Part shown: piece by piece, positions 1 through 64,000 of the stretch
Position numbering within the stretch: position 1 is the first letter of the stretch
How the letters are laid out: the number at the start of each line of letters is the position of its first letter
IMG/VR virus record: IMGVR_UViG_3300035180_001452
Location: 58,381-122,380 of that record
DNA from: a virus
Direction: 5' to 3' (one strand)
Length of the DNA: 64,000 nucleotides
Notes under the pieces: generated by a model
What the model was told of the DNA's origin: nothing
The model's database searches: none
The model's input: the letters and a program-made list of their open reading frames with translations, nothing else
Made by a program: the position numbers and the translations under genes

Positions 1-14
1 TATTTATTCCTTAC

Positions 15-893
15 TTACCATAGAGTAACAGGAGTAGCTCCTCCTGTACCGTCATCTATTGGTGTTGCTAGAGGAGGAGGCCCCCATGCCCAAACATTAG
101 GGTTGGGTTGAGGAGACGAGGGGTATTGGGAAGGATCTGTATTTGATGTCACTCCAGGAGGCAGAGGAGTTTGCCCAGTCATACTAATAGCAGTATTAGT
201 AGGATCTAGAATAGGCACACTACTTTGTGAAGTGTTAGAAAAGTGACTACTATCTATTGGTTCCAAATCCTCTTTTTCTCTTCTCTTTGAGTCTATAGCT
301 CCTGTATCAGGCATAATATCAAGAGGTTGAAACGGTATTCTATCAACTGCCATATAGGAGTAGGTTTCCATAACAGAGATATTATCTAGAGAGTACGTTT
401 CTCCTTCATCTAAGATACTTACTCCCAATACCCCAGTATAAGACACTGTACCTGCTTCATTAACAAATGTAACGCTTACGTCAAATGGAGGAAGCTCGTC
501 TGGTAAGAACATCTCTAATGGCCTATTAGAGCTTCCTCTAGGATCAAGAGGCTTAGGATTTTTATCTCTGTCTTCAGTAGCCATTACCATTCTATGCCAT
601 ACAGTTCTATCAAACGAGGAGAATACCATAGTACCACCACAGGTTCTATGCCCTGCTGTAAATCCTCTAACTCTTATTTTACCTAGTGCTGTTACCGGGA
701 ACTTGTCTCTATGCGTAGAGATAGAGAGCATGTTTAGAGTGCCAAGAGTATAGCTTTTTCTTCCTGGAAGAACCACATAAGCGACTATATCTACTCCAGA
801 GAACACCTTAGCAGTAGAATAATCATCTTCTGCAACATATCTATCTAGCATCTTTTCGTTGCTTACAAACATGTACTTATTAGTTTCAGCCAT
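15..893 (-). CDS. Tail tube-like virion protein (paralog 2)
   Basis: This 292-aa protein is a diverged paralog of the product at 1815-2609. Both share an N-terminal SG-A/V-DIVAY segment, a beta-rich core with a T-V/M-FSSFDR/FTQFDK motif, and a C-terminal block (PPFDVSVTF, then VNEAG) ending near a PLD motif. The other copy lies directly after the tail sheath, where phage tail tube genes normally sit, so a tube or tube-like role is inferred for both. The last ~90 residues are Pro/Ser/Thr/Gly-rich and look like a flexible tail absent from the paralog. The gene ends near the window edge and follows the papain-like protease gene. Homology between the two copies is seen directly; the tube function is inference from position. 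Confidence 0.6.
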   Translation of the reverse strand: MAETNKYMFVSNEKMLDRYVAEDDYSTAKVFSGVDIVAYVVLPGRKSYTLGTLNMLSISTHRDKFPVTALGKIRVRGFTAGHRTCGGTMVFSSFDRTVWHRMVMATEDRDKNPKPLDPRGSSNRPLEMFLPDELPPFDVSVTFVNEAGTVSYTGVLGVSILDEGETYSLDNISVMETYSYMAVDRIPFQPLDIMPDTGAIDSKRREKEDLEPIDSSHFSNTSQSSVPILDPTNTAISMTGQTPLPPGVTSNTDPSQYPSSPQPNPNVWAWGPPPLATPIDDGTGGATPVTLW

Positions 894-933
894 CTTATTC
901 TTCCAACGAAGCCGTGCTTCTCATTATAAGATA

Positions 934-1713
934 TTAGCCCTTAGTTGCTTCGACCTGTCTAATGGTCCAGAAGTCAGAGCATAGATCCGGGCTGGTTATG
1001 TAGGCATAGGGCATCATGAAGTACCCTGCCAGTCCCCACTTTGCACCCCAAGAATTTCTAACGATAAACATTTTCTTACTATCATCATATCCAACAGCCA
1101 TAACCGCATGCCCGCCAACAAGGCCTTCGGTTGGGCCAGGCATTGGTAAGATACCGGTCTTAGCAACAGCATCAGACTCAAAGCTTTCGTATACTGACAT
1201 TCCAAAAACAAATGGGTATCCTTCTACAAGACATGACTTTAGATGATCTAAATCCTGTACTATAGATAGATACTTAATAACAAGATGCTTTAAGCCGTCT
1301 GTATATGCAGATTTGGTAGGCTTTCTTGCAAACTTCTGAATATCATAAGGCATAAACTTTTCGTGGCATGCTCCCTTTGAAGCCATAGCCTTCATTGTAT
1401 CTCTAAGGCTTGCACCACTATCTTGTGAGGCTGTATTCTCTAATACTCGAGTATTGTAATATACGAATAGTCTGGAGGGCAGATAATCCCCAAGACTAGA
1501 TTTATCCTGTACAAATTCGTATAATGCACTACCAGCGTTAGCTGTACAGCTCCCAAGGTCTCCCTGGTCATATACAGGAGGACACACAGGTCTAAGATCA
1601 ACTACTCCCGGTAGTGTTTTCTTAGGCGCTGCATCTTTTAATGGGAAATACTTAAAGTCACGATGGTCTGGTAAATCTGGCGTCCATCCATAGCGAGCTA
1701 TTTTACGAACCAT
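934..1713 (-). CDS. Papain-like (C1A) cysteine protease
   Basis: Reading from the ATG at 1713, which has a GGGAGGG ribosome site just upstream, gives 259 aa. An upstream in-frame ATG at 1740 lacks such a site. The papain catalytic set is present in order: Cys56 in DQGDLGSCTANA, His202 in GGHAVMAVGYD, and Asn220 in VRNSWGAKWG. There is no signal peptide or propeptide of the kind eukaryotic papains carry; the chain goes almost directly into the mature fold. The gene sits between two tail-tube-like genes in the virion block, so it may be a structural or particle-associated protease or an injected factor. Family assignment is firm; biological role is not known. Confidence 0.85.
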   Translation of the reverse strand: MVRKIARYGWTPDLPDHRDFKYFPLKDAAPKKTLPGVVDLRPVCPPVYDQGDLGSCTANAGSALYEFVQDKSSLGDYLPSRLFVYYNTRVLENTASQDSGASLRDTMKAMASKGACHEKFMPYDIQKFARKPTKSAYTDGLKHLVIKYLSIVQDLDHLKSCLVEGYPFVFGMSVYESFESDAVAKTGILPMPGPTEGLVGGHAVMAVGYDDSKKMFIVRNSWGAKWGLAGYFMMPYAYITSPDLCSDFWTIRQVEATKG

Positions 1714-1771
1714 TGCACCCTCCCGAAAAATACAGTACAAATTTAGGAATCATTTTATTATAGCATAAAAT

Positions 1772-1802
1772 AGGGGGAGAGCATTACCTGCCCTCCCCCT
1801 TT
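1772..1802 (-). terminator. Hairpin terminator after tube gene
   Basis: On the minus strand a GC-rich stem (AGGGGGAG with CTCCCCCT, small loop) follows the stop of the gene at 1815 and is followed by an ATTTTAT run. It likely ends transcription of the sheath-tube unit before the protease gene. Confidence 0.55.
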
Positions 1803-1814
1803 ATTACTTAAGTG

Positions 1815-2609
1815 TTAGGCGGGAATCCTATCTCCAGCAGAATCGTTCCAAGACGTATTAGGATCGTTTGGATTGAGAATACTATCAAGAGGACTTACCG
1901 CTCTTGCTACAAACGTAAATGCAGCTTCTGAGTTTAGATCGTCTAGAGTATACCCCCATCCTTCATTAACGAGCTGTACATTATGGATAGCAGTATATGC
2001 TACCTGTCCTAGCTCATTTACCATTGTTATGGTAACATCGAATGGAGGAACCTGGTCAGAGTATCTTACTCTTCGAGTAGCAACTAAGGCGTAGGTTTCA
2101 GCAAGCTCTCTAGCAATTGCATTATATATTCCTGCATCATCAGTTAGAGATACCCTTGTAGAATTTACATTGCCACCTGCTCCAAACTGAGAAGCTAGGC
2201 TCTGAACATTGACGGTCTGAGACTGTAGGTTATTTAGTTTTATATTATTAGGAATTTGAAAATAGTCTATGTCACCAATAAAGTTAACATTCTGGTCTAG
2301 TAACTTAGACATCTTCAAGATAGCATGCTTATCGAACTGAGTGAATACAAGGTTACCGGCTATAGCGCGCTTACCTTTAACAAAGGCCTTTGGGTTAGGA
2401 TCTCCCATTACAAAGACAGGCATTACCTCTCTAGTAATGGAAACCGTAATACCCTGTAAGCTAGCCACTCTCTTGTGCCCCATATAAGCAACAATGTCTG
2501 CACCAGAGAATGCACTAAACGTCTTCTCAGCCTCCTCAAAAGATTGCTTAGCTTTAGGATTGTTCTGAATGGTATTATAAATTGAGCCACCAGCTCCGAT
2601 CTGTCCCAT
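1815..2609 (-). CDS. Probable tail tube protein (paralog 1)
   Basis: This 264-aa protein is encoded 13 nt downstream of the tail sheath gene, the classic place for a myovirus tail tube gene. It is beta-rich with a helical insertion around residues 100-165. Landmarks shared with the protein at 15-893 are SGADIVAY near residue 35, GNLVFTQFDK, and VPPFDVTITMVNELG. An ATG with an AAAGGAGAT ribosome site gives the start. A terminator-like hairpin follows. The role as inner tube is inferred from order and from the paralog relation. Confidence 0.65.
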   Translation of the reverse strand: MGQIGAGGSIYNTIQNNPKAKQSFEEAEKTFSAFSGADIVAYMGHKRVASLQGITVSITREVMPVFVMGDPNPKAFVKGKRAIAGNLVFTQFDKHAILKMSKLLDQNVNFIGDIDYFQIPNNIKLNNLQSQTVNVQSLASQFGAGGNVNSTRVSLTDDAGIYNAIARELAETYALVATRRVRYSDQVPPFDVTITMVNELGQVAYTAIHNVQLVNEGWGYTLDDLNSEAAFTFVARAVSPLDSILNPNDPNTSWNDSAGDRIPA

Positions 2610-2622
2610 ATTTTATCTCCTT

Positions 2623-4317
2623 TTAAGCCGTTATGTTAACAACGACCTTTACGTACTTAATCTGAAGAGCCGGTCTTAAGAACAGAGTAACTGTAATCTG
2701 TCCTAGAAGAGTTTCTACTGGGTCGGAACTAATAGAGAACTTAAAGCCATTCCCGTCTCCTCCAAGCAGAGCTCCTGCATCAACTAGTCTTTGTAAGGCA
2801 GAGCCTAGCTGAGTACGCATAGCCGTTCTCGCTTCAATACTGTTAGGCTCTCCAATGAATGGATACATAACAGCCTTAGTCATAACAGCAGCAAGATTAG
2901 CGATTCTGAGAACCTGTAGAGTTCTAAAGTCAGAGGTTCTTGCAGAACAGGTATTATCTGCTACGACAACAGGTCTGTTAACAACATTATTTGTCTTAAA
3001 TGTTACATAAGCAGCCTGTCCATAGTCACCTGTAGAATCGTCTCTACCAATACCCTGGTTAAGTAGCTCATGAATGGTCTTTGTAAAGTTACCATTAAGA
3101 AGCTTAACTGTACCTAAGGCCTTATTAGTTGTAGCAGACTGAGAAGGAAGATTTGTTATCATTCCTGCGTATACTGCGGCACCATTTTCAATATAGTACC
3201 CAATCTCTTTCTGGGTAAGAATTAAATCAGGCCCCGCAACAACACTAATAAATCTACCAATATCTACAGGTGCGGTCTCGTCTGGATCATTATAGTAAAA
3301 TCCCTGATTCATAAAGTACCCGAACTTAAGCTGCTTAGAGTTAGCATCATAGTACCCAGACGTAGTGCTTAGTAGAGAAGCCTGTGCATAAGCAGCTAAG
3401 TCAGCAGGGCTCTTAAGACCAGTTGGTCGTAGTCCTATAACACCGTGGCATGGACTAGTTTCCTTGCTTACTGTGTATAGGAACTTAGCAAAGTCCTGTG
3501 CTACAGTAGTAGTAGTATTTCCTTGGACAGCCTCATCATCCGCATAAATACCTACTAATACTGCTACATCAAACTCAGTAGTAGCGAGGGTATCAAACGT
3601 ACCAAATGGCTGTGTTAGAAGCGTATAGTATCCGTTCTTGCTAGATGCAAAGTCTTCACCAGCAGCAGAGGTACCGTTTGTTCCAGCTACAGTGCCAGAT
3701 AGCGCAACTGTACCAGACTTAATACTACTAGCTGGGCTAGTTACATTAGCTGCAGGTATAGTCATTACGATACTTCTGTTTCTATTATCATTGTTGATAG
3801 TAGATACAACATCTCCTAGAGTTTTAGTTGTATCAAATGCCCAGGAGATAGTACCTCCCTTGCTAGTAGGCTGATTAAGAGTAATTGTACATCCAGTAGC
3901 GCCTGTGGTAGCAACAGCAGTAACCGAGTTATATACTCGACCTGGGTTAGCAGCAATAATATTAATTACAGTCTGCCAAGCTCCAGTAACCTGAGCTGTT
4001 TTACCTCCGACTCTAACACAAATGATATTACCACCACCACCCTGTAAAGCCTCATTTACTGCTTTAGTAAGGTTGTTATCCGCATATGCACCATCTGCGG
4101 TTCCCGTCTGGGGATTGATATAATCACCAGTATAGGTTAGTGGACCAAAAATGTCCTCAGCGTCCGAAAGATTTCTAATGAATATTGGCGAGTTAACAGG
4201 ACCATCAAGAGCATTACCAATAATCAGTAGCCTTTCAGTAACAGGAATCATAACAGCAGGAACTAGCCCACCATCCCTATAAGTAAAGATAACCCCCGGT
4301 AGTTTTTGATTTGCCAT
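2623..4317 (-). CDS. Tail sheath protein
   Basis: This 564-aa protein has the typical contractile-sheath layout. It opens with LPGVIFTYRD, followed by the N-terminal fold segment LLIIGNALDGP, then an asparagine/threonine-rich inserted domain (about residues 100-230), and a conserved C-terminal domain ending in ITVTLFLRPALQIKYVKVVV, which in known sheaths forms the subunit handshake. Its length fits T4-like and other myovirus sheaths. It would polymerise around the tail tube and contract during infection. It heads the sheath-tube pair and has an AGGAAATA ribosome site. Sheath identity is strong from fold-specific motifs and from the linked tube gene. Confidence 0.88.
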   Translation of the reverse strand: MANQKLPGVIFTYRDGGLVPAVMIPVTERLLIIGNALDGPVNSPIFIRNLSDAEDIFGPLTYTGDYINPQTGTADGAYADNNLTKAVNEALQGGGGNIICVRVGGKTAQVTGAWQTVINIIAANPGRVYNSVTAVATTGATGCTITLNQPTSKGGTISWAFDTTKTLGDVVSTINNDNRNRSIVMTIPAANVTSPASSIKSGTVALSGTVAGTNGTSAAGEDFASSKNGYYTLLTQPFGTFDTLATTEFDVAVLVGIYADDEAVQGNTTTTVAQDFAKFLYTVSKETSPCHGVIGLRPTGLKSPADLAAYAQASLLSTTSGYYDANSKQLKFGYFMNQGFYYNDPDETAPVDIGRFISVVAGPDLILTQKEIGYYIENGAAVYAGMITNLPSQSATTNKALGTVKLLNGNFTKTIHELLNQGIGRDDSTGDYGQAAYVTFKTNNVVNRPVVVADNTCSARTSDFRTLQVLRIANLAAVMTKAVMYPFIGEPNSIEARTAMRTQLGSALQRLVDAGALLGGDGNGFKFSISSDPVETLLGQITVTLFLRPALQIKYVKVVVNITA

Positions 4318-4350
4318 AACTATTTCCTCCAGTCAGTTGAAGGTAGTCCT

Positions 4351-5265
4351 TTATGTAGGACTAGTCTTTGTAGCAGGAAACTTGAGTCCTATATCTCTAT
4401 AGAAGTAAGTCACATAATACACCTCTCCAGGTAGTGGATGTTTTCCTCGTGGCAGCCATTCTATATACGAGGCACCATCCGGTATAGATAGAGTAATCTT
4501 AAAATCAACCCCTTCTAAGTATTGAGTACCGGAAGATGATATACTACTGTACTCAAGTTTGTACTCTTTGGTAATAGACCATACACTAGATATCCAGTTC
4601 TTAGCCAGTCTATCTTTAGTAAGAACATCGCTTCTAACTACTGACTCGTTCTCAACCATATGGTTTGCTTCTATCCCAAGTTGTGTCCATATGGACTGGA
4701 TAATTGGTACGGACTTAACGAATTTCCTCTCAAGAATACATCTAAAGCGTAGAGTTCTTTTGTATATTTCTTGAGATACAGCTCTTTCTAGCTCTTTATC
4801 TACTAGCTGCTCATCAAATATCCATTCACTTACTCCTAGCTCTCTTAGTATAGGAGTTATGTGAAACATGAGTTCATCGAACTCTTCAGTTAGATCATTA
4901 GTAGACTCGTTATCTATATCATAAATATCGAACTGATATATTATTGTCATCCACTGAGCGTATTGATCATAAGTTATAGTAGGATCTTCTTCGTCTGGAA
5001 CAGTTCCTCTTAGCCTAGGCTTATTGATTTCTAGACCATCTCTACCAGGAACTCTTCTATATATACTCCATACTATAGTAGGCGTACCTACATTTTCTCG
5101 TGGGTGGGATTGTGTGAATACAACTCCCTTATCTGCCCAGTTAGCTTCTATTAGGTCCCATATAGCTATAGGTAGACTATATGGAGTTAGCGGTAAATGC
5201 TTATTAAGGTCAAAGTGCAGTTCTACATTGGCCGATGAACTTAATATATTGGTTATATTAGGCAT
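4351..5265 (-). CDS. Virion-associated protein, unknown
   Basis: This 304-aa protein lies between two sheath-fold genes and overlaps the upstream one by 8 nt, so the two are probably co-translated. The N-terminal half has a segment with WDLIEANW and a beta stretch resembling tail-completion or neck proteins. The central part is helical and acidic (DIDNESTNDLTEEFDELM). The C-terminus is beta-rich (GVDFKITL, then GEVYYVTYFYRD). I do not recognise the family. From its place next to the sheath a tail terminator, neck or sheath-initiator role is possible, but that is inference only. Confidence 0.6.
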   Translation of the reverse strand: MPNITNILSSSANVELHFDLNKHLPLTPYSLPIAIWDLIEANWADKGVVFTQSHPRENVGTPTIVWSIYRRVPGRDGLEINKPRLRGTVPDEEDPTITYDQYAQWMTIIYQFDIYDIDNESTNDLTEEFDELMFHITPILRELGVSEWIFDEQLVDKELERAVSQEIYKRTLRFRCILERKFVKSVPIIQSIWTQLGIEANHMVENESVVRSDVLTKDRLAKNWISSVWSITKEYKLEYSSISSSGTQYLEGVDFKITLSIPDGASYIEWLPRGKHPLPGEVYYVTYFYRDIGLKFPATKTSPT

Positions 5266-6709
5266 TCTCTGGCCTCCTGCTTATTAAGTTCATCTGTATG
5301 TATTGAGTTTCGCCATATACTATAACATACACAGTTATAATTATATAGTAAGTCCCTATCTCGCATGTATATTGTATATCTCTAACATTGTCTAAATCTT
5401 CTAGAGCTTCACCAGTGATATCATATACTCTATCAGGCAGTATTCCCTGCTCCCCTATAATGTACTCAAAAGCTGATCCTATTCTATTAGCTATATCTAT
5501 TTTTACTTTAGTTATTAGAGGATTCTCTCCATTAGTTGGACAGCTTCTCCATGGAGAAAGATTACTAATAATGTACTTATTAAATACACAGTACTTATTC
5601 CCAAGAGAGTGCAGCTGATCAGTACTCCATATAGGAGATATGTCATATAGAGAAGTACTCTTGTTAGTTGGAGCAGAAGTATTTGCTAGCCATAGCCCAG
5701 CAAATACATAGGATAATGGTATCCATGCTGGATTAACTGGACTTGCTATATCTGCCCCCCAACCTGGAACATAAAATAGCTTATTACTATTAAACGGTAG
5801 CGAGTTTAAGAATGCCTCTAGGTCTTCAGCAGAAGCACCTCTTAGTGACCATGGAGCGGATGCTATCAAACATGCTGGACCAGCATACTCTCCCTGTGAT
5901 TCTATAAATCCTAGCGCAGAATTAACTACTTCAGAAGGAGGACTACCAGCAATTACTATCATTCCTACGCTATCTAGATCCATGGAGTCTAAAGCGTTAC
6001 ATACACTCCAAGAATTTACTGTACCATTAGCCCCACCACTAGTAGCATAAGTACCACTAGGAATAGCAGGATTAAATACAGAGTAGGCCATTAGAGGATG
6101 CTTATTAGTATAGTGATCTTTATTAATCTGGTCCACTAAAAGATTAGCTGGCTGATGTATATCATACGATATACCGGAGGGCGGTGCGTAGTCAGAGGTA
6201 TAGACTATTGTGAGAGTATCATTATCAACTATTACAGGGATGTCGTTGTACTTTTCTCCTGAGTACTCTGCTTCTAGCTTTAGCCCCCCAATGATAACAT
6301 TCGCTTTAGTACCTGGCACTCTATATAGATAGGGCATATCTGCCCCTTGGTTTAAGACTGTGTGCATTGCCAGTACGATATTGTCATCGTTAGGTACTCT
6401 TACATAGCTAAATATATAGCTACCGCTAGCTCCAGGCTGACCAAACGTAACATAGGTACCAGAGGCTTGCACTCTTAACATGTATAGAGGATCTCTATAT
6501 ATCCTACTACCTACCTTCTTATATACATCAATTAGTCCGCCCCATATAGGATATTTTGTAGAGGCTGATGCTTGATCAGACTGAAGAGTATAGTACTCTG
6601 TTTGCTTCCAACCAAAAACTGTTTCTGCGTCATTAGGGGTTTCTGGTAGAAACAGAGTACCATCTGGTCCATCGTCTGCGGTACCAATTATTACGAGAGG
6701 AACAAACAT
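5258..6709 (-). CDS. Second tail sheath-like protein
   Basis: This 483-aa protein begins with PLVIIGTADDGP, then a TPNDAETVFG segment. The same order is found in the main sheath (LLIIGNALDGP, then LSDAEDIFG). The C-terminal part has the sheath-type strands TYYIIITVYVIVYGETQ. It is therefore a diverged sheath paralog. Such minor sheath-fold proteins can cap or initiate the sheath or sit at the collar or baseplate, but which applies here is not visible. It lies upstream of the 304-aa gene (overlap 8 nt) and downstream of a probable connector gene. Confidence 0.7.
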   Translation of the reverse strand: MFVPLVIIGTADDGPDGTLFLPETPNDAETVFGWKQTEYYTLQSDQASASTKYPIWGGLIDVYKKVGSRIYRDPLYMLRVQASGTYVTFGQPGASGSYIFSYVRVPNDDNIVLAMHTVLNQGADMPYLYRVPGTKANVIIGGLKLEAEYSGEKYNDIPVIVDNDTLTIVYTSDYAPPSGISYDIHQPANLLVDQINKDHYTNKHPLMAYSVFNPAIPSGTYATSGGANGTVNSWSVCNALDSMDLDSVGMIVIAGSPPSEVVNSALGFIESQGEYAGPACLIASAPWSLRGASAEDLEAFLNSLPFNSNKLFYVPGWGADIASPVNPAWIPLSYVFAGLWLANTSAPTNKSTSLYDISPIWSTDQLHSLGNKYCVFNKYIISNLSPWRSCPTNGENPLITKVKIDIANRIGSAFEYIIGEQGILPDRVYDITGEALEDLDNVRDIQYTCEIGTYYIIITVYVIVYGETQYIQMNLISRRPENA

Positions 6710-6738
6710 TATTTAACTTCTCTCTTTAGCGGTATATT

Positions 6739-7323
6739 CTATATAACCTTTTTAGAAACCCAAACGTCACCAAGGTCTTTAAGCCATTTCTCTTGATCGC
6801 CTATTGTAAAGTTATAGGTATCGCAGCCACAACCAAAGAACGTAACTTCATCTTCTCTAAATGCTATTGGCTCATCTATCTGGAATGCGTTAACTATGGA
6901 TATTGGCTTTCCATATAGCTCTACATCTCTCCAGTCTACATCCCACTCTACTTCTAGATAAAGATCCTTGCTTTTTGGGTAGTAGTATCTAGGGGTATAT
7001 ATAATAGTTTTGAACTTAGCTAGATAGCCGAACTCTTCCATAGGAGATTGTGCATCTGATGCTCTTACTACTCTTCTAACTGCATGCTTTTCATACTGTA
7101 CTTTGTATCCCATACCGAAGGTAGCTGGGTCATCAGTATCAGGAGACATGCTATGAGGATCATACGAAGTAGAGCTAGGGTATCTAGGGTCCCTTCTTAC
7201 ATAGACCATCCAGTTTGGTCTTTTATCAATAAACTTATTAAACCCTGTGCGTAATGAAGTAGAGTCGTTTAGATTAAAAATATTATTCTTAGTATAGGAG
7301 GTTAGATTGAATATATCGCTCAT
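6739..7323 (-). CDS. Structural protein, unknown
   Basis: This 194-aa protein has many aromatic residues and beta segments (KFKTIIYTPRYYYP, then LYLEVEWDVDW). Its ATG overlaps the stop of the upstream Ig-like gene by one base, showing tight coupling. No signal peptide or membrane helix is visible. It is encoded between capsid and tail genes, where head-tail connector or neck components are usual. No family recognised. Confidence 0.6.
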   Translation of the reverse strand: MSDIFNLTSYTKNNIFNLNDSTSLRTGFNKFIDKRPNWMVYVRRDPRYPSSTSYDPHSMSPDTDDPATFGMGYKVQYEKHAVRRVVRASDAQSPMEEFGYLAKFKTIIYTPRYYYPKSKDLYLEVEWDVDWRDVELYGKPISIVNAFQIDEPIAFREDEVTFFGCGCDTYNFTIGDQEKWLKDLGDVWVSKKVI

Positions 7324-8882
7324 TAAATATTATCCCTCCTAAAGGAGTTCCAAGAGTAGTCAGTTGACTTCTGCCAGACCGGCCATCTCTCAGACTTTCT
7401 AGTAGAACGAACTCTAGCTCTATGCCTGGAGAATTCAGATATCCACTGTAGAGCCATTTGTTTCTGTCTTTTTATTTCATCCTCAAGGCTTCTTAGCAGA
7501 TTAACACCATGCTGCTCTTGGTAGTCTCCCAGCCTTTTCATGCTATCAGCAGTATCGAGTAGTTCGTAGTACTTCATAGTAAGAAGTCTGACAGCCGTCT
7601 CACACTCGACCCATCGCTCCATAGCATAGCTTAGTAGGAAGGTTTGAGCTCTTACTTGTTCTTCAGTAGGTCCCCCAATCAGTGGGTTATAGTAAAGAAT
7701 CCAATGTCTATTAACATCCAGGGATACTCTAAATATTTGGAAGTTTAGAATATCGTCCGGTATACCAATTAGAAACTGTCCAAAGTTAGCTCTTAGTACA
7801 TTAGACCCCATATATAGTGGAGAGTATCTGGAAGTAAAGTATCTTGTTACAGTTTCTTGTAAGTAATTACCTGAGTAATCACCAACACCTGTAGTTATAT
7901 ATAAGGTATATCTGCTATTTACAATAATAGGATCTTCAGGGTATATGTATAAAGTTCTTCCAGTAACCGAAAGGTTCAGAGTTACTCTAAACTTATCTGA
8001 AGTAGGCCAACCGTCAACTGATTCTCTGGTCATATAGACTGTATCTGGCGTAACAGTACTTGGATCTATATCCCCGGAGAGTATGAACACCATAGACGGG
8101 AAGTCTAGTTGGTTACTTAAACCATTTTCAAACCCAGAAGTAGCGTCTACTTGAAACGTAACAGCATCTGGATATGTCTGTCTAGTAGAAGGACTGGGTT
8201 GAAGGAACGTTCCATAGTACCATACGAATGGGTCAGACCACTGCCCAACAGAACTACCAGCACTAGTTATAAACTCGCCACGAACTCTCCAGAAATAATG
8301 CTTACTAGGAGTTAGTGATACGCCAGGCATTGCACTACTATCTGTAGTTAAAGTAGACCACCCATTAGAAGCTACAGATTTAAAGGCTATTGTATCATCT
8401 AGCTCTACTCTATAGAAGATAGTCCCGGTAGAACCGCTTGTTGATACAGATATTGGATTCCATATAAAAGGACCAACACTAGAGGTAGAAGTAAAATTAG
8501 CAGGCTCAAGTAGTTCAACTTGTGGAACGTCAGTTTGAGATACTGTAAATACAAAGCTTCTATTAGCTGAAGCTTCTCTTCCTTCTACAGATTGTATGGT
8601 CTTGAGAACTGTAACTTGATAGGTGCTGCCTGGATTTAGATCTTGTGCGGGCTCGAACTCAAGTATTTTTTGAGAGTAGTTTATAAACTTTACGCCTATA
8701 GTACTATCAGACGATTCTTCAACAAGTATTATCTGTTGGTTTAGCTTTTCATCGGAGTTTATCAGATCTACTAGAAGCTCTATATTAAACCTAATAATTA
8801 TACTAGGTCTTACACTAACAAATGGTGTAAGTATATTAGGTTCAAAGCTTATAGGAGATGGGAAGAAATCGTTTAGTCTCAC
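7323..8882 (-). CDS. Ig-like/fibronectin-domain virion protein
   Basis: This 519-aa protein contains repeated bacterial Ig-like modules. An N-terminal module (about residues 25-110) has the LNPGSTYQVTVLKT and SFVFTVS strands of the Big_5/SbsA type. A fibronectin-like module with the HYFWRVRGEF strand follows at about 125-225, and then another Big_5-like module (ITTGVGDYSGNYL near residue 330). The last ~110 residues are charged and helical. Ig-like folds are common on phage capsids, necks and tail fibres, where they bind carbohydrates or stabilise the surface. It follows the major capsid gene after a hairpin terminator. Confidence 0.65.
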   Translation of the reverse strand: MRLNDFFPSPISFEPNILTPFVSVRPSIIIRFNIELLVDLINSDEKLNQQIILVEESSDSTIGVKFINYSQKILEFEPAQDLNPGSTYQVTVLKTIQSVEGREASANRSFVFTVSQTDVPQVELLEPANFTSTSSVGPFIWNPISVSTSGSTGTIFYRVELDDTIAFKSVASNGWSTLTTDSSAMPGVSLTPSKHYFWRVRGEFITSAGSSVGQWSDPFVWYYGTFLQPSPSTRQTYPDAVTFQVDATSGFENGLSNQLDFPSMVFILSGDIDPSTVTPDTVYMTRESVDGWPTSDKFRVTLNLSVTGRTLYIYPEDPIIVNSRYTLYITTGVGDYSGNYLQETVTRYFTSRYSPLYMGSNVLRANFGQFLIGIPDDILNFQIFRVSLDVNRHWILYYNPLIGGPTEEQVRAQTFLLSYAMERWVECETAVRLLTMKYYELLDTADSMKRLGDYQEQHGVNLLRSLEDEIKRQKQMALQWISEFSRHRARVRSTRKSERWPVWQKSTDYSWNSFRRDNI

Positions 8883-8910
8883 GGTATACTCCGAGTACTC
8901 CGATAGTATG

Positions 8911-8940
8911 TAGGGGGCCTACTGGCCCGTAGGCCCCCTA
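8911..8940 (-). terminator. Terminator hairpin after capsid gene
   Basis: A perfect inverted repeat, TAGGGGGCCTAC paired with GTAGGCCCCCTA around a short loop, lies directly after the capsid gene stop. There is no long T run. It probably terminates or stabilises the capsid mRNA end. Confidence 0.6.
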
Positions 8941-8947
8941 TAAGGAC

Positions 8948-10102
8948 TTAGGAAGGCGTTACATTAAGGTATGTATTAATTGGCGACCAGTTCTGCTCAA
9001 GTCTCACATTAGAGATAACAGCAGCGGATCGCCCGCCATTAAGCGTACCAACCCCATACCTCTCGCGAACCTTTAGATTAAGGATATCTCTGCGAGGATC
9101 CTTAAACTCTTCGGTCTCCATGGGGTCCCTCTGAAGGATAAGTACGCTATGATTCCTATCCACAATATAGATGTCAGTAATATTAGTTGCAGGAAGTGAC
9201 GATGCAGGACCAGTAGTAAAGGTTCCGTTTAGTGTAAATGGAACGAATGGTGATACCTGATAGGCAACGTTCCAAGGAACATTAACTGTCTGATCAAAGT
9301 CAGGCTTGCTAGTCCAGACGGACTGGCCAATCTGACCCTGCGTGTACATAATATTACGTAGGATAGGATCCTTAGCAAATACCGCCCAAGCTAGCGGGTG
9401 CATGATAATATCCGTTGGGATATATTCATGAGAAACTAGAGCGCCCATAGCATCGATGAAATCATCAAACGTTGCGCTGAAGTTTCTTGCCTGGGAGTAA
9501 GACTTGCCATTAGTCCACATAGTAGAATCGGTAGAGCTGTTGTCAAATACCTTGTGCCCATGTGCCTGGAACTCAAGGAAGATCTTCTCTTCCTTTCGTC
9601 TCATCATAGCAAAGCCAGCAGCTTCGACATATAGCGCTAGAAGATCCCACATAGAATCCTTAATAAGATCCTCTGAGAGTGAGATCATGGTACCAACCTT
9701 GTTGACCTTGATCTCAGTCAGATGCTCGGTGAAGGCAGGTAGCTGCTCTCTGTATTCACCTACATCTGTCATATCGAAGGCCCTGATAGCGCCCATTACT
9801 GGAAACTCAATAGACCTTACGTTATCGACCTGAATAGTTCTGGCAAGTAGTGCCTGGCCAATCATAAGCGGCTCTTTTGGCCTAAGCAGTACGTCAGAAA
9901 TAACCTTTGGGAATAGAATAGAAACGTCAGCTGCTCTTAAAGCCTCTTCCATAGGAATACGAGGACCTCGATAAGAGCCGTCCGTCTTCATCATATTTTC
10001 TAAAACTTCTACATTTTTAGCAAACTCTACCGGGTTGAAGTCACTAGCGGTGCCGGGCTTCTTGGTATGTTGCTCTAGAATTTCAGCAAATTTAAGGGAC
10101 AT
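8948..10102 (-). CDS. Major capsid protein (HK97-fold)
   Basis: This 384-aa protein has the layout of HK97-type shell proteins. It has a short N-terminal arm, a P-domain with the long helix region MWDLLALYVEAAGFAMMRRK (about residues 160-178), and an A-domain segment FIDAMGALVSHEYIPTDIIM followed by HPLAWAVF. It ends in ILNLKVRERYGVGTLNGGRS, typical of the closing strand. The gene is preceded by the decoration-like and protease genes and flanked by terminator hairpins on both sides, as expected for a heavily expressed gene. It has a GGAGATTC ribosome site. Identity rests on pattern and order rather than on a database match. Confidence 0.8.
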   Translation of the reverse strand: MSLKFAEILEQHTKKPGTASDFNPVEFAKNVEVLENMMKTDGSYRGPRIPMEEALRAADVSILFPKVISDVLLRPKEPLMIGQALLARTIQVDNVRSIEFPVMGAIRAFDMTDVGEYREQLPAFTEHLTEIKVNKVGTMISLSEDLIKDSMWDLLALYVEAAGFAMMRRKEEKIFLEFQAHGHKVFDNSSTDSTMWTNGKSYSQARNFSATFDDFIDAMGALVSHEYIPTDIIMHPLAWAVFAKDPILRNIMYTQGQIGQSVWTSKPDFDQTVNVPWNVAYQVSPFVPFTLNGTFTTGPASSLPATNITDIYIVDRNHSVLILQRDPMETEEFKDPRRDILNLKVRERYGVGTLNGGRSAAVISNVRLEQNWSPINTYLNVTPS

Positions 10103-10140
10103 AGAAGAATCTCCTTATCTGTTAACCAAATCAGATTGGG

Positions 10141-10166
10141 GAGGGGAGGGTTAATCCACTCCCCTC
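10141..10166 (-). terminator. Hairpin upstream of capsid gene
   Basis: An inverted repeat with GAGGGGAG and CTCCCCTC arms separates the decoration-like gene from the capsid gene. It is terminator-like without a clear T tract. Confidence 0.45.
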
Positions 10167-10177
10167 TCTAGTTGGTA

Positions 10178-11434
10178 TTAGTAGATAATACACCGTAGAG
10201 ATCCGACAACACCGGCAACCTCTAGGTTTGCAGGGGTTCCAGGAACTCCAGAGTATCGACCATCGGTAAGACCAATGATACCAGCGTTAAACAGACGACC
10301 ATCCCTATACGAAGTTTCGTAGCTGTAGCTTACAGTTACAGAGTTTACAGTTACGTTGCTAGCAAAGTATAGATCGCCAGTTACCGGGTTGACATTGTAG
10401 TACTGACCCATGGTATAGTCTACAAATGGCATGTCAGCAGTAGAGAGCGGAGTGCTTGTAAGTGTTGTTACTGTTCCGTCTGGAGCAACTAGAGTACCGG
10501 TTACGGTTACAACGATAGACTTCCATGGTGCGATTGGCTTGTTAGCTAGTCTATACCAGGACCCTGAGGTTATAGTAGCGGGAGTCTCATTAGTTACATC
10601 CGTAGTAGGAACTCTTAGTAGCTGCGGAGGATATTCCCAAGCAAGGAAGTTATCAGTCACCCACTCTAGCCAGCCACTTAGATGATGTGCTGCAGAGATA
10701 GGCTCTACTCTAACTACTTCTCCTGCGATCTGGTCAGCCGACTGCCCAAACTCGTATACAAGTGCGGTAGCTGATCCAGGAATGGTAGCAACCCAACACC
10801 CGAAGGTAGGATTCCATGCTACCGATACAGTACTACCATCAACAAGAGTTGTACCATTCCAAGCTACAATAACTCTTGGAGTAAATGCAGGAAGGTTAGC
10901 TGCTGATAGCTGTACCGTAGCCGAAGCTGAAGAAGTCTTTAGATATAGCTTCTTCTCCATCCACTTTACAATCTTACCTTTGTCATTAGGAACCGCAGTA
11001 GTGCTAGTAGCAGAGCCATAGTAGGCAGTAATTTTATCACCACCAGCAGGTACACCATATGCGCCATTAACTGAAGCGACATAAGGTACCTCAATAAATT
11101 CCTCTCTGCTCATAGAAGGCATCCACTGAACCTTCTCTTCCCACTGCCGGAAGATATTAGTTTCAGTATAGCCTGCAGGCTTGTTACTCACACCATCAGC
11201 AATGGTGAGTACAGCCTGCCCGGTATAAGAGGTTGTATCTGGCCTCACAGCAAGAATTCTACCACGAGGAATTACAATCTGATCGCTTGAAGGATATCGA
11301 GGATCGGTTCCTAGTGGAACAAGATTAGGATCAACCACCCAGGATTCTGCAGGGGAGTTCATGCCGGAGATTTTAACACCCGGAGTCCAAACTCTACCAG
11401 CAAAGGGCTGAGAACCTATTAATTGTCCTGCCAT
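10178..11434 (-). CDS. Capsid decoration or accessory structural protein
   Basis: This 418-aa, beta-rich protein is encoded between the protease-scaffold and the major capsid protein. It opens with an extended segment (FAGRVWTPGVKISG, PSSDQIVIPRGRILAVRP), has a central Ig-like portion, and ends in a short GTPANLEVAGVVGSL segment. The order protease, this protein, capsid resembles phages in which this slot encodes a head decoration or vertex protein. Function is inferred from position; no catalytic motif seen. Confidence 0.6.
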   Translation of the reverse strand: MAGQLIGSQPFAGRVWTPGVKISGMNSPAESWVVDPNLVPLGTDPRYPSSDQIVIPRGRILAVRPDTTSYTGQAVLTIADGVSNKPAGYTETNIFRQWEEKVQWMPSMSREEFIEVPYVASVNGAYGVPAGGDKITAYYGSATSTTAVPNDKGKIVKWMEKKLYLKTSSASATVQLSAANLPAFTPRVIVAWNGTTLVDGSTVSVAWNPTFGCWVATIPGSATALVYEFGQSADQIAGEVVRVEPISAAHHLSGWLEWVTDNFLAWEYPPQLLRVPTTDVTNETPATITSGSWYRLANKPIAPWKSIVVTVTGTLVAPDGTVTTLTSTPLSTADMPFVDYTMGQYYNVNPVTGDLYFASNVTVNSVTVSYSYETSYRDGRLFNAGIIGLTDGRYSGVPGTPANLEVAGVVGSLRCIIY

Positions 11435-11463
11435 AGTTATTTCTCCTTATTATTCGGCTAGTC

Positions 11464-13128
11464 CTAGATATTGCTAGAGGACTGCATTTCCTTAAGTCTT
11501 TTTTCTAGTTTCTTTGGATCTAGTCCAAAGTGTACATAGACAGAATCTTCTTCTACCTCAGTCACTTCTCCTACCTTACCCAACTGCTTAGGAGCTACTT
11601 CCGTTTCATCGGTTTTGATTACCGGACTCTTTACCTTTTCTATGGCCTCGATGCTAACTGGAGCACTTCCATTGAACTCTAATAGCAGGTCAGATAGAGA
11701 GTCTTCTAAGGATTGTGTAGTCCTCTTAGAGAAATCTTTTATACAATCGTCTAAGGACCTTTCTCGAATAGCTGGTTTATTAAGTACCTTAGATAGGATA
11801 GCAACCTCACTAGCTAGTCTTAGGTGAGCCTGTACTCCTACCTCCATACATTTTTCATTTAGAGCCTCTATCTGCTCATCTAGTTTATGATCTTCTTTAT
11901 GAGCAGCTTTAGCTAGCTTCTTATTCTTCTTTCTGGCCTTATCCATACTGGTAGAGAGCTCCATAGTATGCTGCTCTAAAGCTTCAATCAGAGCATAGAG
12001 CACTGGATAAGTTGACTCGTCTAGTGGAACGCGTACCGGCTGCCTGGTACTATTCTTTTCGAGAGTCTCTATAATATGATCGGCTTTCTTAAGGCTCTCG
12101 GGTACATCGACCTTTTCTTCCTTACAGTAGCCAATCAAACTAGCATACAACCTATTCTTATAGTCCTGTGGAATATTAGAAGACTCTACAGTCGCATAAA
12201 TAGGCTTAACGCTATTCTTACTTAGAGTAAGTAGAGGATATTCTACGTTCTTCTTTTCATCCTTAAAAACTATAAGACATGACTTCTGTGTAACTTTAGG
12301 TTCTTCTGTAGTAGTTACTTTGGTTTCAGGTACCTTAGTCTCAACTACAGGCTCTGTGTTAGTAGCTTGCGTATTTTTCACTGGAATACTCCACATTCTC
12401 TTGAGATTGTTAAAATCGGATGCGTGCTCCTTAAGAATGATCTCACCCTTATTACTACTCTCCCCACCTAAGATTTTAATATCTTCTACTTGAACCTGTT
12501 TATTAATTACTCTTGCATCAGTATCACTAGGTACTATCACGAAAGACACCTCATGAAATCTCACAGGACCTACTATATAGTAACATTCCTTAAGTCTTCC
12601 ATCTATAAAGTAGGTCTGACCTTTAACATGGTCACATCCGTCTTCTAAATAAGGGCTACCATTACAGATAGAGCAGGTAACACTTTCCGTTTCAACCCCA
12701 ATAGAAACCGTTAAGAATCGTTCAGTAAGAATCATTTCGATAGCAGTAGGATCTGTAATAGCCGGTATTACTGAAACATATCCACCACTACCATTACTTC
12801 CTGGAACAAATTTAGCATATTTCGCCCTACCATAAACAGGGCTGCTCTCACTCCCTAATAATCCAGTAGCTGTTGCATGATCCTGTATTATTGGAATAGG
12901 ATAGGGGTATAGTATTGAATAGACTCCAGTACCCTCAGCTTCATTACCTATTAAGCTTTCTGATGGATAGAAGGTTTTATTCCTTGTTACTTTATCAGCA
13001 GTAATAGCTCTTATCTCAGGATAAAGGACGCTTGGTATATCCCCGCCAAATGCCTCCATAACACGCTTTTCTAGAGTATCCTTACCAGGGCTAAGTACAA
13101 CGGATTCTACTAGTCTAATTCTTCCCAT
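11464..13128 (-). CDS. Prohead protease fused to scaffold-like domain
   Basis: This 554-aa protein starts with a prohead-protease core. A histidine sits in PIIQDHATATG (His84) and a serine in LTVSIGVE (Ser142), matching the His and SxG signatures of caudoviral head maturation proteases, and a closing VSFVIVPSDTDARV strand follows. Between them a CxxC...C cluster (CSICNG, then DGCDHV) suggests a small zinc knuckle, which is unusual for the family. The C-terminal ~330 residues are charged and helical (a long coiled-coil stretch near residues 395-430) like a scaffold. It would act as internal core and then cleave head proteins before DNA packaging. The gene lies between portal and capsid genes, as in most phages. 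Confidence 0.75.
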   Translation of the reverse strand: MGRIRLVESVVLSPGKDTLEKRVMEAFGGDIPSVLYPEIRAITADKVTRNKTFYPSESLIGNEAEGTGVYSILYPYPIPIIQDHATATGLLGSESSPVYGRAKYAKFVPGSNGSGGYVSVIPAITDPTAIEMILTERFLTVSIGVETESVTCSICNGSPYLEDGCDHVKGQTYFIDGRLKECYYIVGPVRFHEVSFVIVPSDTDARVINKQVQVEDIKILGGESSNKGEIILKEHASDFNNLKRMWSIPVKNTQATNTEPVVETKVPETKVTTTEEPKVTQKSCLIVFKDEKKNVEYPLLTLSKNSVKPIYATVESSNIPQDYKNRLYASLIGYCKEEKVDVPESLKKADHIIETLEKNSTRQPVRVPLDESTYPVLYALIEALEQHTMELSTSMDKARKKNKKLAKAAHKEDHKLDEQIEALNEKCMEVGVQAHLRLASEVAILSKVLNKPAIRERSLDDCIKDFSKRTTQSLEDSLSDLLLEFNGSAPVSIEAIEKVKSPVIKTDETEVAPKQLGKVGEVTEVEEDSVYVHFGLDPKKLEKRLKEMQSSSNI

Positions 13129-13130
13129 AG

Positions 13131-13466
13131 TTAGCTCCCTATTTCTTTTTGATCAGCTAACTTATTTTCTCTTAGCTTCTCTTCTGCTTCTCTAATCCTA
13201 GCAGTCAGTCTTTCATTAATCATTTCCAGCTTTAGATTCTTTCTCCTTTCTTCTAGAAGCTCATTGTATAGCTGCACTTTTTCTATTCTGCTTGATCTGA
13301 CTTCAGCCCACAGTTCTTCAGTAAGTTTTGCTCGGTCGTCTATTTCTCTTATTTCGACAGTGGCGTCATCACTTTTCTGTCTGTCTTTTTTACTAATCCA
13401 ATGGCCCAGGAGGAAGACTAGTAGTCCGCTTATTACTGACGCTAGAAATGGTAGATACTCCTTCAT
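13131..13466 (-). CDS. Membrane-anchored coiled-coil protein
   Basis: This 111-aa protein has one N-terminal membrane helix (FLASVISGLLVFLLGHWI) followed by a long charged coiled coil to the end. That is the topology of holin-adjacent or inner-membrane spanin proteins, and also of many small structural anchors. It overlaps the upstream membrane gene by 74 nt in another frame, an arrangement often seen in phage lysis cassettes. A lysis role is possible but unproven because no endolysin is adjacent. Confidence 0.55.
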   Translation of the reverse strand: MKEYLPFLASVISGLLVFLLGHWISKKDRQKSDDATVEIREIDDRAKLTEELWAEVRSSRIEKVQLYNELLEERRKNLKLEMINERLTARIREAEEKLRENKLADQKEIGS

Positions 13467-13881
13467 TTACATTATTTCTCCTCTGGCTTCTAGACAGTAT
13501 GCCTGTAAGTCTTAGGTATACTAGAGCAGAAGATAGAGCGAAGGTTGAGGATAATATAGCAAATATATCATGAGTCTTTCCAATAACTACTGTTAGATAT
13601 GACCATATAACGCAAGATAGTAGACTCGCTAATCTTCTGTAATTTACCTTGTCCCCCATCATACCTATAATATGAAATATACCGAGAATACAAACTGCTA
13701 CTGATAGTATTCTATAGTCTACCGAAGTTTCTATTGCCTTATATCCGGCATCATCTACATTAGGTAGATTAATTAAAAATACTACTCCAAGTATTACTTT
13801 AGCTAAAATAGACTGCAGCTCGGCAATCTCTATATCATATCTATACAGTAGATTCCAGATTAAGTTCATAAAGCCTCTCAT
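13393..13881 (-). CDS. Multi-pass membrane protein, unknown
   Basis: This 162-aa protein has about four hydrophobic helices (ILAKVILGVVFLINL, ILSVAVCILGIFHIIGMM, LLSCVIWSYLTVVIG, IFAILSSTFALSSALVYL) and a polar tail. Its start has a strong GGAAGGAGA ribosome site, and the ATG overlaps the portal stop by 4 nt. The tail overlaps the next gene extensively. A holin-like role is conceivable given the neighbouring single-pass coiled-coil protein, but no family was recognised. Confidence 0.55.
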   Translation of the reverse strand: MRGFMNLIWNLLYRYDIEIAELQSILAKVILGVVFLINLPNVDDAGYKAIETSVDYRILSVAVCILGIFHIIGMMGDKVNYRRLASLLSCVIWSYLTVVIGKTHDIFAILSSTFALSSALVYLRLTGILSRSQRRNNVNEGVSTISSVSNKRTTSLPPGPLD

Positions 13882-15668
13882 TTCTCTCCTTCCATTAGAA
13901 CCAGTAAGACTGGTCTCTCGTTTGAGAGTCTAGCATTAACTCTTATATATCCTGTAGTTTCGTTATTAGATAGAACATCATTGACTATCATATTACATAA
14001 AGGTAGGATATACGAATCGTTGCTAATATTACCAAATGCTTTAGCTCTTAGATCAGAGGCCTTTATAGTTCCTTCTTTTATTCCTGGAATGAGAGAGACT
14101 ACGGTTTCACACATATTGCCAAAGGCTTCTATATTACTCGAGTAGTTCTCAACTGACATCTTCTGGGCAGTAGGAGCTCCAGCTTTAGCTAATGGACCGG
14201 TAGTTTTATTCGAGGGGGATATAATATTCTTTGTTTGCTTCTTGTCTTTAGTAATACTTTTGGCAGCTACTTTTCCAGAGGACTTAGGTGCAGCTACCAT
14301 ATCTTTAATTTCCCCGTCCTTAAGATCTATCGGATCCATACCAATCTTAGAAGCTACTAACTGAGGTATCTGTACCTGGTGAACGTAGTAGTCTTTCCAA
14401 TTGGCCTCATCCGATCTACCCAGTGCCTGTCTAAGTTCCTCCGAGCTAATAGCATTCATGGTCCACAGGTTTAGAGCATGGGTCTGTTCTTTAATCTGGC
14501 GCTCAACTTCGATCTCGTGCCAGCCAAGAACTACCTGATCCTCTGGGTTATTCCACGGGTCAAACCCACCTTCTATTAACAGCTCATTAAATATGTACAT
14601 AGTAATGTAGTGGGTTAAAAGTAATTGGTACATCTTAGCACGATTGTGCATTTGTGTGGTAAGGGCATCTGCGGTACCGGCAGGAGCACCAACGTTCTCC
14701 CCCATAACCAGCTCTGATACTCCAAGACCTGAGAATACTCTCTGCTTAAAAAGTTTTAGATATCCTTCTGCTCTAATGGCTTGAGATTCAGCTCCAACAA
14801 CCTGAATCTTATGTCCTGGGGGAGTTATTATAAAACCATCTGGGGCAGTAGTTTGGAAATTACGTATAGCATCGTCTATATCTTCCTGCCTACCCTCACC
14901 CGTCCCGGTAATGTCTGGAACCTGTTGATGAATAATAGGATTAAGATGCTTATATATAAGCTTGAGAACATTCTCCTCTGCCTGTCTTAGAGCTCTAATG
15001 TCCTCAATAACAGATACTACCGGAGGGATTCCCCATATGCCGCCAGCTTCCTTACAGTAGGTAAAGTGTAAAATATCTTCTGGCTTAAATGTTTTTGTAA
15101 CGTTCCTTACTTTTTGTATCCAGTAGGCTATATCACCATTTTCATTTAGCTGGGGAGCCATCTGATGTGCGGGTAGATTAAAATACGCTCCTACTGGAGG
15201 CTTGCCCTCATACCCTTTTAGAGATAGCCCTGGAATAGGATCTGGGCTATTAGTTCTTACAGTTACCAAGAAGCAGTTACCATATTTTACAAAGTCTCGT
15301 ATGGCATTTTCTAGTATAAGCTCCCAGGGTTCTCCACTAGCAAAGCCCATAATCTTTAATCTTTTTTCTATATAAGCTTTAGGAGCTGGTTGACCTTCTA
15401 GCTTCCATCCTTCTTTTATAATTATTTCGATATATTTATCGATGCCTTGTCTAATATAGCTGTCTACAAGATAGGCATTTCTTACAGCTTCTATATCAAA
15501 AGGAGGAGCTGTACCAACTTGCTGAGCTCTAAGCCCTGATCCAACTTGATAGTTTAAAACTGGATTGGCTACTCTCTTTATATTAGTAGATTTCTTTTGT
15601 ACGTTCTTACTACTATTAAGAGCCTGTATTCCAGTTCTTGTTGGTAGCTTTATGTTAAAAGATGCCAT
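13878..15668 (-). CDS. Portal protein
   Basis: This 596-aa protein has portal features. There is a region with VDSYIRQGIDKYIEIIIKEGW at about residues 68-88, followed by an FVKYGNCFLVTVRT strand and HFTYCKEAGGIWGIPPVVS. The segment RVFSGLGVSELVMGENVGAPAG is typical of the clip/stem entry, and is followed by the long helix QMHNRAKMYQLLLTHYITMY. The portal forms the twelve-fold channel at one capsid vertex through which DNA is packaged and ejected. It is encoded between terminase and protease genes. The C-terminal ~100 residues look like an extension with a low-complexity linker (about 455-490). Confidence 0.85.
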   Translation of the reverse strand: MASFNIKLPTRTGIQALNSSKNVQKKSTNIKRVANPVLNYQVGSGLRAQQVGTAPPFDIEAVRNAYLVDSYIRQGIDKYIEIIIKEGWKLEGQPAPKAYIEKRLKIMGFASGEPWELILENAIRDFVKYGNCFLVTVRTNSPDPIPGLSLKGYEGKPPVGAYFNLPAHQMAPQLNENGDIAYWIQKVRNVTKTFKPEDILHFTYCKEAGGIWGIPPVVSVIEDIRALRQAEENVLKLIYKHLNPIIHQQVPDITGTGEGRQEDIDDAIRNFQTTAPDGFIITPPGHKIQVVGAESQAIRAEGYLKLFKQRVFSGLGVSELVMGENVGAPAGTADALTTQMHNRAKMYQLLLTHYITMYIFNELLIEGGFDPWNNPEDQVVLGWHEIEVERQIKEQTHALNLWTMNAISSEELRQALGRSDEANWKDYYVHQVQIPQLVASKIGMDPIDLKDGEIKDMVAAPKSSGKVAAKSITKDKKQTKNIISPSNKTTGPLAKAGAPTAQKMSVENYSSNIEAFGNMCETVVSLIPGIKEGTIKASDLRAKAFGNISNDSYILPLCNMIVNDVLSNNETTGYIRVNARLSNERPVLLVLMEGEK

Positions 15669-15671
15669 AGT

Positions 15672-16118
15672 TTATTCCTTTTTTGAAAGGGCTTGATCGA
15701 GCACTATTTTCAGACTTATAGCATCTACTGGGTCGTTCCAGTATATAGGTACTAAAGGTAAACCAATTTCTTTACATGTAAGACGTAACGTACTTTCAGC
15801 TTCATTAGCTGCTTCCCATGCACGCTTGTTCTTACAATACTTTCTACATGTTTCCCAAGAACCTACTTCTGGGCCATATACTTGAACAGCTAGGGGAAGA
15901 TCTGTAAATATTATAGTAATAGGAGGATGCACGCTAGAAGAAATGTACCAGCTCCACTTACCGTCTATAACATAGGGTTCGCTGGAGTCAAGGAGTGTAA
16001 GGAGAGTTTCTATAACTAGTCTACACCTATTCTTGTAATCACTTTTAATATGGAGACCTCCTAGTATATACAACCATACTATATCAGATAGCCACCATAT
16101 AAGCCTTCTAAGAACCAT
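15672..16118 (-). CDS. Hypothetical protein upstream of portal
   Basis: This 148-aa protein has a hydrophobic, tryptophan-rich N-terminus (LIWWLSDIVWLYILGG) that could associate with membrane, then mixed alpha/beta sequence. It ends 3 nt before the portal gene. Not recognised. Its position between terminase and portal suggests packaging or head assembly, but this is weak evidence. Confidence 0.5.
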   Translation of the reverse strand: MVLRRLIWWLSDIVWLYILGGLHIKSDYKNRCRLVIETLLTLLDSSEPYVIDGKWSWYISSSVHPPITIIFTDLPLAVQVYGPEVGSWETCRKYCKNKRAWEAANEAESTLRLTCKEIGLPLVPIYWNDPVDAISLKIVLDQALSKKE

Positions 16119-16186
16119 ATCCTGCCCTTTCTACCGCCATCCCTTGGCCACTGGTAGTTGACCAACTCTATAAAGATTCGCTCATA

Positions 16187-16220
16187 CCGCCTTTCTCGGC
16201 AGAGAAGTTTGGTAAGGCGG
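16187..16220 (-). terminator. Hairpin between helical gene and 148-aa gene
   Basis: CCGCCTT pairs with AAGGCGG, with an inner TTCTC/GAGAA stem. It lies directly after the stop of the gene at 16226 on the minus strand and probably stabilises or ends that transcript. Confidence 0.45.
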
Positions 16221-16225
16221 CAGGG

Positions 16226-17422
16226 TTATTTACTCTTAGCCAATCTACCTTTTACGTACTGTACCATTTGCTCATCGAGGCTACCAGAACTCAGTATAGT
16301 ATCTAGAGACTCGAGAATTATATCCAAGGTTGCTAGATGCTTATTCATGGTAACATTTTTATCGGCTAAATCAACTAGAAGGCCTCTTACTTCATACTTT
16401 TTATATATCTCTTTCTGTAGCTCATATATTTTTGATACGTAATCAAATCTAAGATTTCGTGCTTCCTCTATTATTATTCCAATAAGTTCATCAAAAGCAT
16501 CGCAATCAGGATCATTTATTAAATCCACAACATTGGTTAGTAGATTTATTAGCGGATCATTAAGCTTGCTTTGTAGCTGTCCTACTACAGAAGCTACCTC
16601 TTCTAATGCTTTAATAGCTAATAGTTGAACGAACCTGTTTAACAAATTCCTTCTAGTAGATTTCCAGTTAACCTTATCCTTAAGTACAGAGTATCTAATG
16701 ATAGCACGAGCAGCTCTAATAGTATTAATGAAGTCTTGCTTAGATGATGCTATGCTAGATAGTGAAGAAGAAGGTATTATACCTGAGTTATATTTACTAC
16801 CATACATGTTATGTAGCATTCTGGCAATCTTTCTGATTGCACACTCAGGCAACTTCTTCTTAGCTCTATCTAACGCCATTTTAATCCTATCTCTAAGAGT
16901 TTGAGCCTGGTACAGGTTATCACGATGAACATCTCTTATCTCAGGTAATATATTAGGCCTATTAACAGAATTAGCTAAATAAGATAAGGAGTTTTCTAAT
17001 TCTTGCTTTACTTCTAGTAGAGTTCCATACAGTATTCCCAGTATAGAGTTTCCATTGTTCCAATGGTGCTCCTCGTACTGTACAACCATATCTGGCCATA
17101 TAGTATTACCGGTGAGTAACCAATTCTGTATATCTGCTATAGTAAACTGTTCCTGCTCTACTATATCTTTGTACTCATCTGGAACCGGAACTACTACATT
17201 AGAAAGTTCTGCATTAGCCTCATTTATAAGGCCGTTCCATTCTTCTATCTCTGAAGTAAGCTCGTCTACCAGGCTATCTATAGGAGATTCATTATTAACA
17301 GATTCCTGATTAATAAATTCCTGTCCTGAAGCTGGTTGCTCAACAGAACTATCCTCAGGTAAAAGAACCTCCGGGATCGTTTCCTTAAGTACTCTCTTCT
17401 TAGTAATCTTATCTAAGGACAT
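16226..17422 (-). CDS. Large helical protein between terminase and portal
   Basis: This 398-aa, almost entirely helical protein has an acidic N-terminal ~65 residues (IDSLVDELTSEIEEWNGLI) and long amphipathic helices in the rest (ALEEVASVVGQLQSKLNDPL). No enzymatic motif or membrane segment is seen. It is 10 nt downstream of the terminase stop. It could be a portal-associated or internal virion protein; not recognised. Confidence 0.55.
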   Translation of the reverse strand: MSLDKITKKRVLKETIPEVLLPEDSSVEQPASGQEFINQESVNNESPIDSLVDELTSEIEEWNGLINEANAELSNVVVPVPDEYKDIVEQEQFTIADIQNWLLTGNTIWPDMVVQYEEHHWNNGNSILGILYGTLLEVKQELENSLSYLANSVNRPNILPEIRDVHRDNLYQAQTLRDRIKMALDRAKKKLPECAIRKIARMLHNMYGSKYNSGIIPSSSLSSIASSKQDFINTIRAARAIIRYSVLKDKVNWKSTRRNLLNRFVQLLAIKALEEVASVVGQLQSKLNDPLINLLTNVVDLINDPDCDAFDELIGIIIEEARNLRFDYVSKIYELQKEIYKKYEVRGLLVDLADKNVTMNKHLATLDIILESLDTILSSGSLDEQMVQYVKGRLAKSK

Positions 17423-17432
17423 CCGCGTTCCT

Positions 17433-25997: not shown

Positions 25998-26345
25998 ATG
26001 TCCAAGGTTAAGGAGTGGTTGGAGAAGCTTGCGGGGCTTTTGGCCCCAAAGGCGAGGATCGTGGAGAGCACGGCTACCGGTGACGATCAGACCGGCATCG
26101 TCACTGTCGCCCTTATCCAGGGCGATGCGCGCATCGAGATGGCGGTCAGCTATGACCGCCAGAATTTCCGGGTTGGCTTCTCCGTCAAGAAGGCGGAGGG
26201 CTACCCGGTCTCTTCTGGAAGCGTTACCTTCGAGAACAACTGGTACGAGGTTCATCTCGAGAATATTCTCGAGATGAAGTTCAAAAGTGCATCGATGATC
26301 CCGTGGGGGATCATCGGGGCTGAGATCGAGAAGGCTATCAGGTAG
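25998..26345 (+). CDS. Array family A protein, copy 1
   Basis: This 115-aa protein starts with an amphipathic helix (WLEKLAGLLAP), has a beta-rich middle, and closes with SMIPWGIIGAEIEKAIR, the family A signature: (S/A)-x-I/V-P/Q-W followed by a Lys/Glu helix. The DNA is almost continuous hairpins, such as GGCGGTCA/TGACCGCC and GATGATCCC/GGGATCATC (26294-26315). The stop codon lies in a 14-bp perfect hairpin at 26324-26356. A Shine-Dalgarno AGAAAGG follows leader L1. Four paralogs follow downstream. Function unknown. Confidence 0.75.
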   Translation: MSKVKEWLEKLAGLLAPKARIVESTATGDDQTGIVTVALIQGDARIEMAVSYDRQNFRVGFSVKKAEGYPVSSGSVTFENNWYEVHLENILEMKFKSASMIPWGIIGAEIEKAIR

Positions 26346-26359
26346 CCTTCTCGATCACC

Positions 26360-26389
26360 AAGGAGGAGGGGCTAACGCCCCTCCTTCTT
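26360..26389 (+). terminator. 3' hairpin T1
   Basis: AAGGAGGAGGGGC pairs with GCCCCTCCTTCTT around TAAC (one G-U pair). There is no U tract after it. First of fourteen copies. Confidence 0.7.
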
Positions 26390-26392
26390 GGG

Positions 26393-26427
26393 CTGAGTGC
26401 TTAGGGGACATGAGCCCCTGCACTCGG
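26393..26427 (+). promoter_or_regulatory. Leader hairpin L2
   Basis: Inner stem AGGGG/CCCCT here replaces the AGAGG/CCTCT seen in L4 and others, a compensated change. It precedes family A copy 2. Confidence 0.7.
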
Positions 26428-26440
26428 AAAGGAAAAGGAA

Positions 26441-26806
26441 ATGGAGTTGAAGATTGAGAAGTTTCTGCGCCTGGTGACGGGGCTTCTCCTGCCCCCCGAC
26501 ACGGTCTGTGTCGAGGAGACCGTGCTCGGTACTGACGAGTCGGGCATCGTGGGGTACATGTTCCAGATTGGCGAGGTCAACCTGGACGTTGCACTCACGA
26601 ACAACCGGGACGAGTGGACGTTCACCCTTGATACTATCAAGGGAGGTCGGAAGATCCTGATGGTCACCGTCTTGTACCAGCACGCGTGGTACAGCATGTC
26701 TATCCGGGCCAAGGACGTGGAGACGACCCGGAAGTTCCGGGATGCCTCGAGCATTCCCTGGGACGAGGTCGGGAAGGAGATCGGCAAGGCCCTCTCTGAC
26801 ATCTAG
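26441..26806 (+). CDS. Array family A protein, copy 2
   Basis: This 121-aa protein begins MELKIEKFLRLVTGLLLP, an amphipathic or hydrophobic helix shared with copy 3, and ends SSIPWDEVGKEIGKALSDI. The ribosome site GAAAGGAAAAGG precedes the ATG. The stop codon falls in a hairpin at 26787-26815 with AGGCCCTCTC/GAGAGGGCCT arms, the left arm being coding. Composition is GC-rich, unlike flanking phage genes. No catalytic motif; perhaps a small membrane-active or inhibitory protein, judging only from size and helix. Confidence 0.75.
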   Translation: MELKIEKFLRLVTGLLLPPDTVCVEETVLGTDESGIVGYMFQIGEVNLDVALTNNRDEWTFTLDTIKGGRKILMVTVLYQHAWYSMSIRAKDVETTRKFRDASSIPWDEVGKEIGKALSDI

Positions 26807-26821
26807 AGAGGGCCTGGGCCT

Positions 26822-26851
26822 AAGGAGGAGGGGCTAACGCCCCTCCTTCTT
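26822..26851 (+). terminator. 3' hairpin T2
   Basis: Same core as T1, extended by GCC/GGC outer pairs. Placed after family A copy 2. Confidence 0.7.
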
Positions 26852-26861
26852 GGGCTGAGCC

Positions 26862-26880
26862 AGAAGAATGTACCTCTGGC
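26862..26880 (+). promoter_or_regulatory. Leader hairpin E1
   Basis: A second leader type, a CCAGA/TCTGG stem around an A-rich loop, is followed by GGGAGGAGGTG. It is used by the three family E genes. Confidence 0.55.
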
Positions 26881-26899
26881 TTGGGAGGAGGTGAATAAA

Positions 26900-27037
26900 A
26901 TGGTGGGCCTCGTTGTGGTGGTAGTAGTTGTGGCGGGCCTGGTTAAGCTCCTCGAGTCGGTTCGTGAGGAGCAAAACCGTGCCCTCACCTTCTCCTTTAT
27001 GGAGATCATGAAGGAGGAGAAGGAGGAGGAGAAGTAA
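26900..27037 (+). CDS. Array family E small membrane protein, copy 1
   Basis: The ATG is preceded by a strong GGAGGAGG site and encodes 45 aa. The product has one hydrophobic segment (GLVVVVVVVAGLVKLL) and a charged Glu/Lys-rich tail, so it is a likely single-pass membrane peptide. The end of the gene forms GGAGGAGGAGAA/TTCTCCTCCTCC with the stop in the loop (27022-27049). A paralog lies at 29362. Toxin-like or holin-like peptides share this size and shape, but there is no evidence of function. Confidence 0.6.
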   Translation: MVGLVVVVVVVAGLVKLLESVREEQNRALTFSFMEIMKEEKEEEK

Positions 27038-27054
27038 TTCTCCTCCTCCAGCCT

Positions 27055-27084
27055 AAGGAGGAGGGGCTAACGCCCCTCCTTCTT
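27055..27084 (+). terminator. 3' hairpin T3
   Basis: Core identical to T1, 18 nt after the family E copy 1 stop. Confidence 0.7.
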
Positions 27085-27087
27085 GGG

Positions 27088-27122
27088 CTGAGTGTTTAGA
27101 GGACATGAGCCTCTGCACTCAG
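27088..27122 (+). promoter_or_regulatory. Leader hairpin L3
   Basis: CTGAGTG outer stem with AGAGG/CCTCT inner stem. It precedes family B copy 1. Confidence 0.7.
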
Positions 27123-27134
27123 AAAGGTAGGAAG

Positions 27135-27602
27135 ATGAAGCCTAGCAAGAAGATCCTTGCTGGGTTCCAGGTCCTCTTTGGATCTGGGATCCAGCAGGGG
27201 GTGACCCCAGAAGTTTGGGTCACTACCAGCAAGCGGACTTTTAAGATGGTCCGCTGTGACATCGGAACCCCCGTTGTGGGGGTCATCACCCGCAGCGGCT
27301 GGCAGGTTGCCGCTATCCAGTCCGAGGAGAAGTATGTCTGGCTCGCTCCTGGCGAGAGCGAGCCAAGGATCGGGTCTCTCGTCAAGCTCCTTCAGGAGTT
27401 CTTGAAGGATAAGGGTGATGGCGTGTTCGACATCATCCTTGCCTTCAAGAAGGAGGTCGAGGAGACCAAGGCTAGCAAGAAGGATGATGAGACCTTTATC
27501 GACCTGCTTTATAAGCAGGCCGAGATGGTCTCCTCAACCATCTCGAGCACGTACTCCAGCGTGGTGGAGTACGTTACCAACATCCCCAAGATTTTCTCGT
27601 AG
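27135..27602 (+). CDS. Array family B protein, copy 1
   Basis: This 155-aa protein has an N-terminal ILAGFQVLFGSGIQQGVTPEV, a central EEKYVWLAPGESEP, and a C-terminal EMVSSTISSTYSSVVEYV segment ending NIPKIFS. Copy 2 at 30566 is about the same length; copy 3 at 32451 lacks the last third. Coding hairpins include AGCAAG/CTTGCT at codons 4-9, AGCGGAC/GTCCGCT, and TGGCTCGCT/AGCGAGCCA. The stop is in a perfect 12-bp hairpin (27576-27613). Function unknown; probably soluble with a helical end. Confidence 0.75.
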   Translation: MKPSKKILAGFQVLFGSGIQQGVTPEVWVTTSKRTFKMVRCDIGTPVVGVITRSGWQVAAIQSEEKYVWLAPGESEPRIGSLVKLLQEFLKDKGDGVFDIILAFKKEVEETKASKKDDETFIDLLYKQAEMVSSTISSTYSSVVEYVTNIPKIFS

Positions 27603-27618
27603 GGGATGTTGGTAGCCT

Positions 27619-27648
27619 GAGGAGGAGGGGCTAACGCCCCTCCTTCTT
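27619..27648 (+). terminator. 3' hairpin T4
   Basis: Left arm starts GAGGAGGAGG; outer AGCC/GGCT pairs extend it. The 3' flank reads TTCTTAGGCT rather than TTCTTGGGCT. Confidence 0.7.
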
Positions 27649-27651
27649 AGG

Positions 27652-27686
27652 CTGAGTGTTTAGAGGACACGAGCCTCTGCACTCAG
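27652..27686 (+). promoter_or_regulatory. Leader hairpin L4
   Basis: Loop ACACGAG instead of ACATGAG, so the loop ATG is not conserved. It feeds noncoding module N1 rather than a normal gene. Confidence 0.7.
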
Positions 27687-27688
27687 AA

Positions 27689-27825
27689 AGGCAGTGCAAT
27701 GACTTGACTGCCTTGGATCGCTGATCGCTAGGCTAGTTAATGCTTTAGGGGCAGTATTAACTAGCTAGAGTGCAGCCTTGGTATTAAAGTGTGGCTGCAA
27801 TAGGGCTAACGCCCTTCCTTTTTAT
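27689..27825 (+). ncRNA. Noncoding module N1 with two-codon minigene
   Basis: An AGAAAGG site is followed by ATG-ACT-TGA (27699-27707) in the loop of GGCAGT/ACTGCC. Then come a 13-bp stem GCTAGTTAATGCT/AGTATTAACTAGC with a TTAGGGGC loop, a TGCAGCC/GGCTGCA stem, and an intrinsic terminator (GGGC-TAAC-GCCC then TTCCTTTTT). No longer frame is present. It is the first of five copies (27689, 29855, 31141, 32264, 32969). Either a regulatory RNA or a leader-peptide type element. Confidence 0.65.
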
Positions 27826-27826
27826 G

Positions 27827-27861
27827 CTGAGTGCTTAGAGGACATGAGCCTCTGCACTCAG
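27827..27861 (+). promoter_or_regulatory. Leader hairpin L5
   Basis: CTGAGTGC/GCACTCAG outer stem, AGAGG/CCTCT inner stem. It leads family C copy 1. Confidence 0.7.
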
Positions 27862-27875
27862 AAAGGAAGAAGAAG

Positions 27876-28286
27876 ATGAAGTTGTTGATCCGGCTGTTCA
27901 CGATGTATCTTGACTTCCTCCTTAAGAATTCAATGGAGGTAGTTAAGATGGAGGTAGTGGGCGGTAGCTTTGACATCGATTCCGTTCAGGATGGTGTCAG
28001 GCTCTCTGTTTCTGCAAAGCTTACCCAGGAAGGTATGCTTTTGCAGTATGTGTTGGGTTTTAAGGAAAGATACCTAGTAACGACACGTTTGGCAGGTAAT
28101 AGTGGATATGGACATAAGTCAATGGTGGCAAGGAAGCCACATGAGAAGAGAAAGATCCGTCTGGAGAGTCGGCTCCTCCAGACGGAGGATGAGGTCGTTC
28201 GGTTCCTCCAGCCAGGGGGAACCGATGAGGTTTCCGTTGAGGATGCTATGAAGATTCATAGCATCCTTATCTGGCTGGATGAGTAG
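27876..28286 (+). CDS. Array family C protein, copy 1
   Basis: This 136-aa protein opens MKLLIRLFTMYLDFLL, a hydrophobic amphipathic helix, and ends TDEVSVEDAMKIHSILIW. It is nearly collinear with copy 2 at 30042. A GAAAGGAAGAAGAAG site precedes the start. Hairpins in the CDS include CCGTCTGGAG/CTCCAGACGG. The final arm CTGGCTGG/CCAGCCAG (28271-28300) encloses the stop. Part of the middle (27950-28130) is more AT-rich and less folded than the rest. No known family. Confidence 0.72.
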   Translation: MKLLIRLFTMYLDFLLKNSMEVVKMEVVGGSFDIDSVQDGVRLSVSAKLTQEGMLLQYVLGFKERYLVTTRLAGNSGYGHKSMVARKPHEKRKIRLESRLLQTEDEVVRFLQPGGTDEVSVEDAMKIHSILIWLDE

Positions 28287-28303
28287 TTTCGACCAGCCAG
28301 CTT

Positions 28304-28333
28304 GAGAGGGAGGGGCTAACGCCCCTCCTTCTT
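28304..28333 (+). terminator. 3' hairpin T5
   Basis: Left arm variant GAGAGGGAGGGGC with the standard right arm; still paired through G-U. Confidence 0.65.
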
Positions 28334-28336
28334 GGG

Positions 28337-28370
28337 CTGAGCACTCTGGGGACATGAGCCCCTGTGCTTG
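28337..28370 (+). promoter_or_regulatory. Leader hairpin L6
   Basis: Outer arms are GAGCAC and GTGCTT instead of GAGTGC and GCACTC. Both arms changed together, which supports base pairing. Confidence 0.75.
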
Positions 28371-28383
28371 AAAGGAGACAGCG

Positions 28384-28803
28384 ATGCTATATGCTATCGC
28401 TGAGGCGTACCGAAGCATCTTCGGTGCGCCCGTCCACGAGACAATCGTGGACGGTATCCTCCACCAGGCTTTTCTGGTGGGGGATGGTGTGGTGGAGCTT
28501 TCGTTCCACCATACCATGGACAAGATGATGATGTCTATGGTCTTGTCCATTGTTCCGGCCTCGGTCGAGGTCGGATATGATGTTATCCTCAAGGACAACA
28601 TCGTGACTTTCCGTCTTGCCCTTTCCAAGGGCGAGCTTGACTCTGAGGAAGTTGCGCTTAGCGCGCAGCTTCCTTGTGGGGTGCACCCCATCAAGGTGTT
28701 CCTTCCTGGGAAGGAGGGACCTGTTCCCTCCTTCCTCAACCTCAGTGAGGAGCAGCACATGCTCCTCAAGGAGTGGACTAAGAAGTTGATGGGGAGCATG
28801 TAG
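28384..28803 (+). CDS. Array family D protein
   Basis: This 139-aa singleton has a GAAAGGAGACAGCG site before the ATG. The sequence begins with MLYAIAEAYRSIF, a short helix, then alternating beta segments, and ends LLKEWTKKLMGSM, a basic helix. Its DNA is among the clearest for the hairpin pattern: CCGTCCACGA/TCGTGGACGG (28430-28454), CCACCAG/CTGGTGG, ATGGACAAG/CTTGTCCAT, all perfect. There is no similarity I recognise to families A-C. Function unknown. Confidence 0.72.
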   Translation: MLYAIAEAYRSIFGAPVHETIVDGILHQAFLVGDGVVELSFHHTMDKMMMSMVLSIVPASVEVGYDVILKDNIVTFRLALSKGELDSEEVALSAQLPCGVHPIKVFLPGKEGPVPSFLNLSEEQHMLLKEWTKKLMGSM

Positions 28804-28810
28804 TGGTTTT

Positions 28811-28846
28811 GTATTACCGGGAAATGAGCTCACATCCCGGTAATAC
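28811..28846 (+). repeat. Intergenic hairpin element P1
   Basis: GTATTACCGGGA pairs with TCCCGGTAATAC over a loop containing ATGAGCTCACA. Relatives lie at 31104, 32906 and 33875. It sits between the family D stop and T6. Confidence 0.6.
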
Positions 28847-28868
28847 AGACGTAGCTAACTACTAGACT

Positions 28869-28898
28869 AAGGAGGAGGGGCTAACGCCCCTCCTTCTT
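28869..28898 (+). terminator. 3' hairpin T6
   Basis: The outer extension changes to AGAC/GGTCT from the usual GCC/GGC, a compensatory change that supports a real stem. Confidence 0.72.
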
Positions 28899-28901
28899 GG
28901 T

Positions 28902-28935
28902 CTGAGTGCTTAGGGGACATGAGCCCCTGCACTTG
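28902..28935 (+). promoter_or_regulatory. Leader hairpin L7
   Basis: AGGGG/CCCCT inner stem. The 3' arm ends GCACTTGG and the ribosome site is GAAGGAGAAGG. Confidence 0.68.
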
Positions 28936-28948
28936 GAAGGAGAAGGAA

Positions 28949-29269
28949 ATGGAGTTGAATATCGAGCAGATGATGTACAATCTGATTGCGGCCCTGCTTC
29001 CCGGAAACATTTCCGGGATCGATCGGACGCTCCAGATCAATGTCAAGACCATTGATTTGGCGCTCGGAGAGTTCGGTCTCGAGGGGATGCTTACTCTGGA
29101 AATCGTTGAGAATGACAACAAGCTCGTTAAGGTTGTTATTCGATACGAGGAGGGTGAGTACACTCTTGGCATCCGGACCAAGGAGATGCATACGATCCGG
29201 AAGTTCCGGGATATCTCGGTGATCCCCTGGAACACCATCACGGATGAGATCGAGGAGGCTATCAAGTAG
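28949..29269 (+). CDS. Array family A protein, copy 3
   Basis: This 106-aa protein begins MELNIEQMMYNLIAALLPG and ends SVIPWNTITDEIEEAIK. It is closest to copy 2 (shared IRTKEMHTIRKFRD versus IRAKDVETTRKFRD). The stop lies in a GAGGCTA/TAGCCTTCTC hairpin near 29250-29280. Family A has five members in this array, all around 106-127 aa and all with the W-containing C-terminal helix, which suggests one fold diversified by duplication. Confidence 0.75.
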   Translation: MELNIEQMMYNLIAALLPGNISGIDRTLQINVKTIDLALGEFGLEGMLTLEIVENDNKLVKVVIRYEEGEYTLGIRTKEMHTIRKFRDISVIPWNTITDEIEEAIK

Positions 29270-29283
29270 CCTTCTCGACCCCT

Positions 29284-29313
29284 AAGGAGGAGGGGCTAAC
29301 GCCCCTCCTTCTT
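29284..29313 (+). terminator. 3' hairpin T7
   Basis: Standard core, directly followed by the E-type leader stem. Confidence 0.7.
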
Positions 29314-29321
29314 GGGCTGAG

Positions 29322-29341
29322 CCAGAAGAATGTATCTCTGG
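29322..29341 (+). promoter_or_regulatory. Leader hairpin E2
   Basis: CCAGA/TCTGG stem, then GAGAGGAGGTG before the family E copy 2 start. Confidence 0.55.
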
Positions 29342-29361
29342 CTGGAGAGGAGGTGAATAAG

Positions 29362-29520
29362 ATGGATGTTCTCGCTGCTCTTCTGTCAGTCGTGGTTTTC
29401 GTAGCAGTAATGCTACGAGTACTCGGCTGTGCTCAGGAGGAGCATAAGCGGGTGATTACCAGCTCCTTCATCGAGGTTTGCAAGGCGATGAGGGAGGCGG
29501 AGGAGGCGGAGGAGAAATAA
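29362..29520 (+). CDS. Array family E small membrane protein, copy 2
   Basis: This 52-aa product has a hydrophobic segment LAALLSVVVFVAVMLRVLG and a Glu/Ala/Lys tail. It is related to copy 1 (QEEHKRVITSSFIEVCK versus REEQNRALTFSFMEIMK). It has a strong GAGGAGG site and is probably a single-pass membrane peptide. It is too short for length-based gene finders but is supported by its paralog, its conserved leader and T hairpins on both sides. Confidence 0.65.
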   Translation: MDVLAALLSVVVFVAVMLRVLGCAQEEHKRVITSSFIEVCKAMREAEEAEEK

Positions 29521-29533
29521 TCTCCTCTAGCCT

Positions 29534-29563
29534 GAGGAGGAGGGGCTAACGCCCCTCCTTCTT
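29534..29563 (+). terminator. 3' hairpin T8
   Basis: GAGGAGGAGG left arm, standard right arm, AGCC/GGCT extension. Confidence 0.7.
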
Positions 29564-29571
29564 GGGCTGAG

Positions 29572-29591
29572 CCAGAAGAATGTACCTCTGG
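29572..29591 (+). promoter_or_regulatory. Leader hairpin E3
   Basis: Third E-type leader, CCAGA/TCTGG, with ATGTACC in the loop as in E1. Confidence 0.55.
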
Positions 29592-29611
29592 CTGGAGAGG
29601 AGGTGAATAAG

Positions 29612-29767
29612 ATGACCGTCAAGATTTTCGATGGCTTTAATGCCGTGGTCGATGATGATGGCACCATCATCGGGTTCTATACGGACCCGGGTGTTCTCAT
29701 CGACCTTTGCCTTGACGAGGCTAATAATATTATTGGCTTCGTCAAGGCCAAGGAGGAGGAGAAGTAA
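29612..29767 (+). CDS. Small acidic protein with E-type leader
   Basis: This 51-aa protein (VKIFDGFNAVVDDDGTIIG, then a helix ending KAKEEEK) shares leader, ribosome site and the Glu/Lys end with family E but lacks a membrane helix; the body is soluble and acidic. The end folds as GAGGAGGAGAA/TTCTCCTCCTC with the stop in the loop. It could be an antagonist or partner of the membrane peptides, by analogy only. Confidence 0.6.
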   Translation: MTVKIFDGFNAVVDDDGTIIGFYTDPGVLIDLCLDEANNIIGFVKAKEEEK

Positions 29768-29784
29768 TTCTCCTCCTCCAGCCT

Positions 29785-29814
29785 GAGGAGGAGGGGCTAA
29801 CGCCCCTCCTTCTT
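29785..29814 (+). terminator. 3' hairpin T9
   Basis: Standard core with GAGGAGGAGG left arm. Confidence 0.7.
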
Positions 29815-29817
29815 GGG

Positions 29818-29852
29818 CTGAGTGTTTAGAGGACACGAGCCTCTGCACTCAG
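29818..29852 (+). promoter_or_regulatory. Leader hairpin L8
   Basis: ACACGAG loop as in L4; both lead N modules. Confidence 0.7.
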
Positions 29853-29854
29853 AA

Positions 29855-29989
29855 AGGCAGTGCAATGACTTGACTGCCTTGGATTGCTAGTTGCCAAGCT
29901 AGTTAATGCTAAGGGGCTAGTATTAACTAGCTTGAGTGCAGCCCTAGTACTAACGTGTGGCTGCAATAGGGCTAACGCCCTTCCTTTTT
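29855..29989 (+). ncRNA. Noncoding module N2 with two-codon minigene
   Basis: Minigene ATG-ACT-TGA at 29865-29873 in the GGCAGT/ACTGCC loop. Relative to N1 the loop of the large stem changes from CTTTAGGGGCAG to CTAAGGGGCTAG, with outer pairs kept. Ends in the GGGC-TAAC-GCCC intrinsic terminator. Confidence 0.65.
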
Positions 29990-29992
29990 ATA

Positions 29993-30027
29993 CTGAGTGC
30001 TTAGAGGACATGAGCCTCTGCACTCAG
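29993..30027 (+). promoter_or_regulatory. Leader hairpin L9
   Basis: AGAGG/CCTCT inner stem; leads family C copy 2. Confidence 0.7.
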
Positions 30028-30041
30028 AAAGGAAGAAGAAG

Positions 30042-30467
30042 ATGAAGCTGTTGGTCCGGCTGTTCGTGATGTACTTGGATTTTCTCCGCAGCGGCTTCGC
30101 GGAGGTTACCAAGCTTGAAGCTGGTGAGGAGGGCTTCAAGCTCGAGGCGGTGGATGCTTACGGAGGGATTGTTCTTACGACCTCTTTTGAGGTCGTTCCG
30201 ACAGGGGTTGTCCTTCAGTATGTTCTTCTTTACGAATCGCGCAACTATCTCATAACAACGCGATTCGTTGGGAATGACGGATGGTCGTTCAAGTCAATGA
30301 CGGCAACAAAGTCAAATCCGTCTGAGACTAGAAAGATCCGTCTAGAGACTCGCACCCTCCAGACGGAGGATGAGGTCGTTCGGTTCCTTCAACCAGAAGG
30401 GACCGATGAGGTTTCTGTCGAGGATGCTATGAAGATTCATAGCATTCTCGCGTGGCTGGTCGAGTAG
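30042..30467 (+). CDS. Array family C protein, copy 2
   Basis: This 141-aa protein is paralogous to the product at 27876 along its full length (MKLLVRLFVMYLDFL; KIRLETRTLQTEDEVVRFLQ; SVEDAMKIHSIL). In the shared FLQP segment the Leu-Gln codons change from CTC-CAG to CTT-CAA together with GGG to GAA in the opposite arm, so the stem is retained. Stop within the CTGGCTGG/CCAGCCAG hairpin. Function unknown. Confidence 0.72.
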   Translation: MKLLVRLFVMYLDFLRSGFAEVTKLEAGEEGFKLEAVDAYGGIVLTTSFEVVPTGVVLQYVLLYESRNYLITTRFVGNDGWSFKSMTATKSNPSETRKIRLETRTLQTEDEVVRFLQPEGTDEVSVEDAMKIHSILAWLVE

Positions 30468-30484
30468 TTTCGACCAGCCAGCCT

Positions 30485-30514
30485 AAGGAGGAGGGGCTAA
30501 CGCCCCTCCTTCTT
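30485..30514 (+). terminator. 3' hairpin T10
   Basis: AAGGAGGAGGGGC left arm, standard right arm. Confidence 0.7.
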
Positions 30515-30517
30515 GGG

Positions 30518-30552
30518 CTGAGTGTTTAGAGGACATGAGCCTCTGCACTCAG
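30518..30552 (+). promoter_or_regulatory. Leader hairpin L10
   Basis: AGAGG/CCTCT inner stem; ribosome site AGAAAGGGGAGG before family B copy 2. Confidence 0.7.
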
Positions 30553-30565
30553 AAAGGGGAGGCAT

Positions 30566-31018
30566 ATGACGCCTCGCGAGAAGTACCTCGCGGGGTTCCA
30601 GGTCCTCTTTGGACCTGGAATTCCACGGGGTGTCACCCCCGAGGTCCGCATTGCCGTTGGTAAGCGGACCAGCACGATGGTGCGATGCACCATCGGGACC
30701 CCCATTGTGGGGGTCATCGTCCGCGAGGGCTGGATGGTCGCAAAGATCCAGCCTGAGGAGAAGTATGTCTGGCTCGCTCCTAATGAGAGCGAGCCAAGCG
30801 TTGGTTCTCTCACTCAGCTCCTTCAGGGGTTCCTGAAGGACAAGGGGTGCGTGTTCGATCTCCTTCTTGAGTTCAAGAAGGAGATCGAGGAGTCCAAGGA
30901 GGATGTCACCTTCCTTGACTTGATGTACAAGCAGCTCGAGATGGTTGGTGATACCATCTCGAGCACGTACTCCACTATGCTGGAGTACGTTACCAACATC
31001 CCCAAGATTTTCTCGTAG
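30566..31018 (+). CDS. Array family B protein, copy 2
   Basis: This 150-aa paralog of the product at 27135 shares LAGFQVLFG, EEKYVWLAP, and the C-terminal YVTNIPKIFS. At codons 4-9 the arms are CGCGAG/CTCGCG where copy 1 has AGCAAG/CTTGCT: the Leu-Ala codons differ synonymously to match the other arm. Other stems: GATGGTGC/GCACCATC, CCAGGTCC/GGACCTGG. The stop lies in the ACCAACATCCCC hairpin as in copy 1. Function unknown. Confidence 0.75.
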   Translation: MTPREKYLAGFQVLFGPGIPRGVTPEVRIAVGKRTSTMVRCTIGTPIVGVIVREGWMVAKIQPEEKYVWLAPNESEPSVGSLTQLLQGFLKDKGCVFDLLLEFKKEIEESKEDVTFLDLMYKQLEMVGDTISSTYSTMLEYVTNIPKIFS

Positions 31019-31034
31019 GGGATGTTGGTAGCCT

Positions 31035-31064
31035 GAGGAGGAGGGGCTAACGCCCCTCCTTCTT
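31035..31064 (+). terminator. 3' hairpin T11
   Basis: Standard core, followed by another hairpin instead of a leader. Confidence 0.7.
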
Positions 31065-31069
31065 GGGCT

Positions 31070-31091
31070 GAGGAGATATTAGTATCTCCTC
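31070..31091 (+). repeat. Perfect hairpin after T11
   Basis: GAGGAGATA/TATCTCCTC around TTAG, 9 bp, in the spot where a leader hairpin normally starts. Confidence 0.5.
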
Positions 31092-31103
31092 TTATTACTT
31101 TGG

Positions 31104-31137
31104 TATTACCGGGAATGTGAGACACTCTCCGGTAATA
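31104..31137 (+). repeat. Intergenic hairpin element P2
   Basis: TATTACCGG/CCGGTAATA with inner GTG/CAC. It replaces leader L in front of module N3, so P and L seem interchangeable as 5' structures. Confidence 0.6.
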
Positions 31138-31140
31138 AGA

Positions 31141-31279
31141 AAGGAGTGGTAGAATGACTTGACTACCTAGTGACATCCGTAGCTAGGCTAGTTAATGCTA
31201 GGGGGCTAGTATTAACTAGCCAGAATGCAGCCCTAGTATTAACGTGTGGCTGCAATAGGGCTAACGCCCTTCCTTTTTA
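31141..31279 (+). ncRNA. Noncoding module N3 with two-codon minigene
   Basis: AAGGAG site, then ATG-ACT-TGA at 31154-31162 in the loop of GGTAG/CTACC. The arms differ from N1 (GGCAGT/ACTGCC) yet remain paired, while the minigene is unchanged. Same downstream stems and terminator as the other copies. Confidence 0.65.
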
Positions 31280-31281
31280 TA

Positions 31282-31316
31282 CTGAGTGTTTAGAGGACAT
31301 GAGCCTCTGCACTCAG
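31282..31316 (+). promoter_or_regulatory. Leader hairpin L11
   Basis: CTGAGTG outer, AGAGG/CCTCT inner; leads family A copy 4. Confidence 0.7.
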
Positions 31317-31330
31317 AAAGGCAGGAGAAG

Positions 31331-31699
31331 ATGAAGTTTGACGTTGTGGAAATGCTGGCATGGTTTGCCAGCATGTTGGGCGTATCCGCTGATACGTCCA
31401 ACATCGAGACCGGGATCTCTTCTCGGTCTAAGTATGCCTCCATCGATAAGACTATCGATGGGATTGCCTTCTCAATGAAGGCATCAGTGGCTCTGGACGG
31501 AGAGTGGTGTATTCTCGGCATGGTGGCCGAGAACAAGGAGGGTAGCTGTGCTACCCTCTCGGTCTGTGTCGACCGTGACGTTACGGTCGGGATGGAGGAT
31601 GGCAATGGTGTTTACACCGTTGCCATCTACGAGTCGGCTGCTGATGTTCCGTGGGAGGATATCAGCGACAAGGCTAACAAGGTCATCTCTAGCCTGTAG
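31331..31699 (+). CDS. Array family A protein, copy 4
   Basis: This 122-aa protein begins MKFDVVEMLAWFASML, a hydrophobic helix shared with copy 5, and ends with the family signature ADVPWEDISDKANKV. The gene is nearly all hairpins in a row: ATGCTGGCA/TGCCAGCAT (31352-31374), CCATCGAT/ATCGATGG, GCCTTC/GAAGGC, TTCTCGGC/GCCGAGAA, GAGGGTAGC/GCTACCCTC, CGACCGT/ACGGTCG, and GATGGCAA with inner GGTGT/ACACC. It is the best example of the pattern. Function unknown. Confidence 0.75.
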   Translation: MKFDVVEMLAWFASMLGVSADTSNIETGISSRSKYASIDKTIDGIAFSMKASVALDGEWCILGMVAENKEGSCATLSVCVDRDVTVGMEDGNGVYTVAIYESAADVPWEDISDKANKVISSL

Positions 31700-31714
31700 A
31701 GGTGGCTTTGGCCT

Positions 31715-31744
31715 GAGGAGGAGGGGCTAACGCCCCTCCTTCTT
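31715..31744 (+). terminator. 3' hairpin T12
   Basis: Standard core; 3' flank TTCTTAGGCT as in T4. Confidence 0.7.
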
Positions 31745-31747
31745 AGG

Positions 31748-31782
31748 CTGAGTGTTTAGAGGACATGAGCCTCTGCACTCAG
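31748..31782 (+). promoter_or_regulatory. Leader hairpin L12
   Basis: Identical in type to L11; leads family A copy 5. Confidence 0.7.
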
Positions 31783-31796
31783 AAAGGCAGGAGAAG

Positions 31797-32180
31797 ATGA
31801 TGTTTGATGTTGTGGAGATGCTGGCATGGTTTGCTGGCATTCTCCTGCCTGACGCGTACTACCGCGCGTCAGGCGTGGCAACCGGTAAGTCTGATGATTC
31901 TTGCTACGCTGAGACTGGTTATCTCAGCAGCAAGAATAGCGGACTTGCGATCGGTGTGAAGTGCACCTCCTCGTTCGACAATAGCTGGTGGATTCTCGGC
32001 TTGGTAGCCGAGAATCTGGATGGGGAGTTCTTCACGCTGTCCCTGTCATTTGACAGGGGGACTGTCACGTACTCGGTGGAGGATAAGGGGCTTTATTCCT
32101 CCTATGAGTATGACAACATCACTGATGTTCAGTGGGATGTTGTCATTAATGAGACCATTAAGGCCCTCTCTAGGATGTAG
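31797..32180 (+). CDS. Array family A protein, copy 5
   Basis: This 127-aa protein is a near tandem duplicate of copy 4 at its N-terminus (FDVVEMLAWFAGILLP) and diverged afterwards. Its end has VQW where the others have IPW or VPW. Stems include CCTGACGCG/CGCGTCAGG (10 bp with flanks) and TTCTCGGC/GCCGAGAA. The stop is in an AGGCCCTCTC/GAGAGGGCCT hairpin identical to that of copy 2, although the C-terminal residues differ. Confidence 0.75.
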   Translation: MMFDVVEMLAWFAGILLPDAYYRASGVATGKSDDSCYAETGYLSSKNSGLAIGVKCTSSFDNSWWILGLVAENLDGEFFTLSLSFDRGTVTYSVEDKGLYSSYEYDNITDVQWDVVINETIKALSRM

Positions 32181-32195
32181 AGAGGGCCTGAGCCT

Positions 32196-32225
32196 GAGGA
32201 GGAGGGGCTAACGCCCCTCCTTCTT
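32196..32225 (+). terminator. 3' hairpin T13
   Basis: Standard core after family A copy 5. Confidence 0.7.
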
Positions 32226-32228
32226 GGG

Positions 32229-32262
32229 CTGAGTGTTTAGAGGACATGAGCCTCTGCACTCA
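32229..32262 (+). promoter_or_regulatory. Leader hairpin L13
   Basis: The 3' end runs directly into CAAGGAGG, a stronger ribosome site than the usual AGAAAGG. Leads N4. Confidence 0.68.
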
Positions 32263-32263
32263 A

Positions 32264-32400
32264 GGAGGCAGTGCAATGACTTGACTGCCTTGGATTGCTA
32301 GTTGTTAAGCTAGTTAATACTTTAGGGGCAGTATTAACTAGCTAGAATGCGGTTCTAGTGTTAAAGTGTGGCTGCAATAGGGCTAACGCCCTTCCTTTTT
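32264..32400 (+). ncRNA. Noncoding module N4 with two-codon minigene
   Basis: Minigene ATG-ACT-TGA at 32276-32284. Large stem GCTAGTTAATACT/AGTATTAACTAGC is now fully Watson-Crick, where N1 has one G-U pair. The TGCAGCC arm is weaker here (TGCGGTT). Ends with the intrinsic terminator. Confidence 0.62.
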
Positions 32401-32403
32401 ATA

Positions 32404-32437
32404 CTGAGCATTCTGGGGACATGAGCCCCTGTGCTTG
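32404..32437 (+). promoter_or_regulatory. Leader hairpin L14
   Basis: GAGCAT/GTGCTT outer arms with G-U pairs, GGGG/CCCC inner stem, like L6. Confidence 0.66.
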
Positions 32438-32450
32438 AAAGGGGAGGCAT

Positions 32451-32843
32451 ATGACGCCTCGCGAGAAGTATCTTGCGGGATTCTGGGCGTTGTTTGAGCC
32501 CGTAATTCCCGCAGCCCTCCGGACGGTAGTCCGGAGGACCGTCCGGCTTAGTAAAAGCCGTCAAACGTTTGAGACTGCTCTCGTAGTAGTCTCAATCGAA
32601 GTCGGTGGGCGAACCCTTAGGATGGTTCGACAGCCGATCAAGGACTCCCAAACGGGAGTCCTTGCGAGCAGTGGCTGGAAGATCGCTTGGGTTTTCCAGC
32701 CAGATCCAGAGAATGGAACGTATGTTCCATTTCCCGAGGGCCGGTGCGTTTGGCTGGCCCCGGGATCCGACCAGCCCAAGATCGGGTTGGTCGGGGACCT
32801 TCTCCGGGAGGCGTACGGACTCCCGGAGAGGATCAACCGGTAG
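32451..32843 (+). CDS. Array family B protein, copy 3 (short)
   Basis: This 130-aa protein shares the start TPREKYLAGF with copy 2 and the VWLAPGS-QP-IG segment, but stops at LREAYGLPERINR. It lacks the ~45-residue C-terminal region with YVTNIPKIFS. The middle has diverged strongly. Stems include AAGGACTCCC/GGGAGTCCTT (32640-32663) and CCGGACGG/CCGTCCGG. It is followed not by a T hairpin but by a different 15-bp hairpin. Confidence 0.72.
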   Translation: MTPREKYLAGFWALFEPVIPAALRTVVRRTVRLSKSRQTFETALVVVSIEVGGRTLRMVRQPIKDSQTGVLASSGWKIAWVFQPDPENGTYVPFPEGRCVWLAPGSDQPKIGLVGDLLREAYGLPERINR

Positions 32844-32847
32844 CTTT

Positions 32848-32886
32848 GTATAAGGAGGAGAAGGCTAGTATTTTCTCCTCCTTATA
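32848..32886 (+). terminator. 15-bp hairpin after family B copy 3
   Basis: GTATAAGGAGGAGAA/TTCTCCTCCTTATAC, perfect. It again pairs a GGAGG sequence with CCTCC but is unrelated in length to T. Confidence 0.6.
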
Positions 32887-32905
32887 CTACGACTGGTGAT
32901 TTTTT

Positions 32906-32967
32906 TACCGGGAGGTGTGTTCCGTCAGCTTATGCGTAAGTATAGGCTCGGATCACATCTCCCGGTA
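32906..32967 (+). repeat. Intergenic hairpin element P3
   Basis: TACCGGGAG/CTCCCGGTA arms with a longer, partly self-complementary insert. Precedes N5. Confidence 0.55.
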
Positions 32968-32968
32968 G

Positions 32969-33109
32969 AAAGGCAAAAGTAAAAATGACCTGACTACCTA
33001 TTGGTAGCTGGCGCTAGATTAGTTAATACTTTAGGGGTAGTATTAACTATCTAGTGTATAGCTCTAATATTAAGGTGTGGCTGCAATAGGGCTAACGCCC
33101 TTCCTTTTT
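32969..33109 (+). ncRNA. Noncoding module N5 with two-codon minigene
   Basis: Minigene is ATG-ACC-TGA (32985-32993), a synonymous change from ACT. Minigene hairpin arms are weak here. The downstream stems are the most diverged of the five, but the GGCTGCAATAGGGCTAACG end and terminator are intact. Confidence 0.6.
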
Positions 33110-33112
33110 ATA

Positions 33113-33147
33113 TTGAGTGCTTAGAGGACATGAGCCTCTGCACTCAG
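33113..33147 (+). promoter_or_regulatory. Leader hairpin L15
   Basis: TTGAGTGC outer start, otherwise as L5; the last copy of the leader. Confidence 0.7.
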
Positions 33148-33160
33148 AAAGGAGATGTAG

Positions 33161-33565
33161 ATGATTGCGGGTGTCTTGGTCGGGCTCATCGAGCAGCTGC
33201 TGCTCGGTGACTTCAGCATCTTAGGGCGGTATGTGCTTGGTAACCCTAAGATGCACGAGTGCTGTCACAAGACATTGGTTGTTGATGGTGCCGCTGTGTT
33301 GGTCACCGTTGCCGTGTCCGGTTTTGGTCACGGTATCGTGACCGTCTCCTCTAGCTCCTCTAGCGGTACCTATGGTGCTCGGTCTGTGGAGGTAGTGGGC
33401 ATCATGGGACTCCCGGATCATACCTGGGCCGTCAACGGGCATACCGTTGATGGTGGGAGGCTGATCTCAGTGGAGGAGGTCGTTGGAAAGGTTGGTGTTG
33501 GTGGAAGCTTCGCGTGGAAGGGCGTATGCAAGGAGGTGGTGGACCTCTACCTTAAGTTGAGGTAG
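33161..33565 (+). CDS. Array family G protein (singleton)
   Basis: This 134-aa protein has the hydrophobic start MIAGVLVGLIEQLLLG, then a beta-rich Gly/Ser/Val body (GIVTVSSSSSSGTYGARS) with CC and several histidines (MHECCHK, FGHG). The closing helix VVDLYLKLR folds at RNA level as GGACCTCTACCT/AGGTAGAGGTCC around the stop. No known family; shares only the layout (leader, hydrophobic start, beta body) with families A and C. Confidence 0.68.
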   Translation: MIAGVLVGLIEQLLLGDFSILGRYVLGNPKMHECCHKTLVVDGAAVLVTVAVSGFGHGIVTVSSSSSSGTYGARSVEVVGIMGLPDHTWAVNGHTVDGGRLISVEEVVGKVGVGGSFAWKGVCKEVVDLYLKLR

Positions 33566-33576
33566 AGGTCCAGCCT

Positions 33577-33606
33577 GAGGAGGAGGGGCTAATGCCCCTC
33601 CTTCTT
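33577..33606 (+). terminator. 3' hairpin T14
   Basis: Last T copy, with loop TAAT instead of TAAC. Confidence 0.7.
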
Positions 33607-33660
33607 GGGCTGTCTGAGGGCTAAAAGTTTGTTACTACTCTCTGACAAATGTCTACATGT

Positions 33661-33686
33661 TTAGGGGCTAACGCCCCTCTTTTTAG
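33661..33686 (+). terminator. Intrinsic terminator
   Basis: AGGGGC-TAAC-GCCCCT followed by CTTTTT. It is the first clear U-tract terminator after the array that is not part of an N module. Confidence 0.7.
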
Positions 33687-33723
33687 TGCTGGGGTATAGT
33701 ACTATACCCTAGGAGGATGTTAC

Positions 33724-33849
33724 ATGGTACGTCCAGATGGCATCCGATTCGGGGCCTTCGGCCCCTGTTGCTATGCCGGGCATACCATGACGGCAATCTT
33801 CTTTACTACAAAGACTACCGGTAGGGTGCAATCCTGCCTGTACTTTTAG
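33724..33849 (+). CDS. Possible 41-aa peptide
   Basis: A GGAGG at 33712-33716 stands 7 nt before an ATG that opens 41 codons with CCY and several aromatics (IRFGAFGPCCYAGHTM). Its DNA includes GGGGCC/GGCCCC and GGTA/TACC stems. It lacks a paralog, so it is uncertain. Confidence 0.35.
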   Translation: MVRPDGIRFGAFGPCCYAGHTMTAIFFTTKTTGRVQSCLYF

Positions 33850-33874
33850 TAATAGCCTATACTCAAGTAAACAG

Positions 33875-33902
33875 TACCGGGAAGTGTGCACACTCTCCGG
33901 TA
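33875..33902 (+). repeat. Intergenic hairpin element P4
   Basis: TACCGG/CCGGTA with inner GTGT/ACAC, related to P1-P3. Confidence 0.5.
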
Positions 33903-34204
33903 TATCAGTCATAGCTACGCTATGGTATCAGTAGCAGCTACACTAGAGCTTTAGCCGGTAGGTTTCAGTCGCAGCTAGGCTATGATCTTTTGGTGAAAGT
34001 GGCCACCATAGGGCAAAAAGTGCCACATTTTTGGGCCGAAAATGGACAAAAATGGGCCAAAACATGGATGGGTACTTTTGGGGCTATGGGAGCCACTTAT
34101 CCAATAGCCTATAGCTACTTTACCTGGGTAAACAATACTCACCCTGCGGTAAGGGTGTTTACATATAGTGCACAGTTGGTAGACTACCAGAGAGGAGGAT
34201 GGAT

Positions 34205-34636
34205 ATGGTAGTCAGAGTCCTCTTGGGGAGGACGACAAACCCCAGGAGGGGGCTGGATACTACGGTCAAGTCAGGAAACGGACTTGGCCGTACGTTCGCT
34301 CCCTCCTGGGAGCTGGTCCTGGGATTCAAGAACTACCAGGACCAGCAGGCGGGCAGGGTAGCTCGCTTCCCAGGGTATAATCCTATATCCTGGGAAGAAT
34401 ACTCCCTTTTCTACCGGGAGATGTTGAACAGTCTCCCGGTAGACGGTAAGGGGATCCCGTACGCTGTGCGGGATCTTTACAACTTCGGAAAGGAGCAGCC
34501 CGGTAACGTGCTGCTTCTACGTTGCTACTGCTCGGTAGCAACCCCGTGCTGTCACAACCAGCTAATCATTGATTGGCTGGTTGGGAGGTGGCCGAAGGCC
34601 TTCGGCCTCCTCCAGGATAGCCTCCCCGGTATCTAG
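34205..34636 (+). CDS. DUF4326-like protein
   Basis: Starting at the second ATG (34205), six nt after AGGAGG, gives 143 aa. The C-terminal CYCSVATPCCHNQLIIDWL resembles the CWC...CHGDVL signature of DUF4326 proteins, and the N-terminal LLGRTTNPRRGLD fits the same fold's loop. DUF4326 is common in phages; function unknown. The CDS is hairpin-rich: TCTACCGGGAGA/TCTCCCGGTAGA (34410-34443), CTGGTCCTGG/CCAGGACCAG, CTTCCCAGG/CCTGGGAAG. Confidence 0.6.
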   Translation: MVVRVLLGRTTNPRRGLDTTVKSGNGLGRTFAPSWELVLGFKNYQDQQAGRVARFPGYNPISWEEYSLFYREMLNSLPVDGKGIPYAVRDLYNFGKEQPGNVLLLRCYCSVATPCCHNQLIIDWLVGRWPKAFGLLQDSLPGI

Positions 34637-34647
34637 TATATCGGGGA

Positions 34648-34694
34648 GAAAGCCAAGCAGGACGTGGTGCGTTCGATACTACGTCCTGCTTGGC
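34648..34694 (+). terminator. Long hairpin after DUF4326-like gene
   Basis: GCCAAGCAGGACGT pairs with ACGTCCTGCTTGGC, a 14-bp perfect stem with a ~15-nt loop. No T tract. Confidence 0.55.
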
Positions 34695-34751
34695 ACTACT
34701 CAAGTATACCATCGGAATACCTTTTGCTCTGATCCTGATGGTGAAACTAGC

Positions 34752-34772
34752 CTTGCACATGAGAGCGAGGCA
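34752..34772 (+). promoter_or_regulatory. Leader hairpin for family F copy 1
   Basis: GCCTTGC/GCGAGGC stem around ACATGA, then AGAGAGGAG. Repeated before copy 2 at about 35478-35499. Confidence 0.55.
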
Positions 34773-34795
34773 GAGAGGAGAGAGAAGTGAATAGT

Positions 34796-35467
34796 ATGGA
34801 TCGGGAAGAGGTGTGGCGTACCTGCCCACCGTGGCTAAGAAACGCTGCCCTGGCTATAGCCAGGGGATATGACCACGGATGGTCGCGATCGACAGCCGTT
34901 CCGTCAGCTCCTTACTTTTGGGAGTATGACGACCCATTTCCTTCTCTCAGTGAGATTGAAGAAGGGACACCAGAGGGACCCCTTGGCAAGGGGATCACAC
35001 AGCCTGATATCTCGTTCGAAGATGGGCGATACTTTGCCCGACATAGAACGGGAACTGGTAGGGTCTTTATAGAAGTTGCGGTAGACCCTACGAATGATTG
35101 TGACCTTTCTTATACGGTCATTGTCTCCAGACCCAGTGGAGAAATCGCCTCTGGTACCAAGGTTGGTAATGAGGTATACGTGACTGCAGATCGGGCAGTT
35201 TGGGGGACTCGCCATGAGGACGCTTGGGAGAAGGCGTGGAAAGCTCTTGGGATTCCTGCTCCCAAGTTCCCCAGCAAGGTTCTTAGGACCATTGAGAAGA
35301 ACCTTGTTGTAGATGGTAAGGGACTGAAAGTCGATCCCTTGCGCTGTAGGGTTACGGTACTCCCTACAGCAGTGCTCTCAGTAGAGGACCTTCTAAGCCT
35401 TAGGAGGGCTGAGAAGGTCGAGATAGTTGATATTGTCGGTCAGAGCTATGACCTCACTATCAGCTGA
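34796..35467 (+). CDS. Family F protein, copy 1
   Basis: This 223-aa protein is the head of a family with at least six members in the window. Conserved marks, in order: EEVWRTCP, LRNAALAIARGYDHGW, PYFWEYDD, EIEEGTPEGPLGKGI, TGTGRVFIEV, GTRHEDAWEKAWKALG and a C-terminal GLKVDPLRCRV domain. No catalytic motif is recognised. The ATG at 34796 aligns with copy 2 and follows GAGAGGAGAG; GTG at 34787 is less likely. Hairpins in the CDS: CCCTGGC/GCCAGGG (34850-34863), GTAGGGTC/GACCCTAC. Function unknown. Confidence 0.72.
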   Translation: MDREEVWRTCPPWLRNAALAIARGYDHGWSRSTAVPSAPYFWEYDDPFPSLSEIEEGTPEGPLGKGITQPDISFEDGRYFARHRTGTGRVFIEVAVDPTNDCDLSYTVIVSRPSGEIASGTKVGNEVYVTADRAVWGTRHEDAWEKAWKALGIPAPKFPSKVLRTIEKNLVVDGKGLKVDPLRCRVTVLPTAVLSVEDLLSLRRAEKVEIVDIVGQSYDLTIS

Positions 35468-35516
35468 AGTCGTAACAGCCTTGCACATGAGAGCGAGGCA
35501 GAGAGGAGAAAACAGC

Positions 35517-36188
35517 ATGAGCCGGGAAGAGGTGTGGCAATCGATGCCGGTGTCTTTGCGGAATACTGCGCTGGGAATCGCCCGTGCCTATGGGCACGGG
35601 TGGGCGTGGTCAACAGTAGTGCCAGCTGCTCCCTACTTTTGGGAGTACGATGACGTTGTTCCTTCCCTCGAGGAAATCGAGGAAGGAACACCGGAGGGTC
35701 CCCTCGGGAAGGGGATCACTGGGCCAGATATATCGTTCAGGGATGGACGATACTTCGTCTTCCATAAGACTGGGACCGGTAGAGTCACTATCGAGGTCTC
35801 AGTGGATCCAGTATCAGATCCGGGGACAACCTACGAGGTAGTAGTATCCCGCCCCAATGGGGATAGCGCGGTCGGTATTCGGGATGGGAAGAGAACCGAG
35901 GATAACGTACGGACGTTCGCGGATTGGTCCATCTGGGGAATTCGCCACGAGAACGCCTGGAAGAAGGCGTGGGTGGCTCTCGGGATTCCTGCTCCCGAGT
36001 TCCCTGGAAAGCTCCTTGAGAAGGAGCTTGTTGTGAGTGGAAACCTGGAGGGTGATCCTCTGTACTCCAAGGTTAAGATCCTCCCCAAATCGGTTCTTTC
36101 TGTGGAGGATCTTTTGCGGCTCAGAAGGGCTGCATCGGTAGAGATAGTTGATGAGGTAGGGCAGGTCTACCCCCTGATCATCGGGTAG
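35517..36188 (+). CDS. Family F protein, copy 2
   Basis: This 223-aa protein is collinear with copy 1 (PAAPYFWEYDD, EEGTPEGPLGKGI, TGTGRVTIEV, WKKAWVALGIPAPEFPGK). The start codon sits after GAGAGGAGAAAACAGC. The AIARxYxHGW region folds here as CCCGTGCC/GGCACGGG rather than as the CCCTGGC stem of copy 1, so a hairpin is kept at about the same place with different bases. Upstream frame extension to 35427 lacks a ribosome site. Confidence 0.72.
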   Translation: MSREEVWQSMPVSLRNTALGIARAYGHGWAWSTVVPAAPYFWEYDDVVPSLEEIEEGTPEGPLGKGITGPDISFRDGRYFVFHKTGTGRVTIEVSVDPVSDPGTTYEVVVSRPNGDSAVGIRDGKRTEDNVRTFADWSIWGIRHENAWKKAWVALGIPAPEFPGKLLEKELVVSGNLEGDPLYSKVKILPKSVLSVEDLLRLRRAASVEIVDEVGQVYPLIIG

Positions 36189-36197
36189 AACCGCCAC

Positions 36198-36231
36198 AGA
36201 GGAGAGGGAGATCACACCCTCCCTCTCTTCT
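36198..36231 (+). terminator. Hairpin after family F copy 2
   Basis: GAGAGGGAG with CTCCCTCTC (GGGAG core) around ATCACACC, 10 nt after the stop. Confidence 0.55.
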
Positions 36232-36290
36232 GAATACAGGATCTAGGTGTGAACAACACCCCCCGCGCCTAGCGGGGAAAGGAGAGAACA

Positions 36291-37004
36291 GTGGGATTTC
36301 TGAAGATCGCTGAGCTGCCCGAATGGGCAGTATCAGCAGTACGATCCATGGTGGATCGGAGCATTGACCGAAGGGTTTTTGTACTTTCCGGGGATGAGAT
36401 CCTCGGAAAGGTCGAGGAAGACGAATATGCAGTACCAGGCAGTCCGAGTCTGTCTGGTACGATCTCCCTGATGACTGGGGAGGTCTTGGAGTTTAACAAC
36501 TCCCCGGTGTATCTAGCCACGCAACTGGAGCGTGGCTCCCGTGGTATTAATCCTGTCTGCCGGGCAATCGTGCATTGCCCGGTGTCCGAAACCCCTGCGC
36601 GGTTTGCTATCGTGCAGGGGCGCTTTGGAGCGTTCCCCGCTACCATGGGGATACGTTCCAAAAGCGTTGTAGAGTTGATCGAGGCGAAACCCGCCTCGAT
36701 CCCAAAGCTCGCTCAGGCTCGAGGTCTTGATGTTAAGGAACTCGAGGAGCGAGTTGCATTCCTCCGCTCCTACGCTGTTAAGAGCGGAGATTTTTGGAAC
36801 TGGAGAGGCGTCCGCCTCTCTAACAGTTCCTCTTCTATTCTTGCACAGCTCGGAAATGCTGTGCAGGGAATCTCCATTGTGTCGAGGGATGGGACTGAGT
36901 ACCCATTCCTCGCCCCGGTCAACGCCACATCCGTCACCGCCTCCCCGTTCGAGGCGGTTACTCCGCTTGCAGTTTCCGTTACAGTTCCGGAGGTTATCGG
37001 ATAA
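36291..37004 (+). CDS. Unknown protein, first gene of polymerase-like cluster
   Basis: The start is GTG after GGAGAGAACA, itself after a CCCCGC/GCGGGG hairpin; the product is 237 aa. A beta-rich N-terminal half (TISLMTGEVLEFNNSP) and FGAFPATMGIRSKS centre are followed by a helix and a Pro/Val/Thr-rich end. It could supply part of a split RNA polymerase given its position just before the DxDGD protein, but no decisive motif is seen. CDS stems: CCGGGCAAT/ATTGCCCGG (36560-36582), ATCGAGGCG/CGCCTCGAT (36678-36700). Confidence 0.6.
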   Translation: MGFLKIAELPEWAVSAVRSMVDRSIDRRVFVLSGDEILGKVEEDEYAVPGSPSLSGTISLMTGEVLEFNNSPVYLATQLERGSRGINPVCRAIVHCPVSETPARFAIVQGRFGAFPATMGIRSKSVVELIEAKPASIPKLAQARGLDVKELEERVAFLRSYAVKSGDFWNWRGVRLSNSSSSILAQLGNAVQGISIVSRDGTEYPFLAPVNATSVTASPFEAVTPLAVSVTVPEVIG

Positions 37005-37019
37005 CCTCCAGTACAGCTA

Positions 37020-37051
37020 GAGGGAGGTGCTCATGGATGAGCATCTCCCTC
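37020..37051 (+). promoter_or_regulatory. 15-bp palindrome over an alternative start
   Basis: GAGGGAGGTGCTCAT/ATGAGCATCTCCCTC with a 2-nt loop. It hides an in-frame ATG (37033) and its GGGAGG site, so translation probably starts at the ATG at 37087, which has its own AAGGAG. Confidence 0.6.
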
Positions 37052-37086
37052 CATTCTCACTACGTTGTACGTTGAAGGAGAATGGG

Positions 37087-38595
37087 ATGAAGGCTGTCTT
37101 TGTACAGCAGCCTCGGCTGCTGGAAAGGGTTGGAAACGTGTTCACCGTGCGGGTGGACACGGATATGACGGGGACCGTTCTCCACCAGGTGTCGCATCCG
37201 GAAGAGCAGCCTGTTTTCAGGCTGCTTGGCAGCCGCATTAAAGTACCGGATCTTCGGGCATTCTACATGCCCGAGCGGACACTTTGGAACGCGAATGGTG
37301 TTAGAGGCACTATTCGCGTGGTAGACTTACCGGAACCGCTTCGCATCATCGATTCGGTGATAGGCGATGCGAAGAATGGTAAGAACTCTGCCTTTAGGGC
37401 AGACTCTATGCTCCCGTACATCTCTAGGATGTTGCAAGTCGAGGTGTCCCATACCCAGGTAAATGCGCCTGGGATTATGGGCTTCGCGATGGGAGCTGAC
37501 GGGCAGCTCTCTAGCCGGGAAGTTGCAATATCCTCCAGAATGGCGGTACGGCTTCTTAGGGTCATTTCCACCCTGCACTGGGACTGGGTGGAATGGCTGG
37601 TAAGCCGTACCCCGGAACCTACGGCCACTAGTCTGCAGCTGGTGGCAGCTGCTCTAGCCTCCTCTCGGGAAGTATCAAAGGAGGAACTCGGAGAGGCCAT
37701 ACTGGCCCTTGATGGAGTGTCAGTGATGGCTGTCAGGTACCCGAATGCGTCTTCAACCTCTTACGAGGAAAAGACGCTGAGGGTATATAAACGCTCCCCA
37801 GCTGACTGCATCTTTATCCCTCTGGAGGACCTGGAGATCCGTCACCAGGGGGATTGTGATGGAGACCGAATAGGTCTCCACTTGACACGTGGTCTTCGGA
37901 AAGCCCCCAATCCTCTTGTCTGGGGCCGAACATATCGGACAGGCAAGGGGATCGATCTGGATTCCCTCGCTCTGAGCGAGGAAAAGTCCCCACTCCAGCT
38001 GATGGAAAACTTCTCGGAGAGAGGCCGGTGGGTCGGCCTCTTGACGTACAACTTCTGGCTCCTTGTGTACTCCCTTGCACCGCATGCCTCTTCCATGGGG
38101 CTCTCTGCAGGGGAGCTCTGTCAGAGGTGCCTCGACCTCTTCACACCCCTTATCGAGGGTGTGATGAATGCGAGGAAGGGAACCGGATCTGGGCAGGTGG
38201 GCGGGGAAAGCCTTGCCCAGGCCGTCTGCGACCTCTTTGCAGGTCGCAGGGGGCTTGACGTACTTAACCTCCTTCCTGTCAAGGAGGATGGGGAGGTGGA
38301 TGAGGAGAAGTTCTCTAAGGAACAAATCCGGTGGCTGTATCAGGCACTCAGCCTGATAGCAGTCAACGGGAAGGTTAACGTGTCTAACGCGACCTGCACC
38401 GATCCGGTGAAAGTTGCATTCTCCGCCCGATTCAGGAAAATCGCAACGAAGTTCCTGATCGGGCGAATACCCGAGTCTGCTGACTTCTATACTCGGGTGA
38501 TTAATAGCCTCCTCTGCATGGAGGCTGCACCCTGGAATGGCCCCAAGACGCAGCTTAGGGGCCTCTTTACTGAGGAAGGAATGGAGGGGGAGTAA
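37087..38595 (+). CDS. DPBB-type RNA polymerase catalytic subunit (putative)
   Basis: This 502-aa protein has D256-C-D258-G-D260 in HQGDCDGDRIGLHL, preceded by VMAVRYPN and PADCIFIPLEDLE. That is the order seen around the metal-binding NADFDGD loop of beta-prime and DxDGD loops of YonO-like and QDE-1-like polymerases. Upstream, LSSREVAISSRMAVRLL resembles the SGRxVI...P..MA region. Downstream, RGRWVGLLTYNFW and NARKGTGSGQ could be the bridge/trigger part. It would synthesise RNA; template type is unknown. The CDS is hairpin-rich (AGCAGCCTG/CAGGCTGCT at 37205-37226). An earlier ATG at 37033 is possible. The match is by eye. Confidence 0.62.
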   Translation: MKAVFVQQPRLLERVGNVFTVRVDTDMTGTVLHQVSHPEEQPVFRLLGSRIKVPDLRAFYMPERTLWNANGVRGTIRVVDLPEPLRIIDSVIGDAKNGKNSAFRADSMLPYISRMLQVEVSHTQVNAPGIMGFAMGADGQLSSREVAISSRMAVRLLRVISTLHWDWVEWLVSRTPEPTATSLQLVAAALASSREVSKEELGEAILALDGVSVMAVRYPNASSTSYEEKTLRVYKRSPADCIFIPLEDLEIRHQGDCDGDRIGLHLTRGLRKAPNPLVWGRTYRTGKGIDLDSLALSEEKSPLQLMENFSERGRWVGLLTYNFWLLVYSLAPHASSMGLSAGELCQRCLDLFTPLIEGVMNARKGTGSGQVGGESLAQAVCDLFAGRRGLDVLNLLPVKEDGEVDEEKFSKEQIRWLYQALSLIAVNGKVNVSNATCTDPVKVAFSARFRKIATKFLIGRIPESADFYTRVINSLLCMEAAPWNGPKTQLRGLFTEEGMEGE

Positions 38596-38596
38596 G

Positions 38597-40480
38597 ATGA
38601 CCGAGGAGCTTAACGGTAAACTCGAGTTGGGGCAGGTCTTCCCGTTCCTTGAAGAGAACGGGATCAGCATTCGTCCCGTACAGGATGTTGCCCCGGGCGA
38701 CATCCTGGTGGATTTCAGGGGAGTAACTTTCCCCATCCCCGTCCCTCAGGTTAGACCCCTCGGAGATTTTACATTCTCCGAGGTAGTCTGGACGGGTTCC
38801 CCCAGGAATGATAGCAATGGGAACCTAGTCCAGACCAGGCGAATATTCCACCCGGTCTTGCGGAATACAAATATCCACAAGATTGCGGGTGGTATTAGCA
38901 CTGCCCGCGAAGTTCTTGAGTCCGGGAGGTGGTACGTCTCGGGCTTTTGGAACTTTTACACCGAGGCACTCATGTTTGCCGCTACCAAGGCGGCAACCAT
39001 GCGCTACTTGACTGAGGCATACGCAGCCTCCTTGTTCTATAAGGAGGTTTCTGCTTTCCTCGGCAAGCTCCCGGTTGTGAAGTCCGATCTTCACCTCCTA
39101 TCCCACTCCAGGGTGTGGGAGATGGGATATCCGGGGAAGGACTTTGTGGGAACCTTCCCAGAGATTCCTTCTGCTCTATTAGCAGAAGTCAAGAGAGTCT
39201 TTCACGAGAAGGCTTTGGAGGTCGGATGCGATATCACCTTTACCGGGAAGAGTCATCCCGGTAGGAGGGTGATGTATGCACCGGCTGGCGTCTCTCCAAC
39301 GGCAGCCCAGCTGTGGAGCTGGCCCAACTTCGGTGCTCAGGCGAGGGCACCAAGGGAGATGCTATCCGCGCTCGCTAATGCCGAGGAGTTTGGCAACGAT
39401 CGCCACTCTACTCCTCGCGTGACGAGTGAGAAGAACCGGGTGGACTTTTCCCGGTTCATCAAGCACGTCAATGTCGCACTTATGGACCTTGACGAGATCG
39501 TCCCGGTAAAGAACGGTCGTACATTTAACGCGGATCAAGTCCTTGGAACCGGATGGTCCCATATCGATGGAACTTTCGATACCATCTCCGAGAAGCAGAT
39601 GGTAGTTCCATTCGCAGATGGAGACACCGGAGATTCCATCCGTGAGAAGTACTCATACCTCGGTAAGCTCAACGTTACTCTTAACGTTGAGCCTGAAGGG
39701 ATGTTCTCTGCACTCAGCTGGAACATCTCCTACGAGGAGCACGAACCCAGCAGAATGCTTTGGAAGGCCATGACCCCGGAGGCAGTAAAGGGGATGGTGC
39801 TTCCTGAGCGGCTCCTTCTTCTTGAGCAGCGCCCAGGTGAGGACTTCCTGCGTCCGATCTACCTGGTCATCTCCGCATCTTCTGTCAAGAAGAAGGACGC
39901 GGGACGGATGGTACTTCGGATGCTAGCTTCCCGCCTTCCGGAACCCTACCAGGCCGATACCTCTACCCCACGGGAGGAGTTCGGAAATATCCTCTCCGAC
40001 ATCCGCAACAAGCTTGCTAACACCGGAGATAATGGGTACAGCCGGATCTTTCGATTCCGGCCATCTGTCCCGACCAAGGGTAGCTCCGCTCTTAAAGAGG
40101 TCTTGCTCTCACTAACCTCGGTGAGAGTACTTGGCTTTACTGAGGAGGATGGCCACATTGTGCCAATCCCTGAGGATCAGGTAGGTACCCTTCATGGTGA
40201 CCTTCTCCCAGTGGTGCAGAGTGGAGAGGAATCCCCAGTGGAGACGGTAGTGGGCGAAGTGCCCATCATGCGGATGCCTGAGGACGAGGACTTTGGAGAC
40301 GAGATCAGAACTCCGAAGCGCGGTAATGGCATCCGAGTGGATCCCTTCATGGTAATGGGCAAGCCAGGTCTCGACTGGCCCGTGGACGAGTCGGTGAAGA
40401 CCCGCCTCAACTTCGCGGTACAGCTGTACCGCGCCCTCGCAAAGTCCAATAGCACAGATGATCCCCAAGTCGAAGAGTGA
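38597..40480 (+). CDS. Large protein following polymerase, possible partner subunit
   Basis: This 627-aa protein starts 1 nt after the polymerase stop with GGAGGGGGAGTAAG as ribosome site, so the two are probably translated together. The sequence is mixed alpha/beta; a YLVISASSVKKKDAGRMVL segment near 422-440 has clustered lysines and could be the beta-type barrel lysine region, but this is a weak resemblance. No other motif. Hairpins: CTCGGAGA/TCTCCGAG (38759-38782), TACCGGGA/TCCCGGTA (39241-39263), CCAGCT/AGCTGG. Ends about 40 nt before the strong terminator. Confidence 0.55.
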   Translation: MTEELNGKLELGQVFPFLEENGISIRPVQDVAPGDILVDFRGVTFPIPVPQVRPLGDFTFSEVVWTGSPRNDSNGNLVQTRRIFHPVLRNTNIHKIAGGISTAREVLESGRWYVSGFWNFYTEALMFAATKAATMRYLTEAYAASLFYKEVSAFLGKLPVVKSDLHLLSHSRVWEMGYPGKDFVGTFPEIPSALLAEVKRVFHEKALEVGCDITFTGKSHPGRRVMYAPAGVSPTAAQLWSWPNFGAQARAPREMLSALANAEEFGNDRHSTPRVTSEKNRVDFSRFIKHVNVALMDLDEIVPVKNGRTFNADQVLGTGWSHIDGTFDTISEKQMVVPFADGDTGDSIREKYSYLGKLNVTLNVEPEGMFSALSWNISYEEHEPSRMLWKAMTPEAVKGMVLPERLLLLEQRPGEDFLRPIYLVISASSVKKKDAGRMVLRMLASRLPEPYQADTSTPREEFGNILSDIRNKLANTGDNGYSRIFRFRPSVPTKGSSALKEVLLSLTSVRVLGFTEEDGHIVPIPEDQVGTLHGDLLPVVQSGEESPVETVVGEVPIMRMPEDEDFGDEIRTPKRGNGIRVDPFMVMGKPGLDWPVDESVKTRLNFAVQLYRALAKSNSTDDPQVEE

Positions 40481-40516
40481 TCTCCACTAAGACGTAAACC
40501 CAGGAAATCGTGGCAA

Positions 40517-40552
40517 GAGGGGGAGGCTACACTCCCCCTCCTCCCCTTTTTT
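40517..40552 (+). terminator. Strong intrinsic terminator ending GC-rich region
   Basis: GAGGGGGAG/CTCCCCCTC stem, six-base loop, then CTCCCCTTTTTT. Downstream composition changes to AT-rich and dense coding hairpins cease. Confidence 0.8.
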
Positions 40553-40660
40553 GACGCCTTCGCTTAAGGTGCTGGTACTAATCTGTGGCTCCAATTAAGT
40601 ATGATAAAGAGTCTCTGTTTACAAGATCCGTTTCTGAACAAATCTTTTTAGGAGAGAACA

Positions 40661-41350
40661 ATGAAGTGCGAAGAAGCTTGGAACACATGTCCTGTAGAAA
40701 TTTCTAACACTGCTCTTCGTATTGCCAGAGTTTATGGACATTTGTGGGCTAACTGTTCGGTAGTACCACAGGGTGATGAGTTTTGGAAGCCTGGAGACAA
40801 ACGTCCGACCATTAGAGATATTTGGGAAGCCTCTTCTAATATCTCTGGAGAAGGTTTGATTAGACAGCCAGATGTTAAGGTTACTGAGGAGTATTATCTT
40901 GTAAACTATATGTACTCAGTAAGTGAAATGGAAGGTAATCCGGAACTAAAGTTTACGGTATCACTTGATAACTACTTTAACTGTAAAGATAATAGTATGG
41001 ACCTTGGTGTTATCATTACCCGTAATAAAAAAGAGGATGTAGCTTGTTGCTATATGGAGGTTGGTAAGATTGATGCATATGCAGATCCTTCTGCATGGAG
41101 CAGCAAGCATGTTAGAGAATGGAATAAAGCTTGGAAAGCTCTAGGTAGAGAAGCTCCTAAGTTTCCAGGAGAACTTAGAGAGCGTGTTGTCAAACTAGAA
41201 CCTAATCATGCTGCTATTGATGATGTTAGGTTTGCTACCGTAATAATTTCTCCTAACACTCTGATTAGTTCACAAGAACTAATCAAACTTTCTGAGGCAG
41301 ATAGCGTATCTGTTCTCTCTGAAGATGGCTCAATCCATAGTATTATCTGA
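40661..41350 (+). CDS. Family F protein, copy 3 (AT-rich)
   Basis: This 229-aa protein is a diverged family F member: EEAWNTCP, ISNTALRIARVYGHLW, EFWKPGD, and WNKAWKALGREAPKFPGEL. AGGAGAGAACA precedes the ATG. The segment corresponding to the hairpin in copies 1 and 2 uses CTTCGTATTGCC and does not fold. Codon use is AT-rich like the phage backbone. The C-terminal domain (VIISPNTLISSQELIKL) is intact. Function unknown. Confidence 0.68.
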   Translation: MKCEEAWNTCPVEISNTALRIARVYGHLWANCSVVPQGDEFWKPGDKRPTIRDIWEASSNISGEGLIRQPDVKVTEEYYLVNYMYSVSEMEGNPELKFTVSLDNYFNCKDNSMDLGVIITRNKKEDVACCYMEVGKIDAYADPSAWSSKHVREWNKAWKALGREAPKFPGELRERVVKLEPNHAAIDDVRFATVIISPNTLISSQELIKLSEADSVSVLSEDGSIHSII

Positions 41351-41411
41351 TCCTGTTTCAGGATTCAAACCCCCGGTAATAAACAATACCTAGGTAAAAA
41401 GGAGAAGAGCA

Positions 41412-41873
41412 GTGAGGTACATAGTTTCTGCAGGAGTTGCTCCTATTAAGAAGATTGCTAGTACTACCTACGAAGACATTACGGAAAAAGGTGAGAAAGA
41501 TCTAGCTGCTAGTCCGTCTGTTCTCAACGACCTTGATGTCATTAAGGCTACTCTTAAGTTTCCTGACGGGTCCTATGTTATCTGGGCAACTAATCTCCAC
41601 GAGCTAGAGAATATCGCCAATGATATTCTTAATAATAAGAACCTGGATCCTAGCCTTTGTTCTTTGCACATTATTTATGGACCTATTGGTTACTTTGGTC
41701 TTGATAATGATACAAGGGATTGGATTGTCTATAAAGTAGCTGCTAGACAGCCTTACTGGGAAGAATTCGATTCGGATGGTAAGTATGTAATCTCTTACCG
41801 GGAAGAACTCTCTTACGGAGAAAGCAGGAGAAGGATCAGAGAGACAGGAGAAGGATCAGAGGGAAAGGAGTAG
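41412..41873 (+). CDS. Small paralog pair, member 1
   Basis: GTG start after GGAGAAGAGCA gives 153 aa. The core DVIKATLKFPDGSYVIWATN and LDPSLCSLHIIYGP recurs in the next gene, with TRDWIVYKVA near the end. A charged Arg/Glu/Ser tail is added here. The genes are 4 nt apart. No family recognised. Confidence 0.6.
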   Translation: MRYIVSAGVAPIKKIASTTYEDITEKGEKDLAASPSVLNDLDVIKATLKFPDGSYVIWATNLHELENIANDILNNKNLDPSLCSLHIIYGPIGYFGLDNDTRDWIVYKVAARQPYWEEFDSDGKYVISYREELSYGESRRRIRETGEGSEGKE

Positions 41874-41877
41874 GGAG

Positions 41878-42291
41878 ATGAAGTATAACGTTCCTACAAC
41901 AGTTCGTCCTGTCGAAGAAGATACTGGAATTACTTATCAGGATATCATAAAGAAAGCTTTTAAGAGAGGAGCACCTGAGCTATGTGTTCTTGACACCCTT
42001 GATATCATTAAGGCTACCTTTAAGTTTCCAGGAGGATGTTATGTTGTTTGGTCGGAAAATATCAATAACCTGGAAGACTTTATTGATGAACTAATCGATG
42101 ATAGAGATTTAGATCCTAACCTCTGCTCTCTAGATCTCGTTCGTGGTCCTCTCTGTCAGTTTGGACTCAATAAGAGTACAAGAGATTGGATTATCTATAG
42201 AGCAGCTATTGGTCAGCTTTACCTTGACGTGATTGACGATAGTTCCTTAGGACATTTCGTTGCTTTCAAAAAGAGAAAAGTAAGAGTTTGA
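41878..42291 (+). CDS. Small paralog pair, member 2
   Basis: This 137-aa protein is related to the preceding product (DIIKATFKFPGGCYVVWSEN, LDPNLCSLDLVRGP, TRDWIIYRAA). AGGAGTAGGGAG is the ribosome site. Function unknown; tandem duplication is evident at the protein level. Confidence 0.6.
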   Translation: MKYNVPTTVRPVEEDTGITYQDIIKKAFKRGAPELCVLDTLDIIKATFKFPGGCYVVWSENINNLEDFIDELIDDRDLDPNLCSLDLVRGPLCQFGLNKSTRDWIIYRAAIGQLYLDVIDDSSLGHFVAFKKRKVRV

Positions 42292-42307
42292 CAAAGGAGA
42301 GATTAAT

Positions 42308-42811
42308 ATGGATGGATATGATCCGTGGGATACTTGCGTACCCATCATTAATAATTTTGCTTTAAGATTGGCAAAAGAGTTTGGAGATCCTTGGGTTAAG
42401 TCATCTGTAGTTCCTCCAAGATCTGAGGAATGGGATATGGAAGGTCCTGACTTTTGTGTTCCTACCCTTAAGGAGATTGAAGAAGGTATGCCAGAAGAGC
42501 TTCGAGGTGAAGATCTCAGGCTACCTAATGTTAAAAGATCCAAAGATGATAAAGATGTTCTAACCTATACTAACAAAACTGGGGAGGTTAAAGTAGAAGT
42601 TAGCTGTACAGCAGAAGCTGACTTCCATATCCTAGTTAGTGTTACATCTCCCGGTAAAATTGCAACTGGATTATACCATAAGGAAAATGTGTTTACTGAC
42701 GTTAAGGGTATTGACTGGGATCCTTCGTATGCATTCCTATGGTACAGGGTGTGGCATGCTCTACGTGTTTCAGGAGACATTCCAAGATTCCCTGGACCTA
42801 TCAGTGACTAG
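42308..42811 (+). CDS. Family F protein, copy 4 (short)
   Basis: This 167-aa protein has NNFALRLAKEFGDPWVKSSVVP, EIEEGMPEELRGEDL and WYRVWHALRVSGDIPRFPG, placing it in family F. The C-terminal domain is absent: the protein stops soon after the FPG mark. AGGAGAG precedes the ATG. AT-rich, without the coding hairpin. Truncation relative to copies 1-3 suggests loss of, or independence from, the C-terminal domain. Confidence 0.62.
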   Translation: MDGYDPWDTCVPIINNFALRLAKEFGDPWVKSSVVPPRSEEWDMEGPDFCVPTLKEIEEGMPEELRGEDLRLPNVKRSKDDKDVLTYTNKTGEVKVEVSCTAEADFHILVSVTSPGKIATGLYHKENVFTDVKGIDWDPSYAFLWYRVWHALRVSGDIPRFPGPISD

Positions 42812-42829
42812 AGAAAGAGGAAAACTAGT

Positions 42830-43171
42830 ATGAATGATGAGCCTACGTTTGCTGACTATGTTGTAGCTACTGTTATCTCTACCACTGTAGCTATTCCTTT
42901 GCTATCAGTGCTTGTTTTGTTGTATACTGTAATAGCTTTCTTCCTGTGGAACTGGTTTGCTACATCAGTCTTTGGAGCACCAACGCTAACATTTGTACAG
43001 ACAATTCCTATTGGGATTGTTATCCAATATCTCATTGGATTTAGTAACAAGGATGATATTAACCACTCTAACGATAAAAGGCTACTTGTTTTTAAGCACA
43101 TGTACTTTGTGCTAATACGTCCATTTGTACTGTTGCTAATCTCCTATGTTGTCTACAGGCTTTTCTTCTAG
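42830..43171 (+). CDS. Three-helix membrane protein
   Basis: This 113-aa protein has likely membrane helices near residues 10-37, 50-67 and 93-112 (VLIRPFVLLLISYVVYRLFF). AGAGGAAAACTAGT precedes its ATG. It is encoded between family F genes. No family known. Confidence 0.58.
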   Translation: MNDEPTFADYVVATVISTTVAIPLLSVLVLLYTVIAFFLWNWFATSVFGAPTLTFVQTIPIGIVIQYLIGFSNKDDINHSNDKRLLVFKHMYFVLIRPFVLLLISYVVYRLFF

Positions 43172-43194
43172 AAAAAACGAACAGGAGTATGGTT

Positions 43195-43710
43195 ATGAGT
43201 CCAGAAGAGATCTGGCAGAACTGTCCAGTAAACCTGAAAAATACTGCTCTGGCTATTGCCAGAGAGTACAACCACGGATGGGCACAGTCGTTGGCAGTAC
43301 CATCAGCTCCATACTTCTGGAAACATAATGACTCTATCCCATCCCTCGGAGAAATTGAGGAGGGTACTCCCGAAGGTCCCCTTGGTAAGGGGATCGTTGG
43401 ACCGAAGATCTCGTTTGAACATGACCGGTACATCCTTCGGCACGAGACTCGAACCGGTCGTACCTTTATCGAGGTATCAGTTGATCCAGAGGATGACACT
43501 GACCTTTTTTACGGGGTCATTGTTTCTAGGCCTAGTGGGGAAATCGCCTCAGGCACTAGGTTTGGAGACGGGTTGTTTACCAGCGCGGATTGGTCGGTAT
43601 GGGGGACTCGGCACGAGGACGCCTGGAAGAGGGCGTGGAAGGCTCTTGGAGTTTCACCTCCTGAGTTCCCTGCCAAGATCCTTGAGAAGGAGCTTGTTGT
43701 GGACGGGTAG
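43195..43710 (+). CDS. Family F protein, copy 5 (C-terminally broken)
   Basis: Starting at the second ATG (43195), consistent with AGGAG spacing and with the family start MSPEEIW, gives 171 aa. It is close to copy 1 (PSAPYFWKHND, EEGTPEGPLGKGI, GTRHEDAWKRAWKALG). It stops at ELVVDG where the relatives continue with a lysine codon (TAG instead of AAG). The following bases to 43751 retain only a scrap of the C-terminal end. The gene keeps a CTCTGGC/GCCAGAG hairpin and intermediate GC content. The N-terminal domain may still function. Confidence 0.62.
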   Translation: MSPEEIWQNCPVNLKNTALAIAREYNHGWAQSLAVPSAPYFWKHNDSIPSLGEIEEGTPEGPLGKGIVGPKISFEHDRYILRHETRTGRTFIEVSVDPEDDTDLFYGVIVSRPSGEIASGTRFGDGLFTSADWSVWGTRHEDAWKRAWKALGVSPPEFPAKILEKELVVDG

Positions 43711-43766
43711 GGATTGAAATCGGTGAGAAGTATGATTTGACTATCAGTTAGATATGGAGGATGGTT

Positions 43767-44465
43767 ATGAGCCCTGAAGAGATCTGGCAAGCATGTCCAC
43801 TGGATTTAAAGAACGTAGCTTTGTCTATTGCTAGGGAATACGACCATGGATGGGGATTTTCTGAGGCAGTACCCCCGGCACTCTACTTCTGGGAGCTTGA
43901 TGAGGAAATCCCCTCTCTCAAGGAGATAGAAGAAAAGACCCCGGAAGGTCCCCTTGGCAAGGGGATTGTTGGGCCGAACATCTCATTTGATGGCAGCCAG
44001 TACATCCTTCAACATAGAACAGGAACTGGTAGAGTCTTTATCGAGGTGTTGGCTAATCCTGAGATTAGCCCTTGCTTTTCTTACAAAGTTGTTATTTCTA
44101 GGCCGAATGGTGACAATGCTGTTGGTATTCGGGATGGTCAGAGAGCTAAGGATGGTATACAGGTAACTGCAACTCAGTCAACATGGGGAGTAAGACACGA
44201 GAACGCCTGGAAAAAGGCGTGGAGAGCTATTGGCGTTCCCGCCCCTGAATTTCCTAGTAAACTACCTAACAATAAACTCATTGTAGAAGGTGATGGGCTT
44301 AAAGATGACCCACTGGATTGTAATGTGGTAATCCTACCTGGAGCTGTACTATCTACAGAAGACTTGATGCATCTTCAGGAGGCTACATCTGTAGAATTTC
44401 TTGATAAAGCAGGGCATACTTACTCTGTAAAGATAGAAAAAGTTTCAGATTGGCCAGTACTCTAA
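43767..44465 (+). CDS. Family F protein, copy 6
   Basis: This 232-aa, full-length member (EEIWQACPLDLKNVALSIA, EEKTPEGPLGKGI, TGTGRVFIEV, WKKAWRAIGVPAPEFPSK) has an intact C-terminal domain and an extra VKIEKVSDWPVL end. The end motif IEKVSDWP reappears in the unrelated protein at 46587, hinting at recombination. GGAGG followed by ATGGTT precedes the ATG. No equivalent hairpin at the AIAR site. Confidence 0.68.
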   Translation: MSPEEIWQACPLDLKNVALSIAREYDHGWGFSEAVPPALYFWELDEEIPSLKEIEEKTPEGPLGKGIVGPNISFDGSQYILQHRTGTGRVFIEVLANPEISPCFSYKVVISRPNGDNAVGIRDGQRAKDGIQVTATQSTWGVRHENAWKKAWRAIGVPAPEFPSKLPNNKLIVEGDGLKDDPLDCNVVILPGAVLSTEDLMHLQEATSVEFLDKAGHTYSVKIEKVSDWPVL

Positions 44466-44506
44466 CTATTAGCTTTAAGAATGAGGATGTATAGAAGGAG
44501 CTAATA

Positions 44507-44734
44507 ATGGAAGACGATGGGCTTGGAAGTAATTCCCCGTACTGCAGGGTAGCAGTATTATCTGGAGGTGTACTCTTTGCTGAAAATCTTTTGAACTTAA
44601 GAAAAGATACTTCCATTGGGCTAGATAAGGATCTTTCTAGCTTAAGAAAAGCTGCTTTCATTGAGCTAGTTGATAGTACTGGTCAAAGTTATCAGCTACC
44701 TATTAGCTCTGGAGGTAAGACAGACCACTCCTAA
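44507..44734 (+). CDS. Stand-alone family F C-terminal domain
   Basis: This 75-aa protein (EDDGLGSNSPYCRVAVLSGG, FAENLLNLRKDTS, then a second SSLRKAAFIELVDSTGQSY) matches only the C-terminal domain of family F and contains a small internal duplication of the L-R-K segment. It has a GAAGGAGCTAATA ribosome site. It may be a decayed or released domain following copy 6. Confidence 0.55.
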   Translation: MEDDGLGSNSPYCRVAVLSGGVLFAENLLNLRKDTSIGLDKDLSSLRKAAFIELVDSTGQSYQLPISSGGKTDHS

Positions 44735-44751
44735 GACATAGGAGGAAAACA

Positions 44752-45348
44752 TTGCTATCAGATTTGTTAACCATAGAAAAGTTTGAGAAGGCATGGAAAG
44801 AGTGCCCACTATTCTTAGCTAACATAGCTTTGTCCATTGCCTATACGTATAGTCCTGGATGGGAAAAGTCTACTGTATTACCTAAGGAATATGGTTTTTG
44901 GACACCTGATAGTGTACGTCCATCCATTGCAGAAATCATAGATAATACTCCAGATATCTTAGAAACTAGGAGGTTTGAGTACCCTGACATTTGTATGAAG
45001 GATGGATTCTTCCATCTTAGGTATCAGAATGTTCACGGTAGAATATACATAGACGTATTCAGGACCTATGCAGAGGTACGTGGAGCCTACATACATGCAT
45101 CTAGAGACCATGCAGACGTACGCAGTCCGTCTTATAGTAGCGAGTACTATCTACTAGCTGAATCTACTTTCAGTAAGAGTGATAGGACTCCTTACACTGC
45201 CATTCGTAATGGACTGCGCAACACTCCCGGTATCAAAGTAGTAGATAATCCTAATAAATCTATTCTACATTCTAGAAACCTTAGATCTCTAGTATCTAAG
45301 GCTGAGAATAGAGCGGATTTATTTCTACTCATCTCCTCTCCTTCCTAG
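44752..45348 (+). CDS. Family F-related protein, copy 7
   Basis: TTG start 12 nt after AGGAGG. The 198-aa product keeps FEKAWKECPLFLANIALSIAY and a VLPKEYGFWTPD segment, but the rest has diverged and the PEGPLGKGI motif is missing (TPDILETRRFEYP). Most distant member of the tandem group. Confidence 0.55.
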   Translation: MLSDLLTIEKFEKAWKECPLFLANIALSIAYTYSPGWEKSTVLPKEYGFWTPDSVRPSIAEIIDNTPDILETRRFEYPDICMKDGFFHLRYQNVHGRIYIDVFRTYAEVRGAYIHASRDHADVRSPSYSSEYYLLAESTFSKSDRTPYTAIRNGLRNTPGIKVVDNPNKSILHSRNLRSLVSKAENRADLFLLISSPS

Positions 45349-45352
45349 AAAA

Positions 45353-45408
45353 GCGGGTGCTGACAGGGTGGCTCTACCCGCGGCCTACAATCTCATGACC
45401 CTGTCAGC
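45353..45408 (+). promoter_or_regulatory. Leader with two exclusive hairpins
   Basis: GCGGGT/ACCCGC (45353-45381) and GCTGACAGGGT/ACCCTGTCAGC (45359-45408) cannot form together: the 5' arm of the larger stem lies in the loop of the smaller. This is the geometry of an attenuator or switch before the gene at 45432, though a simple terminator for the upstream gene is possible. Confidence 0.5.
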
Positions 45409-45431
45409 ATTAAATTTAAAAGGAGAAAGTG

Positions 45432-46196
45432 ATGTACCTCTACAAGTTCACTGAACCGGAAAACATTAGGGTGCTGGGAGAAACAGCTACTAACGCTCCG
45501 GCTATTCTCATGCTGTCAGAAGAAAACCTGGAAAATATGGTAAGGGTACAGGCTAAGTTTAGGAGCAATCTCCTATTCTTTAGAACTATTACTCTTGCCA
45601 AAGTTTCCTCCCCGCTTTCCACGGCTCTTCTTAGGTTTGATACTGAGACTAAGCGCTTTAATTCTATTATCTGGGAGGCTAGTCTTGACATTGCACTAGC
45701 TAATGAGGTAGCTAACAGAGCACTAGAGCTTATCTCAGCCCATGGATTTAGTGATCCTAAGATCATTGATGCTGTGTATGCTGTGGGAGATGTGGCTATC
45801 TATGGGATGACAAGTAAGAAAAAGCTAGAGGAGTATAATACCTACATCTTTGATACTATTCTTGCTCAACAGAACATTAACATCTTTGTTGCTAAAGAGC
45901 TATATGCTATTTCTGGTGCAGTTAGAGCAGCTATTAGCATGCTTGATAAGAACTATAATCTGGTTGCTACCTTTGCTTCTCTTACCTGTGCTGCAGAAAT
46001 CTCTAAGGTAAAGTTCATGGAGGATCGTATTAGTAGTGGGCATAGTGTTAACAATACCGGGATAAATAGTCCTATGTCTACTGATCTCTTTGGTAGTAAG
46101 TCAGCGTCTGAGTATAATCTAGAGCAGTCAATATCGGCCATAGCTAACTTGCACAATAGATGTCTTCAGATGGTAGGGTGGGAAGAACCTGACTAG
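45432..46196 (+). CDS. Helical protein, unknown (paralog of 46587)
   Basis: ATG after AGGAGAAAGTG gives 254 aa. A short beta start (YLYKFTEPENIRVLG) is followed by about seven helices (IDAVYAVGDVAIYGMTSKKK, AISGAVRAAISMLDKN). The product at 46587 has a similar order with IIDAAVRL and LDAARAIRAAKVCAM. Neither shows a known motif. Both lie in a unit of small phage genes. Confidence 0.58.
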   Translation: MYLYKFTEPENIRVLGETATNAPAILMLSEENLENMVRVQAKFRSNLLFFRTITLAKVSSPLSTALLRFDTETKRFNSIIWEASLDIALANEVANRALELISAHGFSDPKIIDAVYAVGDVAIYGMTSKKKLEEYNTYIFDTILAQQNINIFVAKELYAISGAVRAAISMLDKNYNLVATFASLTCAAEISKVKFMEDRISSGHSVNNTGINSPMSTDLFGSKSASEYNLEQSISAIANLHNRCLQMVGWEEPD

Positions 46197-46206
46197 GAGA
46201 TAAAAG

Positions 46207-46560
46207 ATGGGAAAAGTACAGGGTATCCATCATTGTAGAGACTGTGGCAGCTTGGATATTAGATATGGTCATAGATGGCACCCAGGTGCTGGTACCATGA
46301 TGGCCATTGTTAATATCTTTACGGCAAGGGTAGGCCTTAATCTTGGCACAGGTCTATGTGGTATGTTGGATTACCGGGATGAGTACTACTGTGCCAAGTG
46401 TGGAAGTACTGACCTTGCTCCTAAGGATGAGCCATATGATCCACACCATAAAGACGAAGATGGATGTGGATGTCTAGGCTGTCTTGCTATGTTGGTCTCG
46501 GCAGTCTTCGTATACATTTTGTTCGCCATGTTCATGCATTACATGTTGACTAACTTTTAG
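46207..46560 (+). CDS. Zinc-ribbon membrane protein
   Basis: This 117-aa protein has CRDCGS at residues 10-15 and CAKCGS near 62-67, making paired CxxC motifs of a zinc ribbon. A Cys-rich linker (GCGCLGC) and a C-terminal membrane helix (MLVSAVFVYILFAMFM) follow. AGGAGATAAAAG precedes the ATG. Function unknown. Confidence 0.6.
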   Translation: MGKVQGIHHCRDCGSLDIRYGHRWHPGAGTMMAIVNIFTARVGLNLGTGLCGMLDYRDEYYCAKCGSTDLAPKDEPYDPHHKDEDGCGCLGCLAMLVSAVFVYILFAMFMHYMLTNF

Positions 46561-46586
46561 TAACTAATATTCCTGGAGGAATAGTG

Positions 46587-47276
46587 ATGTACAAATTCTT
46601 TACTAGCCTACCTGATAGTAACATCATCAGTACTTCAGCTTCTAATAAGTTTTACTGGTTTACTGGGTTCGAAACCGTTTCTGACGCGATAATGGATGGG
46701 TCATCTGGTAGATTTCTTGTTAGTGCAAGAGATCTTTCAGGTAATCTAGCTATTGCCAAGCCTTACATTACTTCTAACTCTGTAGAGATAGAAAAAGTTT
46801 CTGACTGGCCGGCCAAAAATACAGCAAAGGTTGCTGTATTTTCTGCTGAAACTATTTTGAATAAAGTATTTCCTCTTGGTACTACAAGAATGCATGCATC
46901 AGGAGTTCCTATTGTAGAAGCCTTGTTGGAAAGTGCTGTCTCTGTCATTTCTGATTCTCATACTCAAGTAAACGTATCTATAATTGATGCAGCTGTTCGA
47001 CTCTCCTACTCTTCCATGGATGATAATGATTGGAAGATGTACTATCTGGTTAACACATCACGCTATGCACTTTCTGCCGCTCTGCACGCAGCGGGAATGT
47101 ATAAGGATCGTGATGATGTTAACATGGGCCTATGTGTTTTGGATGCAGCTAGAGCTATTAGAGCAGCTAAAGTTTGTGCTATGCATGAGGGATACAAAAG
47201 TCCACAGGAAGATATCGAGAACTATATTAACTCTTTAACTAATTGGAAAAAGTTTTCTGAGTTCCAGAAGGAATAA
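46587..47276 (+). CDS. Helical protein, unknown (paralog of 45432)
   Basis: ATG three nt after the GTG at 46584, with GGAGGAATAGTG before it, gives 229 aa. The N-terminal beta part holds EIEKVSDWPA, the same motif as at the end of family F copy 6, and the remainder is helical (SRYALSAALHAAGMY, DAARAIRAAKVCAM). A chimera made of a family F tail fragment and a helical domain is suggested. Confidence 0.58.
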   Translation: MYKFFTSLPDSNIISTSASNKFYWFTGFETVSDAIMDGSSGRFLVSARDLSGNLAIAKPYITSNSVEIEKVSDWPAKNTAKVAVFSAETILNKVFPLGTTRMHASGVPIVEALLESAVSVISDSHTQVNVSIIDAAVRLSYSSMDDNDWKMYYLVNTSRYALSAALHAAGMYKDRDDVNMGLCVLDAARAIRAAKVCAMHEGYKSPQEDIENYINSLTNWKKFSEFQKE

Positions 47277-47281
47277 TAATC

Positions 47282-48124
47282 ATGGAAGGAGACTTTACTC
47301 AAGAAGAGCTGGTATATCTACTTGTAAAACATAAAAAATGGATGAGGGTAAAGTGGGGGGCAGAGCGACTTAACCTTTCTGATCGTGTACTAGTAGGTCT
47401 TGATCTGTCTAATTTTGATCTTAGCTATTCAATCTTAGCACACACTATTTTTGAGAGGTGTAACTTAAATAATACAAGAATATTTGAAGCTCTTGCAGCA
47501 AAGTCTAAATTTATATGCTCAAGCCTAGATCATTCTGATCTATCGTATTCGATTTTTTCTAATGCTGGATTCTATAGGTGTAGCATGACTGGAGTTGATC
47601 TGACATACACAAACTGTTCGTCAGTATGGTTTGATGAAACAGCACTTACTGATGTTAAATTTAAGGAAACCATACTGCAGGGTTCTATGTTTGTTAATGC
47701 TATTGATGTTCCAGATTCTGCTCGAGTTTTATCTACATTTGCTCCAGAAACAGGATCACTTGAGATCTGGAAGAAGTGTAGAGGTGGTGCAATAGTAAGA
47801 CTACTGGTTCCTCCTGATGCCGAGAGAGTAACTGGAGGAACGCGTATTGTTCGTGCTTCAAAAGCTATTGTACTAGAAGTTATCGGTAAGGAAAAGGTAG
47901 CGTATAGCCTTTACGATCGTAACTTCAAGTACGAAGTTGGAGATACCGTTACTCCAACGGAGGAGTTCTACCCAGATTGGACACATGAATCTGCTTCTGG
48001 CATTCATGGATATCTATCCCGTCATGAGGCTGAGGCGGAAAAGGAATGGAATAGGGATGAGGAACTAGAGTGGCAGAAACGAAACAAGGATAAACGTAAT
48101 GAAACAAAGAACACCAATATATGA
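47282..48124 (+). CDS. Pentapeptide-repeat protein with DUF5758-like domain
   Basis: This 280-aa protein has pentapeptide repeats of the A(D/N)LxX type between residues 35 and 125 (LDLSNFDLSYSIL, LDHSDLSYSIF, VDLTYTN), which form a right-handed quadrilateral helix. The C-terminal region (GAIVRLLVPPDAERV, then SASGIHGYLSRHEAEA) matches the DUF5758-type domain often fused to phage pentapeptide proteins. Function unknown; a DNA-mimic role is known for some pentapeptide proteins but cannot be inferred here. Confidence 0.72.
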   Translation: MEGDFTQEELVYLLVKHKKWMRVKWGAERLNLSDRVLVGLDLSNFDLSYSILAHTIFERCNLNNTRIFEALAAKSKFICSSLDHSDLSYSIFSNAGFYRCSMTGVDLTYTNCSSVWFDETALTDVKFKETILQGSMFVNAIDVPDSARVLSTFAPETGSLEIWKKCRGGAIVRLLVPPDAERVTGGTRIVRASKAIVLEVIGKEKVAYSLYDRNFKYEVGDTVTPTEEFYPDWTHESASGIHGYLSRHEAEAEKEWNRDEELEWQKRNKDKRNETKNTNI

Positions 48125-48536
48125 CTTTACTGTTAGGCAATTCTTATCCTGGCTTTTGGAAAACTCTGAAAGACCATTGCCTTACTCTGTTGCTGACCTT
48201 CTTGAAATGTGGAATGCGTATACGAAGGATAGTATAGATAACTTTCGTTCTGATACTCCTATATCAGAGGTTACTGTTCTTATGTTTATTGGTACCGTCT
48301 TTCGTAGCAGCAACTATATTGCTGATATTATAAGAGCTTGGGCTAGGTTTGTTGAGCTTTATAATATCAGGAATGCTGACGATGAAGAAGCAGCAGCCAG
48401 CGTAGTTGAGTACTACTCAAACGAAGTAGAAGGATTAATCAGTAAGCTATTAAGTACTTGTGAAGCCCAGATCAACGATTTGAAAAAAATAGTTGGTATT
48501 TTAGGTGGGTTAGTTAATAAACTAGAAAAGGGCTAA
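48099..48536 (+). CDS. Helical protein, unknown
   Basis: This 145-aa protein overlaps the pentapeptide gene by 26 nt in another frame, so it is probably translationally coupled. It is helical throughout and ends LKKIVGILGGLVNKLEKG. Not recognised. Confidence 0.55.
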   Translation: MKQRTPIYDFTVRQFLSWLLENSERPLPYSVADLLEMWNAYTKDSIDNFRSDTPISEVTVLMFIGTVFRSSNYIADIIRAWARFVELYNIRNADDEEAAASVVEYYSNEVEGLISKLLSTCEAQINDLKKIVGILGGLVNKLEKG

Positions 48537-48538
48537 TC

Positions 48539-48880
48539 ATGGAAGACACAGAGTGTTCTAGGATTCAGTGCGACCGTTGTGGTAGAGACATGGCTTCTTA
48601 TGAAGTCAATGAGGCTCCGGTTGCACACGTCCGGTACTGGATTGTTTGTCCTAATTGTCTTTCACATGTACTATCTACATCTGCTAAATACGCAGAAGTA
48701 CTTTTGTATATTAAGAACAGAGCAGAGGTAGATAAATACAGGTATAAGAATGATCCTAAGCTCGGCCCTCTCTATGCTAATATAGAGAGTATCATTTCTG
48801 GTACCATAGAAAAGATCGCTACAGCATATAACGAAATGGAGGAAGAAGATGGAAGCAACAGCAACAGCTCAGCAGACTGA
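48539..48880 (+). CDS. Small zinc-finger protein
   Basis: This 113-aa protein has CDRCGRDMAS and CPNCLSHV, a four-cysteine zinc site in the first 40 residues, then a helical segment and a Ser/Asn tail. It starts 2 nt after the previous stop and overlaps the next gene by 32 nt. It might bind nucleic acid; no target known. Confidence 0.6.
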   Translation: MEDTECSRIQCDRCGRDMASYEVNEAPVAHVRYWIVCPNCLSHVLSTSAKYAEVLLYIKNRAEVDKYRYKNDPKLGPLYANIESIISGTIEKIATAYNEMEEEDGSNSNSSAD

Positions 48881-49079
48881 GCAGTCTAACTGGTCGTTGT
48901 TTGACAAGATTGTAGAAGTAACTTCGTGTACTATCATTGGAGCTCGTACTGGATTTAACTTTGGCATGAATCTAATCTCTATGCCAAAGGTTGAGACTAA
49001 CAAGAGTAGGAAGGAGGAAGAGAAAGAGTTTATTAGAGCTTGCATTGAAGTATATCTTGACAGAGTAAAAGGAGGATAA
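48849..49079 (+). CDS. Small helical protein
   Basis: The 76-aa frame overlaps the zinc-finger gene and ends 1 nt before the next start. ATG after GGAGGAAGAAG. Sequence VTSCTIIGARTGFNFGMNL and a basic/acidic helix at the end; no motif. Overlap and good ribosome site are the support. Confidence 0.5.
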   Translation: MEATATAQQTEQSNWSLFDKIVEVTSCTIIGARTGFNFGMNLISMPKVETNKSRKEEEKEFIRACIEVYLDRVKGG

Positions 49080-49080
49080 A

Positions 49081-49473
49081 ATGCAAGCAGCTAACTTGGC
49101 TGTTGGTGCTGTTATTATCTTGATATTCTTTAACAGCATTGGCCGGCCTGTAACTGCCTTTGGTTGGCTTGGCTGTTTTCTATTCCTGGCACTATGCTAC
49201 TATGATGTAGTGCTGGTGATGGCTGCTATCGCTATCTTTATTATGCTCGAGCTAGAGATTACTTCTAGAACAGCTAAGAGTTTAAGGAAAGGCGGGAATA
49301 GTATGATGGAATCCTTAGACTCTTTGGAAAAAGTAGTATCTAATAAAGATAGTGTAAATCTAGAGGAGCTAGAGGAGAGTATTCTGTCATCCATTACTAA
49401 GTACACAGCTACTATTAAGGAGCTTAAGGAAGCCCTTAAGTATGTACAAGTACTTAGGAAACTTAAAGGCTAA
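49081..49473 (+). CDS. Membrane protein with C-terminal coiled coil
   Basis: This 130-aa protein has about two membrane helices in the first 60 residues (LAVGAVIILIFFNSIG; YYDVVLVMAAIAIFIMLEL), then a polar coiled coil ending LKYVQVLRKLKG. The DNA for that last stretch is duplicated further downstream at 50187-50244 as part of the glycosyltransferase duplication. Ribosome site AAAGGAGG. Confidence 0.58.
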   Translation: MQAANLAVGAVIILIFFNSIGRPVTAFGWLGCFLFLALCYYDVVLVMAAIAIFIMLELEITSRTAKSLRKGGNSMMESLDSLEKVVSNKDSVNLEELEESILSSITKYTATIKELKEALKYVQVLRKLKG

Positions 49474-49483
49474 GGAGAAAATA

Positions 49484-50185
49484 ATGTACAACCCATTGAT
49501 TGTTGCTACCCCTTGTAAGCATCCCGATAATTTGCCATACCTGCTACAGTCGTTTAACCCGTCAATATTTTTTGGTCTTGAATGGCATATCTTGATTGAT
49601 GCCAATACGGTAAATCGCCAGGAGTGGGAACCCAAGATAGCCAAGCTTGTCTCTGGTATAACTAGATTCAGAACTGCGGTTACCTTTGAGTATCATGATG
49701 ATCCAAGGCATTCTGCTAAGAACATCCTACTAAATCGAGCACTAACTAGGGCCTTTAGTATATATGCTGGATTTTATTTCTGTATCCTTAAGGATACCAA
49801 CATTTTGCATCCTTCCTTCTTGCCTGTTATTGAAAACTATACAAATCGCTTTCCAGAAAAGTGCTACGTTTATGGTTGCCACCTGTGTACTGTGCCTGGA
49901 CAGACTATGTACACAGAACATCGTGTCGTGATGCCAGCGGACCTTAATGTTATTGATCTGACACAGCTTAGTACTGCACAATACACTGTCCACTCAAAGT
50001 TTATCGGAAACACTAGGTTCACGCGTGATGATGCGTGTTCTGAGGGCATGTTTATTTCTGAGATCTTTGATAAGCATGAGGAAGACTTTAAGTTTCTTCC
50101 TCAAGTCTTAGCTTATAATGATTCGCTAGGTTTCTCAGGAGATAACATTGCACCTTGGGTACCTCCACTGGAGATTGGGTTCTGA
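49484..50185 (+). CDS. GT-A glycosyltransferase-like, copy 1 (DXD lost)
   Basis: ATG after AAGGAGAAAATA gives 233 aa. The layout is that of a GT-A transferase (family 2 or 43 style): LIVATPCKHPDNLPYLLQS start, LEWHILIDAN strand, NILLNRALTRAF helix, and the metal-binding region. Here the metal motif reads FCILKDTNILHPSF, where copies 2 and 3 have LDDDN. The DXD acids needed to hold the sugar nucleotide are therefore replaced, so this copy may be inactive or regulatory. An upstream frame extension from 49442 is not supported. Confidence 0.68.
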   Translation: MYNPLIVATPCKHPDNLPYLLQSFNPSIFFGLEWHILIDANTVNRQEWEPKIAKLVSGITRFRTAVTFEYHDDPRHSAKNILLNRALTRAFSIYAGFYFCILKDTNILHPSFLPVIENYTNRFPEKCYVYGCHLCTVPGQTMYTEHRVVMPADLNVIDLTQLSTAQYTVHSKFIGNTRFTRDDACSEGMFISEIFDKHEEDFKFLPQVLAYNDSLGFSGDNIAPWVPPLEIGF

Positions 50186-50186
50186 A

Positions 50187-50244
50187 ATCTTTTTTAAGGG
50201 AAGTCCTTAAGTACGTGCAAGTACTTAGGAAGCTTAAAGACTAA
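50187..50244 (+). pseudogene. Remnant of the 3' end of gene 49081
   Basis: The bases repeat the end of the gene at 49081 (codons for YVQVLRKLK then stop, with GAC for GGC), followed by the same AAGGAGAAAATA site. It marks the left edge of a duplication unit. Confidence 0.6.
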
Positions 50245-50254
50245 GGAGAAAATA

Positions 50255-50860
50255 ATGCACAACCCATTGATTGTTGCCACTGCTTGTAGACATCCCGATA
50301 ATTTGCCACGCCTGCTTCAATCGTTTAATCCACCGAGGACTATTGACCTTGAATGGCATATCTTGGTTGATGCCAACACGGTGGATCAACAGGAGTGGGA
50401 ACCTAAGATAGCTGAGCTTGTCTCTGTTGTAACTAAATTTAAGGTTGTAGTTACCTTTGAGCATTATGATGATAATCCAGGGCACTTTGCTAAGAATATT
50501 CTACTAAATCGAGCACTAAATAGGGCCTTTCTTATCCACTCTGTGTTCTATTTCTGTATTCTTGATGATGATAACATTTTGTATCCTTCCTTCTTGCCTG
50601 TTATAGAAAGCTATATAGAACGCTTCCCAGAAAAGTGCCATGTTTATGTCTGTCATCCTTATATGGATGAACATGTTAATGCTGTGCAGTATACTGTTTA
50701 CTCAAAGCTTATTGGAGGTACTAGGTTCATGCGTGATGATGCTCATGCTGAGGATACATTTATTAATCAGATTTTTCATATGCATAGTAAAAAGTTCAAA
50801 TTTGTCTATTGGCTCATACCTTACCTCGATTGGAGACCTGGTGCTAAACCCTCTCTTTAA
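50255..50860 (+). CDS. GT-A glycosyltransferase-like, copy 2 (shortened)
   Basis: This 201-aa protein has an intact FCILDDDNILYPSF metal motif. It lacks ~30 residues after HPYMDEH that copies 1 and 3 have between the catalytic core and QYTVHSK, and its C-terminus diverges (LIPYLDWRPGAKPSL instead of PPLEIGF). It is probably derived by internal deletion and frame change near the end. Sugar donor and acceptor are unknown; DNA or surface modification are common roles in phages. Confidence 0.66.
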   Translation: MHNPLIVATACRHPDNLPRLLQSFNPPRTIDLEWHILVDANTVDQQEWEPKIAELVSVVTKFKVVVTFEHYDDNPGHFAKNILLNRALNRAFLIHSVFYFCILDDDNILYPSFLPVIESYIERFPEKCHVYVCHPYMDEHVNAVQYTVYSKLIGGTRFMRDDAHAEDTFINQIFHMHSKKFKFVYWLIPYLDWRPGAKPSL

Positions 50861-50960
50861 AAGCTATAGAAACTCTTGCTAGCTTCTTAAATTAGCATAT
50901 GATATGCAATAATAATATCAAGTAGTTAAAAACTCTAAAGCTAATAAAGAGGAGCTAATA

Positions 50961-51647
50961 ATGCATGATACATTAATTGTTCACACTGCCTGTAGTCGTC
51001 CTCAGAATCTACCCTATCTGCTTCAATCGTTTAATCTATCAAAGGCTACTAATCTTGAGTGGTACATAACGGTTGATGCTAACATAGTTAATCAACAGGA
51101 GTGGGAACCTAAGATAGCTAAGCTTATGTCCAATGTAGATAAATTTACGGTTTCAGTTACCTTTGAACCCCATGAGAATGGTCCACACTGTGAAAACATT
51201 TTAAGAAACATAGCAATAGATAGGGCCTTTAATAAATACCCCGGGTTTTATTTCTGTATTCTTGATGATGATAATATCTTACACCCTTCATTCTTGCCTG
51301 TTATAGAAAACTATATAGAACGCTTCCCAGAAAAGGGCTATGTTTATGCCTGTCATCATTATAATGAGGTTGGGCCAGCTCCATGGATGGAGAAACATGT
51401 GCTAATGTCAGCAGGCCCACAGTTTGTAAGACCAACGCAGATTGATTCTGCACAGTATACTGTTCACTCAAAGCTCATTGAAGATATCAGGTTTATACCT
51501 GATGATACTTGCGCTGATGGTATATTTATCAATCAGATTTTTAATAAACACATTGAAGAGTTCAAATTCATCTATCAGCCCCTATCTTACCACAATGTAC
51601 TAAGACCTATGCAATCCTTTGTACCTCCTTTGGAGATTGGGTTCTAA
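50961..51647 (+). CDS. GT-A glycosyltransferase-like, copy 3 (full)
   Basis: This 228-aa protein has LDDDN intact (FCILDDDNILHPSFL), the central CHHYNEVGPAPWMEKHVLM insert and the FVPPLEIGF end, so it is the most complete copy. AGGAGCTAATA precedes the ATG. Downstream bases (AAAAGCTACAGAAACT) repeat those after copy 2, showing that flanking DNA was duplicated with the gene. Confidence 0.7.
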   Translation: MHDTLIVHTACSRPQNLPYLLQSFNLSKATNLEWYITVDANIVNQQEWEPKIAKLMSNVDKFTVSVTFEPHENGPHCENILRNIAIDRAFNKYPGFYFCILDDDNILHPSFLPVIENYIERFPEKGYVYACHHYNEVGPAPWMEKHVLMSAGPQFVRPTQIDSAQYTVHSKLIEDIRFIPDDTCADGIFINQIFNKHIEEFKFIYQPLSYHNVLRPMQSFVPPLEIGF

Positions 51648-51759
51648 AGTCTTTCTTTAAAAGCTACAGAAACTATTGCTGGTTTCCTTTAAGTATCATA
51701 CATAATATGCGATAATATGTTATCAGCAGTAGTTGCTGAATATACCGGGAGGTGTGTAC

Positions 51760-52023
51760 ATGAGCGATACTGATAACACGGAGCCTAATGTACCCTCTGA
51801 TCTTGAACCTAATCCCCTAACCTCTTTACAAGAAGCTAACAAGAACTTCATTCAAAAGGCTATTAAGAAGCCTGGCCAGCTACATAAGGACCTAGGTGTT
51901 CCACAGGATAAGCCTATTCCATTAGATAAGCTAAAGGCTGCGGCCAAGAGGAAGGACAAGGTTGGACAAAGGGCTAGATTTGCTCTAGTCTTGAAAGGAG
52001 TTTCCAAGAAAAGGAGCAAATGA
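51760..52023 (+). CDS. Small basic phage protein
   Basis: The ATG at 51760 follows GGGAGGTGTGTAC; the frame is 87 aa. KAIKKPGQLHKDLGVPQD and KLKAAAKRKDKVGQRARFAL recall a widespread small phage protein family of unknown function whose members are also Lys/Ala-rich. Ends before a strong terminator. Confidence 0.6.
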   Translation: MSDTDNTEPNVPSDLEPNPLTSLQEANKNFIQKAIKKPGQLHKDLGVPQDKPIPLDKLKAAAKRKDKVGQRARFALVLKGVSKKRSK

Positions 52024-52043
52024 CTTTTAGATGCTTTTTCTAA

Positions 52044-52079
52044 CCTGGCCTAACAGTAGTTTAGGCCAGGAATTTTTTT
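52044..52079 (+). terminator. Intrinsic terminator
   Basis: CCTGGCCTAA/TTAGGCCAGG stem followed by AATTTTTTT. Separates the glycosyltransferase unit from the helicase unit. Confidence 0.85.
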
Positions 52080-52094
52080 GGGATAGAGATAACC

Positions 52095-54644
52095 ATGAGA
52101 CTAAGGAGCTATCAGGAAGAAGCATGTAATAAGTTCTTTGAAGCAAAGAACAAAGGGCTTACTAGGATGTTGATGACACTTCCTACAGGTACAGGAAAAT
52201 GTCTTGGTAAGAATACGCCTATTATTATGTATAATGGGCATATTAAGTGGGTCCAGGACATTGTTCCCGGTGATTTTTTGATGGGTCCCGATAGTACTCC
52301 CCGGACAGTACTCTCTACTGCTACGGGTAGAGGAAACCTCTACAAGATTACTCCAGAGGAAGGGACTCCATTCGTAACTAATGGCCCCCATATTCTATCC
52401 CTTATGAAATCTGATGGAACTGTACTAAATATATCTGTGGAGGATTACCTAAGTAATAGATACGTATATGAAGATCTTAGTGAGTATAAACTCTACAGGA
52501 AAGGCATTCATTTTCCTTCTCCAAACTCTTGTAGGGATGCTTATCTAACAGGTAAGCTCCTTATTAGTAATAGACCGATTGACAGAAGACTACTTGATGT
52601 AGAAAAGGAAACAATTAAGAGTAATCATTCTCTTATGTGTAGTTACATTACACAGTTTAAGCTTAGTAGTATGAATAATAGGGCACTATTCATGGTAGGT
52701 GCCCTATCTAATGCAAAATTTGTTGAAAACTATGGGTATATACTGACTATTGTTAATAGGAAACTCGCTAATAACATCCTCTGGATTTCTAGATCTCTTG
52801 GACTTAATGCTAAGCTAGTAACTGTTAATGATATTAATGATCAACACGATATAATCCATATTAAAACTCCTGATCCTATAAGAGTTAGTACATCTCTTCA
52901 TAATGTTGTTTCTCTTACAGGATTTTCTATTGAATCTATTGGCGATGGAAATTATTATGGGTTTGAGTTGAGTGATGATAGGCTGTTTTTGCTTGGAGAC
53001 TTCATCGTAACCCATAATACAGTGCTATTTTCCCACATTGATAAGAAGTTGAGAGAGCAAGGTGAGAGTAGACCGACCCTAGTCATTGCTCATAGGGACG
53101 AACTACTTGATCAGGCAGCTGAGAAGTTTGAAAAAGTAAGTCCAGATGTTAGTATTAGTAAAGAGAAGGCTAAACTTCGTGCAACTAATTCTAATATTGT
53201 GCTTGCTAGCATTCAAAGTATTGGTAGAAGTGGTAGTGATAGGCTAAATGACTATGATTTTGGGCTAATCATAGTTGATGAATGCCATCATGCACAAGCA
53301 GACAGCTATAAAACTGCTCTTACAAGGCTCGGAGCATTCGATGGAGACCGATTATTGCTTGGAGTTACTGCAACACCGGTAAGAATGGATCGAAAACAGC
53401 TTCATACTGCTTCTGGAGCCATCTTTGAAGAGGAAATTTACCGTTATACCATGAGACAGGCTATGAAAGACGGCTGGATCTGTCCGATTAGGGGATATCA
53501 GGTCGAAACTTTCATTGATATCTCAAAAGTTTCGGTAAAAGCTGGTGATTTTAACGAAAAAGAGCTAGAAAATATCGTTGTAGGCAGTAATCGTAACGAT
53601 ATTATCTATGAAAACTGGAAAAAGATCTGTCCGACACGAAAAACCTTGGTTTTTTGCATCTCTAGGGCTCATGCTGAAGAAGTTTATGCCTTCATGAAGC
53701 AAAAAGGTGTTCGTGTAGGCTGTGTTTTTGATGATTCTAAGGATAGGAAGGCTATAGTAGAGGATTTTCGCATTGGAAACCTCCAAATGCTCGTAAATGT
53801 GAGGATTGCTACCGAAGGATGGGATGTTCCTGACATTGGATGCATTATTCAGGCCTCTCCAACCCTATCTTGGCCTCTTTATGTCCAAGAAATAGGCAGA
53901 GGAACAAGAATTTACCCCGGTAAAACAGATTTGATCGTAATAGACGTAGTAGATAACACATCTAGGCATAATTTGTGTACTGTTCCTGCTATTTTAGGTC
54001 TTCCGAGGACTCTAAACCTTAAAGGGACTACTCTAGCAACAGTAGCAGACCTAGTTGACTCTACTGGGTGTGGTGATCTCGGTCTACTTGCTAAAGAAGC
54101 ACCTAAAAGTATAGAAGAACTGAAGATTATCTTGAAAAAGATAGAACTTTTGTCTCTTGCTATGACTCCGGAAGAAATTAAGCAGTTTACTAAGTATGCT
54201 TGGGTTCCTTTGACTAATGGGGACTACTATTTGGGCTGTGGATTGGGTAAATCTGCTGAAGTTAGGTTTGATACAGCCGGTAACATGATCTGTATCATGA
54301 AAAAAGATGGTAGAGAGATTCTACATCGTACTTATGATATGGATCCAGAGAAACTATGGCCAATGTTCGAAGAATACATTGCCAAAACATGGCCAGACTC
54401 CCTTGTTTTAATAAAAAGGAACGCTTCTTGGTGGAAAGAAGAAGCATCTGTTGCTCAAAAGAAGTATCTTACTTCTCTAGGTATCGATTGGAAGATCTGG
54501 GGAGGAAGTATCAGCAAAGGGCATGCTTCTAGACTAATCGATCATGCTAGAGCTATGGGTAAAGTTCCTAAGCCTATGTCAATCTCTCAGCTTCGTGCTA
54601 TTCAATATAAAACTAACAGAGATACCTTATTGGGAGGAAAGTAA
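52095..54644 (+). CDS. SF2 DNA/RNA helicase, intein-containing
   Basis: The frame is 849 codons with a 273-aa intein at 36-308, leaving a 576-aa SF2 helicase. Motif I is TLPTGTGK-T split by the intein; motif II is VDECHHA; GVTATPVRMD is motif III; LVFCIS is motif IV; RIATEGWDVPDIGCII is motif V; and QEIGRGTRIYPGK is motif VI. The layout is like UvsW or ResIII-type enzymes that remodel DNA branches or RNA. The C-terminal third has a helical domain. It overlaps the next gene by one base. Confidence 0.88.
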   Translation: MRLRSYQEEACNKFFEAKNKGLTRMLMTLPTGTGKCLGKNTPIIMYNGHIKWVQDIVPGDFLMGPDSTPRTVLSTATGRGNLYKITPEEGTPFVTNGPHILSLMKSDGTVLNISVEDYLSNRYVYEDLSEYKLYRKGIHFPSPNSCRDAYLTGKLLISNRPIDRRLLDVEKETIKSNHSLMCSYITQFKLSSMNNRALFMVGALSNAKFVENYGYILTIVNRKLANNILWISRSLGLNAKLVTVNDINDQHDIIHIKTPDPIRVSTSLHNVVSLTGFSIESIGDGNYYGFELSDDRLFLLGDFIVTHNTVLFSHIDKKLREQGESRPTLVIAHRDELLDQAAEKFEKVSPDVSISKEKAKLRATNSNIVLASIQSIGRSGSDRLNDYDFGLIIVDECHHAQADSYKTALTRLGAFDGDRLLLGVTATPVRMDRKQLHTASGAIFEEEIYRYTMRQAMKDGWICPIRGYQVETFIDISKVSVKAGDFNEKELENIVVGSNRNDIIYENWKKICPTRKTLVFCISRAHAEEVYAFMKQKGVRVGCVFDDSKDRKAIVEDFRIGNLQMLVNVRIATEGWDVPDIGCIIQASPTLSWPLYVQEIGRGTRIYPGKTDLIVIDVVDNTSRHNLCTVPAILGLPRTLNLKGTTLATVADLVDSTGCGDLGLLAKEAPKSIEELKIILKKIELLSLAMTPEEIKQFTKYAWVPLTNGDYYLGCGLGKSAEVRFDTAGNMICIMKKDGREILHRTYDMDPEKLWPMFEEYIAKTWPDSLVLIKRNASWWKEEASVAQKKYLTSLGIDWKIWGGSISKGHASRLIDHARAMGKVPKPMSISQLRAIQYKTNRDTLLGGK
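52200..53018 (+). mobile_element. Intein in helicase Walker A
   Basis: 273 aa, Cys1 in CLGKNTPIIM, terminal THN, extein Thr+1 completing GTGKT. Splits the P-loop exactly. The middle has only weak LAGLIDADG-like segments (ALFMVGALSNA), suggesting an inactive endonuclease. Codons at both ends verified. Confidence 0.92.
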
Positions 54645-54964
54645 TGAGTATTACACTAGACTACATGTTCTCTTGCGTGTTTGATAGAGCAGAACATCCT
54701 GAAGTAAATGTAGGTAAGATTCCTGGAGGAACAAGATTCGCTCAGGGTGTAGTAGATAACACCTCTGTTGTTCTTATGGAAGTAAAAGAGCATGATTTGT
54801 TTGGTGAAGTAACAAATAACTTTGACATTGCTATTTGCTATAATGAAGATGGAAACAAGGTTTCTCCAGTCCTTATTAGAAAGAAGGGAGCCAAGGATAT
54901 CCGTAAGATTTCTTGGTCTAAAGCCCTTGTTTCTCTATATGGTAGGAAGGAGAAGAGTTCATGA
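54644..54964 (+). CDS. Small protein downstream of helicase
   Basis: 106-aa product; start overlaps helicase stop (TAATG). Alpha/beta, with VVLMEVKEHDLFGEV. No family recognised. It overlaps the next start by 4 nt, so all three are one translational unit. Confidence 0.58.
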   Translation: MSITLDYMFSCVFDRAEHPEVNVGKIPGGTRFAQGVVDNTSVVLMEVKEHDLFGEVTNNFDIAICYNEDGNKVSPVLIRKKGAKDIRKISWSKALVSLYGRKEKSS

Positions 54965-55311
54965 GCCCTAAAACTAGTATCCGAAGGATTAAGTCTGTTC
55001 CTTTTAATGCAGAGCCTGTTGCTAAGAGGAGAGGTAGACCTCCAGGCAGTAAGAATAAGCCTAAAGCACAACCAGTAGTAACCGCTCCGGTAGTTTCTGA
55101 GCTAGCAGAGTTTACTGTAGTTCAACAATTTGAGGGCAAGATTGTTATTAATGTAGTAGGACAGGAAACTCCATACAGAATTACTGATGGAACCTTTATT
55201 GCTGCTACTATAAAATGGGGATTTAATACTAGAGGAACTAGATGGCCCTTAATCCTTACCGAGACAGGTCTAGCTACTATAGACTGGAACTATAAGCCTA
55301 ATAACGTATAG
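54961..55311 (+). CDS. AT-hook protein
   Basis: This 116-aa protein has the AT-hook core KRRGRPPGSKNK at residues 22-33, which binds the minor groove of AT-rich DNA. A small beta domain follows (VQQFEGKIVINVVGQE). ATGA overlap with the preceding gene. It could be a transcription or replication accessory factor. Confidence 0.65.
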   Translation: MSPKTSIRRIKSVPFNAEPVAKRRGRPPGSKNKPKAQPVVTAPVVSELAEFTVVQQFEGKIVINVVGQETPYRITDGTFIAATIKWGFNTRGTRWPLILTETGLATIDWNYKPNNV

Positions 55312-55319
55312 AGTTAAGC

Positions 55320-55904
55320 ATGGTAGATACTAATCTTTTAACACTCTTAACACTAATAGTAATAAAAAACGAACGGAACGTACCCAAGATGTCTATGTCT
55401 ACGATACAGTATATCATATACTTTGTATCACGGAAGATGGACATAGATCTTGGATATGAATTTTGTTACTATACCTCTTGGAGTAGACCTGTACATGAGT
55501 GCGTTCGTGATCTATGTAAGAAGAAGCTTGTAGAAAACCTAGAAAATAATAGTGTGCTACTCACTACTTATAAACTATTACCTAATGGAGAAGCTACCAT
55601 AACTTCTTTTGATGAAAGAAAGGTAATGTTTATAAAATCAATAGTTAACACTATTACTAGAAGTAAGCTGTTTTTAGTAGGAGGTAGCACTCTTAAGCTG
55701 TATTTGGGAATGGCTGTTTCATTAGATCAAGTTATGCAAATAACTAAGAACACTGAAGATAAAGTTTACTTGCTTAATAATCTCAGGGCACTTGGATGGT
55801 TTCCTACTCTTACATACTTTGCTTATGTATACAAAGAGGTCATGAAATTTAGATTACCATACAAGAGAGAGGTCAGTGTTGAATCTAGAGGAAAGGATTC
55901 GTAA
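55320..55904 (+). CDS. Winged-helix-like protein
   Basis: This 194-aa protein has a helical N-terminal half suggesting a winged helix (SMSTIQYIIYFVSRKM, HECVRDLCKKKLVENL). The C-terminal half is helical and basic. Overlaps the RecA-like gene by 29 nt. DNA-binding is inferred from pattern only. Confidence 0.5.
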   Translation: MVDTNLLTLLTLIVIKNERNVPKMSMSTIQYIIYFVSRKMDIDLGYEFCYYTSWSRPVHECVRDLCKKKLVENLENNSVLLTTYKLLPNGEATITSFDERKVMFIKSIVNTITRSKLFLVGGSTLKLYLGMAVSLDQVMQITKNTEDKVYLLNNLRALGWFPTLTYFAYVYKEVMKFRLPYKREVSVESRGKDS

Positions 55905-56769
55905 TGGAATCCTAGGATTTGCCAATAGAAGACACAGTACCTCAGAAAAATTACCTTCTGGGATACCTTCTTTTGATTTGATTGAGGGCGGCATTCCTAA
56001 GGGACATATTACCGAGGTATATGATGTTGAGTCCTCTACTGGTAAGACTTCATTTGCTCTACAGTACGCAAAAACTGCTACTAACTCTGGTAAATTTGTA
56101 CTGTATTTTTCTATTGAGCAAAAGCTTACCAAGTATATACTGGATAAACATAGCATAGATAAGGATAGAATAGCCGTATGTACATTGGGTGGAGTAGAGG
56201 ATATAATATCCATTACAAAAGAGCTATCTCCTGATCTTGTTATTGTTGATAGTTTGGCTGCTGTTGTTCCAGAGGAAACTCAATACAGATATATACTTCT
56301 TCGTAAAATGTTTAGAGAAGTAAATGAAGTTATAACAAAGAGTAATACAGCCGCCCTGTTTCTAAATCAAAGTAGGGTAGTATTTAAGAAGAAGGTAACT
56401 GTTGGTGGTTCTTCCATAGAAGATTGGGCTGATCTAAGAATCAAGCTACATAGTGGAGGCTTAATCTTTAGAAAGTTTGTTCCGGTAGGAAGAATCATTC
56501 TCATGGATCTAGTGAGTAAGACCGCTCCTATAACTAGAAGTATCAAGACCAGTATGATGTTTGATACTGGCTATGATACTTCACTAGATTTGTTAGATTT
56601 AGCTGTAAAACATGATGTTATCCTAAGAGAAGGTGTATACTATAGGTATCATGATCTCCAACTAGGAGCTGGTAGAGATTCATCAGCAGCTTTTCTAAAG
56701 AATAACCCTCCGGTATATAACCAAGTATACGAACAAGTTCTTGAGTCCTCAAGGGAGGACGCCTACTAA
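55876..56769 (+). CDS. RecA/UvsX-like recombinase
   Basis: This 297-aa protein starts at GTG (55876) or TTG (55879). Walker A is ESSTGKTS (52-59), resembling ESSGKT of RecA. Walker B is LVIVDSLAAVVP (121-132), like the RecA VVDSVAAL segment, and ALFLNQSRVVF fits loop L2. It probably loads on single-stranded DNA to drive strand exchange, working with the SSB encoded nearby. The N-terminal RecA helix is short and the C-terminal domain is reduced compared with cellular RecA (~350 aa). Confidence 0.78.
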   Translation: MLNLEERIRNGILGFANRRHSTSEKLPSGIPSFDLIEGGIPKGHITEVYDVESSTGKTSFALQYAKTATNSGKFVLYFSIEQKLTKYILDKHSIDKDRIAVCTLGGVEDIISITKELSPDLVIVDSLAAVVPEETQYRYILLRKMFREVNEVITKSNTAALFLNQSRVVFKKKVTVGGSSIEDWADLRIKLHSGGLIFRKFVPVGRIILMDLVSKTAPITRSIKTSMMFDTGYDTSLDLLDLAVKHDVILREGVYYRYHDLQLGAGRDSSAAFLKNNPPVYNQVYEQVLESSREDAY

Positions 56770-56788
56770 GTAGGCAAAGGAGAAAAAT

Positions 56789-57139
56789 ATGTCAGCCAGT
56801 AAGGAAGACCTTAGCAAGATGTTGAATCTAGCTGAACAGTTAGTGAATGAAGGTAAGGAATCTGAGGCCCTTTCTATTGTTAACTCAGTTCTTGATGGGG
56901 TCTCCAACCTGGAAGCTGGTAGCTCTGCAGGTGGCATCCTTGGAGGAGCTGTTACTGGAGCTATTGTTGGTTCTCTTCTATTTCCCGGTCTATTTTTAGT
57001 TACATCTGCTCTTGGTGGATACTTTGGTAAAAGAGTTGCTGACTCTGTTTCTGCCGAAGATCTAGAAGGAATTAGAACAAGAGCTTATGCAATTAAGAAT
57101 AGAATTGATGCCTGGTATCTTAATACCGGGGAACATTAG
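56789..57139 (+). CDS. Glycine-zipper membrane protein, paralog 1
   Basis: 116-aa protein with a helical first third, a Gly-rich membrane pair (GGILGGAVTGAIVGSLLFPG, LFLVTSALGGYFG) and a helical end. Paralogous to the next product in length, order and the AEQLVNEGKESEALS start. Confidence 0.55.
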   Translation: MSASKEDLSKMLNLAEQLVNEGKESEALSIVNSVLDGVSNLEAGSSAGGILGGAVTGAIVGSLLFPGLFLVTSALGGYFGKRVADSVSAEDLEGIRTRAYAIKNRIDAWYLNTGEH

Positions 57140-57153
57140 AAAGGACACCAACG

Positions 57154-57507
57154 ATGCCCTTTACGAAGGAAGAGATAAGTAAGCTTTTAGACACAGCAGA
57201 ACTACTTATAGAAGAAGGAAAAGAAAAAGAGGCATTAGTTTTAGCTAACTCTCTTACTTATGATATAAGTGATATTAAGTATGTCGCTGTTACTAAAGCT
57301 ACTACTGCAGCAGCTATCGTTGGTGCTGTTGTAGGTATCTCAGTAGCTCCTATGCTATTTATTATACCCGCTTCTATTGCTGCTTATTTGAGTAATAAAA
57401 CTGTAAACATGATAGAAGACAAGAGCTTTGATGAACTACTAGGTAGGATAGCTCTAATAAAATATAACGTAAATAAAAAAGAGATACTTCGAAGAAGCTG
57501 CGGTTAG
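57154..57507 (+). CDS. Glycine-zipper membrane protein, paralog 2
   Basis: 117-aa paralog (AELLIEEGKEKEALVLANS start; AAIVGAVVGISVAPMLFIIP membrane segment). Fifteen nt between the two genes. Function unknown. Confidence 0.55.
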   Translation: MPFTKEEISKLLDTAELLIEEGKEKEALVLANSLTYDISDIKYVAVTKATTAAAIVGAVVGISVAPMLFIIPASIAAYLSNKTVNMIEDKSFDELLGRIALIKYNVNKKEILRRSCG

Positions 57508-57542
57508 TCAGCTAGAAGATAACTAACCAGAAAGGGAATATA

Positions 57543-57935
57543 ATGGCAATCACTGCATCGATGGATGGTCGTCTCTATTCTATGGAGAAGAAGACCAGTA
57601 AGGGAGGCCGCGAGTATGTTACAGCGGTTCTCCGAGATTCTGTAAAGGATCAGGAAGGTAATTGGACTAGCAGGTTTGTTAATATTGTTGCCTTTGGCTC
57701 GGATGCTGAGTACATTGCTAGCCAGCCAGAAGGTACATCTCTTATCGTAGATGGTCCTTTCAGCATGGAAGTACGAAAGGATAAAGACGGTAACTTCTCC
57801 CCGAGGGGAAAGATTGTTGTAAGCATGGTTAGGCGTCCTGAAACCTCCAGGGTTAAGGATAATGTTGAGCCTAACGAGGTAGTAGAAGATTCGCCTGTTG
57901 CTGTTGCAGTAGAGTCAGAGAATCCGTTTAATTAA
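57543..57935 (+). CDS. ssb: Single-stranded DNA-binding protein
   Basis: This 130-aa OB-fold protein has the SSB strand order: TASMDGRLYSMEKKTSKGG, FVNIVAFGSDAEY, LIVDGPFSMEVRKDKDGN. A Val/Glu/Ala linker leads to a terminal ESENPFN, akin to the DDIPF tip that SSBs use to recruit partners. It protects ssDNA during replication; gene is grouped with RecA-like and RNR genes. AAAGGGAATATA ribosome site. Confidence 0.8.
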   Translation: MAITASMDGRLYSMEKKTSKGGREYVTAVLRDSVKDQEGNWTSRFVNIVAFGSDAEYIASQPEGTSLIVDGPFSMEVRKDKDGNFSPRGKIVVSMVRRPETSRVKDNVEPNEVVEDSPVAVAVESENPFN

Positions 57936-57945
57936 TATACTAATT

Positions 57946-57969
57946 GGTGGGAGCCATAAGGCTCCCACC
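57946..57969 (+). terminator. Hairpin after ssb
   Basis: GGTGGGAGCC/GGCTCCCACC around ATAA, perfect 10 bp; no T tract. Confidence 0.65.
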
Positions 57970-57999
57970 CCATACTCCAGTATTGAGGTCGCTAAAAAG

Positions 58000-60900
58000 A
58001 TGACTATAGAGCAGCTATCAGATTCTTCCTATCAAGTTCTTAAGAGGGATGGTAGAACAGAAAGCTTAAATGCAGACAAGATTTATACTGCTATTTTTAA
58101 ATGCTTCAATGCCTGTGGAGTTGACTCTTCTTCTGAAGAAGTTAACTCTATCGTTGCTAAAGTAGTTAATAAGATTAATAATACCCCTACTCATGTTGAA
58201 GATATTCAGGATATAGTTGAACAAACTCTTATCGAGACTGGATATGTAGAAGCCGCTAGAAAGTACATGAGATATAGGGATTATAAAAATAGTATTAGAG
58301 AACGTAAGCCATTAAATTCTGAAGATAAGGATAAGATTGTTAGTAATAGAGCGTTCTTTAAGAACGATCTGGCCGAGTTTGTCTACTTCTCCCGGTATGC
58401 TAGATGGAGAGACGACCTTGGTAGAAGAGAGGTTTGGGAAGAATCAGTAGACAGGCTAGTAGACTACTACATTAAGCGGACTGAGGCTAAGCTACCATCT
58501 AACTACTATGAAGAAGTAAGACAGGCTATAAAGAGCATGGAAGTTCTTCCTTCCATGAGAGCTATGGCTATGGCTGGTCCTGCCACAGATAAGACGGACC
58601 TGTCAATCTATAACTGTAGCTTTATTAATATAGATAGTATTGATTCTTTAGTAGAATTACTATATGTATTAATGGCAGGATGTGGAGCTGGCTACTCGGT
58701 CGAGCTCTACTACTGTACAGATAAAGTTCCCCGTGTTAGAATGCAAAAGAAAGAAGCCCCTCAAACATTTGTTATTCCCGATACTACTGAAGGTTGGGCA
58801 GATGCTTTTAAGCTTGGTCTAGAGAGCTGGTTCTCCGGTAAAGATGTTGTATTTGATTACTCACAGATTAGACCGGCTGGTAGTAAGCTAAAGACTAAGG
58901 GTGGTTATGCTTCTGGTCCTGAGCCTTTAAAGAATCTACTTGACTTTTCTAGAGAAGTAATTCTTAGCCATCAGGGTCAAAAGCTATCTCCAATCGATCT
59001 TCATGATATAGCCTGTATGGTAGGCTATGTGGTTGTAAGTGGTGGTGTTAGAAGGTGCCTTCCTAAAGGAACTAAGGTAGAAACTAACAATGGCACTAAG
59101 CTGATAGAGGATATCCAGGTAGGAGACTTAGTACTTACCGGAGAGGGTTCCTACAAGCCGGTGGTTAATAAGTTCGACCAGGGTATGCAGTACGTTTTGC
59201 ACTTCTTGTTAGAAGAAGGTATGGTCTTTTCTTGTACGGGTAATCATAGGCTAGCCGTTTCCTCTGATAATGGCTATACTTGGGTACGAGCAAGAGATCT
59301 AAAGAATGAATATGATGTTAATGGTACTTGTGTTAAGTACTTAGTATCTGTAGAGAAGACAGATACCGGAACAATACTATCTCCTGTAGGTATTGTTAAT
59401 ATAATTGATAGCCTAGACTATCATCAAACCTATGACCTGGAGGTACAAGATGACCATTGCTTTGTAGCTAATGGTGTGCTTGTACATAACAGTGCAGAAA
59501 TCTCTCTTAGTGATTTGTTTGATACTGAAATGAGATACGCTAAGGATGGTCAGTTCTGGACTAAGCATCCTTATAGATCTATGTCTAATAACTCTGCAGT
59601 TTATGAAGAAAGACCTACTGCTGTAGAGTTTATGGAAGAATGGCTTTCTCTAGCTAAGTCTGGTTCTGGAGAAAGAGGTATTTTTAATAGGCAGGCTGCT
59701 ATAAAATGTAGGCCTAAGAGGAGAAAGTCTGCTAGGTTTGGAACCAACCCGTCCCTTAGGGCAGGTACGCTAGTACGCACTAAGAATGGTATCTATCCTA
59801 TAGAAAGTCTAGAAGGAAGAACATTTGAGGTTCCTAATCTTAATGGTCAATGGAGCGAGGCAGAGTGTTTCCTCTCCGGTAATAAGCAGCTATACGAAGT
59901 AAAGCTTAATAATGGTAGAAGCTACTTCTGTACAGCTGAGCACAAATGGCCAGTTGTTGGATTAGATAAGGTAACTACTACAGAGCTTAAGCCTGGTATG
60001 AAGCTACCAACGCTTAAGTTTACAGAGATTAGTTCAGATAAGCCTTCGTCTAAGAACAATCTACATGGAACCTATAACGAAGGGTTCGCCTCCGGTATAT
60101 ATTATAAGCTTCGTGGAGTACCAAAAGGAATATATACTGATCTATCAGAGGACTTTCGTAAGGGATTTGTAAGTGGTGCCTTTAACCTACTAGGAAGAGT
60201 ATCTACAGAAGGTTTGTCCATAGTAGCTGACTCTGACAAGATAGACGATATTCAGAATCTACTTGGCTTCTATGGTGTACTTACTGTATCAAGTTCGCAT
60301 CCTGATAAGGAACAATTTAAAGTTCTTACTGTTCAGAATCCTAGCCATTTCCTTAGTTGTTTTACAGTAAGAAATGAAGAACTACTGGAAGATATAAAGA
60401 AGCTAAAGGATAATGACTTTAGTATAGAAGTAGTAGAGGTAGTTCCTACTGATCTAGTAGAAGATGTTTGGGACATATCAGTGTACGATGATACCCACTG
60501 CTTCCAGCTAGCATACAGTATGACTGGTAACTGTGGAGAGATTATCTTACGATCAAAGGAGCTATGTAACCTCAGTGAGGTAGTAGCTAGACCTGATGAT
60601 ACAAGAGAGACTCTTCTTGAAAAGGTTAGATTAGCTACTATAATCGGAACTATTCAGGCTACCTTTACAAACTTTCCATATCTATCTCCTGAGTGGAAGC
60701 AGAACTGTGAAGAGGAAAGACTTCTAGGTGTAAGTATTACCGGACAGATGGATTGTCCGCTGCTAAATGTTCTAATAAAAGATCCTAATAATAAAGAAGC
60801 ATTAGAGCTTGTAAAAGAACTAAAGCAGCAAGCTATCAAGACTAACGAAGAAGTTGCTGATATGCTTGGTATAAATCATAGTGCAGCTATTACATGTTGT

Positions 60901-61476
60901 AAGCCGAGTGGTACTGTTTCTCAGCTAGCAGATACTGCAAGCGGAGTACATCCAAGGTTTGCCAAGTACTATATTAGAAGAGTAAGGATTAATGCTAAAG
61001 ATCCTTTGTATCAACTAGCTAAAGACTGTGGTATCTCTTGTTATCCCGAGGTTGGTGAAACAGCAGAGAATTGTTCTACCTGGGTATTAGAGTTTCCTGT
61101 TAAGGCACCAGAAGGATGCATTACCAGGCATGATGTAAGTGCTATTAATCAGTTGGAATACTGGCTTAGATTAAAGAATACCTGGGCTGAACATAGTATA
61201 AGTTGTACTGTTTATGTAGACGATGACGAGTGGTTAGATGTAGGTAACTGGGTATACAATCACTTTGATAGTATCACAGGCCTATCATTCCTGCCCAAGA
61301 ACGATCACATCTATCAGCTTGCACCATATGAAGAGATATCGGAAGAGCAGTACCTTCAAATGGTATCTAAGACAGTGTCTATGGAATACTACAAGCTGTA
61401 TAGATACGAGAAAGAAGATACTACTGGTCTAATAAGAGAGTACGCCTGCACTGGCGATAAGTGCGAAATCTTGTGA
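58000..61476 (+). CDS. nrdJ: Class II ribonucleotide reductase (NrdJ-type), two inteins
   Basis: 1158 codons minus inteins of 145 and 260 aa leave a 753-aa reductase. It has an N-terminal ATP-cone (YQVLKRDGRTESL), a radical-site region with SGGVRR-SAEI (split by intein 1) and GTNP-CGEI (split by intein 2), CKPSGTVSQLADTASGVHP, and redox cysteines at the end (ACTGDKCEIL). The pattern fits adenosylcobalamin-dependent reductase, making dNTPs for phage DNA. No separate small subunit gene is seen. Both inteins must be removed to form the active site. Confidence 0.88.
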   Translation: MTIEQLSDSSYQVLKRDGRTESLNADKIYTAIFKCFNACGVDSSSEEVNSIVAKVVNKINNTPTHVEDIQDIVEQTLIETGYVEAARKYMRYRDYKNSIRERKPLNSEDKDKIVSNRAFFKNDLAEFVYFSRYARWRDDLGRREVWEESVDRLVDYYIKRTEAKLPSNYYEEVRQAIKSMEVLPSMRAMAMAGPATDKTDLSIYNCSFINIDSIDSLVELLYVLMAGCGAGYSVELYYCTDKVPRVRMQKKEAPQTFVIPDTTEGWADAFKLGLESWFSGKDVVFDYSQIRPAGSKLKTKGGYASGPEPLKNLLDFSREVILSHQGQKLSPIDLHDIACMVGYVVVSGGVRRCLPKGTKVETNNGTKLIEDIQVGDLVLTGEGSYKPVVNKFDQGMQYVLHFLLEEGMVFSCTGNHRLAVSSDNGYTWVRARDLKNEYDVNGTCVKYLVSVEKTDTGTILSPVGIVNIIDSLDYHQTYDLEVQDDHCFVANGVLVHNSAEISLSDLFDTEMRYAKDGQFWTKHPYRSMSNNSAVYEERPTAVEFMEEWLSLAKSGSGERGIFNRQAAIKCRPKRRKSARFGTNPSLRAGTLVRTKNGIYPIESLEGRTFEVPNLNGQWSEAECFLSGNKQLYEVKLNNGRSYFCTAEHKWPVVGLDKVTTTELKPGMKLPTLKFTEISSDKPSSKNNLHGTYNEGFASGIYYKLRGVPKGIYTDLSEDFRKGFVSGAFNLLGRVSTEGLSIVADSDKIDDIQNLLGFYGVLTVSSSHPDKEQFKVLTVQNPSHFLSCFTVRNEELLEDIKKLKDNDFSIEVVEVVPTDLVEDVWDISVYDDTHCFQLAYSMTGNCGEIILRSKELCNLSEVVARPDDTRETLLEKVRLATIIGTIQATFTNFPYLSPEWKQNCEEERLLGVSITGQMDCPLLNVLIKDPNNKEALELVKELKQQAIKTNEEVADMLGINHSAAITCCKPSGTVSQLADTASGVHPRFAKYYIRRVRINAKDPLYQLAKDCGISCYPEVGETAENCSTWVLEFPVKAPEGCITRHDVSAINQLEYWLRLKNTWAEHSISCTVYVDDDEWLDVGNWVYNHFDSITGLSFLPKNDHIYQLAPYEEISEEQYLQMVSKTVSMEYYKLYRYEKEDTTGLIREYACTGDKCEIL
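59056..59490 (+). mobile_element. Mini-intein 1 in ribonucleotide reductase
   Basis: 145 aa, Cys1 (CLPKGTKV), block B GNHRLAVSS, end VLVHN, extein Ser+1. No room for a homing endonuclease. Located in SGGVRR-S. Confidence 0.92.
59752..60531 (+). mobile_element. Intein 2 in ribonucleotide reductase
   Basis: 260 aa with Ser1 (SLRAGTLV) and penultimate Gly (MTGN) rather than His, extein Cys+1 of CGEI. LAGLIDADG-like FASGIYYKLRG and FVSGAFNLLGRV lack the acidic residues. Unusual residues at both splice junctions. Confidence 0.88.
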
Positions 61477-61480
61477 AAAG

Positions 61481-61502
61481 AGGGGAGCTTTATTGCTCCC
61501 CT
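61481..61502 (+). terminator. Hairpin after nrdJ
   Basis: AGGGGAGC/GCTCCCCT around a T-rich loop, 5 nt after the stop. Confidence 0.65.
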
Positions 61503-61523
61503 CAAATTTAAGGAGGAAATCCA

Positions 61524-61721
61524 ATGGAAGTATTTAAGCTAGAAGGAAGGGATGTTATCATTAATTTTTCTGAATCTATCCCTCCTGTTAAGGCCACTGT
61601 TGTTTGGCACGATTCTGCATTTGTTGCAGTAATGACTTACGACTCTCAGACTTATATAGTTTATCCAGTACATAGAATCTGGGACATGGTTGTACTTCCA
61701 TCCTCATCTGGGGGAAATTAA
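61524..61721 (+). CDS. Small beta-rich protein
   Basis: 65 aa, GGAGGAAATCC ribosome site. Strands VKATVVWHDSAFVAVMTYD suggest a small SH3-like barrel. No family. Confidence 0.5.
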   Translation: MEVFKLEGRDVIINFSESIPPVKATVVWHDSAFVAVMTYDSQTYIVYPVHRIWDMVVLPSSSGGN

Positions 61722-61722
61722 A

Positions 61723-61941
61723 ATGGGCGACAGTACTATACTATCTTATATTATTATGGGTATGTTTGCCGGGATTCTTGCTGGTACCATTCCACTTATC
61801 TATGGTGCTTCTAAGCAAAAGCTACAGCTTGGCTTCCTAGCATTTTTTGTTTGTGCAATTTCTGGAATGGTATTAGGACTTCTACTAGCAATTCCATTTG
61901 CTGCTTACTTTGTTTATATTATTTCTAAAGAGAGCTCTTAA
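61723..61941 (+). CDS. Two-helix membrane protein
   Basis: ATG at 61723 after GGGGGAAATTAAA gives 72 aa with helices IIMGMFAGILAGTIPLIYG and LAFFVCAISGMVLGLLLAIP. The start follows one nt after the preceding stop, suggesting coupling. Confidence 0.52.
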   Translation: MGDSTILSYIIMGMFAGILAGTIPLIYGASKQKLQLGFLAFFVCAISGMVLGLLLAIPFAAYFVYIISKESS

Positions 61942-61976
61942 TATAAAATAGGCCATAATTAAAATGGAGACATAAA

Positions 61977-62165
61977 ATGTATCGGCCTACCTCTTGTTCC
62001 AGCAAAGATACAATCATTCCTATTAAGTTTTTTGGGAACGAGTTGGTAATCATTCCTATACTTAAGGATAAATCAGATGTCTCTAGTACAACCGTACACT
62101 TGGGAGCAGTTGGAGAAGGAATGCAGGGCCTGCACAAAGTGCAAGATCTCAAAGAGCAGGAATAG
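61977..62165 (+). CDS. Possible 62-aa protein overlapping UDG gene
   Basis: ATG 7 nt after GGAGA, frame overlaps the glycosylase start by 89 nt. First 35 residues (SKDTIIPIKFFGNELVIIP) look like coding sequence; the rest coincides with the UDG gene. Uncertain. Confidence 0.35.
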   Translation: MYRPTSCSSKDTIIPIKFFGNELVIIPILKDKSDVSSTTVHLGAVGEGMQGLHKVQDLKEQE

Positions 62166-62718
62166 CGTAGTCATTGGAGATGGTAATAAGAAGTCTCTTC
62201 TAATGATTGTTGGGGAATCTCCCGGTAAAGACGAAGATGCTCAAGGAATTCCCTTTGTTGGTAAAGCAGGTATTCTTTTAAACCAGGTATTAGAAAGTCA
62301 GGGTATTACCAGAGACTATGTATACCTAGCTAACATTACTAAGTGCAGACCATGGGAGTATGGTCCTACTGGCTTAAAGAAAAACCGTACTCCCTCGCAA
62401 GAAGAAATGGATGCTTGTCTTCCATTTCTAGATAAACAGGTAGAGCTTGTTAAGCCCCTGTTTATTTTATGTCTTGGTGCAGTGGCCGCAACAAATGTTA
62501 TTAATCCCGGACTTCAGATCTCTAAGTGCAGAGGGCTGATTTTTAACTCAAGATTTGGTATTCCTTCTATGGCTACCTTTCACCCCGCCTATGTAATTAG
62601 GAAATCAGGAAAGGATTATACGGAAGCATATAATTATCTATACTCAGACATTGCTAATGTTAAAGAACAGGTTAAACTAATTAGGAAAAAGCTAAAGGAA
62701 TCTGTGGGTTGTGCCTAA
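62077..62718 (+). CDS. Family-4 uracil-DNA glycosylase
   Basis: This 213-aa protein has CRACTKCK (Cys16, 19, 22) as iron-sulfur ligands, motif 1 GESPGKDEDAQGIPFVGKAG, the NITKCRPW segment, and motif 2 TFHPAYVIRKS. Family-4 enzymes remove uracil from DNA and carry a 4Fe-4S cluster. The first acid of motif 1 is intact. Common in thermophiles and in several phage groups. ATG after AAGGATAAATCAG. Confidence 0.85.
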   Translation: MSLVQPYTWEQLEKECRACTKCKISKSRNSVVIGDGNKKSLLMIVGESPGKDEDAQGIPFVGKAGILLNQVLESQGITRDYVYLANITKCRPWEYGPTGLKKNRTPSQEEMDACLPFLDKQVELVKPLFILCLGAVAATNVINPGLQISKCRGLIFNSRFGIPSMATFHPAYVIRKSGKDYTEAYNYLYSDIANVKEQVKLIRKKLKESVGCA

Positions 62719-62990
62719 CAGAAAACTCAGTGATAGCTAGCTGGAAAGAAAAGTTTGGAATTAATCTTCCAGTAGTAACTAAGAAAATATCTAGGAAAGA
62801 AGTTACCGGGGAAGATGGTCGACCCGGAGCTTCTCTTGTTGGCGTAGTCATAGAAAATGACTGCGCTATTATACTTCATACTAGGAAACTTACGGAAGAA
62901 GATATTGTACATGAGTTACTTCATGTAGCCCATCCTTCATGGACTGAAGAGGAGGTTGTTCTGGCTACTAAAAGATTTGTTGGAGGCTAA
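62709..62990 (+). CDS. HExxH metal-dependent hydrolase-like protein
   Basis: The frame overlaps the UDG end by 10 nt. TTG (62709) is the outer start and GTG (62730) an inner option; neither has a good ribosome site. The protein ends with DIVHELLHVAHPSWTEEE, an HExxH zinc motif typical of small metallopeptidases. Length about 85-93 aa. Confidence 0.55.
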   Translation: MCLTENSVIASWKEKFGINLPVVTKKISRKEVTGEDGRPGASLVGVVIENDCAIILHTRKLTEEDIVHELLHVAHPSWTEEEVVLATKRFVGG

Positions 62991-62994
62991 GACC

Positions 62995-63312
62995 ATGCCT
63001 GATACTACTCCTATTAGAGTCCTTGACATTAAGTGGATTGAGAACTCTATCAAGAAAATATATGGTGTTAAAGGTGGAGATATACGTGAAGAACTAAGGT
63101 CAGAGATCAAGGATAATTTTGTATTTGATGTTAACAGGTCTAAACTATTACACTACCAGCTAGAATATTTAAACTCTATTAAACACAACCGAAGTGTTAG
63201 GTATATACTTGGGTATATACTTACAGATCTTTGTAACAGAAAGATGCTAGCCCCAGGAAAGTACATACTAGCGGAATCTAAGGATATGGGTATTCCTGAT
63301 GCCGACTATTAG
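62995..63312 (+). CDS. Small alpha-helical protein
   Basis: ATG at 62995 (MPDTTPIRVLDI) gives 105 aa; upstream frame extension has no ribosome site. No recognisable motif. Its end overlaps the next gene by 14 nt. Confidence 0.52.
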   Translation: MPDTTPIRVLDIKWIENSIKKIYGVKGGDIREELRSEIKDNFVFDVNRSKLLHYQLEYLNSIKHNRSVRYILGYILTDLCNRKMLAPGKYILAESKDMGIPDADY

Positions 63313-64000
63313 TACCACAGCCTCGGGTTTAGTTCCTATCAGCCTTGACTTAAGCTCAATAGCTTTGAAAAGTATAATTACTAAGTCAGGGCTAAAATCC
63401 ACGGCTCTGGGTTCTATAAATACTAATTTAGCCCTAAAGGATAGAATATTAACTACCACTAATGGAGGAACCGTTTCAGGAAAGGTAGCTACAAAGCTAG
63501 ATTTAAGGGCTACAGCTTCAGGTAGTATAGCTACAAAGCTAGATTTAAGGGCTCCAGCTTCAGGTACTATAGCTACTAAGTTAACATCAAAAGCTACTTC
63601 CTCAGGTAGTATAGCTACCAATCTAGATTTAAGGGCTACAGCTTCAGGTAGTATAGCTACAAAGCTAGATTTAAGTGCTACAGCTTCAGGTAGTATAGCT
63701 ACTCAGCTAACCTTAGGCACTACTTCCTCAGGCAGTATAGCTACCAATCTAGATTTAAAAGCTACGGCTTCAGGAAGTATAGCTACAAATCTAGATTTAA
63801 ATGCTACGGCTTCAGGAAGTATAGCTACTAACCTTAGTTTATCTGTACAGTCTACATCCACAACTGTTTCAGGCACCATAGGTACTAACTTAGCCATTAG
63901 TACCACAGCCTCAGGCTTGGTACCTACTAGCCTTGATCTGAGCTCAACAGCTCAAGGAAGTATAGCCACTAGCTTAGCCCTAGCCAGTACTACTTCAGGC
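63299..64000 (+). CDS. Repeat protein, probable fibre (partial at window edge)
   Basis: ATG at 63299 opens a frame that runs off the window end (at least 234 codons). From about residue 60 it consists of ~14-residue repeats of the form ATASGSIAT-x-LDLR (about 11 copies before 64000), with DNA repeats of 42 bp. Such Ser/Thr/Ala/Gly beta repeats are typical of fibre or adhesin shafts. No stop is seen on the plus strand. The complementary frames also stay open but only mirror the repeats. Confidence 0.68.
   Translation, partial: MPTISTTASGLVPISLDLSSIALKSIITKSGLKSTALGSINTNLALKDRILTTTNGGTVSGKVATKLDLRATASGSIATKLDLRAPASGTIATKLTSKATSSGSIATNLDLRATASGSIATKLDLSATASGSIATQLTLGTTSSGSIATNLDLKATASGSIATNLDLNATASGSIATNLSLSVQSTSTTVSGTIGTNLAISTTASGLVPTSLDLSSTAQGSIATSLALASTTSG

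What the first reader, a model, noticed from the sequence alone, without database searches (positions are those of the whole stretch)
27135..30610. Synonymous codons covary to keep RNA stems in paralogous genes
In family B, codons 4-9 are AGC-AAG-...-CTT-GCT in copy 27135 and CGC-GAG-...-CTC-GCG in copy 30566. The 5' arm changes the amino acids (Ser-Lys to Arg-Glu), yet the Leu-Ala codons change only synonymously and precisely restore complementarity. In family C (27876, 30042) Leu-Gln CTC-CAG versus CTT-CAA tracks GGG versus GAA across the stem. This is direct evidence that structure, not only protein, is conserved.
Basis: seen in the sequence. Interest (0 to 1): 0.9.

Follow-up and report, generated by a model that had tools for sequence, protein, structure and literature searches.

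The report
Phage operon carpeted with mRNA hairpins

Summary
The quoted codons are real, but the reading needs correcting. The family C stem folds in both copies (pair probability ~0.99), with one compensated double change. The flagship family B stem is not the favoured fold in copy 27135 (probability ~0); its Leu-Ala codons sit in a longer 20-bp hairpin. Across paralogues, compensation exceeds a codon-aware null only modestly (pooled z 3.7 one way, 1.3 the other). It is absent between this phage and its one distant relative (z 1.0, -1.2).

The larger fact: window ~26.0-40.5 kb (21 genes) is carpeted with hairpins by synonymous codon choice. The excess folding energy is -9.7 to -13.8 kcal/100 nt over codon-preserving shuffles in the two phages; six RNA phages give -5.5 to -9.2, T7 -0.7, T4 -1.8. 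The relative has the carpet at the same place, with mostly unrelated genes upstream. In stems, G.U outnumbers A.C mismatches 178:58, against 98:94 in RNA phages, so selection acts on the sense strand only. Start-codon regions stay less paired.

Best explanation: generic, position-independent selection for a highly folded mRNA, most likely protecting the transcript. The function is inferred, not shown.

The parts
25953..40480 (+). Hairpin carpet: block of rightward genes whose sense RNA is filled with local hairpins, inside and between genes
   Evidence: 150-nt folding z per 2-kb bin -3.4 to -6.5, against about -0.5 elsewhere in the window and about -0.4 in the rest of the record; codon-preserving z
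27135..27602 (+). Family B copy 1 (155 aa)
27155..27199 (+). 20-bp hairpin that takes up the Leu-Ala codons of family B copy 1
   Evidence: Fold in context; stem list
30566..31018 (+). Family B copy 2 (150 aa)
   Evidence: Codon-shuffle folding z -9.5
32451..32843 (+). Family B copy 3, shares the N-terminal part (130 aa)
   Evidence: Codon-shuffle folding z -9.7; 40-45% aa identity to copies 1 and 2
27876..28286 (+). Family C copy 1 (136 aa); stem 28199-28225
   Evidence: z -6.3; stem probability ~0.99
30042..30467 (+). Family C copy 2 (141 aa); stem 30380-30406
   Evidence: z -6.4; stem probability ~0.99
25998..26345 (+). First gene of the carpet; distant relative of 26441-26806 and 28949-29269 (about 30% aa)
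   Evidence: z -5.0; alignment identity
31331..31699 (+). Paralogue pair member g12 (the other, g13, at 31797-32180, 42% aa)
   Evidence: z -9.7
34796..36188 (+). Family F copies inside the carpet (34796-35467 and 35517-36188)
   Evidence: z -8.0 and -6.2; paralogues outside the carpet at 43189 and 43761 give -3.1 and -1.0
36291..40480 (+). Conserved three-gene cassette (36291-37004, 37060-38595 with the motif HQGDCDGD, 38597-40480), no family match
   Evidence: 39-49% aa identity to the syntenic genes of L022; no Pfam, PHROG or PDB match
27090..27126 (+). Leader hairpin GAGUGUUUAGAGGACAUGAGCCUCUGCACUC just before the Shine-Dalgarno sequence; example of the 18 pre-gene leaders aligned
   Evidence: 10 cells with compensated double changes, against 2.7 +/- 1.5 in shuffles (alignment A7)
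27049..27090 (+). Intergenic 3' hairpin with UAAC loop; example of 14 long copies plus 5 short ones
   Evidence: 20 cells with compensated double changes, against 5.5 +/- 2.0 in shuffles (alignment A8); the same CUAACG apex is in L022
27688..27828 (+). Non-coding element X (about 140 nt), copy 1 of 5; others begin near 29854, 31139, 32262, 32964
   Evidence: 84% mean column identity, conserved 14-bp stem and terminator-like 3' end
40508..40552 (+). G+C-rich stem-loop with U run just beyond the last carpet gene, probable end of the transcription unit
   Evidence: Read from the sequence; not in the list of the consensus terminator scan, so inference only

Best explanation
What it is (shown): in one phage transcription block (window ~26.0-40.5 kb) synonymous codon choice is arranged so that the sense RNA folds into short local hairpins almost everywhere, at a density above that of RNA-phage genomes. 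The density of structure is conserved between two distant phages at the same genomic place; the particular stems are not. The bias is specific to the sense strand and it spares the ribosome-binding site. How it works (inferred): selection is for a generically folded mRNA. Together with a hairpin leader before most genes of the first 8 kb and a hairpin after them, the most likely role is armour. The transcript of these genes, probably expressed early, exposes little single strand to endonucleases, exonucleases or guide-based attack, while ribosomes can still load at open start sites and unwind hairpins as they go. Confidence by step: density carpet real 0.95; selection on the sense single strand 0.9; acting on mRNA rather than on the displaced DNA strand 0.85; protection of the transcript as the main benefit about 0.4.
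For: Dinucleotide-shuffle z of -3.4 to -6.5 in 2-kb bins, about -0.5 elsewhere. Codon-preserving excess of -11.2 and -9.7 kcal/100 nt here and -13.8 in the relative; six RNA phages -5.5 to -9.2, T7 -0.7, T4 -1.8, N4 early genes -2.8, neighbouring genes -2.2. The relative's carpet is bounded on the left by the same divergent gene (44% aa) and holds the same three-gene cassette; the rest of that 117-kb record gives z about 0 at nearly the same G+C, so G+C does not explain it. G.U:A.C in stems 178:58, against about 70:49 in codon shuffles and 98:94 in RNA phages (Fisher p 2e-7). Start region -10 to +20 paired 0.57-0.59, against about 0.75 on average. The same protein family outside the block is far less structured. 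Leader and 3' hairpins covary.
Against: No transcript, decay or structure-probing data exist. The RNase E-like motif RNWUU is not depleted in the carpet beyond codon shuffles (z -1.8 in the window, +1.0 in the relative), so there is no direct sign of that nuclease. Cas13d is reported to tolerate most target hairpins (PMC11364014), which weakens the RNA-guided-immunity version. It is not explained why only this block is structured. Only one independent relative was found.
Confidence: 0.45

Rival explanations
1. One reading: specific RNA stems are functional elements conserved by compensatory synonymous changes, as in a structured RNA family.
For: Modest excess of compensated pairs between close paralogues (B z 3.3, C z 2.5, F z 2.2); strong covariation in the intergenic leader and 3' hairpins.
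Against: No conservation of coding stems between the two phages (z 1.0 and -1.2), none in the A-family or between B3 and B1/B2; the flagship B stem has probability ~0 in one copy.
Confidence: 0.1
2. Co-transcriptional role: hairpins forming behind the polymerase stop backtracking, RNA-DNA hybrids or Rho action, speeding synthesis of a long operon.
For: Sense-strand-only signal; nascent RNA structure promotes forward movement and limits backtracking of RNA polymerases (PMC7427326); confined to one transcription block.
Against: Other long operons of the same phage lack it; a benefit in elongation would not require folding stronger than in RNA phages.
Confidence: 0.25
3. Evasion of RNA-guided or RNA-sensing host defence (CRISPR types III and VI, RNA-binding sensors) by hiding the first transcripts.
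For: The block lies next to a divergent gene boundary and is probably early; its genes are small, fast-changing and of unknown family; genome-scale ordered RNA structure hides viral RNA from sensors in animal cells (PMC3950689).
Against: Cas13d cleaves most structured targets (PMC11364014); no host or spacers known; untested here.
Confidence: 0.15
4. The block is or derives from a self-copying RNA (RNA-virus-like stage), whose strands must fold to stay apart.
For: Structure at or above RNA-phage level; the 37060 gene carries a DxDGD motif like one found in some RNA polymerases (a recalled resemblance only).
Against: RNA phages show equal G.U and A.C (98:94), meaning both strands are kept folded; the carpets show 178:58, sense only. 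PF00623 and PF05183 find nothing.
Confidence: 0.02
5. DNA-level cause: a palindrome-making mutational process (template switching between arms) or selection for DNA cruciforms.
For: Antisense folding is almost as extreme, as expected of any inverted repeats.
Against: Excess of G.U over A.C is strand-specific; signal is carried by synonymous choice with proteins conserved; ribosome-binding sites are spared.
Confidence: 0.05

Closest known systems
[quoted passage not shown]
   Same: Pervasive local structure through coding sequence, set by codon choice, not by a fixed fold; linked to hiding RNA from host sensing (PMC3950689)
   Different: Here in one operon of a double-stranded-DNA phage, not a whole RNA genome
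Levivirus genomes (MS2, PP7, GA, AP205, PRR1, phiCb5)
   Same: Coding RNA full of hairpins; measured here with the same statistics
   Different: In leviviruses the two strands show the same G.U/A.C balance; the carpet is sense-only and stronger
Stabilised phage mRNAs with leader structures such as T4 gene 32 (PMC3014915)
   Same: Structured leader near the ribosome-binding site; very stable phage transcript
   Different: T4 has a few local elements; T4 coding regions show little excess structure
N4 virion-RNA-polymerase hairpin promoters
   Same: Short hairpins in the early region of a DNA phage
   Different: Those are a few single-strand DNA signals with defined short loops (from memory); N4 early genes show little excess structure, and the loops here vary

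Membership tests
GORS-type coding RNA structure | Folding energy of coding sequence well below sequence-order-randomised controls over kilobases | tested here: met
GORS-type coding RNA structure | Structure spread along the sequence without conserved individual stems | tested here: met
   Inter-phage stem conservation at the null level while both are structured
GORS-type coding RNA structure | Genome of a positive-strand RNA virus | tested here: not met
   DNA virus record with tail sheath-like and terminase-like genes and only 14 kb of 122 kb structured
Levivirus-like replicating RNA | Both RNA strands kept folded (equal G.U and A.C in stems) | tested here: not met
   178:58 against 98:94 in six leviviruses
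Structured RNA family with covarying stems (coding hairpins) | Homologous stems kept by compensatory changes across homologues | tested here: not met
   Weak between paralogues, absent between phages
Structured RNA family with covarying stems (intergenic leader and 3' hairpin) | Homologous stems kept by compensatory changes across copies | tested here: met
Described Rfam RNA families | Match above the curated score | tested here: not met
   only sub-threshold matches
N4-type hairpin promoters | 5-7 bp stem with 3-nt loop upstream of early genes | tested here: not met
   3-nt loops are 38 of 228 hairpins and lie throughout coding sequence
RNA polymerase (gene 37060-38595) | Detectable homology to RNA polymerase domains | tested here: inconclusive
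   Motif HQGDCDGD only; no hit; model pLDDT 36

The most novel reading that the evidence does not exclude
A previously undescribed layer of gene expression in double-stranded-DNA phages: one operon evolves under transcript-wide, position-independent, sense-strand-only selection for folded mRNA, stronger than in RNA phages, so that the physical state of the messenger is itself a phage trait (protection, faster transcription or immune evasion).
Probability: 0.65. Interest if true: 0.85.

Novelty: new variant of a known kind. Interest (0 to 1): 0.74.

Why it matters
Heavy coding structure is known as a property of RNA virus genomes, where it is hard to separate its effect on replication from its effects on stability and sensing. 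Here the same property sits on the mRNA of a single operon in a DNA phage, without RNA replication and with unstructured paralogues in the same genome as internal controls. That would make the question of what pervasive mRNA structure does in a bacterial cell directly testable. It also shows that paralogue covariation alone can mislead: structuredness can be conserved while every stem turns over.

Tried and rejected
Conservation of individual coding stems across phages: rejected. RNase E site avoidance as the driver: no depletion of RNWUU in the carpet. Tetraloop signatures (GNRA, UNCG): not enriched apart from UAAC of the intergenic hairpins and a few GAAA in the relative. Self-copying RNA stage: disfavoured by the G.U to A.C balance and by no match to PF00623 or PF05183. 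Structure prediction of the two large conserved proteins: uninformative (pLDDT 36 and 31, two sequences), so no fold search was made. Rfam, Pfam, PHROGs and PDB: nothing. More relatives: eight scans of viral contigs gave one near-identical record and one distant relative only; the phage collection and genome contigs gave none. Contigs sharing a single copy of the 3' hairpin sequence carry no carpet. The near-identical record is ~100% identical and adds no covariation.
Full report
WHERE IT IS. The window is bases 58381-122380 of a 122,380-base virus record. Genes left of 25.8 kb run leftward and include tail sheath-like, capsid-like and terminase-like genes; genes right of it run rightward. The finding lies in a G+C-rich block (52-55% against about 39-44%) from ~26.0 to ~40.5 kb. 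The block begins just right of the divergent gene 25116-25742 and ends with gene 38597-40480.

CHECK OF THE OBSERVATION. The codons are as quoted. For family C the stem is strongly predicted in both copies (pair probability ~0.99) and holds one true compensated change (CTC to CTT against GGG to GAA) plus two wobble changes; CAG/CAA is in the loop. For family B the quoted 6-bp stem can form alone (-6.2 and -8.8 kcal/mol) and even a third copy at 32451 keeps it through G.U. In context, however, it has probability ~0 in copy 27135, because the Leu-Ala codons belong to a 20-bp hairpin at 27155-27199, and 0.33 in copy 30566. The example is therefore partly confirmed.

IS COVARIATION BEYOND CHANCE? 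I aligned paralogues by protein, took stems from one copy only, and compared pair retention in the other copy with versions in which every differing codon was redrawn among synonyms by local usage. Pooled over B, C, g12/g13, F and one A-family pair, 27 of 48 doubly changed pairs stay paired (null 16.7 +/- 2.7, 0 of 1000 as high) in one direction but 16 of 29 (null 14.9) in the other; overall z is 3.7 and 1.3. By family: B 3.3, C 2.5, F 2.2, g12/g13 0.8, A -0.7, B3 0.8. The null ignores transition bias, which inflates the single-change part. F copies outside the block give z 2.6, mostly from single changes, which shows that bias or shared ancestry. Between phages, over three long genes, z is 1.0 and -1.2. 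Stems are thus weakly kept between recent duplicates and not at all over longer times.

THE REAL SIGNAL. Folding of 150-nt windows against dinucleotide shuffles gives mean z of -3.4 to -6.5 per 2-kb bin in the block and about -0.5 outside, on this window and on the other 58 kb of the record. The null that matters keeps each protein and its codon usage and only permutes synonymous codons: carpet genes have z of -1.9 to -10.8, most beyond -5, while most other genes lie between +1 and -4. Two gene frames were off and were corrected. Coding hairpins number 90, 93 and 147 (26-34 kb, 34-40 kb, relative) against 48, 41 and 56 expected. In energy, the excess is -11.2, -9.7 and -13.8 kcal per 100 nt. 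Six levivirus genomes measured the same way give -5.5 to -9.2, N4 early genes -2.8, T4 -1.8, T7 -0.7. So this DNA-phage operon is folded at or above the level of RNA-phage genomes.

THE RELATIVE. One distant relative was found (L022, 117,564-base record; 46%, 49% and 39% identity for 37060, 38597 and 36291). Its carpet sits at the same place, between a homologue of 25116-25742 (44%) and the end of the three-gene cassette. Apart from a family F homologue (28% aa), I saw no relatives of the window's 26-36 kb genes there. The rest of that record has z about 0 at 48-55% G+C, so base composition is not the cause. Both phages use intergenic hairpins with a CUAACG apex. The carpet is a property of the locus, not of a protein family. 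In the window, family F has two copies in the carpet (z -8.0, -6.2) and others outside (43189, 68% identical to 34796, z -3.1; 43761, z -1.0).

WHICH STRAND, RNA OR DNA? A stem finder that treats all mismatches alike finds in coding stems G.U against A.C mismatches of 57:16, 38:18 and 83:24, together 178:58; codon shuffles give about 70:49; non-carpet DNA is near equal (56:47, 68:61). Leviviruses, whose two RNA strands must both fold, give 98:94 (Fisher p 2e-7). Selection therefore acts on the sense single strand, which fits mRNA and argues against a replicating RNA or a strand-symmetric DNA process. A displaced sense DNA strand in transcription bubbles is not formally excluded. Pairing dips from about 0.75 to 0.57-0.59 between -10 and +20 around start codons, as expected if ribosomes still load there.

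INTERGENIC ELEMENTS. Most genes of the first 8 kb carry a leader hairpin directly upstream of the Shine-Dalgarno sequence and a 3' hairpin of up to 18 bp; both show true covariation among copies (leader: 10 compensated cells against 2.7; 3' hairpin: 20 against 5.5). Five copies of a ~140-nt non-coding element (X) end in a terminator-like hairpin.

MECHANISM. Shown: dense, sense-strand-specific, codon-encoded structure with stem turnover and open start sites. Inferred: that the transcript is protected. Leader hairpin, internal hairpins and 3' hairpin are together the features that lengthen bacterial mRNA life (established knowledge; T4 gene 32 as the phage example, PMC3014915). Against it, RNWUU sites are not depleted. 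A co-transcriptional benefit (PMC7427326) and evasion of RNA-targeting defence (by analogy with PMC3950689; weakened by PMC11364014) remain open.

KNOWN OR NEW. The closest concept is genome-scale ordered RNA structure of RNA viruses. Four literature searches on this point found no report of it in a DNA phage operon, but the library holds open-access papers only. I file it as a new variant of a known kind.

LIMITS. Structures are predicted, not probed. There is one independent relative. Early expression is inferred from gene layout. The record is metagenomic, though an almost identical stretch appears in a second record. Intergenic element counts refer to the alignments made here.

Noticed in passing
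27699, 29865, 31154, 32276, 32985: Element X carries in all five copies ATG-AC(T/C)-TGA, a two-codon reading frame in the loop of its first hairpin, behind the leader and a Shine-Dalgarno-like AAAGG; the only change is the synonymous T/C. It could be a minigene (compare the two-codon bar minigenes of lambda, from memory) or a ribosome-loading decoy.
   Followed up: partly
37060-38595: Conserved protein with the motif IRHQGDCDGDRIGLH, reminiscent of the catalytic DxDGD of multisubunit RNA polymerases; no family match. The neighbours 36291 and 38597 are conserved with it.
   Followed up: partly
17433-19958, 52095-54644, 58000-61476: Apparent inteins (CLPGT/CLGKNT starts, VHN or THN ends) in the terminase-like, helicase-like and ribonucleotide-reductase-like genes; read by eye in translations.
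   Followed up: no
49442-51647: Three tandem paralogues (MxNPLIVATPCKHPDNLPYLLQSF...) that look like glycosyltransferase-type proteins, by eye.
   Followed up: no
26818-33611: Intergenic hairpin apex CUAACG (UAAC loop) is shared by both phages; UAAC is also the loop of the T4/RB69 gene 43 translational operator bound by their DNA polymerase (PMC3014915). May be coincidence.
   Followed up: no
L022:2800-3321: Relative phage carries a recent tandem duplication of a whole leader-gene-hairpin unit (69-aa frame at 2800 repeated at 3112), showing how such units multiply.
   Followed up: no
L017:1128-1865 and window 63486-64000: Tandem repeats coding a ~42-aa unit near the start of the record resemble the end of the window in the opposite orientation (75% identity).
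   Followed up: no
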